A stretch of 64,000 nt of DNA, taken from assembly GCA_015143295.1 (NCBI GenBank), contig CM026570.1, positions 10,440,047 through 10,504,046 on the forward strand. Direction: 5' to 3'. The position numbers and the translations under genes were made by a program. Under the pieces are notes generated by a model. That model did not search any database and was not told the DNA's origin. It saw only the letters and a list, made by a program, of their open reading frames with translations. Origin of the DNA: Tetracentron sinense. Its lineage: Eukaryota > Streptophyta > Magnoliopsida > Trochodendrales > Trochodendraceae. The first letter of the stretch is position 1. Each line of letters begins with the position of its first letter. Shown in pieces: positions 1-64,000 of this stretch.

Positions 1-1179
1 TTCCTCGTGGTTAAATCATATGAAATTGTGTTTCAGGTAAAATTTGATATTGAACTATTCGCTGAGAAATTCATTCTTGCTTCCCTCGGGCATAAATACT
101 GAGATTGGAAGGCAAAGCAGCGCTGGGAGAACGTCATCCTGGGGGCTACGCCGGAGCAGCTGCATGCCCGGCAAATGTGGTGGCCACCCAGTGGCCTACA
201 TTGGTGGCTTTTTGGTTCTCTGAGGAGGGCCATGTATATATATTTTGTTTGTCATTATTCTAATAGGTAACTTAGATAAATTGTGTTTCAACTCTCTTAA
301 TTAACCATAATTTAAAATTGTTGCAGAAATGAAGCGAATAAAATAAATCGCTCGAAACAGAAGGTCCTCCATACGAGCGCATGAAGAGCTTTGCCAGGGT
401 CAGGCATGAAGCGGTATGTTCAGTTGAATTTGTTAAAATATGTTTTTGTAATTTATTTGTATTGTATTGACTAAATTTTAATTATTATTGTGACTGTCAT
501 AGCGAGCTGCGAGCCTCACTAAGATGCCTCCAGGTCGTGCAGAGGTGTACATCATCACGCACAAGCGCAAGGATGGCACGCCAGTTTCGGCAGAAGTGGG
601 GGAGAATATTGTATGTACATTTATTTATTTGAAAATTTTAGAGTTTCTCCTTTTACCTACCAAATATCAACTGTCTCCAATTGTTTCTAGCACCGGATGC
701 AGGAGTTGAGGGCGCAGGCACCAAAGTCCTCGCAGGATACCACGGGCCAAGAAGGTATATACGCTCAAGTCATGGGGCCTAAGAGAGCTGGACGTATCCG
801 AGGACTTGGGTTAGGCCCGACCCCCACCCAGTTATGGGGGTCACGATCTGTAGGTCCCTCCGGTGCCTCTCAGCCTGATCCTCAGACTGCCGAGAGGATC
901 AAAGTTCTCGAGGAGTCAAACGCAGAGAAAGACCAGCTGCTGGCAGAGACTCGGATGCGTGTGGCATCCTTGGAGCATTTTATGCATGATTACAAGGCAG
1001 GACACATATGTAATATTAGAACAATTAATTATTACTTTTTAATATTTAGATATTCATTCATGAGGATTTACCCAATTTTTTCACAACAGGGTGCGAATCA
1101 GCCTTCTACACCACCACATGCGACTCCGGAGGTAAATGTTAAGTTCAAAAGATTTTAATTATAATTTCAAATCTGTTAT

Positions 1180-1745
1180 ATATCATGGTGGTGATGGTGT
1201 ATGGTAGTGGTGGTGGTAGTGGGTGGTGGTAGTGGTCGTGGGTAGTAGTCATGGTGGGTAGGTGATGGTAGTGGTGGTGGGTGGTGGTAGTGGTGGTGGG
1301 TGGTAGTAGTGGTGGGTAGGTGATGGTAGTGGGTAGTGGCTGTGGTGGTGGTAGTGGTTATGGTAGTGGTGGTGGGTAGGTGATAGTGGTGGTGGGTGGT
1401 GGTAGTGGTGGTGGTAGTGGGTAGGTGATGGTAGCTAGTGATAGTAGTGGTGGTGGTAGTGGGTGGTGCGTGTGGTGGTGGTAGTGGTTATGATAGTAGA
1501 GGTGGAGGTGGGTAGGTGATGGTAGTGGTGGTGGGTGGTGGTAGTGGGTAGGTGATGGTAGCTAGTGGTGGTGGTGGTGGTGGGTGGTGGGTGTGGTGGT
1601 GGTGGGTGGTGGTAGATAGTGATGGTAGTGATGGTAGTGGGTGGTGGGTGTGGTGGTGGTAGTGGTGATGGTAGTGGTGGAGGGTAGGTGATGGTAGTGG
1701 TGGTGGTAGTGGGTGGTGATAGTGGTGATGGTAGTGGTGGTGGGT
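1180..1745. repeat. GGTGGTAGT-type minisatellite (array 1) in the CACTA intron
   Basis: Almost entirely G, T and A on the + strand, built from GGTGGTAGT, GGTGGGTAGGTGATGGTAGT and similar variants. There is no reading constraint: the proline/threonine/histidine-rich open frame on the minus strand (1435-1770) is a by-product of the repeat. The array ends at 1745, where a MITE-like terminal sequence starts. Confidence 0.9.
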
Positions 1746-1772
1746 AGAGCATTCCTAGCAGTCTCACCAAAT
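1746..1772 (+). repeat. Isolated Tourist-like MITE terminus
   Basis: GAGCATTCCTAGCAGTCTCACC closely matches the terminal inverted repeat of the complete MITE at 39367-39746 (GAGCATTCCTATCAGCCTCACC). Only one end is seen. It marks the junction between the GGT minisatellite and the 82-bp array, so the array seems to have grown out of a broken MITE. Confidence 0.55.
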
Positions 1773-2790
1773 TTTAGACCTATTTGGTTGGTATATTAGT
1801 AATGGAAATACCTCATATTCATAAGTTGGAACACTTTATTTTGCAAATCTGAATTTTAGACCTATTTAGTTAGTATGTTAGTAATGAAAATACCTCATAT
1901 TCATAAATTGGAACACTTTACTCTGTAAATTTGAATCTTAGACCTATTTAGTTTGTATGTTAGTAATAGAAATACCTCATATTCATAAGTTGTAACACTT
2001 TACTCTGCAAATCTGAATCTTAGACCTATTTAGTTTGCATGTTAGTAATGGAAATACCTCATATTCATAAGTTGGAACATCTTACTCTGCAAATCTGAAT
2101 CTTAGACCTATTTAGTTAGTATGTTAGTAATGGAAATACCTCATATTTATAAGTTGGAACACTTTACTCTGCAAATTTGAATCTTAGACCTATTTAGTTT
2201 GTATGTTAGTAATGGAAATACCTCATATTCATAAATTGGAACTCTTAGACCTATTTAGTTTGTATGTTAGTAATGGAAATACCTTATATTCATAAGTTGG
2301 AACACTTTACTCTGCAAATCTGAATCTTAGACCTATTTAGTTTTTATGTTAGTAATGAAAATACCTCATATTCATAAGTTAGAACACTTTATTCTGCAAA
2401 TTTATCTATTTAGTTTGTATGTTAGTAATGGAAATACCTCATATTCATAAGTTGGAACACTTTATTCTGTAAATCTGAATCTTAGACCTATTTAGTTTGT
2501 ATGTTAGTAATGGAAATACCTCATATTCATAAGTTAGAACACTTTACTCTTGCAAATCTGAATCTTAGACCTATTTAGTTAGTATGTTAGTAATGGAAAC
2601 ACCTCATATTCATAAGTTGGAACACTTTACTCTGTAAATCTGAATCTTAGACCTATTTAGTTTGTACGTTAGTAATGGAAATACCTCATATTCATAAGTT
2701 GGAACACTTTACTCTGCAAATCTGAATATTAGACCTATTTAGTTAGTATGTTAGTGATAGAGATACCTCACTTTCGTGAGTTGGAATACT
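1773..2790. repeat. 82-bp tandem repeat, about 13 copies
   Basis: The unit contains TTAGACCTATTTAGTTTGTA, GTTAGTAATGGAAATACCTC and CATAAGTTGGAACACTTTAC. The GACCTATTT landmark recurs near 1777, 1859, 1941, 2022, 2105, 2187, 2248, 2330, 2404, 2487, 2568, 2650 and 2732. Spacing is 82 bp except for one short copy (about 60 bp, near 2187-2248). The last copy decays after 2760. No coding frame. Confidence 0.9.
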
Positions 2791-3018
2791 ATACTCTACA
2801 AATCTGAGATTTAGTCAGATTAATTGGAGATTTCCTAAGGTTAAAACTTAAGGGTTAGCTTCCAGATTGGAAATTCGGCTTTTCGGTGCCCAAATCGGGC
2901 ATCAAAAGGTGCTGATATAACTCTAACACTAGCTAACACTAAATTCAGAACAAGGATAAACTTTGACTTGCAGATTGCATATTATGCCTCGATGTACCAC
3001 CCGGTTCCTACATTGTTT

Positions 3019-4858
3019 ATTACAACCGCATTTATGGAAGAAGATATTTGATAAATTTTCTTACTAAATGACCCTTACAGGGGTCAGGAATGTCCTCATT
3101 CTTGGACTGCTCATGCGGACACTCTTTACAATAAAAAGTCTGGTGATATTAAGGTTCGCAATTCATAGATAGGGGTGTCAAAGGGCCGGGTTGGGGTAGG
3201 GCCGGGGTCAACCCTAGCCCTACCCTTCCTTATAAGAGTAGAGCCCTAGCCCTTCAAGGGCCGGGGTTGATTGGGCCCTAGCCCGGCCCCTCAAGGGCCG
3301 GGGCCGGGGCCAAGCCAGGCCGGCCAAAGGGCCGGAAGAAAGAGCGGAATTTTTTTTTTTTCATCTAAGATAATAAATTTTTTTTTACTACACCGACTGT
3401 CAACCTTACATGGAAATGGATACCCTCCTCTTTTATTCAGGTTTGGGATCAACATTGCAACAAAAAGAGCAATGACAGAGTTAAAAAAAAAATTTCCTTA
3501 TCAGTGACAGTCATGCATAATAAACCAAAACATAGTATAGGTAAACAAGTAGAATAATAAAACTATATAGAACAAAATTGAAAATATGTTTAAATATAAA
3601 ACTGAAAGTAGAGAGTAAGATATGAGAGAGAGAGAGAGATGATCGATGAAGAGCCGAAGTGGTATGTGGCCTGTGCGATTGAAGTTGAAGAATGAAGAGG
3701 CAAAGTCTTAGAATGTGAATACAAGTTAGGGTTTGGTCTGTGTTAGGTTGGTTTTTATAAGGTCTTTAGTTGGCGCAATTACAAACATAGCCCTACTTTC
3801 ATAACGTTAATGAAAGGTTAAAGGGAGCATATTAGTAAAATTATTAAAAAATATTTATCTTAAGATAAAGTAGGGCCGGGCCGGGAAGGGCCGGACAGGG
3901 GGAGCCCTAGCCCGGCCCTAGAGAACAAGGGCTTCCAATTTTTTGGCCCTGCCCGGCCCAAGGGCTGGGGTAGGGCCGGGCTTTGGAGGGCTTTGGAGGG
4001 TTGGGCCGGGCCGGGTACCCTTCTATATGGGCTTTTTTGACAGCCTTATTCATAGATATACATTTTTTTAGAACCTCTTCCTTGACCAGACCTTCACGTG
4101 CGCATGCACACGGAATGACATACAATGACCAAAACAACGTGAACAACAATATTCACTTTTGGTTATATCGTTAACATCGTGGAGGGACCACCAAATTACG
4201 TGAATTTGAATAACCTGAACTTTTTCATTTCATTCTCTTTTTATCCCTATCGCCATTACCGTTCCCAACAACTTCCTTTTGGGGATGAAGGTCATCTAAG
4301 TCATTCAAAGATAGAAGAAATGACATCTCGGTGCCCAAATCGGGCTGACATCCAAGTACCTAGTCTAAATCCAGGTATAAAATTAGTAGAAGACATAGTC
4401 GCTCAAATCGGTAATTTTTGCATTCCAGGTAGTTCTTCGAATGGATAGCCAAATGAAGTTGTCGCAAACGGTACTAGTGAAAGGGATAAGTCGAGAAATG
4501 AATCCAAATTTTCAGCCTATTCAAATTCAGGTATTTTGATGGTCCTTCAGTACGTAGCACGGATTCCTCCACGATGTGAATGACATAAATCAAAGGTGAA
4601 TAATGTTGTTCACGTTGTTTTGGTCACCGTATGTTATCATCATCGATTCCATGTGCATGTTGACGTGAAGGCCTGGTCCAGGAAGAGGTTCTAAAAGAAT
4701 GTATATCTATGAATAACGAGCCTCAACATCATCGGACCTTTTATTGTAAAGAGTGCCCATATGAGCGGCTCAAGAATGAGGACATTTCTGACCCTTGTAA
4801 GGGTCATTTAGTAGAAAATTTATGAAGTATATTCTTCCATAAATGCGGTTGTAATAAG
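3019..4858. repeat. Long inverted repeat (foldback), left arm interrupted by a hAT-like insertion
   Basis: The left arm (3019-3170 plus 4058-about 4280) is the imperfect reverse complement of the right arm (about 4450-4858). Shared landmarks: TTATTACAACCGCATTTATG at 3019 is the complement of the end near 4858; AATGTCCTCATTCTTG, AGAACCTCTTCCT and CAAAACAACGTGAACAACA also pair. Without the insertion the arms are about 375-410 bp around a loop of about 170 bp. No transposase frame was recognised. It sits inside the CACTA intron between two GGT minisatellites. It may be a foldback transposon or an inverted duplication of intron sequence. Confidence 0.75.
3171..4047. mobile_element. Non-autonomous hAT-like element (877 bp) with flanking direct repeats
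   Basis: Ends are AGGGGTGTCAAAGGGCC at 3171 and, as reverse complement of the right end, AAGGCTGTCAAAAAAGCCC. Both subterminal regions are rich in GGGCCGGG. It is flanked by the perfect direct repeat ATTCATAGAT at 3161-3170 and 4048-4057. hAT elements normally duplicate 8 bp, so two of the ten bases may be coincidental. It interrupts the left arm of the surrounding inverted repeat and the right arm has no such insert, so this is a clean nested insertion. No transposase frame. Confidence 0.75.
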
Positions 4859-4861
4859 CAG

Positions 4862-5800
4862 TGAAGGATTTGGTGGGTGATGGTGCGTTAGTGGTGGTTG
4901 GGTGGTGCTAGTGGTGGTGGATGAGTGATGGTGCTAGTGGTGGTGGATGGGTGGAAGTGTGTTAGTGGTGGTTGGGTGGTGCTAGTGGTGGTGGATGGGT
5001 GGTGGTGTGTTAGTAGAAGTTGGGTGATGCTAGCGGTGGTGGATGAGTGGTGGTAGTGGTGTTGCTAGTGGTGGTGGATGGGTGGTGGTGTGTTAGTGGT
5101 GGTTGGATGGTGCTAGTGGTGGTGGATGGGTGGTGGTGTGTTAGTGGTGGTTGGATGGTGCTAGTGGTGGTGGATGGGTGGTAGTGCGTTAGTGGCGGTT
5201 GGGTGGTGATAGTGGTGGTGGAAGGGTGGTTTGTGTTAGTGGTGGTTGGGTGGTGCTACGGGTGGTGGATGGGTGGTGGTGTGTTAGTAGTGGTTAGATG
5301 TTGCTAGTGGTGGTGGATGGGTGGTGGTGCGTTAGTGGTGGTTGGGTGGTGATAGTGGTGGTGGAAGAGTAGTTTGAGTTAGTGATGGTTGGGTGGTGCT
5401 AGTGATGGTGGATGAGTGGTGGTAGTGGTGTTGCTAGTGGTGGTGGTGTGTTAGTGGTAGTTGGGTGGTGCTAGTGGTGGTGGTGTGTTAGTGGAGGTTG
5501 GGTGGTGCTAGTGGTGGTGGATGAGTGGTGGTAGTGATGTTGCTAGTGGTGGTGGATGGGTGGTGGTGTGTTAATGGTGGTTGGGTGGTGCTAGTGGTGG
5601 TGGATGGATGGTGGTGTGTTAGTGGTGGTTGGGTGGTGCTAGTGGTGGTGGATGGGTGGTGGTGCGTTAGTGGTGGTTGGGTGGTGATAGTGGTCGTGGA
5701 AGGGTGGTTTGTGTTAGTGGTGGTTGGGTGGTGCTAGTGGTGATGGATGGATGGTGCTAGTGGTGGTTCTAGTGGTGGTGGATGAGTGGTGGTGTGTACT
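4862..5800. repeat. GGT-rich minisatellite (array 2), about 48-bp unit
   Basis: Typical unit: GTGCTAGTGGTGGTGGATGG followed by GTGGTGGTGTGTTAGTGGTGG and TTGGGTG, repeated about 19 times with variants (some units lose blocks or carry GGAAGGGTGGTTTGTG). The glycine/valine/tryptophan frame seen in it is a repeat artefact. Confidence 0.9.
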
Positions 5801-5819
5801 ATCCAAGTATGGATTAGGA

Positions 5820-6360
5820 TGAAGTATAGTATCCAAGTATGGATTTCAGCCGTCTCGGTGCCTATATTAGGCATACGGCCTCGGATTCGCTCGAAATCAA
5901 TTCAAACACTTAGGATGTATTAAAATACACGTGTTAGAAGAAACGGAATCGAAATATGGCCCCCGGTTTGAAAATTGTGGAACGATATAGGTTTAGGCCA
6001 ATGTATAGTATCAAAGTATGGATTTTGGCTGTCTCGGTGCCCATATCAGGCATATGGCCTCGGATTTGGTCGAAACCAATTCAAACACTTAGGAGTATTA
6101 AAATACACAAGTTAGAAGAAACGAGATCGAAATCCGGCCCCCGGTTTGGAAATTGTGGAACGATGTAGGTTTAGGCCAATGTATAGTATCCAAGTATGGA
6201 TTTTAGCCGTCTCGATGCCCATATCGGGTATACAGCCTCAGATTCGCTCGAAACCAATTCAAACACTTAGGATATATTAAAATACACGTGTTAGAAGAAA
6301 CGGGATCGAAATCTGGCCCCCGGTTTGGAAATGGTGGGACAATATAGGTTTAGGCCAATG
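5820..6360. repeat. 178-bp tandem triplication
   Basis: Three consecutive copies start near 5824, 6002 and 6180. Each contains GTATAGTATCCAAGTATGGA, CCGTCTCGGTGCCCATATC, CGAAACCAATTCAAACACTT and GGCCCCCGGTTTGGAAATTG. The CGGTGCCC motif followed by an imperfect ATCGGGC also occurs at about 2885 and 4330, so fragments of this family are scattered through the intron. Confidence 0.85.
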
Positions 6361-6544
6361 AACTAAACTTCTTTATTTAATCCATTAACTATGAAATATT
6401 TATGATTGTTTTTTTTATTTGTAAATTTTTGATGAAATTGATAAATTTTATCATTTTGCTAGTCTAATGATAAATTGTATTTTCTTATTTTTGTAGGAGG
6501 GTGTCGACAACACGCATCTGTCAGGGGTAGCAGGAGTGCAGTAG

Positions 6545-6788
6545 TCGGAGGGACCTGCTAGGCAGCCATAGCAGATTTTTTATTTTACACTTGACAGATT
6601 TTTTTGGACATGTATATATGTATATATTGACGGATATTTTAGAGGGTTTTTTATGAGATTGTGATGGACATGAATTTATATGTTTGATGAATTATATTTT
6701 GGTGTTTAGAACTTTTGTAAATAATTTAATTTTTTTTATATTGCTTAGAGGTACAATTAATACAGGTAAATTTTTTTTTTTTTTCAAA

Positions 6789-6819
<31 letters not shown>

Positions 6820-6837
6820 TTTTAATTTCCGATTAGT
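6545..6837. other. CACTA 3' untranslated region with (TA)n microsatellite
   Basis: AT-rich non-coding stretch after the terminal exon, with a TA run at about 6787-6812 flanked by T runs. No other feature seen. Confidence 0.5.
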
Positions 6838-7301
6838 TGCGGCGGTTTTACCGCCGTTACAGTCATAATTGTTACGGTGGTTTTTATTGTGCCGTTATAG
6901 GTTGGACATACAACGGCGTTTATGTTGTGCCGTTATAAATTCACTATATAACGGTGGTTTAAATATGCCGTTACAGATCGATTTGCTACGGCAGTTTATA
7001 TTGTGCCGTTATAGGTTGCAAAAACAACGGCAGTTTAGATGTGTTGTTATATATCATGTTCTCATGATGGTTTATATTGTGCCGTTATAAGTTTACTATA
7101 TAGCGGCAGAAATCAAAAACGCCGCTATAAGTCCTATATAGCTGTGCAACTAATAACCACCGTTAGAAAATGCCATTATATCCGTTGCGACAAGACTTAT
7201 GACGACACTTCAAGAAACCGTAGTTACATTTTTGTAATGATGGTTTAGTTAGGTATTGCGGCGGCTTTTAGCCGTTGCAATAAACCTTGAATTTTGTAGT
7301 A
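6838..7301. repeat. CACTA subterminal repeat array and terminal inverted repeat
   Basis: Repeated paired motifs: ACGGCGGTTTATGTTGTGCC, ACGGCAGTTTATATTGTGCC, GCCGTTATAGGTT and TATAGCGGCAGAAATC. The right terminus is at 7292-7301. Subterminal arrays of this kind are the binding sites for the CACTA-encoded accessory protein. Confidence 0.8.
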
Positions 7302-7309
7302 GTCTCTCT

Positions 7310-7556
7310 GTAGTGAAGAAAAACTGATTTATTGAGAATTCTTGGATGATTTACAATGACCCCATAAAGGGTTTAAATAGATGTTTCATGCCAAGACTCT
7401 TAATATAGAAAGATCTCTCAAAGATAATCCTAATCTAATCATACCTAATCAAATCTTAAATTCAAATTTAATTGATACTATCTAATTGAGAAGAGATACA
7501 CTGATAATGATACAGTGTATCTCATTCACTTTATTACAATAGGATATTTCTTAATA
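7310..7556 (-). repeat. Solo LTR of the TRIM-A family
   Basis: Homologous over its whole length to the two LTRs at 58321-58553 and 59644-59879: AAAAACTGATTTATTG at one end, TACCTAATCAAAT in the middle, and GTGTATCTCATTCACTTTAT near the other. It sits only 9 bp from the CACTA terminus, and its other side abuts the broken NLR fragment at 7565. No internal region or partner LTR is present here. No target duplication recognised. Confidence 0.7.
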
Positions 7557-7564
7557 TGCAGAGC

Positions 7565-7956
7565 ACTTTAGCTGGAGGCAATGTCTCAGCCACTTCATTG
7601 AAAACCCCTTCAGTTCTTAAATTTATCACAGCTGTTAACCTCTTTCGCTACTGTCTCTCCGATCTTGTAGCTTGAACAAAAGGTCTTGGGGTAGCAACCT
7701 CCGAGACACGTCTTTGAAATCTGTTATGAACATTTGATAAGTAGTTCCACTTCACGTTCCATTTCTTCCACCATTTGGAGCCAGGTCGCCACTGGTTCTC
7801 TGCGCCTCATTTCGTTCCCCTCTGCTTCTTCCACCTTTCTCTTAACCTCGTTCGGTTGCTCCTCAATGCCCGCATTTCAGACCTTAGAGCACTGAGATTT
7901 GATTCGAGTTCACGGATGTAAATTGTACGTGTAACGATCGGGCTCACAAAATCCAT
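7565..7956 (-). pseudogene. NLR gene fragment: coiled-coil start of an RPS5-like protein
   Basis: Reading on the minus strand from ATG at 7956: MDFVSPIV, then RTIYIRELESNLSALRSEMR, then frameshifts. Other frames continue with WLQMV-like sequence and end near LPPAKV. It aligns with residues about 1-145 of genes A, B and D but lacks about 13 codons after MDFVSPI, has internal stops, and ends at 7565 where the TRIM solo LTR begins. The sequence upstream (7957-8450) also resembles the 5' flanks of A and D (GATTCTAAGCTTAC, CCCATAATTTCCTG), so this is a promoter-bearing 5' fragment of a former family member. Confidence 0.8.
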
Positions 7957-9450
7957 GGTTTTCAAGAGATTCTAAGCTTACTGGTATAAAATTTCAAGAG
8001 AATTTTTTTTTTTTTTTGATAATTTTAACTAACTACACACACAATACATACAGCGCACACACACCCGACAATCTCAACTTCAAGCCTATAACTACACACA
8101 CCTTTCAAAAAAGAGGAACGAGGTGAGAGCACTTAAAGGAGAAGGTCCCTATCATCGGAAAAGAAGTTAAGTACAACTCAAAACAGATCAAGAATAAGCT
8201 TTTAGATTTTATGAAGGAATTTTAGGGTTAGCAAGTGAGAACATAAGCCCTTTTGGTTTGCGTGTTTGACAAATCTCCTCTGCTCTCAACATTTAAAATA
8301 GTCCTGCATTGGTGAGTAGCTGGCGGATTCCACCGGCATAAATATAAATCTGACAGCTGTCCCATAATTTCCTGAGAAAACCAATAATCTTTTTTATACA
8401 AAATATGTTTAGGATAGAATAAAACGGTTCTCATCAGGAGGGAGGAGATTTATACACTCACTCATTCCCCGTATAAATGATTACTTGAGACACACTGCAA
8501 TGACTACCTGTACAAATGCTCTACAATAATCAACCTAGGGTGTGTGTTTTTAGATTATACCCTTTTAACCAAAAAAAAATCAAATCTGCTTGCGATTGGG
8601 TGTTTCTATCCGGTTATAATCTCTCATCAGCTGGTTACTTGTCTTCGCAAAGGTGTATAAGGGACCACAACTCCTCCATTAGTCATGCACTTTTGGAGTG
8701 ATGGAGTGAGTGTGTGGGTTTACCCTTATACAGCTCCGCAAAGGTGTAGAAGTAGATTTTCGAAGGTGAGATAAGTTAACTAAAATTTTCTAAAACTAAC
8801 ATGATACTTCTAAATAGAATAAATTAGAAAGGGGTATTACCAAATACCAGAACCAGAGGGTTACTTTAAAACCTTTATTTATTTTGGTCAACTTTTACAC
8901 AATGTTTTTTTTTTTTTCTTTTTGATTAAAAAAAGAAAAACAGAGAATGAATTTACTATGAAAGCTAGTCTGTTTTTTCAAGAACCCACATGCCATATAT
9001 ATATGAAAAATAAACTTTTCTTTTTTCCCTCTTTATAAGTTTTTACTTATTTTCACAACAAACAACCATGTGCAAGTAGGGTTGTAAATGGATATGATTT
9101 AGATTCCAATCATATTCAATCTAATTAAATATCATATTCAAGATTCGTCAAATTATAAATTGATCAATTTGAGTTGGAATTTGAATATTTACTCAAACTT
9201 CAAAATTGATTCGAACATGGTTTAATTAATATTAAATTAAAAAAATAATACTCGAGTAAATAAAAATTGTATGAATTTTTTTACAAATAATTTAAATAAA
9301 AGTAAACATAATATTCAAAGGTCTGGTGGATCTGTCGAGTCTCACAACTTAGGGTTTCCTTTCACATGGATAGTTTTTTTCTTTGAGGGGTAGCCCCCCT
9401 CCCCCCCCCCCCCAAATGAAATGACTTTTCCCATTTTTAACGCCACATGT
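7957..9450. other. Intergenic: NLR-type 5' flank, then no gene
   Basis: 7957-8450 is paralogous to the 5' flanks of genes A and D, interrupted near 8005-8140 by a segment that on the minus strand ends in a long A run, like a retroposon tail. 8450-9040 has no recognisable feature. 9078-9300 is AT-rich and begins with AGGGTTGTAAATGGATATG, reminiscent of a hAT-type end but not proven. 9325-9380 is paralogous to 40675-40735 (CTCACAACTT then TTTCACATGGATA). Confidence 0.5.
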
Positions 9451-9454
9451 CCCT

Positions 9455-9516
9455 TATTCTATGGTTGGCCGAGAGCCCTTTCTGGCTTCGCCAGGGACAA
9501 TCCGAGGCCAAACAAG
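9455..9516 (-). repeat. Single arm of MITE family 2 (9-bp target duplication family)
   Basis: TTCTATGGTTGGCCGAGAGC followed by CCTTTCTGGCTTCGCCAGGG and ACAATCCGAGGCC matches, in reverse, the arms at 19755 and 41245. Only one arm is recognised here, preceded by a C homopolymer at about 9398-9413. Confidence 0.6.
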
Positions 9517-10280
9517 ACACATGCATGGAAGCTTCCAAATGTGATGCTTAAGTTGACTTTCTTATTTATTTATTTTTTGATAGAAAAGTAGAATTCTCAT
9601 TCCAGGGAAAGAGACCTGTTGACAATCCAACTGGGCAGTAGCATCAGGGGAGCCTCTTGAAAAGTATTTACAGAACTTGTAGACACAGACCGAATACTAG
9701 CATTGAGGGCCACTTGAGCATGAAAATGTGCATCAATGTTTTCTTATAGAGGTGGAAAGTTATAAGAAGGTGGCTAATTGAATTGGAAAATATGAGATAA
9801 GATTAACGAAATAAAGTTGTGGGGTCCATAGAAGTTGATGATTGCCATATATGACCTAAACTTAGTTCAAATGGCGTTGATATGAATGAACACGTTTCAC
9901 AAAAGGTAATGAAAAAAAAGGTGGTGCTACACACACCCCCAACATTTATTGCAAAACACCAATCCTTATAAATCTTAAAGATAAACAATAAATAAACGAT
10001 AAAAAGACGAATGTGAATTGATAAGCATGATGAATGATGTATGTTGTGATTTATTTTCGAGTAAACAAGTCTTGAATTACGGTCTTATTGCTTAGACTAT
10101 TTATCATGGTGGTATGAAACTCTATGATGGTTTTCTGATGACATTAGATTAGCGATTTAATGTTTAGTTTAACCGAAGGTTTATCACCTATGATAAGTCA
10201 CAAGTATGAAATCTTACAATCTCATAAGTCTCACAAAATCACAAGATCTCGCAAGTATGTATGTAAATATAAGTATGGTT
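9517..10280. other. Intergenic, no gene recognised
   Basis: No open frame with recognisable motifs. 9560-9740 on the minus strand ends in an AT-rich tail and could be the 3' end of a LINE-like element, but no motif supports it. Confidence 0.4.
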
Positions 10281-10816
10281 TGTATTAGGAATTTATGGGT
10301 CGGGTTGGGCTTGACCCGGGCTTTTGTCCGCCCACATGGGTTGCAGGTCATGAGAGCCCAGATGGATAGTCTATGTAGGGAATCTGATAAGTTCAGATAA
10401 CTTTCATGTTATCCACTAACACAATAATAGAGATAACTTTTCACTCTCCCTAAAAAAGAGGGAAGAGGTTGTGAGTTAGTGGGAGACTATTTTATATAGG
10501 ATAATTCTTTATCAGAAGAATACACATATCTTCCATAATTCTCTTCTCTCTCATAAAAAAGAAATTCTCTTTGTGAGAAGATCCAAGCTCTCTCTCTTGG
10601 ATTTAAATAGTGGAATCGCAAGGGGGAAACTCGATCGTAGTTACCCTTCATCCGACGAGAACATGACGTACATGGAGGCTAAAGAGGATTGTGACAGTGT
10701 AACAAATCGACGAAGGATCTGGGTCTTCCGCTATTGAGTAAGAACTCCAACCTGGTTCATATTTATCTACAGGGCCATATTTAATTGTTGTGTGCATGTG
10801 AATAAATTATATAACA
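10281..10816 (+). repeat. Copia-type 5' LTR (536 bp) without a detectable partner
   Basis: Starts TGTATTAGGAATTTATGGG and ends TTATATAACA at 10816. One base later comes the primer-binding site. Inside is a TATA-like TTTTATATAGGATAA near 10489-10503, followed by a CT-rich leader, the usual layout of an LTR promoter. The 3' LTR and pol coding region were not found downstream, so this is a truncated or very degenerate element. Confidence 0.7.
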
Positions 10817-10817
10817 T

Positions 10818-10830
10818 TGGTATCAGAGCC
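10818..10830 (+). promoter_or_regulatory. Retrotransposon primer-binding site (initiator Met-tRNA)
   Basis: TGGTATCAGAGCC is complementary to the 3' end of plant initiator Met-tRNA, the standard Ty1/copia primer site. It lies 1 bp after the LTR end. Confidence 0.8.
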
Positions 10831-12590
10831 AGATTAGGCTCGTTTCGATTCAGTTAGTTGATATTATAGATATTTTTTTTCCTGCGAAATTATTATTGAG
10901 TTTTATATCAATATAGAACCCCCTATGAATTTCGGCCACCCATGGAGTTGAATCTTTTGAGATTCATGATTATTGGATAATCTCTCTCCTAGGGTTTAAG
11001 GGACCCCCCCTAGTTATTGAGGGAGTAATCAAGCCCTTTTAAATTAGTGTGATACTAATTTTTGTTTTGGACGATTTCAAAACCTCTTTAGAATCTGATT
11101 TTTCTTCCAACTTTGTGTAATTTTGTGAATGTCTTAATAAATTAATAAAGGTGTTTTGAAGATCTATTGTCATAGAGGGCCGCAAGATCTTCGAAACAGT
11201 ATTTTATTTGTATTTTTTGGGTTAAAAACGAGCAAGATATGGTCTTCTAAAGTAGACCTCAAGTAAATCAAATATGTTTTGATTTTGGATGAGCCCACCC
11301 TTCCACGTGTCTTTTTTTTGAGGAGTGGACCCCACGGTGGAAGGTGGACTGCCACACCAGTCGTCACGTGGACCGTCACGACAACTGCCCCGTGGACAGC
11401 CACATCATCTGCCATGTAGGCTGACACATCATCAATCATATGGTTTGGTATGCCATGTCATCATGCCACTTTAGCTTAGGGGTCCGGTCAGCGTGCCACA
11501 TCAGCATAGAGTGCACAATCAACTGCCACATGAGCAAGCTGACCCCTAAACTTTAAAAGGCCCGTGTGGGCTTATTTTAACTTTGATTTTGACACCGTTT
11601 TCGGGTCACAAAATTTATGCCCTATCTAATTATGTATTTAAAAAAAAAAAAATTAAGCTTTTGTAATTTTTATTTTCTAATTTATAAGCATATTTTTTTT
11701 ATTAAAAAATGCTCAAATTATTTTTAAATAAAATTTAAAAATTACAAAGGCTAATTTTAAAATTCTAGTATATTATTAGATAGTATTATGACTATTGGTT
11801 GGACACCTAGGGGTTTAATTTATTAAATAATTCATTAAATTACAAAATTAAAGCCTTTGTGAGCTTATTTTTATTACATATTATATATGTGTATTGAAGA
11901 TTTTGTATCTTCAATGATATTTGAGTTTATGGAAATCCTTGTCATCGGGAATTTAAAGTTATGTATCATGTTCCAAATAGAGAAAGAGTCATTGTTTTTT
12001 TTTACATTTATAAGTGGAACCATAAATAATCAGCTATTACTAATTCTTTTTTAATATTAAATTTAAATTTTTATAAAAAATTAAATTAAATTACGAAAAT
12101 TTATTCTATAAAATATACTAATATATTGTAAAATTAATTAACACAAAGAGACTAACATCTAAGAAAAATATATTTAAAAAATCTTAAAAATTTTATGTTT
12201 CTTATTAATAAAAAAAAATATACAAGCTCGTGCACCTTTACTAGTATATATATATACATATATATGTAATCTCATAAATGATATAAGAGTTCTGAGTTAT
12301 TTTAAGTTATCTCACAAGTGCGTTATTTTTCATCATAATTTCTTACAAGCATGATAAGTTAATTAAGTAAGATAATCTTCCAAAAAGAAAAGTTAAGTAA
12401 GATAAGACACTTATAAGCTAAGTATGATATATATTCTCACACGACATTTCGCACTCTAATTTTTTATGATATGTCATGAAATGTGTGTCAAATCAAGTAT
12501 GTTAAATATGTATGCTAAGACGCTTATGATGTTGTTAGATGAAAATTAATATCCACTTAGTGTTTCATTGCTAAACCGATATGTTTATGT
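10831..12590. other. AT-rich tract, probable non-coding remains of the LTR element, no gene
   Basis: 10831-11600 may be the untranslated or eroded internal region of the element starting at 10281. 11330-11540 has repeated CCACATCA/GCCAC motifs but no coding frame of note. 11640-12500 is very AT-rich and featureless. Confidence 0.45.
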
Positions 12591-12598
12591 CAACAGAT

Positions 12599-12723
12599 TT
12601 AGATTTCGAGGTTTAGATTTCGAGACTACAACTAAACCTTGGGTGGAAGGGGAGTGCATCGAAGAAATTGAAAGTGATTACGTAGAAGATGAGAATGAAT
12701 TGGATAAATGTCCATATTATTGA
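12599..12723 (+). CDS. Possible orphan terminal exon, acidic C-terminus, unknown
   Basis: After a CAG acceptor-like site near 12594-12596, an open frame reads RFRGLDFETTTKPWVEGE, then an acidic tail ending DKCPYY and TGA at 12721-12723. The frame is short (about 41 codons). No family was recognised and no upstream exon identified. It may be the end of a decayed gene or chance. Confidence 0.2.
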
Positions 12724-13020
12724 CCTTTGTAGTGGATTAGACTTTTAATTTTCAAAAGAGTTGTAATAAGATATTCATAGATAGATGTTAGTTTTGAATT
12801 CATTGATTTATTGATTTTGAGATTATGATGAATGATTTCAGATTTTAAGGTTTAGTTGCTTATTGAATTGTGAGGTGTTAAGAATTAATGTTATTGTTAA
12901 AGAAAATTTTAAGTTGTCATTTTAGTATCCCTTGTAAGCTCTTGTTAAGAGAAGAAGTGATAATGCATGCAATGTCACGAGTCAAAGTTTCATTTGGCCT
13001 AGATGAAATGTTTGGTCGCT

Positions 13021-13086
13021 GACACATGAGATCTATTTCAAAAGAAGGCAGGAGAGGAAGCCCTCAATTCTCATCCAAAAATACCT
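13021..13086 (+). pseudogene. Plus-strand relic of an NLR NB-ARC domain (about 20 codons)
   Basis: On the + strand the sequence reads DLFQKKAGEEALNSHPKIP, which aligns with DLFRNKVGEEVLNSDPKIPEL of gene C (residues about 320-340). It is opposite in strand to the neighbouring pseudogene at 13469-14330. The match stops at 13086, where sequence paralogous to the 3' side of gene B (32115 onward) begins, so a rearrangement joined them. Confidence 0.65.
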
Positions 13087-13468
13087 ATTGTAGGTAAACC
13101 ATGCAGATCTTGTATTGCATTTTTGTATTTCCCTGTATCTCTATTTTTGTCAGTGATTTCACATTCTGCACACAGTTGTTAATTAAGGGGGTTAGTACAC
13201 TACGGGAGGAGAGTCTTGTTTGCCACATTGATAAAGAAGTTTTCAACTCAAAAAAACTAAAAGATATAGGGAATTGCATATGTTTTTTTTAAAAAAAATT
13301 ACATGTATATTAGAACACCACCCGGTGAGGGAGGTGGGTTAGACCAGACCCCTACATGTTTATTAAAAAAACCAATTACATCAAATAGGGGGATCAAATG
13401 GAAAGACCCTACAGTGTTGACTCTCCATGCTTGGGTATCATACAAATTCTACATTTATTCTATCATAC
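13087..13468. other. Segment paralogous to 32115-32780, downstream of NLR-jacalin genes
   Basis: Shared landmarks with the region downstream of gene B: TTGTATTGC, CTCTATTTT, AAGAAGTTTTCAACA-type sequence and the terminal TTCTACATTTATTC/TTCTCCATTTATT block. It shows that the duplicated unit extends several hundred bases beyond the stop codon. No coding content. Confidence 0.6.
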
Positions 13469-14330
13469 TCAATTTGGCTTGAAAGTATTGTAGTTTTTCC
13501 CTATGCTCAGACCCTCTTTGATACTTGAATCTTTGATCGAAAAACAATTCAAGGGGATCACGTCGACACCGATGGCATCTATAAAATGGCCAGACCGACC
13601 ATGGAATCCTACAATCACATTGCCTTTCATCGCTAAGGAGAAATGGTCCATACTAATTTTTACTTGTGATTAAATGGAGAGATATTACCATGATCAGTCC
13701 ATGTCCGTTGATGTAGACGATGCTGTATGACCCGCCTATAGATGTTAGATACTCATGAGGCCAATCAAAATCATTCTTATCAGTGTTGGGCCCTTCGGCT
13801 CCGAACTTCATCTCACCCTCATAGTGGGCTTTGCAGCTCCATCAGTGATTGTAATCTGCGTTATCTCACCTTTGGCAATGTGACTCTAGTGAGTGTCACT
13901 CCCTCCTCCCCATCGTCCCACCGAGATTGCCTCCTCCTCCTCCTCCTCCTCCATAATAACGACAAGCAAGAACCCTAAAATTAAAAATACAAATTACGCG
14001 ATGGTAGTTGTTACTTGGTAGTAAAGCGGAACCCTTTTTTCGGACAAGATCCTTATGTACCAAAGCAAATTTTCTCAATAGTTTTACTGCATTGTTCCAC
14101 TCATGGGGAGCCTTCTTGGCAGCCATGGTCTGACCAATGGTGATGAGTGCAAGTGGTAAACCCTCGCATTCTAAGGCAAAGCTAGCTTTAGTATTTGATT
14201 GTGAGATTTAAGAGACTCCTCTCCAACAGTCATTTGAGAGCCTCCTCTCCAACCTAAGCAATCTGTTTTGAAACTTTTTGAGCCAATATCATCTGTAGAC
14301 TCAACCTCATTGCAAGCAACTATATGAAGC
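13469..14330 (-). pseudogene. NLR-jacalin fusion pseudogene
   Basis: From 14330 downward: degenerate NB-ARC sequence (remnants equivalent to the WDLF...GKEALN...ALECKGLPL region), then MAAKKAPHEWNNAVKLLRK at about 14126, then a jacalin-like exon with GGGGGGGG, and a C-terminal frame IVGFHGRSGHFIDAIGVDV ending at 13469. Frameshifts and stops break both exons. The donor region reads TTGGTACAT instead of GGTAAG, and the acceptor CAG before the acidic run is lost (ATTATGGAGGAG). Exons 1 and 2 are in the same order and orientation as in A, B and D. The first half of the gene (CC and P-loop) is missing. Confidence 0.8.
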
Positions 14331-14930
14331 TAAAACAATATATTTTACTAATATAAAGAAAATTATGACCTAACAACATGCCTTGAAAATAAATCATGCA
14401 TGCAAAGGCATTGAATAATGCATAGTAAGAAAATTATCCTACATCAAGGATATCCTACATCAAGGAGATGATAAAAAGATGGAGAATTTTATGATCAGAT
14501 AAAGAAAATCATGAACTAATGGGAGATTACTTACCAACTTGAGAGTTTATAACAAATTTACAGCTTTCTAAGTGTCACCTAAACTCCTCTCATAACCTTT
14601 GTCTAACTCTCCACACTCACACCCTTAGTACAAGAAGAACAAGTTTTTCTTCAAAGACTTAAATGCCTTGGTCCATATTTGAGAGGCATATATATGTCAA
14701 GACCAAGCCTCCACATGGTCTTGCATAAGGAAATGACAGGACACTTGTCCTAGAGATGGTTCACATGCATGTAAGCTTAGGTGTTACTCATGAAGCGTAT
14801 GTGTTTACTTAGGTAAAGCCCACATGACATATATGCTAATGGCTTTGTTTAGGTAAGGCCCACAAACATTGATCATAATGGATTTGCTTATATAAGGCCC
14901 TCAAAGGCATATAACTAATGGCTTGTACGG
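14331..14930. other. Intergenic, no gene recognised
   Basis: AT-rich, with loosely repeated AGGTAAGGCCCAC/AGGTAAAGCCCAC-type motifs near 14810-14900. 14930-15109 is paralogous to 32600-32792, the 3' flank of gene B (GTGGTCGGAATTCGC), and is the likely 3' untranslated region of gene A. Confidence 0.45.
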
Positions 14931-15109
14931 CCCAACCCCATCACTGAACTGTTTACAAAAAAATTTGTGGTCGGAATTCGCACACCGAAAGAACAAAAGA
15001 AGTTATATGGCATCAAATCCTCCGAATCCCTTAATCTGCCGGTAAAGACCCTGTAGTGCTAGACCCTCCTCCATGCCTTGGGTACCAAACAGATTCTCCA
15101 TTTATTCTG

Positions 15110-17635
15110 TCATACCCCATTTGGATTGAATGCTTCTTCTATGCCCACACCAGGGCCATCATCGATTGAAAGACAATTCAAGGGCTTCACGTAGACTCCG
15201 ATGGCATCCACTAAATTGGAAGACCGGCCATGGAATCCCACAATCACACCGCCATTCATCCCTAAGGAGAATGGCGTGGCATGTTCCCACCCAAATGGTC
15301 CATGCTCCTTCTTATTTGTAATTAAACGGAGAGATGATACAATGATCGGTCCCTGTCCATTGGTGTAGAACGGGTTATATGTTCCGCTTATAGACGTTAT
15401 ATACTCGTGAGGCCAATCAAAATCAATCGAAGTAGTGTGTTCCCCCCCAGGGCCTCCAAACTTCATCACACCCTTATCGTGGGTTTTGAAGCTAATGTAA
15501 TCAATCGCCGCTCCGTGACTGATTGTAATCTGTGTTATACCACCTTTGACATTGTGACTCCAGTGAGTGCCACCCCCTCCTCCCCATGGTCCCACTGAGA
15601 TTGCTTCCTCCTCTTCCTGCACCATAACAATAAATAATAATCCTAGTAAAAAATTTGTAAGGTCGGTTCTAAGTGTCGGTGCAGATATCAAAGAGATTAG
15701 CTCGAAGGCTTTGGGATACCCTCGGTTACCAAAATTAAAATAAAAGAGAATAATTATGAATAGGAACTCTCGTTGAACAGTCAACCAATTTAACAAAAAA
15801 TTTGTCTTGGGAATTGGGATTTATGGAAAAAAGAGTTCTCTTAAAAAACACGCTTCTTGTGTTTATAATTACCAAACTACCTTCCCAAGGCAAATTTTAG
15901 GTTGAACCGTTGATTATCCAACTAAAGCTCCTATTCATAGTTGTTCTCATAAAATAAATGAGCCAAATCATCTACGGTGATAATCGGATTTGACAAATCC
16001 GATTACCACCCTTGGAGGTCACCACGTGTCTCCTTTGACACCACCAAGCTAGATAGTCTCCTATCACTAAGCTCACCAACCAACCTGGACTTTGATTCTT
16101 ATTATTCCTACAGGATATTGAGAAAGTTCCGGTAGTTCTCAACGGACTTGTAGAATAATACTTAATGTTCACCCACCCCTAAGGTTCACCCATTTATCTT
16201 TGGTTTTTTTTTTAATATTAATTCTTTTTTTTAATTAAAAAACTGTATTTAATATGAAAAAATCTCTAAAAACAGTTTTTTTATTTTAAAAAAAGAATTC
16301 AATTTTTTTTTTTTAAAAAAAGGATGGGTGGGTGATTCTTACCCACACTTAAGGGGTGTCAAAGGAGACACGTGGCAACCTCTACGGGTGATAACCGGAT
16401 TTGCCAAATCCGGTTATCACCGTAGATCGATGATTTGGCTCCTAAAATTAAAATAGCACACCACTTCTTTTTACAGACAAGATACTTACCAATGTGGATT
16501 TCCTCAATAATTTTAATGCATCATTCCACTCATGTGGAGCCTTCTTTCCGGCCATGGTCCGACCAATGGTGTTGATTACAAGTGGTAAACCCTTGCATTC
16601 TAAGGCAACTCTAGCAGCTAACTCAGGTATTTGATGATGTAAATTGAGAGCCTCCTTTCCAACAGTCATTTTGAATAGATCCCATGCTTCTTTCCAACCC
16701 AAGCATTCTGCTTTAAAATTCTTTTGAGCCAGCATGCGTAAACTCACGGCCTGGGACCGAGTAGTGAATACTACTTTAGAATTGTTTGTACTGTTGGGAC
16801 GTGGAATTCCAACATCTTCAAAATCAACAGGATCCCATATGTCATCCAACAACAATACAAATCTTTTCATGCTCAAGACATTAAAGATGGCTCTAGCACG
16901 CACTGCATCATGACTCTCGTCTTCTGACAATTTCAACCCCAACCTCTCCCCGATGTTCTTCTGAACCTTCCTCACCTTTGATTCTTTGGACACCTCGACC
17001 CATATCACCAAATCAAAATCATGGGCTCCTCGGTGGAGAAACTCGTTATTGATTTTCTTCAAGAGTGTTGTCTTTCCAACACCTTCCATGCCGTATATCC
17101 CAATAATTCCTACCTCATCTTCTTCTGCAAGGCACTTCCAAACATTCTCGAGCATCGAATCCATGCCCACCGTCGCTCTACTGGGCATTTCATCCACCTT
17201 AGCCAAAGCCAATGGATCAGCCACTTCATTGAAATTCCCTTCGGTTATTAACTTTGTTACAGCTATTGTCTTTTCCACTACTCTCTTTCCGATCTTGTAG
17301 GTGGAAGAAGAGAAACAGAAACAGTTCTTGGGACAGCAACCTCCGAGGCACATCTTTGAAAGCTGTTGAGAAGCTTCTTCTATAGCTACTTCCACTTCAC
17401 GTTCCAATTCTTCCACCATTTGGAGCCAGGTTTCCACTGGTTCTCTACGCCTCATTTGCTTTTCCTCGGCAACTGCGACCTTTCTCTTTACCTCATCACT
17501 TTCACCCCTTAATTTGTACATTTCAGACCTTAGAGTGTCGAGATTTGCTTTGAGATCACAGATGTAATTTGTACGCGATGCACCGCAATCCCATAACCTA
17601 GAGATGATTTCAATGATTGGGCTCACAAAATCCAT
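15110..17635 (-). CDS. NLR-jacalin gene A: CC-NB-ARC(partial)-jacalin lectin fusion, 550 aa
   Basis: Two exons: 16490-17635 (382 codons) and 15110-15616 (168 codons plus stop), joined GTAAGT...CAG in phase 0. Exon 1 has an RPS5-type coiled coil (residues 1-130, WLQMVEE near 70-76, GGCCPKNC near 98-105), P-loop GMEGVGKTT at 182-190, kinase-2 LLLDDIW at 261-267, RNBS-B SKVVFTTR at 286-293 and GLPL at 349-352, and stops after EWNDALKLLRKSTL. Exon 2 is a jacalin-like beta-prism lectin: AISVGPWGGGGG, ISFKTHDKG, FDWPHEYITSISG, GVIVGFHGRS, DAIGVYV. The second ARC subdomain, RNBS-D, MHD motif and LRR are absent. Start chosen at MDFVSP (17635), as in the paralogues; an in-frame ATG three codons upstream exists. 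Probable role: intracellular immune receptor or decoy, cytosolic. Transcription is unproven. Confidence 0.8.
15960..16441. mobile_element. Foldback MITE (family 1) inside the intron of gene A
   Basis: Terminal inverted repeats GAGCCAAATCATCTACGGTG and its complement, followed by GATAACCGGATTTG and a palindromic stretch, enclose a 482-bp AT-rich element. The subterminal segments hold CACGTG at 16023-16028 and 16369-16374. It accounts for most of the 873-bp intron; paralogues B and D have introns of 185 and 87 bp. A near-identical element lies at 38995-39363. No clear target duplication here. Confidence 0.85.
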
Positions 17636-17930
17636 CAATTTCAAGAGATTCTAAGCTTACTTGTAAAGAATTTCAGGCAAAGAGAAATTTGAAGTGCAAC
17701 CCAAAACCAGGTCAAGAATATGCTCTTGGATTTTTTTTGGGTTGAGGGAGGGAGAGGGGGCGGGCGGCGGGGTTTACAGGATTTTTGTTTCTGACTTTTA
17801 GAAATCTCCTTAGGATTCCAAAATCTGAAATAGACCATTAGTAGCTGGCGGCTACACTAGTCCCGAACTTTCTTGGAAAGCAAGTAAACAATTTGACCGG
17901 TCGGTATTTGAAAGAGCAGTGATATGCGTA

Positions 17931-18243
17931 CTCATCAAATCTATGTGGAAACCTAAGATTGGACCTCAGTGATGTCGCCACGTGTCTTTTTGTTCACTTA
18001 TTAATTGTGCTTAGGTTTTACCCGTCTCCTTGTTTTTTCGAAAACATATTAAATATTAATTCGTTTTAAAAATATTTTAATATCTTGTTTTAAATTAAGA
18101 AAATAATTTTTTTTTAAAACCCAAAAATAGGTAGATGAACCTAAGGGTTGTGATTATTAACCACAGTTAAGTGGTGTCAAAAGGGACCCGTGACAACCTT
18201 AGAGGTAATAAACCGATTTGCAAAATCCATTGAGGATTTGGTC
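17931..18243. mobile_element. MITE family 1, degenerate copy upstream of gene A
   Basis: Contains TCGCCACGTGTCTTTTTGTTC near the left and GTGTCAAAAGGGACCCGTGAC near the right, with an A/T core. It occupies the same position relative to gene A as the element at 35002-35488 does to gene B, so the insertion may predate the duplication. Confidence 0.7.
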
Positions 18244-18714
18244 TCTATTCACTTGATTCAATTTCAATTATATCAACTCGGGCTCATTATGAAATCACGG
18301 ATATTACGGGAATTTTGTCGATAAAGTGAAGATTCTTTAAGATAAGCACAAAACTGAAAATATTAATTTAATTGTTAAAATGTCAAAACTAATTGAATAA
18401 CATTTTAAAAAGGAGAAAATAACTGGGTCTTCTCAGCCTTGCCAGTCGCCACCCTCATGCCTTAGTTGACTCTGCAAACAAAGACTTAGCTTCTCTCTGG
18501 CAGGAGTGGAGCCAGGAAATGACGAGAGTTTATATGTGACGCTTAGTGTCCGGTGTGCCATGTTGAGATGAGAGAATTGGTTTGCTGTGTTTACTCTGCA
18601 GTCTCTTTAAAGCATTCGTTAAAGCAAAATTGCAAGGGAAAGTTATGATTGGTGACTGGTGGATCGCAACATCCAAACTCCAAACACTATTTTTGGATCA
18701 TTATCTCAAGTCGT
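18244..18714. other. Upstream flank of gene A, shared with gene B; no gene
   Basis: 18255-18530 is paralogous to 35508-36130 (CTCGGGCTCATTAT, AAGATAAGCACAAAACTGAAA, TAATTTAATTGTTAAAATG, CTTAGTTGACTCTG). It provides the empty-site comparison for the MITE at 35625-36020. Confidence 0.7.
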
Positions 18715-19560
18715 AACCGGACTCCTTCCCCACGTATCCCTATTGACACTCCTTAACTGTGGTTAAAATTCACTCACCCACCTATCTTTGATTTTTAGAT
18801 AAAAAAAATTAATCCTGATTAAAATTCATTAACTCCCCTAAGGTTAAAAAATTTCACCACGTGATGACCTCTTGGAGTCTGGTTATGCCCCTAAGGTCTC
18901 CACGTGCCACTATTGAGACACTCCTTTATTGTGGTTAAGATTCATCCACCTATCTTTGGTTTTTAGAAAAACAATCAAAAAAAAAAAAAAAGTTAACCTT
19001 GGTTAAATTTCATAACTCCTAACGTTAAAAAATTTTCAATACTTTTTTCTAAAACTCAAGGATAGGTAGATGAACCCTAGGAGTATGTGAATCTTAACCA
19101 CGATAAAGGGGTATCAATAGGGACACGTGATGACCTTAGGGGCATAACCAAACTCGTTACAGTTTTTGAGAATTTCAAGTCTTATCTCAATAAACGGGTC
19201 ATCATCCCCAACCCAGCTTGAGATCGAATCATAACCAATTATGATTGAATTCAATGAGAGTTTAATCGCACTCACAAGTCAACATCTATCCCTGTTAATC
19301 CTAATTAATTGTGATTAAGATTCACTAACCCTTATGGTTTAATAATCTAACTTTTGTTTTGAAGAAAATATATAAAAAAACTTTTAAATTCTAATTAAGA
19401 AATTTTAACCTTAAGGATTAATATTTTTTCTAAAAATCAAGGTTAGATTGTTGATCCCTAAGGATTAGTGAATCTTAATAACAGTTAACTAGGGTTGACA
19501 GGGCACGTGTTAACTTATGGGTGCAATTGAACTCTACCCAAATTCAATCGTAATTGGTTG
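18715..19560. mobile_element. Cluster of MITE family 1 relatives
   Basis: One copy at about 18876-19154 has ends AGTCTGGTTATGCCCCTAAG and its complement. A partial copy lies at 18715-18895 and a diverged one at about 19240-19560 (TGTTAATCCTAATTAATTGTG ... GGGTTGACAGGGCACGTG). All share the inner signature GGTTAAGATTCA(C)CCACC, an A/T core, and its complement. Confidence 0.65.
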
Positions 19561-19754
19561 TGAATCGATCTAACCCGGCTTTCTATAGAGAAAGGATTAT
19601 GAGAGACGGATCCAAGAGGACAAGAGGTAATTCCGTAATTTAGTTAATTCTTGGAAACCACATGAGTGGGGTGTTTTCGTCATTTGAAGAGAGGATGGAA
19701 ACGGACGTTAGCTAAAAACAAGACGGTAGTCCCAATTTGTCCAATGTTTTGAAA

Positions 19755-20044
19755 GGCCTCGGATTGTCTCTGGCGAAGCCAGAAAGGGCTCTCGGGTTCC
19801 ATACATTGTGCGGCAGCTGGCACAAAATGGGTAGAAGTCATTTATTTTCTCCCCATGATTTTTGACTTCTCCTCATTTGATATTTCTCCCCCTTATTCTC
19901 ACACACTTATGACCACACGTCCATTTGTGTGTAGAGAAGTCAAAATCATGGGCTCCATGATTTTGACTTCTCCACCACATGTCACCTATTCTATGGAACC
20001 CCGAGATAAGCCCTTTCTGGCTTTGCCAGGGGCAAGCCAAGGCC
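19755..20044. mobile_element. MITE family 2, 290 bp, perfect 9-bp target duplication
   Basis: Inverted termini GGCCTCGGATTGTCTCTGGC and CCTTGGCTTGCCCCTGGC (as complement). Inner arms contain GAAGCCAGAAAGGGCT and ATGATTTTGACTTCTCC. Flanked by GTTTTGAAA at 19746-19754 and 20045-20053. A 9-bp duplication is typical of Mutator-like elements. No coding capacity. Confidence 0.85.
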
Positions 20045-20188
20045 GTTTTGAAAATTGGGTTTGGAAAATTGAATTGTTTTGAACGAGACAATTATGCCAT
20101 TTTCGATAAAGCGGGTTTTTATATGGAATTAACCCTTTTTTAAAAGAGAAAATATATGGGCCTTCTCAGCCTTGTCACCCTCACCCTT

Positions 20189-20355
20189 AGATTTTTTTTG
20201 TGGTAATGGAAATTCTTAGTAGAGTCGTCTATAAGCAGAGGTTAGCTTGGACAGAGGAGCTCTCTTACTCGTATCCGGGTGGGATTTGGTCTCTAGACCT
20301 CCTCCATTGAAGGCCACTTCCCTACCACTCACACAGAGGGGGGGGGGGGTTACCC
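20189..20355 (-). repeat. SINE-like retroposon, minus strand
   Basis: On the minus strand the head reads GAGTGGTAGGGAAGTGGCC (box A-like), then AGACCAAATCCC (box B-like), and the tail ends in a short A run (T run at 20189-20197 on +). It is related to the copy at 36498-36660. The G homopolymer at 20338-20350 marks the head side. Confidence 0.5.
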
Positions 20356-20867
20356 TCACGCCTTGTTGACTTTGTAAACAAAGACTTAGGTTCATCTCTA
20401 GCCATAGCAAGAGACTTTGACGCCACATGTCCCTTATTTTTCAGCTTTATTTTCCTAACATCACTTTCTTCTCCGGAGACTTACTCTTTTTTTATTGGAG
20501 AGAGTTACTTGAAAACAACATGTCTTCCTCTTAATAAATATAAATAGAGGACAACGACACATGTCCTTCTTATAATGAAATTGAGTTTCAAAAACAAGTG
20601 TAACTAGCATTGTCCAACAGAGAAGGGAAGAAGGGGTTACTTATTTTTTAATCGTCTTTTGTATTATTAAACAATATTTTAATAAAAATAGCGTGTGAGA
20701 CGACTGACAGCTCTCTAACTACTTCTCATCTAACTGGTTTCCTATTTCAGAAATGCTGGTGAAGCCACAAGGGCCGAGACCCGAGAGCATACCGACGGTG
20801 CATCACTCAAACTTTTTTGAATCCAGTTTTATTTTTGTGCGTCCCGTGCATCACATGCACGGTTTTG

Positions 20868-21375
20868 GTATGGCCCTCATGACATTTCTTAACTTTGGTT
20901 AAAATTCACCTTTAGGATTCACCTGTTCATCCTTGGTTTTGAGAAAAAAATTAAAATTTTAAACAAATTTTAATTTTTGTTTCTAAAAACCAAGGATGTG
21001 TATGTTTTCCCTTGGGATAGGTGAATCTTAACCATAGTTAAGAGATATCAAAAGGGACACGCGACGACCTCAGGGCATAACTGGATTCAAAATCAAATCT
21101 GGTTATGCCCCTAAGGTTGCCACATGTCCCTTTTGACACCTGATCTTAACTATGGTTAAGATTCAACCACTCTTAGGGTTCACACATCCATCCTTGGTTT
21201 TTAGGAAAAAATATTAATTTTTTTTAAATTAAACTTTTAAATATTTTTAAGAATAATTTTTTTACTAAAAACCAAGGATGGCTGGTTAAGCCTATGGGTG
21301 GATGAATAATCTTAATCACATCAGTTAAGGGGTGTCAAAAGGGACACGTGTGACCTCAGGGACAACCGGATTTTA
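20868..21375. mobile_element. Two adjacent MITE family 1 relatives in the loop of the inverted repeat
   Basis: 20868-21090 and 21085-21375 each have a CTTAACT(A/T)TGGTTAA arm, an A/T core with AAAACCAAGGATG, and the complementary arm ending in GGGACACG. The shared boundary reads GGTTATGCCCCTAAGGTTGC. Confidence 0.6.
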
Positions 21376-21476
21376 AGAGAAATAGGAAACCTGTTAGAAG
21401 GGAAGTAATTAGAGACGATTCATACACTATTTTTATTAAAATATTATTGTAATAATACAAAAGACTATTAAAAAAT

Positions 21477-21849
21477 GGCTCAGGATCCTCTCGAGTTCAA
21501 CTTGAGAGAATCCCTCGAGTTGGAACCCCTAGAGGTCACCACGTGTCTCCTTTGACACCCCTTAACCATGGGTAAGGTTCACCAACCCCTAGGGTTCATC
21601 CATCCATCCTTGGTTTTTTTTTAAAAAATATTAATTCTTTTTTTAAAATTAAAAACTTTTTTTAATATAAAAAAAACTCTAAAAACAGTTTTTTAATTTA
21701 AAAAATAATAATTAATATATATAAAAAAACTAAGGATGGGTGGGTGAACCTTACCCATGATTAAGGGGTGTCAAAGGAGACACGTGGCGACCTCTAGGGG
21801 TTCCAACTCGAGGGATTCTCTCGAGTTGAACTCGAGAGAATCCTGAGGG
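21477..21849. mobile_element. MITE family 1b, 373 bp, perfect 9-bp target duplication
   Basis: Termini GGCTCAGGATCCTCTCGAG and, as complement, CCCTCAGGATTCTCTCGAG. Flanked by TTAAAAAAT at 21468-21476 and 21850-21858. The right terminus is adjacent to a second CTCGAG-based palindrome. It carries CACGTG near both ends. Confidence 0.9.
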
Positions 21850-21960
21850 TTAAAAAATAAGTAATAAAGTTACTTCTTCTCCGGAGAATAAAAGTGGAAA
21901 GATAAGAGACATGTGGTGTCAGAGGAGGGCAGCCATAGAGATTTTCACTGGTCCTAAGTC

Positions 21961-22130
21961 GTAAAACAAAGGGTTAGGTCTGGTGATTGGTCCCTATTCT
22001 CTCTTGTCTCGTTGTGGTGGATGCAATGAAGCATAATTAATCACTAGCAAAGACCCGTGCGATGTACGGGTGTGTAAGTAAAGAAGAAGGAAAAAATATG
22101 AATGCCCTGTCCAATGAATAATTACATGTA
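21961..22130. other. Intergenic, no gene
   Basis: 21960-22050 resembles 36130-36200 (GGGTTRGKYCTGGT, GATGCAATGAAGCAT). A short GACCCGTGCGATGTACGGGT palindrome at about 22050 resembles ends seen in other plant non-autonomous elements. Confidence 0.4.
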
Positions 22131-23027
22131 TTGTAATGGATAAAATTCGTAATAAGCAAGTATTGAGAGGGCGAGTAAATATTTCATCCCCAGAGCATAG
22201 GTGAAGAACCCGTGGCCAACTGCAAAGAGTTCGTGTACCTCAGGACAATTTTAGATATCATCATCAATAGGACGATTTCAGATATCATTATCAGCATGAC
22301 GATTTCAGATATCGTCGTCAGTAGGACAATTTCAGCTATCGTCGTCATCAGGACGATTTCAGATATCGTGCTCTTAATGACGATTTCGAATATCATCATA
22401 ATCAGGACGATTTCAGATATTGTGCTCATCAGGACGATTTTAAATATCATCGTCATTAGGACGATTTCAGGTATCGTACCCATGATGAGGACGTGACCGA
22501 CTTGTAGTACGAAATTATCAGGAGACGATCTATTTACTATAGGGTTAGGTGAAAAGCACTGACTTAAATTTAATGCCTTAAATGCCGGTCACCTCAAATC
22601 GCTTTAGACCAAACCGACCTAAGAAGCAGTAGGCTCAGACATGTGACACGTATGAAGAAAGATTTGTCTAGCATATTTAGTAATAATCATAAAGCAAGGT
22701 GCATGGTCATCTATGGGCATGGAGAGGAATCAGACCTCAGCCTATAAATACCCCAAAAAGCTTAGTGAAGAAGATCAACATTTTTTTTACCCTCCAAAGA
22801 ATACCGCTTTCACTCTTCTGAACCAGACCATTTTTCCAAGACTAAAGGCCCTAACTCATACACTCCCAACCTCCATTCTTGACAGGACCATTCTTCTTCA
22901 CATACTGACTTAAGCATCGGAGTGTCTTGACAGGACGAACCCCTTCCTCTCTTCTCAGCAAACGGTGATATCTTCTACTGTACTACCTTCTTCCTTCTAC
23001 CGGTCAACCTAACTTCAAGGAGCAAGT
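22131..23027 (+). repeat. Solo LTR related to the Tat-type gypsy element at 45284
   Basis: Begins TTGTAATGGATAAAATTCGT, matching the 5' end of the gypsy LTR (TGTAACGGATAAAATTCGT). It has the same architecture: an internal tandem array, a TATA box (CCTATAAATACCCC at about 22740), and a C/T-rich end near CTACCGGTCAACC. ATGTA occurs at both borders (22127-22131 and about 23030), a possible 5-bp target duplication. No internal domain is present, so it is a solo LTR of a sister family. Confidence 0.65.
22240..22485. repeat. 27-bp tandem repeat, about 9 copies, inside the solo LTR
   Basis: Unit AGGACGATTTCAGATATCGT followed by CGTCATC. The length is a multiple of three, so both strands give long spurious frames (RTISDIVVI on +). 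Copies vary by point changes only. Confidence 0.9.
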
Positions 23028-23779
23028 GACATGTAGACTTTCCAAGAAAATCTCTCACATGTATCAATATGTAAATATACATATGAGTTCTATTTGTCCC
23101 AAATTAAACCATTGGAGCCATGTTTATGATTTATCACACACAAATTATTATTAATTAACTATCTATTCCAATATGTTAATAACATGTGTTAAATTCGAAT
23201 GAGTTCATATAGCATTATTATTTTACTATTTTTGAGATACAAAATCTTGTTTTCTTCTTCTGTAAATGGCACTGAGCAATAGGAATACTTTAAGAAAAAT
23301 ATGTTCAATCATAAGAGTTTGAGAATATAGTGCAATTTACATGTGATGTCAAAAAAATGGGAGCTAAAAACAATATCTGAAGTCTAGGACTAAATTTTTC
23401 GTACTTAACATCGGACGTATTGAGTAGCTCTTTATCTTAGGTGGTACTCTTCACATTTTTTTTGAGCTCATCCAATGTGAAATACATATTATAAAGCTGT
23501 TGCAACCGGAAAATTTAAGGGTTGAGGATCGTCCGAACTATCCGCCTAAATCGGATATCCTAACCGTATGGACAACCTTATGCCATTGTCGGTCGCCAGA
23601 GGAAAGGTGATAGGAAGAAAATAAAAACCAATGGGTATGATCAAGAATGTGGAAAGGAGGAAGAGGGAGGATCTATGTTTGTAATCAGGTGGTTAGGGAG
23701 CTATTATTCATCGTCCTGCTTAATGAATTAGGGGAAAGTTTCTTACAATAGAGGATTCAGCTTAACATAGCAATGCTGT
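23028..23779. other. Intergenic, no gene recognised
   Basis: AT-rich. No repeats or frames of note up to the truncated copia LTR. Confidence 0.4.
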
Positions 23780-23993
23780 TATATGTAGAGATGAGTTGAT
23801 ACAACTTGTTTAACAAATTCTGTTCTAACTATACAGCTGTTCTAACTATACAAACTGAACTAACTAACTAACTAACTAACTAATTCCAGCTCATTAACTA
23901 ACTCTTGGTTTGATCTCTTCTTACTGACTTGCCTTTATTTCTTCATGTGCAGCACTCTTTTCCATTACTCTTTTCAATTCGTGCTGTCTAATA
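23780..23993 (-). repeat. 3' LTR of the copia element, truncated
   Basis: Appears identical to 28591-28804 throughout. The homologous U5 end is replaced by unrelated sequence (AACATAGCAATGCTGT). Confidence 0.9.
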
Positions 23994-24000
23994 CTCCCCC

Positions 24001-27000
24001 TCAAGATGAGGAGTAAATATTATGAAGACTCATCTTGGACACTAAAGGATGAAAAACAGAGTATCCAAGAGCCTTAGTAAAAATATCGGCCAACTGATGT
24101 TGAGAAGAGACATGGAATGTTCGAATGATACCCATTTGAAGCTTCTCTCGTACGACATGACAATCTATGTCTATATGCTTCGTACGCTCATGAAAAACGG
24201 GATTAGCTGCAATATGCAAAGCTGCCTTACTGTCACAATAGAGCAAAGCAATCTGAGGAGTTACTTGAAGATCTTGGAGAAGAGCTCTAAGCCAAACAAT
24301 CTCACAGCATGTAGACGCCATGGCTCTGTATTCAGCCTCAGACGAGGATCTGGACACAGTAGTTTGTTTCTTTGATTTCCAAGATATCAAAGAATTATCT
24401 AGGAATATACAGAAGCCTGTAACTGAACGTCTTGTATCAGAACACCCAGCCCAATCTGAGTCACAAAAGGCCTTGAGTTGCAGTGAAGACTTGGCTGAGA
24501 AGAACAAGCCTTGACCTGGAGAGGCTTTGATATATCTGAGAATCCGATTGGCAGCAGCTAAATGAGTACTCCTTGGATTTGCCATAAACTGACTAAGCAC
24601 TTGGACAGAGAAGGAGATATCAGGTCTTGTTATTGTGAGATAGAGTAACCTCCCAACCAGCCTTCTATAAGAAGTGGGATCATCTAGAAGAGTACCCGAA
24701 TCCTTTGAAAATTTAACATTGGGTTCCATGGGAAAGTTTACTGGTTTTGAAGCCAAAAAACCAGTGTCTTCCAGAATTTCCAATGCATATTTTCTCTGAC
24801 TAAGAGAAATCCCAAGCTCAGTTCGAGCTATCTCCAAACCAAGAAAAAATTTCAGTGGTCCAAGGTCCTTCAATTTGAACTTATCATTAAGAACCTGGAT
24901 GAATTGTGAAACTGCTACTGAATTATCACTTGCAAGTACGATATCGTCTACATAAACAAGTAAGGCAATAAAGGAAGAATCCTGAGTTCTTGTAAACAAA
25001 GTATAGTCTGCCTTAGATTGAACAAAACCAAACTCTAGTAAAGCAGAGGAAAACTTTGCAAACCATTGCCTCGACGCTTGTTTTAACCCATAGAGTGATT
25101 TATTGAACTTGCATACCTTGGACTCCCCCTTACTACTGAATCCGGGAGGCATTGTCATGTAGACCTCTTCATCTAGATCTCCATGGAGGAAAGCATTGTT
25201 TACATCTAGCTGGTGGAGGTGCCAATTTCTAGCAGCGGCAATTGCAAGAAGAGTTTTCACAGTGGTGAGCTTGGCTACGGGGGAAAAGGTTTCATAATAA
25301 TCTAGACCTTCACTTTGATTGTATCCCTTAGCAACTAGTCTTGCCTTATATCTCTCTATAGTCCCATCAGACTTCAATTTTACCTTATAAATCCATCGAC
25401 ATCCAATAGATTGTTTTGATTGAGGAAGATCAACAACAGTCCAAGTATCATTCAGTTCAAGGGCCTTTATCTCAGCAGCCATAGCTTCGCGCCACTCTTT
25501 ATATTGGACAGCTTGATGATAGTATTGAGGTTCAATAATAGAAGAGACCGAAAGGCTAAAGTTTTTCTGTTTAACAGAAAGTTTACTGTATGAAAGAAAA
25601 GAGGAGAGATCATAAAGCATACCTGAAGATGAAGGAGATGGGAAAGGTTTTGATGAGGAGTTAGCAAGATGACAATGATAATCATGCAAATATCCTGGTT
25701 TTTGTTTTACCCTAGACGATTTTCTAGTTAAGTGATGCAAGACATCTGAATTGGAAACTATAACTTCAGTGTTTGAACCAAGAACATCTGAAGATGGTTC
25801 TGAGTTGGAACGAATTTCAGAAGAGTCATGTTGTATAATCCGAGGAGAGGGTGGATTGAATGAAGATTCATGATCTTGAGCAGATAAAGGAATGACAGAA
25901 TTATGAAATGGTAAATTTGAAGAAGAAACAGGGTATTTGATAGCATATGGAAAGATAGTTTCATGGAATACAACATCTCGTGAAACAAACATAGATTTAA
26001 GATGTAAATCATATAATTTGTAACCTTTAATGCCATATGGATAACCAAGAAAAATGCATGGTCTAGCTCGAGGATCAAACTTATGCCTATTTCTTGTAAG
26101 TGTAGTTGCATAACATAGGCAACCAAACACACGCAAATGTGAGTAAGAAGGTGGTGATGAGAACAAGATTTCATAAGGAGTCTTGTTATTCAGAATAGGA
26201 GTTGGAGTTCTATTAATCAAATGAACAGCTGTAAGAATACAATCTCCCCAAAACGATAAAGGAAGGTGTGATTGAAATCGAAGAGATCGTGCTACATTCA
26301 GTATATGTTGGTGCTTTCGTTCAACCACTGAGTTTTGTTGTGGTGTCTCTACACAACTAAGCTGATGTATAACACCTTTTGATGCATAAAAATCACTCAT
26401 ATTGAACTCAAAGCCATTATCGGAACGCAAACACTTAATCTTAAGATTGAATTGTGTTTCAATCAGATCAAAGAAAGTCTGAATGTGACTCCTAGTTTGA
26501 GACTTATTTTGTAATAGATGAACCCATGTAAATCTAGTATGATCATCTACAATTGTAAGAAAGTAAGAAGAACCACTAAGTGATTTTGTGGAGAAAGGTC
26601 CCCAAAGATCACAATGAATCAAATCAAAAGGATGCTGAGAAATGGATTCACTATGAGGAAACAATAGGCGATGTTGTTTAGCCAAAGGACAAATGCTACA
26701 AGATTTATTTGATGCATTAACAGACTGAGGAATTACATGAGATAACATTTTTAATGGAGTATCTGACAAGTGACCAAGTCTATAATGCCACAAACTATTG
26801 GCTACAGATTTATCAAGAAAACTAGTAGATGTTACATTATTGGAATGAAAAACAAGAGAGTTTGACAAAATAGAATTCAAAGGGAAAACCGAAACTGGAT
26901 TTTGCAGCAAGTAGTACAGACCTCCTTCATCTTTACCCACTCCAATCGTCGTCCATCTTGTAAGGTGCTGAATGAAACAGAATTTGGACAAGAAAATTAG

Positions 27001-28437
27001 ACAACAATGCATAGTTTTGATCAATTTGCTAACAGATATCAAATTGAAAGAAAAAGACGGAATACAGAGGACATTAGTTAAGATAAATGTTTCTGAAATC
27101 TTAACTGTGCCAACATGAGTGACAGATGCATGTTGTCCATTAGGTAGTCTTACTATTTTGGAAGTAACAGAAGTAATGGAGGTGAATAATGAAGTAGAAC
27201 AGATCATGTGATCCGTAGCTCCAGTATCAATGATCCATGGAGCATTAACAGAATTTGTAAAAGAGTTTTTCTGAAATAAAGAAGATGAAGATGCAAAAAC
27301 CGAATGTTTTGTATCTAAGTAAGAAGTTTGAGATGTAATCGAAACGTTACCTGCCATATTAGAAATCAAGTGATCTTGAGAAGAGGTAGAAGATACTTGA
27401 TTGGCAGATGACATAATTTCTGGAGATGGAGGCTTGAACATGTTCATGAGTTGCTGACATTGCTCATAAGTGATTGGGAGTTGAGGACTATCACTTTGAG
27501 AAACTTGATTAGCTGTATGAGAGATATTCTTGGCTTTGTTGAATTTATACCCCGGAGGAAATCCATGGAGCTTGTAACACTTTTCAATAGTGTGTCCAGT
27601 GATACCACAGTGCGAACATGTAGGGCGGTCCTTGCGATTCTGAGGTGCTTTGCTATTGGCATATCGATTTGGAGGTGCAGCCTTTGTGAGCAGAGCAGTG
27701 GTATTTTGATTGAATGAAGTGCTAGATACAGATATTGTACGTTGCCTCTCTTCTTGAAGCACAAGTGAGAAAACCTTATTTATAGGAGGCAATGGATCGA
27801 TCAACAAAATCTGACCCCTAATGAGTGAAAAACTTTCATTTAACCCCAAGAGAAACTGGTAAACATATTGCTGCTGATGATAAGTCATGAGAGTTTTGAA
27901 CGCACCACATGTGCAACTTGGAACTGGCTGATGATTCCCAAGTTCATCCCAGAGCCCTTTCAAGGAAGTAAAGTATGTACTCACCGAATCATTCTCTTGT
28001 GAAAGAAATGAGATAACCTTCTGAAGTTGGAAGATTCTTGGTCCATTGTGTTGTGAGAACCGATCATGGAGATCAGTCCACATCTCTGCGGCAGTATCAA
28101 TGTATATGATACTAGCTGCAATTTCTTTCGAGACAGAGTTCAGCAACCAGGAGAGTACCATATTATTGCATCGACACCAGATAGAACTCAGAGGATCAGA
28201 TGAGTTTGCTGGTTTAGTCAAAGAACCATCAACAAATCCGATCTTGTTCTTTGCCGTTAAAGCCATGACCATTGCTCTTTTCCATGAATTATAGTTGTCA
28301 TCAGTGAGTTGCTGTGAGACGAGCATAGCACCAGGGCTATCTCCATGATGCAGAAAAAATGGATTTGAAGAATCCATTTCAGAAGAAACAGGAGAAAGAG
28401 TTTCAATTTGGATAGGAGTTTCCATTGAAGAAAGCAA
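24001..28437 (-). CDS. Copia gag-pol polyprotein, 1478 aa, intact
   Basis: One uninterrupted frame. Domains in order: N-terminal [13 protein letters not shown] and UBN2-type gag (about 30-240); zinc knuckle [14 protein letters not shown] (274-287); aspartic protease DTGATDHM (about 400); integrase zinc domain and catalytic core with IHCDLWG (about 603), SDNGFEF (about 671) and the downstream glutamate in SVVERKHQH (about 705); reverse transcriptase from [11 protein letters not shown] to [12 protein letters not shown] (YVDD at about 1160); RNase H with CDSDWAG (about 1323) and [17 protein letters not shown]. All catalytic motifs checked are present, so this copy could supply active proteins. 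The TGA stop overlaps the polypurine tract. ATG at 28437 is the first start; a second in-frame ATG lies four codons on. Confidence 0.95.
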
Positions 28438-28524
28438 TGAAGAACACTCTGTTCTATGTGCAATAAACAGAAAAGAGAAAAAGAAACGAAAGAAGATGAA
28501 GTATTGCGGAAGAACTAGAGCAAT

Positions 28525-28537
28525 TGCTCTGATACCA
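28525..28537 (-). promoter_or_regulatory. Primer-binding site of the copia element
   Basis: On the minus strand TGGTATCAGAGCA follows directly after the LTR end ATTA at 28538. It pairs with initiator Met-tRNA. Confidence 0.9.
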
Positions 28538-28804
28538 TAATGAAAAATGATCTTATTTTTTCTTATTGGATTACAATTCGTTTGTACAGGTATATGTAGA
28601 GATGAGTTGATACAACTTGTTTAACAAATTCTGTTCTAACTATACAGCTGTTCTAACTATACAAACTGAACTAACTAACTAACTAACTAACTAATTCCAG
28701 CTCATTAACTAACTCTTGGTTTGATCTCTTCTTACTGACTTGCCTTTATTTCTTCATGTGCAGCACTCTTTTCCATTACTCTTTTCAATTCGTGCTGTCT
28801 AATA
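28538..28804 (-). repeat. 5' LTR of the copia element (267 bp)
   Basis: On the minus strand it starts TATTAGACAGCACGAATTG and ends TTTTTCATTA. It contains an ACTA-type microsatellite at about 28670-28692. Compared with it, the 3' LTR lacks 28538-28590. Confidence 0.9.
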
Positions 28805-28849
28805 TTGCACGAGCTATAATATATTTTGTTTATGATGTTTTGTATGATT

Positions 28850-29645
28850 TACAGAATGTGAATTACATATATGAATTATTGGAGCGATATCTTGAGTCTA
28901 AGCGACATCTGCAAGATTCTAATAGTTTATTGAAAGAAAAAGAGAAGGAAAAGATAACTGCTATTAAAGGTTGGTTAAAAAAGTTGGAATTTGTTCTAGC
29001 TGAACATATTCATGCTCGAGAGAATGAGAAGAAAGGACAAGAAAGACTTACGATTGTTAAAAAGAAATCTGCTGAGGGTGAAAAGAAGTTGTTAGAAGAA
29101 ATTCTTCAATTAATAGAAGAAGTAAGCACTATAGAGAAAGTAAAAGAGAGACTTACAATTATTGAGAAGGAATCGGCCATCTTGAGAAAACATTAAGAGA
29201 AGAAATTTTCCAATTGAAAAAAGAAGCAAAGTCTCTTTGAGTTGCTCAAGATTTGGCAGAAGCTATGGCAAATGACCGGCAAAGAAGAATTGAAGAATTT
29301 CTTTAAGAGAAACCTAAACTGGTTGCATCCATCAAAGCTCATTATGAGAAAGAAGCAAAAGAACTAATTTCAAAAGATCGAGAAGAAATGGAACGATTTA
29401 GCAAAGTTACGAGATGAAGGTTGTTTGATATTGATACCACATTGATAGCTCAAGATGAAAATCCTAAGAAGGCTGATGCAAATCTTTCTGTCATAAATTT
29501 GGAAGTTGATGAGGAAGTGGATAGTCTACCAGTACAAGGGCAGAATCCGACATTAGATTCTTCTACTCTACCTATTGTTCCTAATGCTACTCTTAAGGAA
29601 CCTCCTGTTGATTATACGAAGAAGTCGGACATCCAAAAGAAGTAA
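28850..29645 (+). pseudogene. Coiled-coil protein exon, broken; family unknown
   Basis: Follows a good acceptor (GATTTACAG, about 28845-28853). The frame NVNYIYELLERYLESKRHL continues as a lysine/glutamate-rich coiled coil to TAA at 29194-29196. Similar heptad-rich sequence goes on in other frames with stops (29200-29420), then an open acidic tail 29421-29645 ending KKSDIQKK. This resembles the C-terminal coiled-coil parts of proteins in plant transposons and PMD-type genes, but no diagnostic domain was recognised. The upstream exons are cut off by the copia insertion at 28804. Confidence 0.5.
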
Positions 29646-30209
29646 TGTTCTTGTGTGGGTGACCTCCCCTTAGAGTTAGACCTAGAGATTTTAAAATCTG
29701 GAGGGATATTTGCCCTCTGCTTAAAGTTGTCCTCGGCAACAGGTGGTTGGTAGAGAAAATTGTTGGGATTTGACTAGGAATTCTGTTTGATGTAATGTTT
29801 TTCATGGAATCATCTTTTCAAATAAAAATTTTGACAAATTTTAGCTGAATTAGGATAATGATTTTAAGTTCCAATAAAATAGGCCTAAGATGTAGGTTTA
29901 TGTAATAAGTTGACTAGGGCCCAGGAAAAGCAGGCCAAGTTGTTCTAGAAGAAGATTGGTGAATTTTAGGAGGATGGGTAGAAATCAAGGAGAAGAGAAT
30001 AAATAGAAATCAAGAAGAAGAGAATGAGAAGAGGGGGCTCATTGTTAATCCTAATGACTCGTAGAGAGTGAACTCTTGTATTTGAGAATAAAAATTTATG
30101 TACCATATAATATTTGTATAGTGAAAGTTCATAATTGTCTTTTCTCATAGATGTAGCCTTATTATAGGTGAACCTGTAAACCTTGTAAAACAATTGAATA
30201 AAACTTCTC
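29646..30209. other. Non-coding, possibly LTR-derived; no gene
   Basis: Contains AGAGTGAACTCTTGTATTTG and a TTGTATAGTGA motif that look like the R/U5 part of a copia LTR, but no partner copy or primer site was found. Confidence 0.35.
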
Positions 30210-32118
30210 TGTCTCATTTATTAATAGAGGAGAAGAGCTTGTGTAGGCACAAGGTATAACACATTACAATTCCTATTGTGATAGGAATCTTTAGATTTAC
30301 ACTTTTTGTAAAGATCCAAATTTGATAGGATTCTAAACACCCCTTTTGGAAAGTGCTAGATCATCCAGCTCATGTGATCTCTTGAATTAAAGGTCGGTCC
30401 TTAATTGTTGAGTCTCGTATATGTTGTGATATGTTAACACGCCCCCACAAGCAATGCGGCACTTCAGTGATGTGAAGCTTGGACTGTAGGAGTTTGAAGC
30501 GCGTCGTGGTTAAATCCTTAGTGAAGATATCGGCAACTTAATCAATGGAACTCACAAAGCGAACATTGAGATCGCCACGAACGACTTTTTCACGAATAAA
30601 ATGATAGTCTATCTCGACATGCTTCGTACGAGCATGATAGACCGGATTGGAGGCCAGAGACAAAGCACTAATGTTGTCACAGAAAATGATTGGCGGAGAT
30701 TTAAGAAAGATGTCTAGGTCACGCAAAATCATTCGGATCCATGCTAACTCAACTGCGGTATGTGCCAAGGAGCGATATTCAGACTCGGTACTGGAGCGAG
30801 CGACTGTCGGCTGCTTTTTGGCACTCCAAGCAATAAGGCTCGACCCAAGAAATACTCCATAACCCAAGGTAGATCGCCAGTCATCCGGATCACCGGCCCA
30901 ATCGGCATTAGAATATGCACGTAATTTAGGAAGACCCTGCTGAATAATAATGCCACAAGTAATGTAGCCTTTGAGAAATCGAATGATTCTTTTCACGGCA
31001 ATCCAATGAGCTGACTGAGGAGAGTGCATAAATTGGCACACTTGGTTGACTGTGAAGGCGATGTTGGGACGGGTGAGAGTGACATACTGTAAGGCACCGA
31101 CAATGCTTCTATATCCTGTTATATTGGCAATCGGATCGCCATCAAGTCGTGACAACTTCAAGCCTGATGCAACCGGTGAGCTAATGGGTTTGGCTCCATC
31201 CATTTTGGCACGAGTGAGCAAGTCGCGAACATACTTGGATTGAGATAGAGAGCCTTGGGCGTTCGGTGAGCCTCTAGGCCAAGAAAATAGTGAAGGGAGC
31301 CAAGGTCTTTCATGGCAAAGAGATGATTGAGTTCGTCGAGAAGAGTTTGGAGGGCCAAAGCTTGATTCCTTGTGACACTGATATCATCCACATATATCAA
31401 AAGAAATAGGATACTCTCACCCAAACGCCGAATAAATAGAGATGTATCAGCAGAAGAACCAATAAAGCCAAGGTCATGCAAATAATCAGTGAGACGTAAA
31501 AACCATGCTCGGGGTGATTGTTTAAGTCCATAAATAGATTTATGTAATCGACAAACGTGTGTAGGTCAAGTGGGATCCGTGAAGCCCTGGGGTTGTGCCA
31601 TAGAAACCTCCTCAGAGAGAATGCCATGAAGGAAGGCATTGTGAACATCCATCTGTCAAATTGGCCAACCATTTTGAACGGCAAGGATTAATACTATCCG
31701 AATGGTGGCATGTTCGACAATTGGACTGAAGGTATCAGTATAGTCCACACCGGGTAGTTGGTGAAAGCCTTTTGCAACCAAACGTGCCTTGAAGCGCTCA
31801 AGAGACCCATCAGATTTTAGGTGGCATGGGAACAAGAGACCAAGTCCCTTGTTTCTGTAGGGCATCAAACTCCTGTGACATAGCAGCCCTCCACTCCGGG
31901 TATTTGATGGCCTGGGTGTAGGTGCTCAGATCAACCATGGTGGTAGGTGAAAATAGAGTCGTTGGTAGTGGGTAACGGGTAGAGGAAGTCAAGGCTTTGG
32001 GTTTAAAAATGCTGGATTTGGATCAGGTGCCATATCATCCAGCTCATGTGATCTTTTGAATTAGAGGTCCTTCCTTAATTGTTGAGTCCCGTATCTCTTG
32101 TCTTGTGATATGTTAACA
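30210..32118 (-). mobile_element. Second Ty1/copia element, internally deleted and decayed
   Basis: Minus strand. 3' LTR 30210-30442 starts (as complement) TGTTAACATATCACAAC and ends near AAATGAGACA. It is preceded by the purine tract GGGGGCG. A remnant of the 5' LTR lies at about 32030-32118 (same CATCCAGCTCATGTGATC and TTAATTGTTGAGTC blocks). The internal region runs straight from the LTR remnant into the RT domain, so gag, protease and integrase are deleted. It sits in the 3' flank of gene B. Confidence 0.85.
30538..31992 (-). pseudogene. Copia reverse transcriptase-RNase H remnant
   Basis: RT begins near 31992 (AIKYPEWRAAMSQEFDALQKQ), continues [20 protein letters not shown], then frameshifts through HNAFLHGILSEEVSMA-like sequence, SIYGLKQSPRAW, LLIYVDDISV (YVDD near 31385) and LGSLHYFLGLEAHRT. 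RNase H follows in 30538-31221 with SNADWAGDPDDWRSTLGYG and KKQPTVARSSTESEYRSLA. At least four frameshifts or stops; not functional. Confidence 0.9.
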
Positions 32119-32792
32119 GAACCATTTGTATATTGTATTGCGTTTTTGTTTCTTTATATCTCTATTTTGTTTAGTGGTCTCACACTACATCGAACCTTAA
32201 GATCGTGTTTTCAGCACACAAATACACAATGGTTAGGTTAGGGGATTTTGCTTGCCATATGATCAAAAAGAAGTTTTCAACATAAAGAACCAAAAAAAGG
32301 GCTTTGCTAATGAGATCGTCTAGGGCCGAGACCACATGGGGTCTGTGTCTCATGTCCGGGGTGTAAAAATAAAAGCACAGAATTCAAAAAATATTTGAAT
32401 TCCGAACTGAGACACACAATCTCGGGGTGGTCTCGGCCCTAGATAGTCTCAGAACCTTTATAGAAAGAAAAGAAAAAGAAAATTAATGTATAAAGTTTAC
32501 AAAAAAAATTGCATGTAAAGGAACACCTACCGCAACATAATATGCTCACTTCTAGTGGGTATCAAGGGATTGGGCTTAGATTGCACTTCTGTGATTTTTT
32601 AATGGACTCAGCCCAACCCCATGATTGACCTATTTACAAGAGATTTCTGTGGTCGGAATTCGCCTATTGACACCTAACTCACTTCTTCTCTTGCTGTTGC
32701 AGAACAAAAGAGGTTGTATGGCATCAAATCCTCTGAATCCCTATAGTGTTTGACCACTCCTCCATGCCTCGGATACCAAACAGATTCTCCAT
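32119..32792. other. 3' flank of gene B, paralogous to 13087-13468 and 14930-15109
   Basis: No coding content. Contains a pair of inverted segments around 32325-32450 (CTAGGGCCGAGACCACATGG and its near complement), another small foldback. Similar sequence (GCGGTCTCAATGTGGTCTCGGCC) recurs at about 35200-35330. Confidence 0.55.
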
Positions 32793-34648
32793 TTATTTTG
32801 TCATACCCCATTTGGATTGAATGTATTGCAATGTTTCTTCTATGCCCACACCAGGCCCATCGTCCATTGAAAGACAATTGAAGGGCTTCACGTAGACACC
32901 GATGGCATTCATGAATTGGGCAGATCGACCATGGAATCCCACAATCACACCGCCATTCATCCCCAAGGAGAAAGGCGTGCCAAATTCCAACCCAAATGGT
33001 CCATGCTCCTTCTTATTTGTAATTAAACGGAGAGAAGTTACCACGATTGGTCCCTGTCCGTTCATGTGGTGGAACGTGCCATATGTTCCGCTTATAGACG
33101 TCAAATACTCGTGAGGCCAATCACAATAAATCGAACTAGTGTGGACCCCCCCAGGGCCTCCAAACTTCATCTCACCCTTATCGTGGGTTTTGAAGCTAAT
33201 GTAATCAATCCCTGATCCGTGACTGATTGTAATCTGTGTTATACCACCTTTGGCATTGTGACTCCAGTAAGTGCCAACCCCTTCTCCCCATGGCCCCACC
33301 GAGATTGCTTCCTCCTCTTCCTGCACCATAACAATATGCAATAATCCTAGTAAAAAATTTGCAAGGCCGGTTCCCGAGTGGGTCGATGCAGATATCCGAA
33401 ATGGACTAATCCTTGGCTCGAAGGCTTTGGGGACAGCCTTGGTTACCAAAAATAAAATAAAAATAAATAAAGCACAACCCTTCTTTTTACATACAAGATA
33501 CTTACCGATGCGGATTTCCTCAATAATTTTAATGCATCATTCCACTCATGTGGAGCATTCTTTCCGGCCATGGTTTGACCAATGCTGCTGATTGTAAGTG
33601 GTAAACCCTTGCATTCTAAGGCAACCCTAGCAGCTAACTCAAGTATTTGATGATGAGAATTGAGAGCCTCCTTTCCAACAGTCATTTGGAATAGATCCCA
33701 TGCTTCATTCCAACCCAAGCATTCTGCTTTGAAATTCTTTTGAGCCAGCATGCGTGAACTCACGGCCTGGGACCGAGTAGTGAATACTACCTTAGATTTA
33801 ATTTTGGCGTTGGGACGAGGAATTCCAACATCTTCAAAATCAAAAGGATCCCAAATGTCATCCAACAACAATACAAATCTTTTCTTGCTCAAGACATTAA
33901 AGATGACTCTAGCACGTACTGCATCATGGCTCTCGTCTTCTGACAATTTCAACCCTAACCTCTCCCCGATGTTCTTCTGAATCTTCCTCACCTTTGATTC
34001 TTTGGACACCTCGACCCATATCACGAAATCAAAATCATGGGTTCCTCGGTGGAGAAACTCGTTATTGATTTTCTTCAAGAGTGTTGTCTTTCCAACACCT
34101 TCCATGCCGTATATTCCGATAATTCCTACCTCATCTTCTTCTGTAAGGCACTTCCAAACATTCTCGAACATCGAATCCATGCCCACCGTCGGTCTGCTGG
34201 GCATTTCTTCCACCTTAGCCAAACCCAATGGATCAGCCACTTCAATGAAATTCCCTTCGGTTATTAATTTTGTCACAGCTACTGTCTTTTCCACTACTCT
34301 CTTTCCGATCTTGTAGCTGGAAGAATAGTAACAGTTCTTGGGACAGCAACCTCCGAGGCACATCTTTGAAAGCTGTTGAGAAGCTTCTTCTATAACTACT
34401 TCCACTTCACATCCCAATTCTTCCACCATTTGGAGCCAAGTTTCCACTGTTTCTAAACTCCTCATTTGTTTTTCCTCGGCTACTGTGACCTTTCTCTTCA
34501 CCTGATCCCTTTCACTCCTCAATTTACGCATTTCAGACCTTAGAGAGTCAAGATTTTCTTTGAGACCACAAATGTAAATTGTTCGCGATGCACAACAATC
34601 CCATAACCTACAGATGATGTCAATGATTGGGCTCACAGCAGAATCCAT
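32793..34648 (-). CDS. NLR-jacalin gene B: CC-NB-ARC(partial)-jacalin lectin fusion, 556 aa
   Basis: Exons 33506-34648 (381 codons) and 32793-33320 (175 codons plus stop). The 185-bp intron has GTAAGT donor and CAG acceptor, phase 0. Start placed at MDSAVSPIIDII; the open frame extends 20 codons further up but that sequence aligns with the 5' untranslated region of A. P-loop GMEGVGKTT, kinase-2 LLLDDIWD, RNBS-B SKVVFTTR and GLPL are present; exon 1 ends LKLLRKSAS. The jacalin exon has AISVGPWGEGVGTYWS, MKFGGPGGVHTSS, EYLTSISGTYG and GVIVGFHGRSAQFMNAIGVY. It lacks ARC2, MHD and LRR. No internal stop, so purifying selection on the fusion is plausible. Probably a cytosolic immune receptor or sensor; divergent from gene C. 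Confidence 0.82.
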
Positions 34649-35001
34649 CAATTTCAAAAGAATTCCAGGCAAAGAGAAGTTTGAAGACCAAAACCAGATC
34701 AAGAACAAGCTCTTGGATTTGTTTTGTCGATATCTGAAATAGACCTACTAAAATTCCAGGCAAAGAGAAGTTTGAAGACCAAAACCAGAACAAGGACAAG
34801 CTCTTGGATTTGTTTTGTTGATTTGTTTTGCTGTTGGGGGGTGGGTGGGTTACAGGCTTTTGGTTTCTCACTTTTAGAAATCCCTTAAGATTCCAAAATC
34901 TGAAATAGACCTCCATTAGTAGCTGGCGGCTACACCAGTCCCGAACTTTCTTGGAAACCAAGTAAAAAATTTGACTTGGTCGGGATTAGCCTTAAAATTA
35001 T
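34649..35001. promoter_or_regulatory. 5' flank of gene B with a local tandem duplication
   Basis: Sequence AATTCCAGGCAAAGAGAAGT...CAAGCTCTTGGATTTGTTTTG occurs twice, at about 34660-34725 and 34749-34820, only once in gene A (about 17670-17740). 34918-34975 is shared with 17850-17905 (AGTAGCTGGCGGCTACAC, CCCGAACTTTCTTGGAAA). Presumed 5' untranslated region and proximal promoter; no certain TATA box. Confidence 0.55.
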
Positions 35002-35488
35002 GAGACCAAATCCTCTCCGGTGATAACCGGATTTGGCAAATCAAGTTATGACCTTGAGGTCGCCACGTGTCCCTTTTGACACCTCTGAACTGTGGTTAAG
35101 ATTTACCCACCTCTACGTTCATCCATCCCTTGGTTTTTTTTAAGAAAAATTAAATCTTTTTTTATATGTTAAAAAAATCCTAAAAATATTTTTTAAAGGG
35201 AAATGCTATTGAGACCGCGCATGTCGATGAGCGGATCTCAAATAAATAAAATTAGATTTATGAAAATTTTGAGATTCGCTCATCACATGAGCGGTCTCAA
35301 TGTGGTCTCGGCCTGAACGGTCTCAATAGTAAAATCCTTTTTTTAATATTAAAAAAATAGTTAATAATCATTTCTAAAACCAAAGATGAATGGGTGAACC
35401 CAAGGACGATTGAAACTTAGTCATTATTAAGGAGTGTAAAATGGACACGTGACGACGTGAGGGTAATTACATTGCTTTTGGATTTGGA
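35002..35488. mobile_element. MITE family 1 copy upstream of gene B, with a nested small foldback
   Basis: Left end GAGACCAAATCCTCTCCGGTG, with TCGCCACGTGTCCCTTTTGAC soon after. Right part GTGTAAAATGGACACGTGACG ... TTTGGATTTGG. A second palindromic segment (35205-35335: GAGACCGCGCATGTCGATGAG paired with GAGCGGTCTCAATGTGGTC) interrupts its core. Confidence 0.7.
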
Positions 35489-35624
35489 AGGAATGGTAGA
35501 TGGAATAGGCACTTGCCTCAATATCAATTCGGGCTCATTATAAAATCACCGAAATTACAGGAATTCTGCGGAAAAAGTCAAGATTCTTTAAAGATAAGCA
35601 CAAAACTGAAAATAATAATTTAAT

Positions 35625-36020
35625 GGCTCAGGATTCTCTCGAGTTCAAACTGGGGAGACTCTCTCCGGTTTGAACCCCTAGAGGTCGCCATGAGTCTCCT
35701 TTGACACCCCTTAACCATGGGTAAAGTTCACCCGCCCCTAGGGTTCACTCACCCATCCTTTTTTTTTTAATTGTATATTAATTATTATTTTTCAAATTAA
35801 AAAAACTGTTTTTAGAGTTTTTTAAATATTAAAAACAGTTTTTAATTTAAAAATAATAATGATTAATATATATAAAAAAAAAAAAAAAGGATGGGTGGGT
35901 GAACCCTAGGGCGGGGTGAACCTTACCCATGGTTAAGGGGTGTCAAAGGAGACACATGGCGACCTCTAGGGGTTCAAACCGGAGAGTCTCCACGGTTTGA
36001 ACTCAAGAGGATCCTGAGCC
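35625..36020. mobile_element. MITE family 1b, 396 bp, with 9-bp target duplication and an empty site in the window
   Basis: Termini GGCTCAGGATTCTCTCGAG and the complement of GATCCTGAGCC. Flanked by TAATTTAAT at 35616-35624 and 36021-36029. The paralogous flank of gene A (about 18360-18385) has a single uninterrupted TAATTTAAT. This comparison proves insertion after the A/B duplication and fixes the 9-bp duplication, hence a Mutator-like origin. Confidence 0.95.
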
Positions 36021-36497
36021 TAATTTAATTGTTAAAATGACCAAACTAACTGAACTAACATTTTTAAGAAGAGAAAATAATTGGGTTCTCAGCCTTACCA
36101 CCCTCACGCCTTAGTTGGCTGTGTAAACAAAAGGGTTGGGCCTGGTCATCAGTTCAAATTCTCACTTGTCCCATTCTGGGTTTATGCAATGAAGCATTCG
36201 TTCTCTAAATTTTTTCCGGTTCAACGATAGAGAGTTAGGCTGCAACCCAGCTAGCAAGGTTACTATCTGTTCTGGGTTAATATTAGTCAAGAATGAGTGG
36301 TGGATATTCAACCATCACGCCCACTATGGACTTGATCCCAGATCAAACGGGTGGTGACATGCACACACTACCAGTGGGCCGAACATTGCTAGTTATCTAT
36401 AATTTTCTACTAAATATGATTTAAGATCAAATGAAAAAGATAGAAGGATGGACAAGTTAGGTTTTTTAACCTTCTAATTAAGGATGGTTTTTAGAGG

Positions 36498-36660
36498 TTT
36501 TTTTTTTTTCGTTTTGGTGTAGGCATCATGTATTTACATTAGTACATGGTTAGTGCTTGTTAGCGTGGCATTGGAGCTCTTGCAATTCATACCCTTGGGG
36601 GGATTGGATCCCCGACCTCATTCCATTGAAGGCCACACCACTACCACTCATGTAAGAGGC
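36498..36660 (-). repeat. SINE-like retroposon, minus strand
   Basis: Minus-strand reading: GAGTGGTAGTGGTGTGGCC (box A-like), GGTCGGGGATCCAATCCCC (box B-like), unique body, then CCAAAACGAAAAAAAAAAAA as 3' tail. It shares head and body with 20189-20355. Confidence 0.6.
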
Positions 36661-36883
36661 GGGGACACCACTCTTTTGTTTGTTTTCTACTCTGATTTTT
36701 TTTAATATATATATAGGGGTCCATGCCAGACCACATGGACATCCCTATTTATTTGTTTTCTAATCTTATTATTTAAAAAATATATATATATAGGGGTACA
36801 TGTCATAGGCTTATAAAAAAAATGGTTCTCATCAGAATTTTTTTTGGGTAACTTTTTTTTTAAAGAATTTGTTTCCAGTAATT

Positions 36884-37125
36884 CCTTGAGGTCGCCACGT
36901 GTCCCTATTGATACCCCTTAACTGTGGTTGAGATTCACCCACCTATCCTTGGTTTTTTTTTTTTTTCAAATTATCAAATTATTTTTCAAACCCTAGAACT
37001 CCAAAGGTTAAAAAAAATTAATATTTTTTTCTAAAAATAAGGATAAGTAGGTAAATCCTAAGAGTGAGTGAATTTTAAACATAATTAAGAGGTGTCAATA
37101 GGGACATGTGGCGACCTAAAGCGGA
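36884..37125. mobile_element. MITE family 1 relative
   Basis: TTGAGGTCGCCACGTGTCCCT at left and AGGGACATGTGGCGACCT at right, enclosing an A/T core with TATCCTTGG. No target duplication identified. Confidence 0.7.
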
Positions 37126-37199
37126 CTCCATTGGAGGGCCCATTATATTTATGACAAAAAAATTAAGGGGGCACTATATATACATAAGATTTAAAAAAA

Positions 37200-37335
37200 T
37201 TGGGAGGGCTAAGTATACTAAAAAATTTTAAAAAAATTGAGGGGCCCACGGTTTCGTAGCAAAATTAAGAGGAATTACAAAAAAATTGGGGGGCCATGGC
37301 TCCTCCTCACCTCCCCCCTGGCTCCGCCGCTGGTT
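37200..37335 (-). repeat. Fragment of a hAT (Tip100-like) terminus
   Basis: On the minus strand the end reads CAGCGGCGGAGCCAG, then GGCCATGGCCCCC-type and poly-A/T segments, the characteristic end of plant Tip100-like hAT elements. The opposite end is missing. Confidence 0.55.
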
Positions 37336-38019
37336 CTCATTGATTTTAAAGACCCATTACCATTCTCTATGGTGTGGGGAGCATGGGCCAAAGAAATTTC
37401 GTTAGTACTCACATCCTTGTTCCATCTATCTCTGCAGTCATACTCACTTTGGCTTTTTGTTAACTTACTTTCTAGTTCATGAATGGAAAGGGATTAAAAA
37501 CTTTGGATAGTACCATCGAGAGGGCAGCAGATATTTAGCGAGCCAAGGTGTACATGCTTTAAATCGTTGGTCTCACTTAATGTTTGGCGCCATTGAATTT
37601 TCAAGCCGATGGCCCAACTCTCTATTGTACCAATTATCGAGAGTTTTAGATTACTTCTCTTTTAGAAATGAGCAATAGTTCGTTCCACTAGCGAAGTATT
37701 GTTCCTCACTTTCATAAAGCTGCCCCTACAACTCCCATAAACTCTGTTTAATTTTTTTTAATCCTATGATTAATTTTTATTCTGCTTTTTATTTTTTTTA
37801 AAATCAAGAGTAGGTCAATCTTAAGGGTGAGTGAATTTTAACCACAATTAAAAAGAGATTATAGGGGATGCATGGCAAGAAAAGGGAGTCGAGACCCCCT
37901 CCTCATGTCACCGGACCGAGGAGGTGATTATTTTCCTTTAGAAATGCCCCTCCATTCTTTTACTTTGATTTTGATAAGGAAAATGCTTAGCTTACAATCA
38001 GTGCGCTAGATAGCATACC
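37336..38019. other. Intergenic, no gene
   Basis: 37370-37445 and 37935-37975 are related to 63560-63700 at the far end of the window. No coding features. Confidence 0.45.
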
Positions 38020-38960
38020 AAACGGTCCTCATTGGTCCACATCCCCTTTTTAAACATCCATTAATTGTGGTTAAGATTGTTATAATTTTTATTGTGATAC
38101 AAATTTTAATGCATTTTTAATGTCTTTCAAAGTTTTAATTTTGTAATCATGTTTTGTATTTTAAATGACTTTTATTTTTGTAACTCATTTCATTAGTGGG
38201 CTATTTAATGCTCATTATCATCATGGTAGAAAAATCTCTATTATAAAAAAGTTTCTTGTAGAGAAGTTTTTCATCTCTAAGATTTTTAGTAGAGAAAAAG
38301 AGTGGAGTCTCTCATCTTATAGCTTGTCGATTTTGAGTTGGTTTTTCTTTCATGTTGGGTGTCATATCAGAAGTTCATTAGTGAGTCTAATTTGCGAGTG
38401 CACGCTATTAGACCGTGACTATTGAATTATGGAGATCGACCGCTATAACCCGTTTACATCAAGGGAGATACTCCAAGAGGGGCAAAATCGGTTTTAAGGA
38501 GAGCGATTTTAGTATTGTGCTTCAATCGAAATTCTAATTGATAAGTTTCTCTACTTCTTATATTTTTCAGTATTTTATTAAATTGATATTGACAAAATGC
38601 TTGTATTTTATATACAATCTTTAAGTTTCATTTTCATATTTGTTAGCATGTTCAATGATCTCTAATTTTTACAACAAAGATTATCCATCCTTAGGGTTCA
38701 TCCATCCAACCATGGTTCTTAGATGAAAAAATATTTAATCTTAAATTAGTCAAGTTTGGCCATTATTAAAAGGAGTAACTAGTGTACCGAGGGATCCTCA
38801 TTGTTCGACATCCCCTTTTTAAATACCTATTAATTGTGGTTAAGATTCACCCACCCTTAGGGTTTATTCATCAAACCATTGGTTTTAGAAAGAAAAAGAA
38901 ATTTAATCTTAAACTTAACCATTATTAAAAGGGCTTAAAAGGGACACGGGTCACGGTGGT
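38020..38960. mobile_element. MITE family 1 relatives, one split by a solo LTR
   Basis: 38045-38077 continues at 38682 (TTAATTGTGGTTAAGAT then TATCCATCCTTAGGG), so the first copy was interrupted by the LTR at 38078-38676. A second copy lies at about 38800-38960 with CATCCCCTTTTTAAATACC and AAAAGGGCTTAAAAGGGACAC. Confidence 0.65.
38078..38676. repeat. Solo LTR, 599 bp, perfect 5-bp target duplication
   Basis: Starts TGTTATAATTTTTATTG and ends ATTTTTACAACA. Flanked by AAGAT at 38073-38077 and 38677-38681. The interrupted MITE resumes exactly at the duplication. No internal retrotransposon sequence, so it formed by LTR-LTR recombination. Confidence 0.9.
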
Positions 38961-38994
38961 ACACTAATCACTGCTCCTTTGCTAATTAGGGATA

Positions 38995-39363
38995 GGAGTC
39001 AAATCCTCTACGGTGATAACCGGATTTGGCAAATCCGGTTATCACCCCTAAAGGTCACCACGTGTCTCATTTGACATCCCTTAACCGTGGGTAATGTTCA
39101 CCAATCCCTAGGGTTCACCCACCTATTTTGTTTTTTTTTTTTTAAATATGAATTCTATTTTTAAAATTAAAAAACTGTTTTTAAAGTTTTTTTAATATTA
39201 AAGACAGTTTTTTAATTTTAAAAGAAGAATTAATTTTTTTTTAAAAAACCAAAAATAGGTGGGTGAACCTTACCCACGGTTAAGGGGTGTCAAAGGAGAC
39301 ACATGGTGACCTCTAGGGGTGATAACCGGATTTGCCGGTTATCACCGTTGATGATTTGGCTCC
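38995..39363. mobile_element. MITE family 1, 369 bp
   Basis: Ends GGAGTCAAATCCTCTACGG and, as complement, GGAGCCAAATCATCAACGG, each followed by the palindrome GATAACCGGATTTGG/CAAATCCGGTTATC. Core carries CACGTGTCTC. Closest relative is the intronic copy in gene A (15960-16441). Confidence 0.85.
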
Positions 39364-39366
39364 TTA

Positions 39367-39746
39367 GAGCATTCCTATCAGCCTCACCAAAATAGCCAAA
39401 ATTCATAAAAAGTCATGTTGGTGAGCTACTTTTTTAAAATACTCCTAACAGTCTCGTTAAAATAGCCAAAACTATCATTATTTTATTATTTATGTCACAT
39501 CCATTTTAAAAAAAAAGGAAGGGAAAAACTTTTATTTTATTTATGTGGGCCCATAAAGGAGGGAAAGAGAGATATTTTGGTTTGGTGAGTGTACAGTGAC
39601 TCACCAACATTGGTGAGTAGTGTACACTCACCAAACTGAAATCTTCAAAATTGATGAGGCTGCCGAAGACGGTATTTTACACTTTTTAGTCAATTGGCTC
39701 ACTAAATAGCTAAAAAACTATTTTGGTGAGCCTGTTAGGAATGCTC
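39367..39746. mobile_element. Tourist-like (PIF/Harbinger) MITE, 380 bp
   Basis: Inverted ends GAGCATTCCTATCAGCCTCACC and GAGCATTCCTAACAGGCTCACC, with a 3-bp TTA duplication at 39364-39366 and 39747-39749. Internal repeats of AATAGCCAAAA in both orientations. It inserted 1 bp from the end of the preceding MITE. Confidence 0.85.
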
Positions 39747-39980
39747 TTAGGGATACTCTTTGGGCACGTACCAAGGAGGACCCATTACCAATGTCTGTGG
39801 CCCAATGCATGCTCCACACGCCTTATCTTTAGAAATTTATATTCAAAATAAGAAAGTGATTGAAAATCCAATCTCTATGGCCCGATAAAAATCCAACGGC
39901 GCAAAGGTGCTAAGCTTGACATGTATTAAATAGCGGGCCCTACTTGACCATTGGCACTGTTAGATTTTTGGGACGTATTC

Positions 39981-40318
39981 TTCTCTAGTTGTAATCGGTT
40001 TTGCCAAAACCAATTACACTCCTGAGGTGGCCACATGTCCCTTTTGACACATTTTAACCGTGGTTAAGATTCAGTCTCCCTAGGGTTCACCCACCTATCT
40101 TTGGTTTTTTTTTTAAATAATACAAAATTTTGTTAACTGTGATTGAAGTTTACCAACTCCTAGGGTTAATTTCTTTAATTTTTTTTTTTTTTTTTTCTAA
40201 AAACCAAAGATAAGTGGGTAACCTAGGATAAGTGAATCTTAACCACAATTAAGGAGTATAAAAAGGGGCATGTGATGACCAGAGGGGTGTAACCAGTTTT
40301 GCCAAGAACCTAGAGAAG
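39981..40318. mobile_element. MITE family 1 relative
   Basis: Ends TTCTCTAGTTGTAATCGG and, as complement, CTTCTCTAGGTTCTTGGC, with AACCGTGGTTAAGATTC and its complement inside. Confidence 0.7.
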
Positions 40319-41087
40319 ATTAGGAGTCTAGATTTTTAAACGAGCGGTGGAGCTCTCAATAGCAGGTGCTCTTGAGAGTTTAAAATCACTTCCCAAATAG
40401 GAAAGTGATTGAAAACTTTCTATAATAGGACATTCTATCGAAAGCTCCACTGCCTGATAAAAAATCCAATGGTGCAAATGCGCTAAGCCTAACATGTATT
40501 AAATGGTGAGTCCCATTTGATGCCTTGGCGTGATTAGATTTTGAAATGAGGGGTGGAGCCCTCGATAGCAGATGCGGTAGAGAGTTTAAAATCACTTCCC
40601 TTCAAAATATATATAGACAAATAGGGCAGCAACTCCACCAGTGGTCCAGTTAGCCTCTTATCATGCGTTCAAACTTTCAAAGGTCTTGTGGCTAAGGTAT
40701 GGAGGCTCACAACTTGGTATCCTTTCACATGGATATTGAGTAACTTCAAATAATTGGTTCATGACAAGTTAAATGACCAAATGAGGCTGGACACTGAAGC
40801 TGGTAGGTGAAACGTTGACGTACTTTTGCAACATTCAGAGGTTGTTGAATGTTTGAGGCGATCCATAACCAATCCCCTACCCCATAAAAAATAAAATAAA
40901 AATAGAAATGCTAGTCCCAATCTTCCTCAAATGTAAGGCGGTGGCAATAAGTGACCGTCAATCTTTGTGAGAGGGTATCAACACCACGTGTTACACCTGC
41001 GTCGGGAAAAAGTAAATTGACTTGGTGAATCTGGGTTAGCACTCCTTAAAAAATGGTTGGAAAACAAGAGAGGAGATTGACTATTAG
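40319..41087. other. Intergenic, no gene
   Basis: 40385-40600 contains an imperfect direct repeat of CACTTCCC...TTGAAAAC / AAATGAGGGGTGGAGCCCTC-type sequence. 40675-40735 is shared with 9325-9380. No coding content. Confidence 0.4.
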
Positions 41088-41096
41088 GTTGAAAAA

Positions 41097-41678
41097 GGCC
41101 TTAGATTGTCTCTGGCCAAACCAGAAACTGATCTCGGGGTTCCATACAACTGTGCACAGTTGGCATTAAAATGAGGAGAAGTCTTTTCATTTTCTCCCCA
41201 TGATTTAGACTTCTCCTCATTTTATATCTCTCCCCCTTATCCTCGGCCTTGGATTGTCTCTAGCGAAGCCAGAAAGGGCTCTCAGGGTTCCATACATTGT
41301 GCGACAGTTGGCGTAAAATAGAGAGAAGTCATTCCATTTTCTCTCCATAATTTTGACTTCTCTCCATTTGATATATCTCACCCGTATTCTCACACATTTA
41401 TCGCCACATGTCTTATTATGGGTGAAAAAATCAAAATCATACCATGATTTTGACTTCTCCACCACTTGTCACTTATTCTAATGGAACCCTGAGACAAGCC
41501 CTTTCCGGCTTCGCCAGAAACAATCCAAAGCCCCTTATTCTCACATACTTATCACCACAGTCTTATTATGCATGGAGAATTCAAAATCATAACCCATGAT
41601 TTTGACTACCACTTGTCCCCTATTCTATGAAGCCCGAGATAAACCCTTTCTGGCTTTCCCCCAAGACAATCCGAGACC
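41097..41678. mobile_element. MITE family 2 outer copy, interrupted by another copy of itself
   Basis: Left arm GGCCTTAGATTGTCTCTGGC at 41097 and right arm ending CAATCCGAGACC at 41678. Flanked by GTTGAAAAA (41088-41096) and GTTGAAAAG (41679-41687), an 8/9 match. A third arm (GCCTCGGATTATCTCCGGCG, about 41701) follows immediately. The element ends about 365 bp before the ATG of gene C. Confidence 0.8.
41245..41532. mobile_element. MITE family 2 inner copy, 288 bp, nested in the previous one
   Basis: Ends GGCCTTGGATTGTCTCTAGC and CAATCCAAAGCC. Flanked by CCTTATCCTC (41235-41244) and CCTTATTCTC (41533-41542), a 9- or 10-bp duplication with one later change. Confidence 0.85.
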
Positions 41679-42042
41679 GTTGAAAAGGTCTTAGATTCAA
41701 CGCCTCGGATTATCTCCGGCGAAGCTAGAAACTTGTCTCGGGGTTCTACGCGTAAAGAAAGTGAGTTTGAAAGAGTGATAGCCCGATAGCGAACTTTAAT
41801 CACGCGTTTCACAAAAGATGAAACCCAATAGTCAAGTAGAGTTGCATCGTTGATTGCGTTTCATTTTGCTTTGCACATCAAAAAGCTGAAGGAGCCATTG
41901 AGTCTACGCCTAGAAACCAGGGTAGTCCCTAGCGTCTATGTTAATTCCCAATTCTCATAGCAAAGCCTCTCCGTGATTAACTTTGTGTTCTTCTTGGGGC
42001 TGGATTTATTTCTCCTGGTGATTTTGAAATCTCCAAAGTACA

Positions 42043-44805
42043 ATGGAAGCTGTGAGCCCCATCACCGACATCATCTACAGGGTATGGAATTGCATTGCAG
42101 TGCGTACTGACTATGTCCGTGAACTCCAAGAAAATCTCAATGCTTTGAGGTCTCTAATGGAAGAATTGAGGAGTCTAAGGAATGATGTGAAGAGAAGGGT
42201 CAATATCGCCGAGGGACAACAATTGAGTCGACGTAGAGACCAAGTGGAATTGTGGCTCCAAATGGTAGAATCCACGGAACATGAAGTGGATCAAATTATA
42301 GAAGAGGGTTTTCAACAAATTTCAAATACATGTCTCGGAGGTTGCTGCCCCAAGCACTGTTGCTTTAGCTACAAGGTCGGCAAAAAAGTAGCCAAAAAGC
42401 TAAAAGTGGTGACAGAATTAAGAAGCAAAGGAGATTTCGGTGAAGTGGCTTATGTATTGCCTCCAGCTGTGGTGGAAGCCATGGCCAGTAGACCGACTGT
42501 GGGCATGGACTTGATGTTTGAGAATGTCTGGAGGTGCCTCAGAGAAGAAGATCAAGTGAGGATTATAGGACTTTACGGCATGGGGGGTGTTGGAAAGACG
42601 ACCCTCTTAAAGAAAATCAATAATGAATTTGTCGACCGAGGAACCAATGATTTTGATGTGGTGATTTGGGTGGTGGTGTCTAAAGAATCAAACGTTATGA
42701 GGGTTCAAAAGATCATCGGGGATAGGTTGGGGTTGTCACTGCAAGAAGATGAAAGTCATGATGCAGCGCGTGCTTCACGCATTTATAGTGTCTTAAGCAG
42801 CAAAAAATTCCTGCTGTTATTGGATGACATTTGGGATCGAGTGGATTTGGAACTAGTGGGAATTCCTCATCCTGATAGTAAAAACAAGTCTAAGGTTGTA
42901 TTTACTACTAGATCTGAGGCCGTATGTGGACGTATGGAAGCTCAGAAGAAGCTCAGAGTAGAATGTTTGAGTTGGAATGAAGCGTGGGATCTATTTCGAA
43001 ACAAAGTAGGAGAAGAGGTCCTCAATTCTGATCCAAAAATACCTGAACTAGCTAAAGTTATTACCAGAGAGTGTGCAGGTTTACCACTTGCACTCATCAC
43101 TATTGGCCGGACCATGGCTAGCAAAAAGACCCCCAATGAGTGGAAGCACGCTATAACAGTATTGAGGAAATCCACATCGGAGTTTTCAGGTATGGGAGAT
43201 GAGGTTTTCCCTCTTTTAAAGTTTAGCTATGATAGCTTACCCAATGATATTATTAGATATTGTTTCTTATTTTGTGCTATGTTTCCCGAAGACTATAACA
43301 TGGAAAAAAAATATCTCGTACAACATTGGATTTGGGAGGGGTTTATAGATGGATTTGATGTAATGAATGAAGCTAGTAACCAGGGATATGATATCATTGG
43401 AACTCTAAAGCTTGCGTGCTTGTTGGAAAGTGGCTTCATTGAGGATACACAAGTGAAGATGCACGACGTCATCCGTGACTTAGCATTATGGATATCTTGT
43501 GATTGTGGAAGGAAACAAGGTAAGCTATTGGTGCAAGCGCGCATTGGGTTGACTGAAGCACCTGGTGTTGAGAAATGGCAAGAGACAGAGAGGGTATCAC
43601 TTATGGAAAATAATATTAGAGCATTAACTGAAACACCCACATGCCCCAACCTTTTAACCTTGCTTCTCAACGGCAATAGATCATTGGAGAGGATAACCGA
43701 TGGCTTCTTCAAATTTATGCATATTCTTAGAATTTTAGATTTGTCAATGACCTCTATTGGAGAACTCCCAGTGGGGATAGTTGAATTGGTTGAGTTGCTA
43801 TGTCTTAATCTATCAGGAAGTTCAATACATACATTGCCTGATGAGTTGAAACTTTTAGTCAAGCTAAAGTATTTGGATTTGAGTTATACAAATTTTCTGA
43901 CAACAATTCCAATTAAAGTAATATTAAGGCTTCCAAGATTGCAAGTGTTGAACCTATATACTAGTAGTTATGGGGATTGGGAAGTGGATGGAGACGACGT
44001 ATCCAGCTTAGTTGAATCGGGATGCTTGAAACATTTGAAAGATGCTGGAATCACTATAAGAACTGTACCATTTCTCGAAAAGTTCTTCAACTTCCACAAT
44101 TTATCAAGATGCACAAGCTCTTTACTTATAGAACGGTGTAAAGGTTTGACCACACTTCCTCTATCACCATCATCATCAGACACTTTTTTTGAAAATATGA
44201 AGTGCCTAAAAGATCTTTATCTTAATAATTGTTTAGACTTGGAAGAGTTGACATTTAGTTGGGTGGTGGTCACAGAAGGAGAGAAAACCATACCCCTGAA
44301 CCTTGAGACACTGATCCTCACCAATCTCCCAAAACTTAAGATCATAAGAGATGTAGCTCATCCATTCTTTCAAAACCTTGCCTTCATACAAATTTTAAAC
44401 TGCGATGCACTGAAGGATCTTACATGGCTTATTGGTATTCGGAACCTCCAAACACTTACTTTATGCTCATGCATAGGGATTGAAGAAGTAATATATGGTG
44501 AAATTGCAGTGGTGGAAGAAAAGCTCACTACTTTCTCAAGGCTCAAAGTTATACACTTACAAGAATTACCAAAATTAAAGAGCATCTATCGGAACGCCCT
44601 GCCTTTCCCTTCCTTGCTGACAATGGAAGTTCATGGCTGCCCAAAACTGAAGAAGCTCCCATTCAACTCCAACAGTGCCAAGAGCACCTTAACTTTGATT
44701 AGAGGGGAGAAGAATTGGTGGGACCAATTAGAATGGGAGGATGAAGCCGTCAAGTCTGATTTCCTTCCTAATTTTTCTTGGTACTCATCTCCCACCTTTT
44801 TCTAG
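42043..44805 (+). CDS. Gene C: full-length CC-NB-ARC-LRR immune receptor, 920 aa
   Basis: Single exon, no introns. RPS5/RPS2-like class. Coiled coil 1-130 (WLQMVEST near 71-78, GGCCPKHCC near 99-107), TVGMD at about 152, P-loop GMGGVGKTT at 179-187, kinase-2 LLLDDIWD at about 258, RNBS-B SKVVFTTR, GLPL at about 346, RNBS-D CFLFCAMFPEDY at about 407, MHD at about 473. LRRs from about 540 to 900, including LRILDLSMTSIGELP and LKYLDLSYTNFLTTIP. Length is normal for the family, and the NB-ARC motifs needed for ATP binding and switching are all there. No obvious N-terminal MG acylation motif. It is on the opposite strand to A, B and D, and is the only complete NLR in the window. Start is the first ATG and matches the MDxVSPI start of the paralogues. 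Confidence 0.95.
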   Translation: MEAVSPITDIIYRVWNCIAVRTDYVRELQENLNALRSLMEELRSLRNDVKRRVNIAEGQQLSRRRDQVELWLQMVESTEHEVDQIIEEGFQQISNTCLGGCCPKHCCFSYKVGKKVAKKLKVVTELRSKGDFGEVAYVLPPAVVEAMASRPTVGMDLMFENVWRCLREEDQVRIIGLYGMGGVGKTTLLKKINNEFVDRGTNDFDVVIWVVVSKESNVMRVQKIIGDRLGLSLQEDESHDAARASRIYSVLSSKKFLLLLDDIWDRVDLELVGIPHPDSKNKSKVVFTTRSEAVCGRMEAQKKLRVECLSWNEAWDLFRNKVGEEVLNSDPKIPELAKVITRECAGLPLALITIGRTMASKKTPNEWKHAITVLRKSTSEFSGMGDEVFPLLKFSYDSLPNDIIRYCFLFCAMFPEDYNMEKKYLVQHWIWEGFIDGFDVMNEASNQGYDIIGTLKLACLLESGFIEDTQVKMHDVIRDLALWISCDCGRKQGKLLVQARIGLTEAPGVEKWQETERVSLMENNIRALTETPTCPNLLTLLLNGNRSLERITDGFFKFMHILRILDLSMTSIGELPVGIVELVELLCLNLSGSSIHTLPDELKLLVKLKYLDLSYTNFLTTIPIKVILRLPRLQVLNLYTSSYGDWEVDGDDVSSLVESGCLKHLKDAGITIRTVPFLEKFFNFHNLSRCTSSLLIERCKGLTTLPLSPSSSDTFFENMKCLKDLYLNNCLDLEELTFSWVVVTEGEKTIPLNLETLILTNLPKLKIIRDVAHPFFQNLAFIQILNCDALKDLTWLIGIRNLQTLTLCSCIGIEEVIYGEIAVVEEKLTTFSRLKVIHLQELPKLKSIYRNALPFPSLLTMEVHGCPKLKKLPFNSNSAKSTLTLIRGEKNWWDQLEWEDEAVKSDFLPNFSWYSSPTFF

Positions 44806-45278
44806 CATTAGTAAAACTATCTAAGCATATATTCTTGTGCCAATCTAACCATCTTCCATATGTGATCCTGATCTCATAGGTGGGAGTAGGAGCCACTGAG
44901 TAATGGCGCGGCATTCCAACTGCATGTCTACTGTCACTCATTATGGTAATCCTGTTGGTTGATGGTAGCATTTGTAGCCTAACTGACTGTGTCATTGCTT
45001 GTTTTGTAGTTAGGATTGTTATTCCTATTCATGATAAATAGTCAAATTTGAGTCTGTTGAGTAGATCTCTTGATTTTTTGCTGCTATTTTTGAAATGTTG
45101 ATCGTGTTTCTACTATCCCATATAAACAGCTTATGATGCATTGAAATTACTCTGTTTTCTTCCCATGAGATTCAAGAACTCCTGAAACTCTTTAAACCCA
45201 TTGTCGTCCACAAGGGCTTATCATGTCCTGTGATATTAATGTTTGTACAATGATAGGGCTTGCCCGGGTAACAGTGAC
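44806..45278. other. 3' flank of gene C
   Basis: Presumed 3' untranslated region, with several ATAAA/AATAG-type signals near 45025-45035. No gene recognised. Interrupted at 45284 by the gypsy element. Confidence 0.4.
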
Positions 45279-45283
45279 ACAAC

Positions 45284-46180
45284 TGTAACGGATAAAATTC
45301 GTAAAACCAACTCAGCGTTGAGGGACGAGCTCGTTTTTGTCGTTTTGTTCACGAAAGTGACATGTGACACAAGTTGGGGTCACGAGCTTAAAATATCGGG
45401 GTCACACGTTGTCCGATGCACAACGATCCCGTTGTGCGCATTACGACGTCTTTGTTCCCTTGCAGAACAACGTTTCCGTTGTGACTTTGACGACGTGCTC
45501 GTTGTCTAAAGCACAACGTGAACATTGTGCTCTTGACAACGTCGTTGTCGTTGTGCGAACAACGAGACCGTTGTCTCACCGACAACGAGGTCGTGCTGTG
45601 TTTTGAGGCATCTACGCCGTAACCGAGCTTGGGTCAACAACGAGACCGACTCGTAGGAGGAAGTGATCAGGAGGCGATCCATAATTCCGACAAGTGTGCC
45701 GAACTCGCCGTTTCGTGCCGAAAGCACTGTCCTGGCATTTAATGCTAGTCACTTCTGCGTACCGTCCGATCCCGTCCGATTGGACTTATAGGAGGCTCTC
45801 ACGTGTAATGCAACCGACAGCAGATATATCTCAGATATTTGGCAATGAGTGCTAAGACACGTGGTATGGACACCTATGGCCATCCATGGTCATCGATGGC
45901 CATACCAACCTTGCCCTATATAAACCCCGTGATTTTTAGTGCACAGGACACTGAATGATTAACCCAGATCCGAGAATACGTGTTCAGTGCTCCTAGTGCC
46001 TTGAGTATTTTTCAGTGTTTGTTCTTGTGCTTACTGTTCACCATCTTCTACCCCTACTGACTTTACCAGCGGAGTACAGGTCAGGGTGCCACACCCTCCG
46101 CTCCAACCTTCTACCAGTAAACCAGGACGTGGAAGTAGCTGCTGCTGACGCGTGTCCGTCCGGTAATTTTTCCCCACACA
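45284..46180 (+). repeat. 5' LTR of the gypsy element
   Basis: Starts TGTAACGGATAAAATTCGT and ends TTTTTCCCCACACA. TATA box TATATAA at about 45917-45923. A palindromic block ATGGCCATCCATGGTCATCG lies just upstream (45879-45905). 45400-45640 is packed with CGTTGT/ACAACG hexamers. Confidence 0.95.
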
Positions 46181-46183
46181 AAA

Positions 46184-46202
46184 TTGGCGCCGTCTGTGGG
46201 AA
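46184..46202 (+). promoter_or_regulatory. Primer-binding site of the gypsy element
   Basis: TTGGCGCCGTCTGTGGGAA, three bases after the 5' LTR; typical of plant Tat/Athila-type elements. Confidence 0.85.
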
Positions 46203-46237
46203 CTAATAAACGAACCCCCCCTTCGCTCTCTGTGATC

Positions 46238-49200
46238 ATGGCTGATCAGTCAGAAGTGTTCGGGCATGAGGATCAAGCCCCTCATTCCACTTCTTTCATA
46301 CTCTCTGTCGTGCACATTCCTGGAGCCAGTCCTTCGTCTGAGCAACCAGAGAGGACCGTGCCTCCCCCTGCTGAGCTCTCTGTTTCAGATCGCGTCTTGG
46401 CGATGCTGCAACTGCAGGAGTCTGTTCTGGATCAAATCACCAGGCAGCAACAGTTGATGCAAGCAAGGCTGGAGGCGTTCGAGCATAGCAGGCTCGAGGT
46501 GGAGGAGGTGCCACTGCAGAGGCCTTCCTTGAGACGTCAGTTTGACTTCTCTTCTCCTTCTGCCCCGGAGAACCGTTAGACCAGGTTTGTGCTTCTTCCT
46601 ACTGAAGGGGATGTAAGGCAGCCTCCGGTTCGGGCAGAGCAGAGCATCCCTTCGGATCGTGTGGATTTCAGAGAAGGAGCAGGAAGAGAGGACCTGAGAG
46701 TGGGTACCGGAGGTGCAGACACCCAGAAGACTTGGGTAACAGCCAAGGAGGTGGAGGCTTTGATCGGTGCTCGCGTTAAAAGCATGAAGGGAGGGATTCC
46801 TGACCACTTTGCTCAGTCAGCAAAGGAGAACGTTGAGAACTCTCCTTTCACGGATGCCATCAACCAGTCCTATACTTCTTCCAAGTTCATAACTCCAATC
46901 TTCTCCATGTATACTGGAAAGACGGACCCGGAGGAGCATTTGTTTGACTTCAAGCATTCGATGGCTATTCGCAACCCAGATGATGATCTTTATTGTAAGG
47001 CTTTTCCCAACAGCCTGTCGGGAGCAGCATCGAAGTGGTTTCGGAACTTGCCTCCTGGCTCCATCAGCAACTTCTCAGAGCTCAGGTCGGCCTTTATTGA
47101 TCGCTTCATCATCAATAAGAAGAAGAAGGCGGGTGCAGATACTCTCTTCTCCTTGAGGATGAAGCCGGCCGAATCCTTGAAGGACTTCATTTCGCGTTTC
47201 ACCGATGAAGTCCACGATATTGACAAGGTTGGCGAAGCAAGCTGCATCGCCGCTTTCAAGAATGCTATCCCCAAGCATTCCGAGCTCTACAAGTCCTTAG
47301 CTCTTGACTATCCTGTCAAGATGGACGAGTTGATGGTACGTGCCACCAAGTACGGGAGGTACGAGGAGGACGTATCCGTCGTGTCAGTACCGAAGCCCAG
47401 AGCGAGAGCGGTGGATGTCGTGGAGAGGGCACACCGGTCATCGAAGAGGAATGAGAAGAAGCAGCAACGCGAGTCTTCATCATCTGAGGACTCGCCACCG
47501 AGGAAGCGGAAAGAGAAAGTTGTGTATGTGACCCAGCGGGATCAGCCGGATCGGCGCCCGCTGGAGAGAAATTTTAACCAACATTAGAGTAGGACGGAGA
47601 GGCGTCCTAACGACCAGCAGGCGAGGCAGCAGTATCAGCCACGCCAAGTGCAGCCTCAAGTACAGCACGAGAGAGGCGTACAGCCTAATGAGAGGCGATC
47701 TTTTGCAGATCAGGTACCGCGCATCAATTTCACGGTCAGCCCGGCGACCATCATGAGGTCAATGGAAGATCAGCCATACTTTGAGTGGCCGGCGAGGACG
47801 GTGCAGGATATTACATCGGGACCACGGGTGCATGAGTACTGTCACTATCACAAGTGCCGTGGTCATCTCACCAACCGATGTCGTATTCTGAGGGAATACT
47901 TAGAGAGGCTTGTTCAGGAGGGGTACTTGGGAGAGTATCTCGCTCCTGACAATGGCGGTGCGGAGCGTACCAGGGAGCCGGCGTCCCAATCTCGTGGAAG
48001 AGAACCCGCCAATAATCCCAGTACCAGTGGAGGAGTCTCCTAAGGCACGATCAATGTCATTTGCCGCGTGCACACGCCGGAAACTGATGTGGAGAGGAAC
48101 TTCAGGGCGAAGGCCAGGAAGCTGTCTCATGAGGCTGCAGTGTGCCAGGTGCAAGTGCCTAGCAGAAGCGTTGAGCAGGCACTCACCTTCACTGATCGTG
48201 ATCTGGCAGGAGTGATTCGACCTCACTATGATGCTCTTGTTCTCACCATGAGAATAGGAGACTTCAACATCAAGAGAGTACTCGTGGATTCGGGGAGTGG
48301 AGCGGACATCTTGTACCTTCATGCTTTCACTCAGATGAAGCTGGATCCTTCCGTCCTCATCCCTGCTCAGACGCCCCTGTACGGATTTGATGGTAGCTCG
48401 ATGAAGCCTGTAGGCGACGTTGTCTTGCCCGTTGTGGCTGGACCCGTTGTCCTCCAGACCAGGTTTTCCGTCCTGGACGCGCTATCACCGTACAATGCCA
48501 TCTTGGGTCGTTGGTGGACCCATGAGATGAAGGCTGTCCCGTCCTCGTACTACCAGGTGTTGAAGTTCCCAACGCAGGACGGGCCTCAGGAGATCAGAGG
48601 CGATTAGTTGGCATCGCAGAAGTGCGATTTTCCTGCTCCCGTTGTGCCTTCATAGCAGTTACAGGTCGCTCCCGTTGTGGAAGAGAGCTCGGAGACATCG
48701 TTGTGCAGACCTTCCGTCGAGCCCACGAAAGCCGTCAATTTGGGAACAGAGGAAGAACCAAAGGTGTTGCAGGTCGGGACGAGCTTGACAACGGAGGAGG
48801 AGCTCGAGTTACTGAACTTCCTTAAGCAGAATCTTGATGTCTTTGCATGGTCTCACAAAGACATGACTGGCATCGATCCGAATGTTATCTGCCATCACCT
48901 CAATGCTGATCCTGCCATCCCTCCAGTGAAGCAGAAACCTCGGAGGCTTGCTCCAACTTATCATGATGCAGTGAATGAGGAGATTGACAAACTGATCCAG
49001 TTCGGATTCATTCAGGAGGTGCAGTACCCTGATTGGATAGCCAATGTTGTGGCTGTGCCTAAGAAGAACGGGAAGGTGAGAGTTTGCATCGACTTCACCG
49101 GTGTCAACAAGGCGTGCCCCAAGGACTTTTTTCCCATGCCAAGGATAGACAGGCTCATCAACGCCACTGCTGGCCACGAGATGTTATCCTTCATGGATGG

Positions 49201-52017
49201 TTATTCGGGCTATAACCAAATCCTCCTGGCGGAAGCAGATCGAGAGAAGACCACCTTCATAACAGAGCGAGGTTTGTTCTGTTATCGGGTGATGCCTTTT
49301 GGCTTGAAGAATACGGGTGCCACTTATCAACGTCTGATGAATCTCATGTTCGGGTCACTCCTTGGCAAGACGGTTGAAGTGTACATCGACGACATCGTTG
49401 TGAAGAGTCGAGTACGAGGTACTCTTGTGGCAGACCTCGCTGAACCTTTATCTGTGCTGCGATCTTTCAATCTGAAGATCAACCCAGAGAAGTGCACCTT
49501 CGGAGTCACCTCGGGGAAATTTTTGGGTTATCTTGTGAGTCAGCGGGGGATTGAGGCTAATCCAGCTCAAATCCGTGCTTTGCTGGACATGCCAGAGCCT
49601 AAGTCGAAGAAGGAGATCCAGAAGCTGACAGGCCGGATTGCTGCGCTCAACCGATTTATCTCCAAGTCATCCGATCGTTGCAAACCTCTGTTCGAGCTGT
49701 TGAGGAAGGACTCCATTTTTGCGTGGACCCCAGAGTGTTCCCGAGCTTTCCTTGCCTTGAAGGAGTATTTAGGCTCAGCTCCTATCCTTTCGGTGCCAGA
49801 GCCAGGTGAAGTCTTATATCTCTATTTGTCTGTTTCAGAGCAAGCCCTTGGTTCCGTCCTGGTAAGGAGCTGTGATGGCGTGGAGAAGCCTGTCTACTTC
49901 ATCAGCAAAACCTTTCTCAAGGCAGAGTGCAATTATAGCAAGCTCGAGAAGGTGTGTCTGGCTCTTGTCTTTTCTGCAGAGAAGCTTCGTCCGTACTTTC
50001 ATGCTCATTCTATCGTTGTCATCACAACGTATCCTTTGAAAGCCGTACTGGGACGACCCGAGCTGGCGGGGAGGATGTCAAAGTGGGCAGTAGCTCTGAG
50101 TGAGTTCGATATCCAGTATCGGGCTAGGAGTTCAGAGAAGGGGCAAGCGATGGCGGGTTTTCTTTCTGATTTCCCTGTGGAAGAGGAGGCAGAGGACATG
50201 GTTGTTGATCTACAGGAGCTACCAATTGAAGTTGACAACGGAGATGCCGTTGTGGAGGGGGCCGAGTCGTCGGAATGGAGCGGTTGGCTGTTATACGTGG
50301 ACGGATCTTCCAATTTCAGTGGTTCAGGACTGGGCGTTGTGCTTATAAGTCCGGACAACATCAAGGTGCAGAAGATGTCGCGTCTTGGGTTCACTGCCTC
50401 CAACAACGAAGCTGAGTACGAAGCCTTACTCCTTGGGTTGGGGAGTGCACGAGAGCTGCAGATCACCACGTTGAGAGTGTTTTGTGATTTACAGCTCGTG
50501 GTGAATCAGGTGAATGGTGTTTATGAATGCAAGGACGATCGGATGAAGCAGTATGCTACTCTCGTTCGTTCGTTGTGTGAAACATTCACCGTTGTGGAGA
50601 TTAGGCACACCCGGAGGGATGAGAACAGGCATGCTGATGCTTTGGCGTATCTAGCTTCCATGGTGCAGGCTGACGAGCCCAGGGCTATTCTGATGGAGTT
50701 TCAAGAGTATCCTTCGATAACTCTTCAGGCACAGCGAGAAGTGTTCTTTGTCAATCCAGTCCCGAGCTGGATGACAGGGTTGGTGGCTTATCTGAAGGAC
50801 GGAGTTCTCCCTATCAGTGTGAAGGAGTCGAGACGCATTCAGTTCAAGGCATCTCGTTATACCTTGGTGCAAGGAGAATTGTTCAGGAAATCTTTGGTGG
50901 TCCCTTGCTGAAGTGTGTTCATCCTGTAGACGTGGAGAAAATACTTGCTGAGCTACATGAAGGTATATGTGGCATTCATTCGGGCGGGAGAACCATTGCC
51001 CATCGAGCTCTGGGGCAAGGTTACTTCTGGCCTTATATGCAGGCCGATGCTCAGAAGTACGTGAAGAGGTGCAGCCAGTGCCAGCGGTTTGCTCGCTTGA
51101 TTCATGCTCCAGCTCAAGAGCTCAGCACTGTATCACAACCTTGGCCATTTGCGCGGTGGGGACTTGATATTGTGGGACCTTTCCCGAGGGCTCCAGGGAA
51201 TCTGATCTTTCTTCTAGTGGCAACTGACTACTTCTCACGGTGGATTGAAGCCGTTCCCCTTGCACGTATCAGAGAACAAGAGGTGAAGAAGTTCTTGTGG
51301 GAGCACATCATCTGCAGATTTGGCATACCGCAGTCTATCGTTACTGACAACGGGAAGCAGTTCTCAGGACGGCTGATTGCCGACTTTTGCAGCGAGCTGA
51401 AGATCAAGCACGTCTTCTCTTCCCCTTATTATCCTCAGGGGAATGGATTGGCCGAGGCAGCCAACAAGAATATTCTCAATGCCTTGAAGAGAAGATTGGA
51501 AGATTCGAAGGGGAAGTGGACCACCGAGCTGCACAACGTTTTGTGGGGGTACAGAACGACTCCAAGGAGCCCTACCAATGAAACTCCTTTCTCTCTAGCG
51601 TACGGCATGGAGGCTGTCATTCCTACAGAGATCAGTTTGCCTACAGTGCGTTCTTGGCACAGCAAGAAGAAGGATGGAGAGAAAGATCAGAACACAGTAC
51701 TCATGGCTATTCATCTTGATCTGCTAGAAGAGAAGCGAGAAGATGCCAGCATTCAGATGAGGAGGTACCAGCAGCGATTGAGGAAAGCCTACAACAAGAA
51801 AGTACAACGGAGAGTGCTACAGGTCGGTGATCTCGTTCTCCGAAGAGTGTTCCAGAATACGAGAGAGCTTAACAGTGGCAAGTTGGGACCAAACTGGGAA
51901 GGGCCCTATATCGTAGAACGATTGGGAAGTCCTGGAGTCTGCTACTTGAAAGACTTGCAAGGTAACCTCATCTCGAAATCTTGGAACATCATGAATCTGA
52001 GGCAATTCTTTCAATAG
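46238..52017 (+). pseudogene. Gypsy gag-pol polyprotein, disrupted by five in-frame stops and one frameshift
   Basis: From ATG at 46238 one frame runs to 50911, broken at TAG 46577, TAG 47585, TAA 48041, TAG 48605 and TAG 48652. A 1-bp deletion near 50900 (VVPC* instead of a VVPLLKC-type junction) shifts to the frame ending TAG at 52015-52017. Domains: gag about 46880-47230 (PEEHLFDFKHSMAIRN); zinc knuckle CHYHKCRGHLTNRC about 47839; protease LVDSGSGADILY about 48290; RT about 48900-49520 with VEVYIDDIVVKSR (YIDD near 49382); RNase H about 49760-50090; second, archaeal-type RNase H about 50290-50660 (LLYVDGSSNFSGSGLG, NEAEYEALLLGL, HADALAYLA); integrase HHCC about 50955-51085, core DIVGPFPRAPGN, VTDNGKQFSG and the glutamate in GLAEAANKNI. 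Catalytic motifs survive, so decay is recent. Confidence 0.9.
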
Positions 52018-53104
52018 AATCTGAGATATGCTGTTTACATGCATCGTTGTGCTTACAAGTTTTTCAGTGATCTTACACAATCATAATGCTCATATTTCAA
52101 CATGTGATTTGCTATATTATGTGCCTGCTCGTTGTGTGCCCGTTCATTGTCTACACTGTTCTCTGTCTGGTTCATGAGTGTAATATTGTGAATGTTTTGC
52201 AAGTAATTCAAATAAAGTTTTGACCGAACAACGTACTCATGACGAACACGAGTGGCTTATATAAGGATGTCATCTGAGCAAATTGAGTGGCTTAACCTAA
52301 TGACATCCTCTGAGCATGTGCTTCGGAACTGAATTACATTGCGTTCGTCTTATGAATTTTATTTGTCAGATTGCATTCACAGTGAATTACGCGAATGGTG
52401 TGTCTGGATCAGTGCTTGCTCGCAATGCTTGTTCATAAGTGATTTTTCGTAGTGCTTTGCTCATGGTGAACGATCGTAGTGCTTTGCTCATGGTGAACGA
52501 TCGTAGTGCTTTGCTCATGGTGAACGACCGTAGTGCTTTGCTCATGGTGAACGACCGTAGTGCTTTGCTCATGGTGAACGATCGTAGTGCTTTACCCGTA
52601 GTGAACGATCGTAGCGTTTTACCCGTAGTGTTATCTCGTGGTGCTTTGATCATAGTACTTAATCGTAGTGCTCTACTAGTAGTGCTTGTTCGTTGTGCTT
52701 TGATCATAGCGCTCTACTCATAGTGTTCTGCTCGTAGTGTTTTGATCAAAATAATTTATTTAGTGTGCAACAGTTATAATTACCACGAATATTCAAACAT
52801 TCACATAGCGAAGTACCGCCTTAACATCGGTACAGTGGACTGTGAAAAATCATTCAGCTACTCACATTGTGTTTTTTCTTATTCTGTGTGCATGCGTCGC
52901 ACTACGCTACGAGGTGAAAAGAAGTGCAAACACAAATAAAAAAGAGAAGAGTGATCTATTCATGTCAAAAGCCTATTTCTGGGCAATAACAGTGATAACC
53001 TCCCATAGGAGAGAAAAAGGAGAATTTACATCAACAAAAGAGAGAAACTGAAACATAGGAAGGGGCAAGGGATCAGAAGAGCAGGAGATCGGAGGGACAG
53101 CAGG
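52018..53104. other. Spacer between pol and the antisense gene, with minisatellite
   Basis: Non-coding in either direction apart from the repeat at 52440-52735. Several AATAAA-like signals for the sense transcript near 52210. 52740-53050 has no recognised feature. Confidence 0.6.
52440..52735. repeat. 27-bp minisatellite of the gypsy element
   Basis: Unit GATCGTAGTGCTTTGCTCAT followed by GGTGAAC; five to six nearly identical copies at 52452-52590 followed by about five diverged copies (CGTAGCGTTTTACCC, CGTGGTGCTTTGATC). Same unit length as the array in the solo LTR at 22240, but a different sequence. Open frames on both strands here are artefacts. Confidence 0.9.
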
Positions 53105-55572
53105 TCAGACGAGCTCAAGGTCAGCCTCTGTTGCCGTTGTAGCAGGGGCAGGAGTAGAGGCTTTAGCGATAGGGGCTTCCACCGGAGTAACTTCATCGGC
53201 AGCAGGAGGAAGCTCTGGAGCAGCAGGCTCGGAGTATGGCTCGGCAGGGAGGGGTGCAGGACCTTCAAGAAAGTGAGGCAGCTCGACGCCTTGCACTTCG
53301 GGCTCGTTGTCGAGCTCGATCAGTTCTTTGCTCTGAAGCTCGGAGAACGCGGTGGCGTCCTCTTCATTGTCTTCCTTCAGGCGGCCTTGCTGGCGAAGCG
53401 AGTCGAGAACCTCTTTCTCGGTCTCAGCACGATCTTCATCCAAGAGCGTGTCCAGCTGAGACTGGTAATACTGCTGCAGTCTCAGGGTCACGGACCTCTC
53501 GGTGTCCTCTTTGGATTTCTTGGCCTCCTCGAGCTCCTCTGCCAGTGCTACCTTGGCTGCCTCGGTCTCCTCCAGCTGTCTGCCCAAGACTTGGGAGACA
53601 TGCTCCAGCTCGCTGATGCGTACAACAGCGTTCTCCACCTCCTGCTTGGCCTTCTTTTCGGCCTCCTTTGCTGATCGTGCCTCGGCCTCAGCCTTCTCCC
53701 GTACCTTGGTGGCAGTGTTTAGCCTTACCTCAGCACGAACAGTATCAGCCTTGGATTGAGACAGATCAAAGTCTGCCTTGAGTCTCTCTTCAGCGAGAGT
53801 CTGCTCCAAAGTCTCCGTCCTATCCTTCCAGTAATTGATCCCATCTCGCAGCTGGGTGTACTTATTCTGGTTGCGATCGCAGAGCTCTTGCACGAGCGTA
53901 TTCATCTGCAAGGAAGTGTCTGGACGTTAGCACAACGAGAAGTAATATCTCCAACAGTTGAGGAAGAAGACGAGAGAGGGAGAAGCTTACTGTCGCCACC
54001 GATTGGCAGGCGGCGTAGGACAACTCGGACAAGTGAAGTTGGCCGACTTCGGCGATGTCCTGGGGCAACCTCATCGCGTAAGTTATAGCTCGGGCGGCCG
54101 TCTCCGAGCTCTTCACCGATTCGTTCACGGTCGGTATCCCAAACCGAGAGAAGTCGGGAGACCAGCGCTGAACGAAGGCCGGCAGCATACTGGCCGGGAG
54201 ACTCGTTGTGCCGGCTTCCGTTGCGGCCAAGGCAACCACAGCGGAGCTTGTGCTGGCGAGGGCAGTGGCAGCCTGAGAAAGGCCAGGCTCCGAGCTGACC
54301 TCGGGCACTGCCGTTGTCACCGCTGCTCTTGGGCTTGTTGGAGGAGCGGCAGAAGTGGAAGGGGGAGCAGCAATGGCTGCAATCTCTCTCTCCAGGCGTT
54401 TGTCCGCCTTGGCCTTCTTTCTGGCCTCATACTCGGCCTGGGTGGGCATCTTTCTCTTCGGGTCAGCAGTCGCTGTACCCTTGGAAGAATGGCTCCTCTT
54501 CTTCGTTGGCGGTGGTGGCAGTGGTGGCGGCTGAACCGTAGGACGAGCGGACCTCGGCTTCCTGCTCAGCGGGGGTGGATTTGTGTCAGTCATATCTTCT
54601 TCTTCTTCTTCTTCTTCAGCTAGATGAAGGGCTGGTGAAGGTGAGGAAGTGGAGGCGCCTTGTTGCTGTTGCTGTTGTTGGGTAGTTGCTGGAGTGCTGG
54701 CCGAAACCCGCGTGTCGGGGTTGAGTGGTTTCCACCTGATGTATTCCCCACCTCGAGCACGGCGAATACCGGTAAGAAGTTCTTCTTCTTCTAGGGCCAA
54801 CTTCTTGTACGGGAACTTCTTCGGGTCAACTGCACACAGGAAAGCAAACGAGTACAACGAGAGTTAGTAAGGCGAGAGCATACAACGCACAACGAGATTG
54901 GGGTCAGGACAATGGTGCACATCGGACAACGGGTGACTAAAGTGGTATACCTGCTTCCACTCGGAAGACGTTGGGGACCAGGGAACTCTCTGCCTTCCAG
55001 CCACCAGAGACGACGAATGGAGTGGCTTTCCATTTTCTTTCTCTATCGAGAATGCCCGAGACGAGCTCTGGATAGTGGGGTTTCTTGTTCCACGAATAGT
55101 AGGAGTACAAACCATCGTCATTGTTTCGACATCTGACGGCATGGCAGAAGTGGAATAGGTGCCTAGCCTCTATTGGGTAGCCGTCCTTGATGAATTTGAT
55201 CATCATGGACATGTACTTGTGGAAGCTCGGGTGCATCTGCCCCGGAGCAAGTTGCAGGGTGGACAGGACCTCATCCAAGACGGGATGAAGAGGGAAGCGA
55301 ATGCCAGCCTCAAGCTGGGAGAGATAGACAACGGTACAGGCAGATCGCCTATCAATGATAACATCATCTCGCTTGAAGTGGAGATTGACGTTGGAAGGGA
55401 AGTCGAAACGTTCTCTGTAACGGTTCAGATGTACCAACTGATGTTGGCGCAGAGCTGAGGATTTTTCAATGTAGGCACCATGAGGTGCACTACCTGTGCA
55501 ACTGGCCTCATCATCGGAAGGGCCTCTAACTTCCTCTAACCTAGCGGGTTCTACGGGAACGATGGCGGCCAT
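53105..55572 (-). CDS. Antisense gene of the Tat element: putative gypsy-type transposon protein, 753 aa, open
   Basis: Three exons on the minus strand: 54951-55572, 53991-54829 and 53105-53905. Introns of 121 and 85 bp have GT donors (CAG|GTATAC, ACA|GTAAGC) and TGCAG acceptors, and phases agree (1, then 0), giving 753 codons with no stop. The N-terminal domain (VYLSQLEAGIRFPLHPVLDE, RHLFHFCHAVR, RKWKATPFVVSGGW) matches the 'putative gypsy type transposon' family, Pfam PF04195. Then come a proline- and serine-rich linker with poly-Gln/poly-Glu (SASTPATTQQQQQQQ), a basic KKRSH patch, a helical segment (RLPQDIAEVGQLHLSEL), a long coiled coil (about 490-670) and a P/A-rich tail. Function unknown; possibly a nuclear accessory or regulatory protein. 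Antisense extra ORFs are known in Tat elements. Confidence 0.85.
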
Positions 55573-55829
55573 GGTGATTGGAAGAAACAGCGAAGAAGGG
55601 CAAAAACAGTAAACAGAGTAGACAGAGCAGAATCACTCTGAGAACCAGAGAAGAGGGAAATGGAGAAACAGTAAAGAAATAATAAGAGATAGGGGTGAAG
55701 GGCGTACCGAACCAAAGAACTCAGAGATATTGTTGAAGAGCTTGAGGAAGATGAACTTTCAGATGAGAAGAGAATTCGGCAGAGTAACAGTGCTTGATGA
55801 AACAGGGTGAAAGAGAAGGAGGATTCGGT

Positions 55830-55843
55830 GGGATTTTATAAGC
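55830..55843 (-). promoter_or_regulatory. Candidate TATA box of the antisense gene
   Basis: On the minus strand GCTTATAAAATCCC lies about 260 bp upstream of the ATG at 55572. The intervening leader is A/G-rich with no upstream ATG of note. This implies a promoter separate from the LTR. Confidence 0.6.
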
Positions 55844-56177
55844 ATCTCCGATTTGTGAAAGTACGCCACTGCCCTTCATCTAAGCCGTACACCTGTGTCA
55901 GCGGAAATGAAAGTAGTGGCAAGACCGTCTTTTCACCAAATAGAGTAACCGTCAGGGTCATTAAAACGTTTGAAATTCAAATCGACGATGATGACAGCCT
56001 GTCCGCATTAAAGAGACGTGACGGTTCGCACGCGTAACCAGCTGACGTGAACGGTCGACCTTCCCAGCAAGCGTTTAAAGCACGCAACGTTTCGTCTTCC
56101 GGAGCAGTGCCAGGTATGATCTTTTTGTCCGTTTATGACGCTTCGAACTACGTTCCAAGCATCATAAAGGGGCAAAT

Positions 56178-57074
56178 TGTAACGGATAAAATTCGTAAAA
56201 CCAACTCAGCGTTGAGGGACGAGCTCGTTTTTGTCGTTTTGTTCACGAAAGTGACACGTGACACAAGTTGGGGTCACGAGCTTAAAATATCGGGGTCACA
56301 CGTTGTCCGATGCACAACGATCCCGTTGTGCGCATTACGACGTCTTTGTTCACTTGCCGAACAACGTTTCCGTTGTGACTTTGACGACGTGCTCGTTGTC
56401 TAAAGCACAACGTGAACATTGTGCTCTTGACAACGTCGTTGTCGTTGCGCGAACAACGAGACCGTTGTCTCACCGACAACGAGGTCGTGCTGTGTTTTGA
56501 GGCATCTACGCCGTAACCGAGCTTGGGTCAACAACGAGACCGACTCGTAGGAGGAAGTGATCAGGAGGCGATCCATAATTCCGACAAGTGTGCCGAACTC
56601 GCCGTTTTGTGCCGAAAGCACTGTCCTGGCATTTAATGCTGATCACTTCTGCGTACCGTCCGATCCCGTCCGATTGGACTTATAGGAGGCTCTCACGTGT
56701 AATGCAACCGACGGCAGATATATCTCAGATATTTGGCAATGAGTGCTAAGACACGTGGTATGGACACCTATGGCCATCCATGGTCATCGATGGCCATACC
56801 AACCTTGCCCTATATAAACCCCGTGATTTTTAGTGCACAGGACACTGAATGATTAACCCAGATCCGAGAATACGTGTTCAGTGCTCCTAGTGCCTTGAGT
56901 ATTTTTCAGTGTTTGTTCTTGTGCTTACTGTTCACCATCTTCTACCCCTACTGACTTTACCATCGGAGTACAGGTCAGGGTGCCACACCCTCCGCTCCAA
57001 CCTTCTACCAGTAAACCAGAACGTGGAAGTAGCTGCTGCTGACGCGTGTCTGTCCGGTAATTTTTCCACACACA
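56178..57074 (+). repeat. 3' LTR of the gypsy element
   Basis: Preceded by the purine-rich tract AAAGGGGCAAAT. Same length as the 5' LTR. Differences include TCCCTTGCAG vs TCACTTGCCG and a TAGTC/TGATC double change. Confidence 0.95.
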
Positions 57075-57079
57075 ACAAC

Positions 57080-57221
57080 CACTGTTCGGATAACAGTAAC
57101 TTGTCATGTAAATTGTTGCACGGGTATCAGGATACCAATTGTTGTCATAGAGCTCAACTATTGACATTGCAACAGAAGATTGATGTAGATTAGTGTCTTA
57201 ATAGGCATTGTTGAAACAATT
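57080..57221. other. Short intergenic segment, no feature
   Basis: Original sequence to the right of the gypsy insertion. No open frame of note. Confidence 0.3.
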
Positions 57222-58180
57222 GTGGCATTACATGGCAGAGTGGTCAGGACGTGCACAAATTTGATATGGGTCATCGAACCTTTGGACGACAAGGGGGAGA
57301 TTGTTGGTATCATTGATGATAAGCTGAGGAGTTATACGAGAAGAAAAGTTATTGCCATCATGCTTGGGACCACGACTACCACTATTAGGATGATTGTATT
57401 TTTTGAGTTCGAGGGCAGGGATCATCGGAAGGGAGGAGACATGCGACCCACAGTGAATGCTGTCTGATATGTAGCATCTACTTTAGGGGGATGAAATTGT
57501 CTCAAGGAAATTGGTTCAGCTCTATTAGCAAAGGTTGTGAGAAAAGCCTCATATTCAGTCCAACGCCGCCAAGGGCATGGAGAACTAAATCTTGAACATC
57601 CGCAACTCAGATTTGATGGGGTGAAGATATTCAAAGATTTTGGGCATAATTTCTTGATCATCCGCAATTGGAGGCGCAGTTGCATGACTTGCGCTTGGGA
57701 TTGTTGAGCAAAAGTGGAAGCTTGGGCATTCCAAATTAACACGGGAGACCAACTATGTGAACAAGCACGCCATTGGTTAAGGCGAGAAGGCTGTAACATA
57801 TTTTTCCATATGTCGCGATTTTTGAAAGTAGGGGTCTTTTGATTTGTCATCAGCCAAGGGAGGGGGTAGGATAATAAATCCGTCAATATACCCCATGGTC
57901 CATTCTAATTTGATGGAAACAAAGTTGTTAAAGTTTGAAATTTTAAGGGGAATGGTAGAGGAGGAAGAAGAGGAAGAGGAAGATGCCATTCGTTTCAAAG
58001 TTGAAGCTGTGTGCTATGTTGGCTCTGATACCATATTATGATAATTGCCCTTAGATATTAGGCATATATTGATGATGACATATATAGATTACAACTCAAT
58101 TCTTTGGGTTATGTACACCTCCATACAACATATTATAGATAAGATATGAGCAACAATTCGGGACATTTAAATGAAAGAAT
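57222..58180 (-). pseudogene. Copia gag relic with primer site and partial 5' LTR
   Basis: Minus strand. LTR remnant from about 58180 down to 58034, primer site TGGTATCAGAGCC at 58021-58033, then MASSSSSSSSSTIPLKIS and NNFVSIKLEW, a frameshift, RLNQWRACSHSWSPVLIWNA, QSQAQVMQLRLQLRMIKK and FLTTFANRAEPISLRQFH, all features of UBN2-type copia gag. Multiple frameshifts. Nothing of pol is left, and the relic stops near 57222. Confidence 0.8.
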
Positions 58181-58320
58181 TTCATCAAAAAATGAGATGT
58201 TACATATACTGTTGACAGAGGTACAACTGTTGCTTTCCTTTCAGATTTCCCTTCAATATGATACTTCCCCTTTCTCCAGACAATCTATTCTCCATTTACT
58301 TTGTGGTACTCTATTTGGAT
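58181..58320 (-). pseudogene. Displaced 3' end of the gene D block
   Basis: CAATCTATTCTCCATTTACTTTGT...CTATTTGGAT aligns with the sequence around the stop codon and 3' flank of genes A and B (TTCTCCATTTATTCTGTC, CCATTTGGATTGAAT). It is separated from the rest of gene D by the TRIM insertion at 58321-59879. Confidence 0.75.
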
Positions 58321-58969
58321 TAAAAACTGATTTATTGATTATTCTTGGATGATTTACATTGATCCTAAATAGGGTTAATATAAATTTAACAAGATAGACT
58401 TTTATGGAAAGGAAATCAACCTAATCTAATCATACCTAATCAAATATATTCTATCCTTGATTGATGTCAATCTAATATTGTGATGAGATACACTTAAATG
58501 ATTTAGTGTATCTCATTCACTTTATTACAATGCCCTTACTATATTCTCTAAGATTCCCTCTCAAGCTCATATGGATTGAAAATCTTCATGGGTTTGCTGC
58601 AATTTGAGTACTCCCTTTGTACATGAAGAACTAAATTACTTAACTATGCTTGGTAGTCACCACCAGTCTGTGAAGTTTATCTCTGTTGCATCCCGCTCAT
58701 ATTTATGAGTCTGTCAGAGCCGGTAGCCCACTAGATCAAGTTGTCATGATCATCTTCCCAAAGCACTTAAAGAATAATTTACAATGTGAAGAAAAAATCT
58801 CATTAGAGAGGTCTTCAATTAATAAAAGGAGACACTTATTACGGCTCATCCCATAATAGGTATATTAAAGATCACGTTGATTTTCATGCTTTGCATTGTG
58901 ATGAGGATGCTCGAGTGACATTGAATGCTTTGGTGATCTCTGAAAGAGAGCTGAAAATATAATAGCAAG

Positions 58970-59290
58970 GTAAGTAGATCCCCCACAGTTGGTACGGCTA
59001 GTGCTAACATTACTTTCGTGCCTCTCCACACCCTTGTAAATTTGTCCCGACAAATGACTTGCAAAGCTGTCCTGACAAATGATGATGTAGAAGACATGTT
59101 GCATCTGTGCAAGATAAATGACTGCCTACATCAAGAAACAATTGATGTAATGAACAATGTTAGGTGGAACATATTTGCAGAAGGGCCATTATTGCAGCAG
59201 ATTTTAGCCAAAAGAGATGCTATGCTGTTTGCAGCAATAATAATTTTTTTAAAAAAAGTATTTCACGCCTTATGCAACGAGAATAGGTAA
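58970..59290 (+). pseudogene. Captured gene-like fragment inside the TRIM composite, unknown family
   Basis: Open + frame ITFVPLHTLVNLSRQMTCKA, DDVEDMLHLCKINDCLHQET, NNVRWNIFAEGPLLQQILAK. It has protein-like composition, unlike the surrounding non-coding TRIM sequence, and ends at TAG near 59288. I do not recognise the family. It may be a transduced host exon or chance. Confidence 0.25.
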
Positions 59291-59389
59291 AAAAAAAAAC
59301 AGCCGAATAGGCGGCGGAGTGCCGCCCACCGGAAAAAAAGACCGGAAGAAAAATTCAAAACAAGGTCCGAACGACCCGCTCTGATACCA

Positions 59390-59501
59390 TGTGAAAGCGT
59401 CTAACTCAAAACCAATTGGTAATGAGTGGAGAGACCTTACATGTATATAAGGTCACAACTATTTTTCTATTTAGTCGATGTGGGATTGGTTCTCTTAAAC
59501 A
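59390..59501 (-). repeat. TRIM-B LTR (112 bp) nested in the composite element
   Basis: On the minus strand TGTTTAAGAGAACCAATCCC ... GACGCTTTCACA, with TG...CA ends. Flanked by a purine tract (59502-59510) upstream and by a Met-tRNA primer site (59375-59389) downstream, so this one LTR functions as both a 3' and a 5' LTR, as in tandem TRIM arrays. Confidence 0.7.
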
Positions 59502-59900
59502 CCCCCTCACGTAACAGTCCTAATTCTTAGGTATGTCATGTGCACCTCTTTATGGGTCATCAATCATCCAGCCTTTATGTCTGGATCTGTCATCGTGAGT
59601 GTGTCCATAAATTGGCCGTTGGGCCTTTTGGGCACTGATACCATATAGAAAAACTGATTTATTGATTATTCTTGGATGATTTACATTGATCCTAAATAGG
59701 GTTTATATAGATTTAACAAGATAGACTTTTATGGAAAAGAAATCAACCTATCTAATCATACCTAATCAAATATATTCTACCATTGATTGATGTCAATCTA
59801 ATATTGTGATGAGATACACTTAAATGATTTAGTGTATCTCATTCACTTTATTACAATGCCCTTACTATATTCTCTAATAGAAAATATGAGAGCTTTTCCT

Positions 59901-61613
59901 TTATGCCCACCCCAGGGCCCTCTTTGATACTGGATCTTCGATCAAAAGATATTTCATGGGCTTCACGTAGACGCCGATGGCATCCATGAATTGGCCAGCC
60001 CGTCCATGGAATCCCACAATCACTCCGCCTTTCATCGCTAAGGAGAAAGGCGTGCCAACTTCCAAACCAAATGGTCCAAACTCCCTCTTATTTGTAATTA
60101 AACGGAGAGATGTTACTACGATCGGTCCCTTTCCGCTGATGTAGACCGTGCCATATGATCCACTTATAGACGTCAGATACTCGTGAGGCCAATCAAAATC
60201 AATCCTACTAGTGTTGGGGGCCCCATCACCTCCAAATTTCATATCACCCTTATCGTGGGTTTTGAAGCTAATGGAATCAATCCCAGCTCCGTGAGTGATT
60301 GTAATATGTGTTATACCACCTTTGGCATTGTGACTCCAGTAAGTGCCACCCCCTCCTCCCCATGGCCCCACCGAGATTGCTTCCTCCTCTTCCTGCAACA
60401 TAACAACAAACATGAAATAAAAAATACGCAAGGATTGTTAGTAAAACGCAACCCTTCTCTTTACATATAAGATCCTTACCGATGCGGATTTTCTCAATAG
60501 TTTTATTGCATCGTTCCACTCATGGGGAGCCTTCTTACTAGCCATGGTCTCACCAATAGTGACGAGTGCAAGTGGTAAACCCTCGCATTCTAAGGCAACT
60601 CTAGCAGCTAGCTCGGGTATTTGATGGTGAGAATTGAGAGCCTCTTTTCCAACTGTTTTTTTAAATAGATCCCATGCTTCATTCCAACCCAAGCATTCTA
60701 CTTTAAAATTCTTTTGAGGTAGCATGCGTAGACTCACGGCTTCGGACTCGGTAGTGAATACTACCTTGGACTTATTTTGACCATCGGGACGAGGAATACC
60801 AACATCATCAAAATCTACTCGAGTCCATATGTCATCCAACAACACTACAAATCTTTTCTTGCTCAAGACATTAAAGATGACTCTGGCACGCGCTGCTTCC
60901 TGGCACTCATCTTCTGACAATTTCAACCCCAATCTATCCCCAATGTCCTTCTGAACCTTCTTCACATATGATTCTTTGGACACGTCGACCCAAATCACTA
61001 CATCAAAATCGTGGGTTCTTCGGTGGAGAAACTCATTATTGATTTTCTTTAAGAGTGTCGTCTTTCCAACACCTCGCATGCCGTATATTCCAATAATTCC
61101 TACCTCATCTTCTTCTGTGAGGCATTTCCAAACATTCTCAAGCATCGAATCCATACCTACCATGGGTCTGCTGGGCATTTCTTCCACCTTAGTCAGAGTC
61201 AATGGATCAGCCACTTCAACGAAATTCCCTTCGTTGATTAATTTTTTCACAGCTGTTAGCTTTTCCACTACTGTCTTTCCAATCTTGTAGCTTGAACAAC
61301 AGTTCTTTGGACAGCAACCTCCGAGACACATCTTTGAAATCTGTTGAGAACCTTCTTTTATAACTACTTCTACTTCAACTTCCATTTCTTCCACCATTTG
61401 GAGCCAGGTTTCCACTGGTTCTCTGCGCTTCATTTGTTTCTCCTCAGCTTCTACCACTTTTCTCTTCACCTCATCCCTTTCACTCCTTAATTTCCGCATT
61501 TCAGACCTTAGAGAGTTGAGATTTTCTTCGAGTTCACAAATGTAAAATGTACGTCGTGCACCGCAATCCCATACCTTAGAGATGATGTCAATGATTGGGC
61601 TCACCAAATCCAT
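59901..61613 (-). CDS. NLR-jacalin gene D: CC-NB-ARC(partial)-jacalin lectin fusion, 541 aa
   Basis: Exons 60480-61613 (378 codons) and 59901-60392 (163 codons plus stop). The 87-bp intron has GTAAGG donor and GCAG acceptor, phase 0 as in A and B. Start at MDLVSPIIDIIS. P-loop GMRGVGKTT (arginine instead of glycine or glutamate at position 3), kinase-2 VVLLDDIWT, RNBS-B SKVVFTT, GLPL; exon 1 ends LLRKSAS. Jacalin exon: AISVGPWGGGGGTYWS, MKFGGDGAPNTSR, EYLTSISGSYG, GVIVGFHGRAGQFMDAIGVY. The C-terminus is frameshifted: the frame ends KRALGWA, while another frame still spells EGPGVGIKEK, the ending of A and B. A TRIM composite lies 22 bp beyond the stop. The lectin fold is probably complete, since the lost residues are a C-terminal tail. 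Confidence 0.8.
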
Positions 61614-63029
61614 GAATTTCAAGAGTTTCTAATCTTACTTGATGTGGGATATAAAATTCAAATAAAAGCAGTTCGAACAAATGCCGGGATTATACTCTTG
61701 GATTATATGAAGGGATTTTCGTGTTGGATTCTGACTTTTACAACTCCCCCTGCTTCCAACACAGCACAGATAAAAAGCTAGCACCTATCCCATAATTTCC
61801 TGTAAAAGCAAGTAAAAAATATTAATTTGTAAAATGACCAAACTAACTCAATAATATTTTAAAGAGAGAAAATAATCAAAGCATGAGTGATAGTTCTATC
61901 ATTTTACCAGAATTTTTGGTTTAAATATTAACCAAAGTATTTTGTGAGGGTATATGCGAAATTTTGTACACCATTTAAGGAGTTTTTTTTTTCATAGTAA
62001 AGTCTAGTGTCTTTGTATCCTTGTAGGGGTAAGATTTTATATCTCCCCATTGATTTTCCTTATTAATAAACTGGTAAGGGTATACCAAATCCCCCACTCC
62101 TTCTGAGTGGTAGAAAAAAATGTATAGAAACTCATAACAACTAATATGTAAAGTGGGTCAGAGCTGCTTATGCAAAAACCCTTTTTTTTTTTTTCCTTGA
62201 GATCATTTATTCCTAATTGTCTATATTTTTCTACAGAATATGATTTAGGTTATAAGAAAACAGATAGAAGGGTTCCTCCAAACACCTATAAGAAAAATTA
62301 TCCCTGCAAAATATGTAAATCCATAAATTAGCACATGATTGACTACAATAATATTTATATATAAATATGCATAAATCACCCAGCTAAGAAACGCTTAATC
62401 AAAAGTCTTTCTTAAAGATTATCGAAGCCTCCCATTGTGTGAGGTATATGGGAGCTCTATATCCGGCATTCAACTTAGCTCAAATTCACTCTGATCTATC
62501 CCTACAAGCTTGCACTCCCTACAAGCTTGCACTGCTTGACGGAAGAGAATAGTATCCAACTTCCTTCAAAATGATCATTTATTGATTGTTAAAATAAAAT
62601 ATTTAAATTATCCCATCCCATATAATCTAAAAATTTCAGTTTCATAAGGTTAAGTAACACATCACCAAATCAGAATTTAATATGATAAAATTTGTCACAA
62701 AATTGATAGTCTCCCTATTATAGTGATGGTATCCAAGTTGTTGGATTGATCCAAAATGACTGCCCAGTCAGAACCTCCTAAAACTAAGTTAAGTTAGACG
62801 GATCCAAAGACATATCTCTATAGGACTGTCAAGTAGAATAACCCTGTAGCTTTGTCCAAGACAGTCCAGTTGGAAAATTCTACAAAAGCTGGGATGGTTT
62901 GTCCTAGCCAAACAACATCAAAAACCCCCAGAATCACAATCTCTTCTATACAGGGACTGAGAGTTGCTCTCAGTTTCAAATCCAAAAAGCTTTCAGCTTG
63001 TTTGATAAGCCCCAAAGTGTGTTTTACGA
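61614..63029. other. 5' flank of gene D, then no gene
   Basis: 61640-61870 matches the flanks of A and B (CCCATAATTTCCTG, AAATGACCAAACTAACT). 62180-63029 has no recognised gene. A minus-strand frame (62818-63015) with MGLIKQAESFLDLKLRATL is the only protein-like stretch; family unknown, low weight. Confidence 0.45.
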
Positions 63030-63036
63030 TCTTCTC

Positions 63037-63207
63037 TAAAGCGTAGTGTCAACTAGTATAGTTGGTAAAGTCTCTTAGTGTCGTAGTAGAGACAGGGATC
63101 GAGTCCCACCTACATCAGGGTTGAGGGGGGAGGGAGGGTTACCCCTTATTGTGTAGCCCATAGTTCCATGTGGCCTCCCCCAAAAAAAAAAGAAAAAAAA
63201 GAAAAGG
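63037..63207 (+). repeat. tRNA-derived SINE
   Basis: Head with box A-like TATAGTTGGTAAAGTC and box B GGGATCGAGTCCC, a G/T-rich body, and an A-rich tail at 63181-63207. Flanking repeats CTTCTCTAAA (about 63031) and CTTCTCTGAAA (about 63212) resemble a target duplication. Confidence 0.7.
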
Positions 63208-64000
63208 AGAACTTCTCTGAAACACTGTATATAGGGTAAAGACAAGACCCACAATAAATAAATGAGCACAACCCAACACTCACAAACGTTTTGGGTGGTA
63301 AAAATGTATTAAATTTATTAAATGCATTAAGGGTTCAAGTTGCAAGAATACCAGTGGAAGCAAACCACTACCCCATTCTTACACACGTCCCTTGATTTTC
63401 AACCTTGGGTTAGCTGAAAGCAAAGATCCAACAATTTATGGTGGATGAGAGATATACCATATCAACTCATACACTAAAGACAAATAAACAAACAAAAGTA
63501 TATTTTATTAAATTGCTTAAAATGAAATCAAATCCTACATTCTCATAGATTTCAAGGGGGACATATGGCGTGTGAAGAATGGGCCCAAGAATTTTCATTA
63601 GCACTCGCATCCTCGCGCCATGTACCCCTGCTCTCATACATACCTCGATTTTTTGTTACCTTTACTTTTTAGAAATACCCCTGTTCTGACTCTGGTTTTG
63701 ATTAATATTAGGGATGCTCTCTGTGCATATACCAAGGAGGACCCATTAATTACCAATCTCCATGGCCCATACTTCACACACCCTTATCTTTAAGACTTTT
63801 ATATTTTATTAGATGAGGATGCACGTGCAAAGCATGTGCTTGCATTTAAAATAATGTTGAATAGATATATTAAATAAACTATATATATAGGTGAAAAAAT
63901 AATAGACATTTGAGTTTCAATGCACGGTTTATTCAACAATGTTCCTTAGTCTAGTTGCAAAGTTGTTACATCTTAATTCAAGCATCATGTTGTGGCCTAA
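63208..64000. other. Intergenic, no gene
   Basis: 63700-63800 is related to 39755-39830 (GGGATRCTCTYTG, CCAAGGAGGACCCATTA), the region next to the Tourist-like MITE. No coding features. Confidence 0.45.

Follow-up and report, generated by a model that had tools for sequence, protein, structure and literature searches.

A tandem family of predicted CC-NBD-HD1-jacalin genes without winged helix or LRR in Tetracentron sinense

Three minus-strand genes (A, B and D) in a 64,000-nucleotide stretch of Tetracentron sinense DNA (C20:10440047-10504046, hereafter the window; 1.16 Gb of genome was searched) appear from their sequence to be genuine two-exon genes, with predicted products of 541-556 residues in the order CC - NBD - HD1 - jacalin. 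The winged helix (WHD) and the LRR are absent, both exons evolve under purifying selection, and the NB exons of the family form one clade. Splicing of the two exons and the resulting protein, as well as the partner and ligand considered below, are what we infer from these features.

Gene structure

Exon 1 of A, B and D consists of 378-382 codons and exon 2 of 164-176 codons including the stop. Both are multiples of three, the introns are GT-AG and of phase 0, and the joined frames of 550, 556 and 541 aa, respectively, are open up to a single terminal stop (Table 1). In exon 1 the Pfam NB-ARC match ends at profile position 226-227 of 248, and exon 2 carries a whole Jacalin domain (PF01419, 1-136 of 136, E 3e-37 to 7e-34). 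Matches to Rx_N had E values of 4e-4 (A), 1.2e-6 (B) and 6.7e-5 (D), the curated cut-off being passed in B only. The best PDB hits of the D jacalin were solved mannose/glucose and Parkia lectins. Based on the presence of both domains, the open joined frame and the splice signals, NB-ARC and jacalin probably lie in one gene in all three. A repeated NLR-jacalin fusion with frames, splice sites and phase kept in three copies had been proposed in a first-pass annotation, and is borne out by the exact coordinates and Pfam matches; the pseudogene which it placed at 13469-14330 was also recovered (matches at 13508-14311).

Table 1. Location of the fusion genes, related loci and gene C. Positions without a contig prefix refer to the window; c1-c5, E and F are names coined in this analysis.
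Feature	Location	Strand	Description
Gene A exon 1	16490..17635	-	CC + NBD + ARC1/HD1, 382 aa
Gene A intron	15617..16489	-	873 nt, GTAAG...CAG
Gene A exon 2	15110..15616	-	Jacalin domain
Gene B exon 1	33506..34648	-	CC + NBD + ARC1/HD1, 381 aa
Gene B intron	33321..33505	-	185 nt
Gene B exon 2	32793..33320	-	Jacalin domain; GG loop and GXXXD-type site altered
Gene D exon 1	60480..61613	-	CC + NBD + ARC1/HD1, 378 aa; RNBS-B = TTE
Gene D intron	60393..60479	-	87 nt; branch-point-like stretch TTTTACTAAC
Gene D exon 2	59901..60392	-	Jacalin domain; GXXXD-type site intact
Gene C	42043..44805	+	Full-length RPS5/RPS2-like CNL; divergent to B; candidate partner, comparison
c1	C20:10395521-10397565	-	Decayed
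c2	C20:10402014-10404165	-	NB exon kept; jacalin frameshifted
c3	C20:10428671-10430579	-	Decayed
c4	7564-7956	-	CC remnant only; adjoins LTR-like repeat 7317-7540
c5	13508-14311	-	End of NB-ARC exon and frameshifted jacalin exon
E	C20:10546149-10547869	-	Both exons open
F	C20:10552618-10554479	-	Both exons open

With CC plus NB and no LRR, A, B and D are truncated CN (CC-NBD) genes, and they depart from the canonical NLR-ID layout of NBD, HD1, WHD and LRR. Gene C possesses a winged helix and LRR_RPS2 (Pfam); identity of A, B and D to it (62-65% of amino acids over 379-387 alignment columns, tblastn) makes them kin of RPS5/RPS2-like CNLs. No match to ARC2/WHD, MHD or LRR was found beside A, B or D, either by tblastn with full-length C or by Pfam, in agreement with the absence of ARC2, MHD and LRR that had been noted earlier. 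The possibility that the lost LRR part lies elsewhere in the window was rejected, tblastn with C having given none beside these genes.

Position of the truncation

A, B and D are homologous to C as far as the donor, where C reads ...AAATCCACATCGGAGTTT and D reads ...AAATCCGCATCG|GTAAGG. Past the junction C continues with EFSGMGDEVFPLLKFSYDSLP, the predicted start of its winged-helix part, and its WH_DRP match begins about 34 residues on. This alignment puts the cut between HD1/ARC1 on one side and WHD/ARC2 on the other; that it falls exactly on the HD1/WHD boundary is assumed from general knowledge of the fold. The NB-ARC is indeed truncated, as had been annotated, but the cut lies about 35 residues beyond GLPL rather than just past it. 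A four-row fold of the D NB exon gave a low-confidence model (pLDDT 60, pTM 0.36), the best PDB matches of which were plant CC-NLRs with TM-scores of only about 0.3. The last helix of the model ends at residue 377 of 378, at the junction (pLDDT about 46), which would weakly support the position of the cut. The single-sequence fold of the D jacalin exon was unusable (pLDDT 37).

Splice signals and introns

In divergent copies the donor is CATCGGTAAG or close to it, and the acceptor ends in TTGTTATGxTGCAG or TTGTTGTGTTGCAG. GGTAAG is common to the exons of A, B, D, E, c2, C11, C1463, C16:25.64 and C16:25.87; in F the donor reads GGTAATG, and at the jacalin-bearing C16 locus it has been lost. Between the introns of D and C1463 identity is 78% over the first 9 bases and 91% over the last 22, as against 13% and 23% in two inner stretches, in an ungapped comparison in which indels exaggerate the contrast between ends and middle. 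The closer copies A, B and E resemble D over intron bases 10-40 too (68-97%). Repeat-related sequence makes up a large part of the A intron: positions 15960-16444 belong to dispersed repeats (21479-21847, 35613-36034, 38994-39364) with internal inverted symmetry.

Tandem family on C20 and relics on other contigs

Ten related loci, all on the minus strand, were identified in 174 kb of C20 (10390001-10564046 less 46 bases), and nine have a jacalin match, c4 being without one. Both exons are open with splice signals in five loci (A, B, D, E and F), of which E and F lie outside the window; the other five are decayed. The layout is thus not restricted to the window, E, F and decayed copies beyond it having the same junction. 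The earlier argument against chance readthrough gains from these two open and several decayed copies, and readthrough or a misjoined gene model was rejected since further copies share the junction, the phase and the splice signals.

At two C16 loci (25864918-25868328 and 26025660-26029070) NB and jacalin are both present; the NB frame is broken there and the donor is lost. The two loci are 160 kb apart with one mismatch in 2200 bases, representing either a recent duplication or an assembly duplicate. A broken NB-jacalin copy was found on C1463, and on C597 lies what resembles another copy of c1; nearly identical pairs such as these may stem from duplication in the assembly. At C16:25.64 Mb the NB exon and donor are kept with only a jacalin stub, and at C16:25.87 Mb the NB exon has a stop in frame, the donor is kept and again only a stub follows. 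NB exon and donor are also kept at C11:5.216 Mb, where no jacalin match was found in the following 3.9 kb.

On C11 (L034, G000:C11:5212001-5217100, minus strand) this jacalin-less relative and its donor lie just before a serine/arginine-rich open frame, and the two can be joined by hand at phase 0 as a possible NB-SR exon fusion. No cyclophilin was found beside the C11 copy.

Origin and age of the fusion

Nine fused-lineage NB exons formed one group against seven CNLs with branch support of 99/98, the CNLs being C and six further matches whose full length was judged from open frames. The fused rows outside the tree were c1, c3, c4, c5, C1463, C597, C1125, C16:26033348 and the NB pieces of the two jacalin-bearing C16 loci; the C11 row was shortened by the start rule, in the tree as well as in the codon model. 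NG86 dS of the five open fusions was 0.44-0.50 against the C16:25.64 exon and 0.57-0.72 against three CNLs, so the fusion is old relative to the C20 cluster. The clade and these distances point to a single old fusion, followed by tandem expansion.

Seven non-fused jacalin domains from five loci were read: C2 and C6 have two each, and C17 and two separate places on C4 have one each. All are interrupted at about profile position 57-67, six by in-frame stops and that of C17 by a frame change, whereas the fused exons run through this position. Judged by these seven domains, the fused exon does not look like the native form of a jacalin gene, and the difference is suggestive of a donor that was processed or had lost its intron. 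The five non-fused loci (L024-L028, 10 kb each) gave no NB match. By such a route, an RPS5/RPS2-like CNL would have lost everything from the WHD onward in one old event and acquired, behind a new intron of phase 0, a jacalin exon in which the customary internal intron is missing; the CC-NBD-HD1-jacalin chimera would then have multiplied and decayed in tandem within a mixed NLR cluster.

Selection on both exons

Using a one-ratio codon model (in-house script, assumed topology), omega in the five open copies was 0.474 for exon 1 (p 5.6e-10) and 0.636 for the jacalin exon (LRT p 0.005), which show purifying selection on both. For the jacalin core alone it was 0.635 (p 0.017), and 0.568 when the C16 copy was added (p 0.00015); exon 1 in eight rows, including three without whole jacalin, gave 0.561. 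The first-pass annotation had named neutral evolution of the jacalin exon as evidence against a fusion; as a set these exons are non-neutral, although the upper limits for the single pairs A-B, A-D and B-D (omega 0.59-0.74) reach 0.97-1.16. Summed over ten pairs that are not independent of one another, pN/pS was 0.88 in the lectin binding loops and 0.55 elsewhere in the domain. The faster rate of the jacalin exon (0.64 against 0.47) fits relaxed constraint as well as recognition.

Nucleotide and sugar sites

P-loop and kinase-2 are kept in all five open copies and GLPL in four, E having GLPP. RNBS-B is TTR in A and B, TTE in D and E, and TTP in F. The sugar-binding site, which we take to be the one named GXXXD, is intact in D (GQFMD) and E (GIFMD). 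Glycine is missing from SNLVD (A) and ALYID (F), and glycine and aspartate from AQFMN (B), whose GG loop is GPWGE; the best solved lectins have GYYLD or GDYLD at this position. Non-fused jacalins vary here too (serine for glycine at C2 and C6, glycine for aspartate at C17), so a changed GXXXD is no proof of lost binding and a copy-by-copy division of ligands is weak. Of the term carbohydrate-binding, as first applied to the protein, the whole jacalin domain and the preserved site of D and E are in favour; for single copies it is uncertain, given the altered sites of B, A and F.

The RNBS-B arginine senses the gamma-phosphate. It is described as highly conserved in plant CNLs, but often absent in TNLs, RPP1 included (PMC8813719). 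Among CNLs its loss in D, E and F is therefore uncommon, though by itself not fatal, and in three of five open copies it may represent decay.

Possible function and candidate partners

In a resting NLR the WHD with its MHD is described as closing over ADP, and the contacts of the active ring as NBD-NBD and HD1-WHD (PMC8813719; NRC1, PMC6713354). A protein that lacks the WHD is therefore deprived both of this ADP lock and of a ring contact, one of the two described. The first reading of the protein as one without its off-switch holds in that the WHD/MHD lock is absent. That the protein would be free to switch on is not supported, the HD1-WHD interface being lost and a tagged, membrane-tethered Tm-2-2 CC-NB-ARC1 piece having caused no cell death (PMC7205312), and the missing arginine of D, E and F weakens a switch-on reading further. 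In the same source the Tm-2-2 CC-NB piece was inactive too, and mutation of the RNBS-B arginine in autoactive Tm-2-2 CC-NB-ARC blocked both death and self-association (PMC7205312).

Alone, the chimera could complete neither the ADP lock nor the HD1-WHD ring contact, and most likely would form no resistosome of its own. In D and E the jacalin domain would meet a glycan, in A, B and F a protein of pathogen or host origin; the CC-NBD-HD1 part would contact neighbouring full-length CNLs and permit, prime or restrain them. An old CNL-jacalin fusion acting as an accessory sensor or adaptor with full-length CNLs is the reading tentatively preferred here, at slightly less than an even chance. It is drawn by analogy with TN10, described as lying head-to-head with two clustered TNLs and associating with both (TN10 study), and with TN13, described as interacting with the CNL RPS5 (PMC8813719). 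Truncated CbCN is reported to promote resistance (CbCN study). A more specific version, in which a CNL has turned into a non-switching subunit that reads sugars or effectors with its NBD-HD1 docked on full-length CNLs of the same cluster, is doubtful; if true, the LRR-replaced-by-jacalin layout known from TIR-class Myrtaceae genes would have arisen a second time, in the CC class.

B and C are divergent and 7.4 kb apart. As proof, a paired-NLR layout was rejected: the ten fusions are all on the minus strand and the C-like CNL matches on the plus strand, so that head-to-head neighbours follow from orientation alone. The plus-strand array of C-like CNLs (C20:10409901-10605944), some full length by open frame and some broken, is partly interleaved with the minus-strand fusions. 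Beside the jacalin-bearing C16 fusion no match to a full-length CNL was found in the 40 kb read, and a pair is therefore not conserved there.

Alternative explanations

The two exons might never be joined, the NB exon reading into the intron to give a CN protein and the jacalin being made separately from an ATG nine bases before its exon. Such an in-frame ATG (ATGGTGCAG or ATGTTGCAG) is present in A, B, D, E and F, and the readthrough NB frames stop soon past the donor. However, the frames are separated by merely 87 nt in D and 95 nt in E, probably too little for a separate promoter; C16, whose jacalin frame is nevertheless open, and C1463 lack the ATG; and between D and C1463 it is the ends of the intron, not its middle, that are conserved. 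Separate transcripts are thus considered very unlikely. Decay of a once-useful fusion, with the family now dying and A, B and D its least damaged copies, is also unlikely, if less so. It would explain the five broken loci among the ten of the cluster, the broken jacalin-bearing C16 and C1463 loci, the copies without whole jacalin (C16:25.64, C16:25.87 and C11), the RNBS-B arginine lost from three open copies and the changed GLPL of E. Open frames in five copies with omega below 1 in both exons (p 5.6e-10 and 0.005) and the universal P-loop and kinase-2 argue against it, and turnover by birth and decay is usual for NLR clusters.

A chimera that acts by itself is the remaining alternative: it would be autoactive, or released by a ligand via the jacalin, and its CC would kill without partner CNLs. 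Autoactivity is described for the RPS5 CC-NB-ARC fragment, and in some NLRs a CC or NB piece on its own is described as causing cell death (PMC7205312). Against this stand the inactive Tm-2-2 CC-NB and CC-NB-ARC1 pieces and the arginine mutation that blocks death (PMC7205312), the missing arginine of D, E and F, and the part of HD1-WHD as one of two described ring interfaces (PMC8813719), which together make a stand-alone executor highly improbable.

Comparison with known systems

TIR-type NLRs with a C-terminal jacalin and no LRR are described in Melaleuca quinquenervia (PMC10720953), and four incomplete NBS-LRR genes with jacalin in Eucalyptus grandis (PMC4709456). These Myrtaceae genes resemble the present ones as incomplete NLRs with a jacalin, which in Melaleuca is C-terminal and in the place of the LRR, but they are of the TIR class, not of the RPS5/RPS2-like CC class; the passages on them do not give the end of their NB-ARC. 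An NLR-jacalin fusion found in six of eight grasses, judged ancient and sub-cloned from wheat cDNA (PMC4759884), likewise joins an NLR to a jacalin. The grass genes are integrated-domain NLRs, and a review places JRL domains in NLR-LRRs (PMC5536079), whereas WHD and LRR are absent here. CbCN, TN10, TN2 and TN13 have CC or TIR plus NB without LRR; their descriptions mention no lectin domain, in contrast to the jacalin of the present genes. RX-CC plus jacalin chimeras are listed in the review (PMC5536079), and one is an Rpi-ver1 candidate at a Solanum verrucosum resistance locus (PMC13232507). They too join an NLR-type coiled-coil to a jacalin, their descriptions leaving the presence of NB and the junction unstated.

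Among the matches listed from the open-licence literature, none described a CC-NB-jacalin gene without WHD and LRR. The truncated layout had been called unusual, and in those passages its CC-class form was not met; LRR-less TIR-jacalin NLRs and RX-CC-jacalin genes are, however, reported, which makes the layout less unusual than had been stated. Fusions of jacalin with other receptor types are already known from these sources, and the CC-class version without WHD and LRR is a variant of them.

If expressed, the family would show by natural example how much of NB-ARC is required in a recognition subunit, the predicted protein ending close to the HD1/WHD boundary, which has been explored with truncations in the laboratory. 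CC- and TIR-class receptors with the same replacement would suggest that a lectin can replace the LRR as reading domain, and the five open copies, differing at the nucleotide sensor and the lectin site, are ready-made variants to compare.

Mobile elements and repeats

Two LTR-like repeats (58322-58551 and 59649-59877, 97% identical) bound an insert that starts about 24 bases past the D stop, and a primer-site-like stretch (TGGTATCAG) follows the second. Over 31 exact bases the 3' flank of E matches what lies past the far repeat, so E apparently lacks the insert. The stretch 23780-28804, with a 1539-codon open frame and identical 214-bp ends, is presumably a Copia-like element and, from these ends, a very recent insertion. 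Just after gene C, 45281-57075 has ends of about 900 bp that are 98.6% identical, and is taken to be a Gypsy-like element. Positions 1770-2814 form a tandem array, its period being close to 82 bases.
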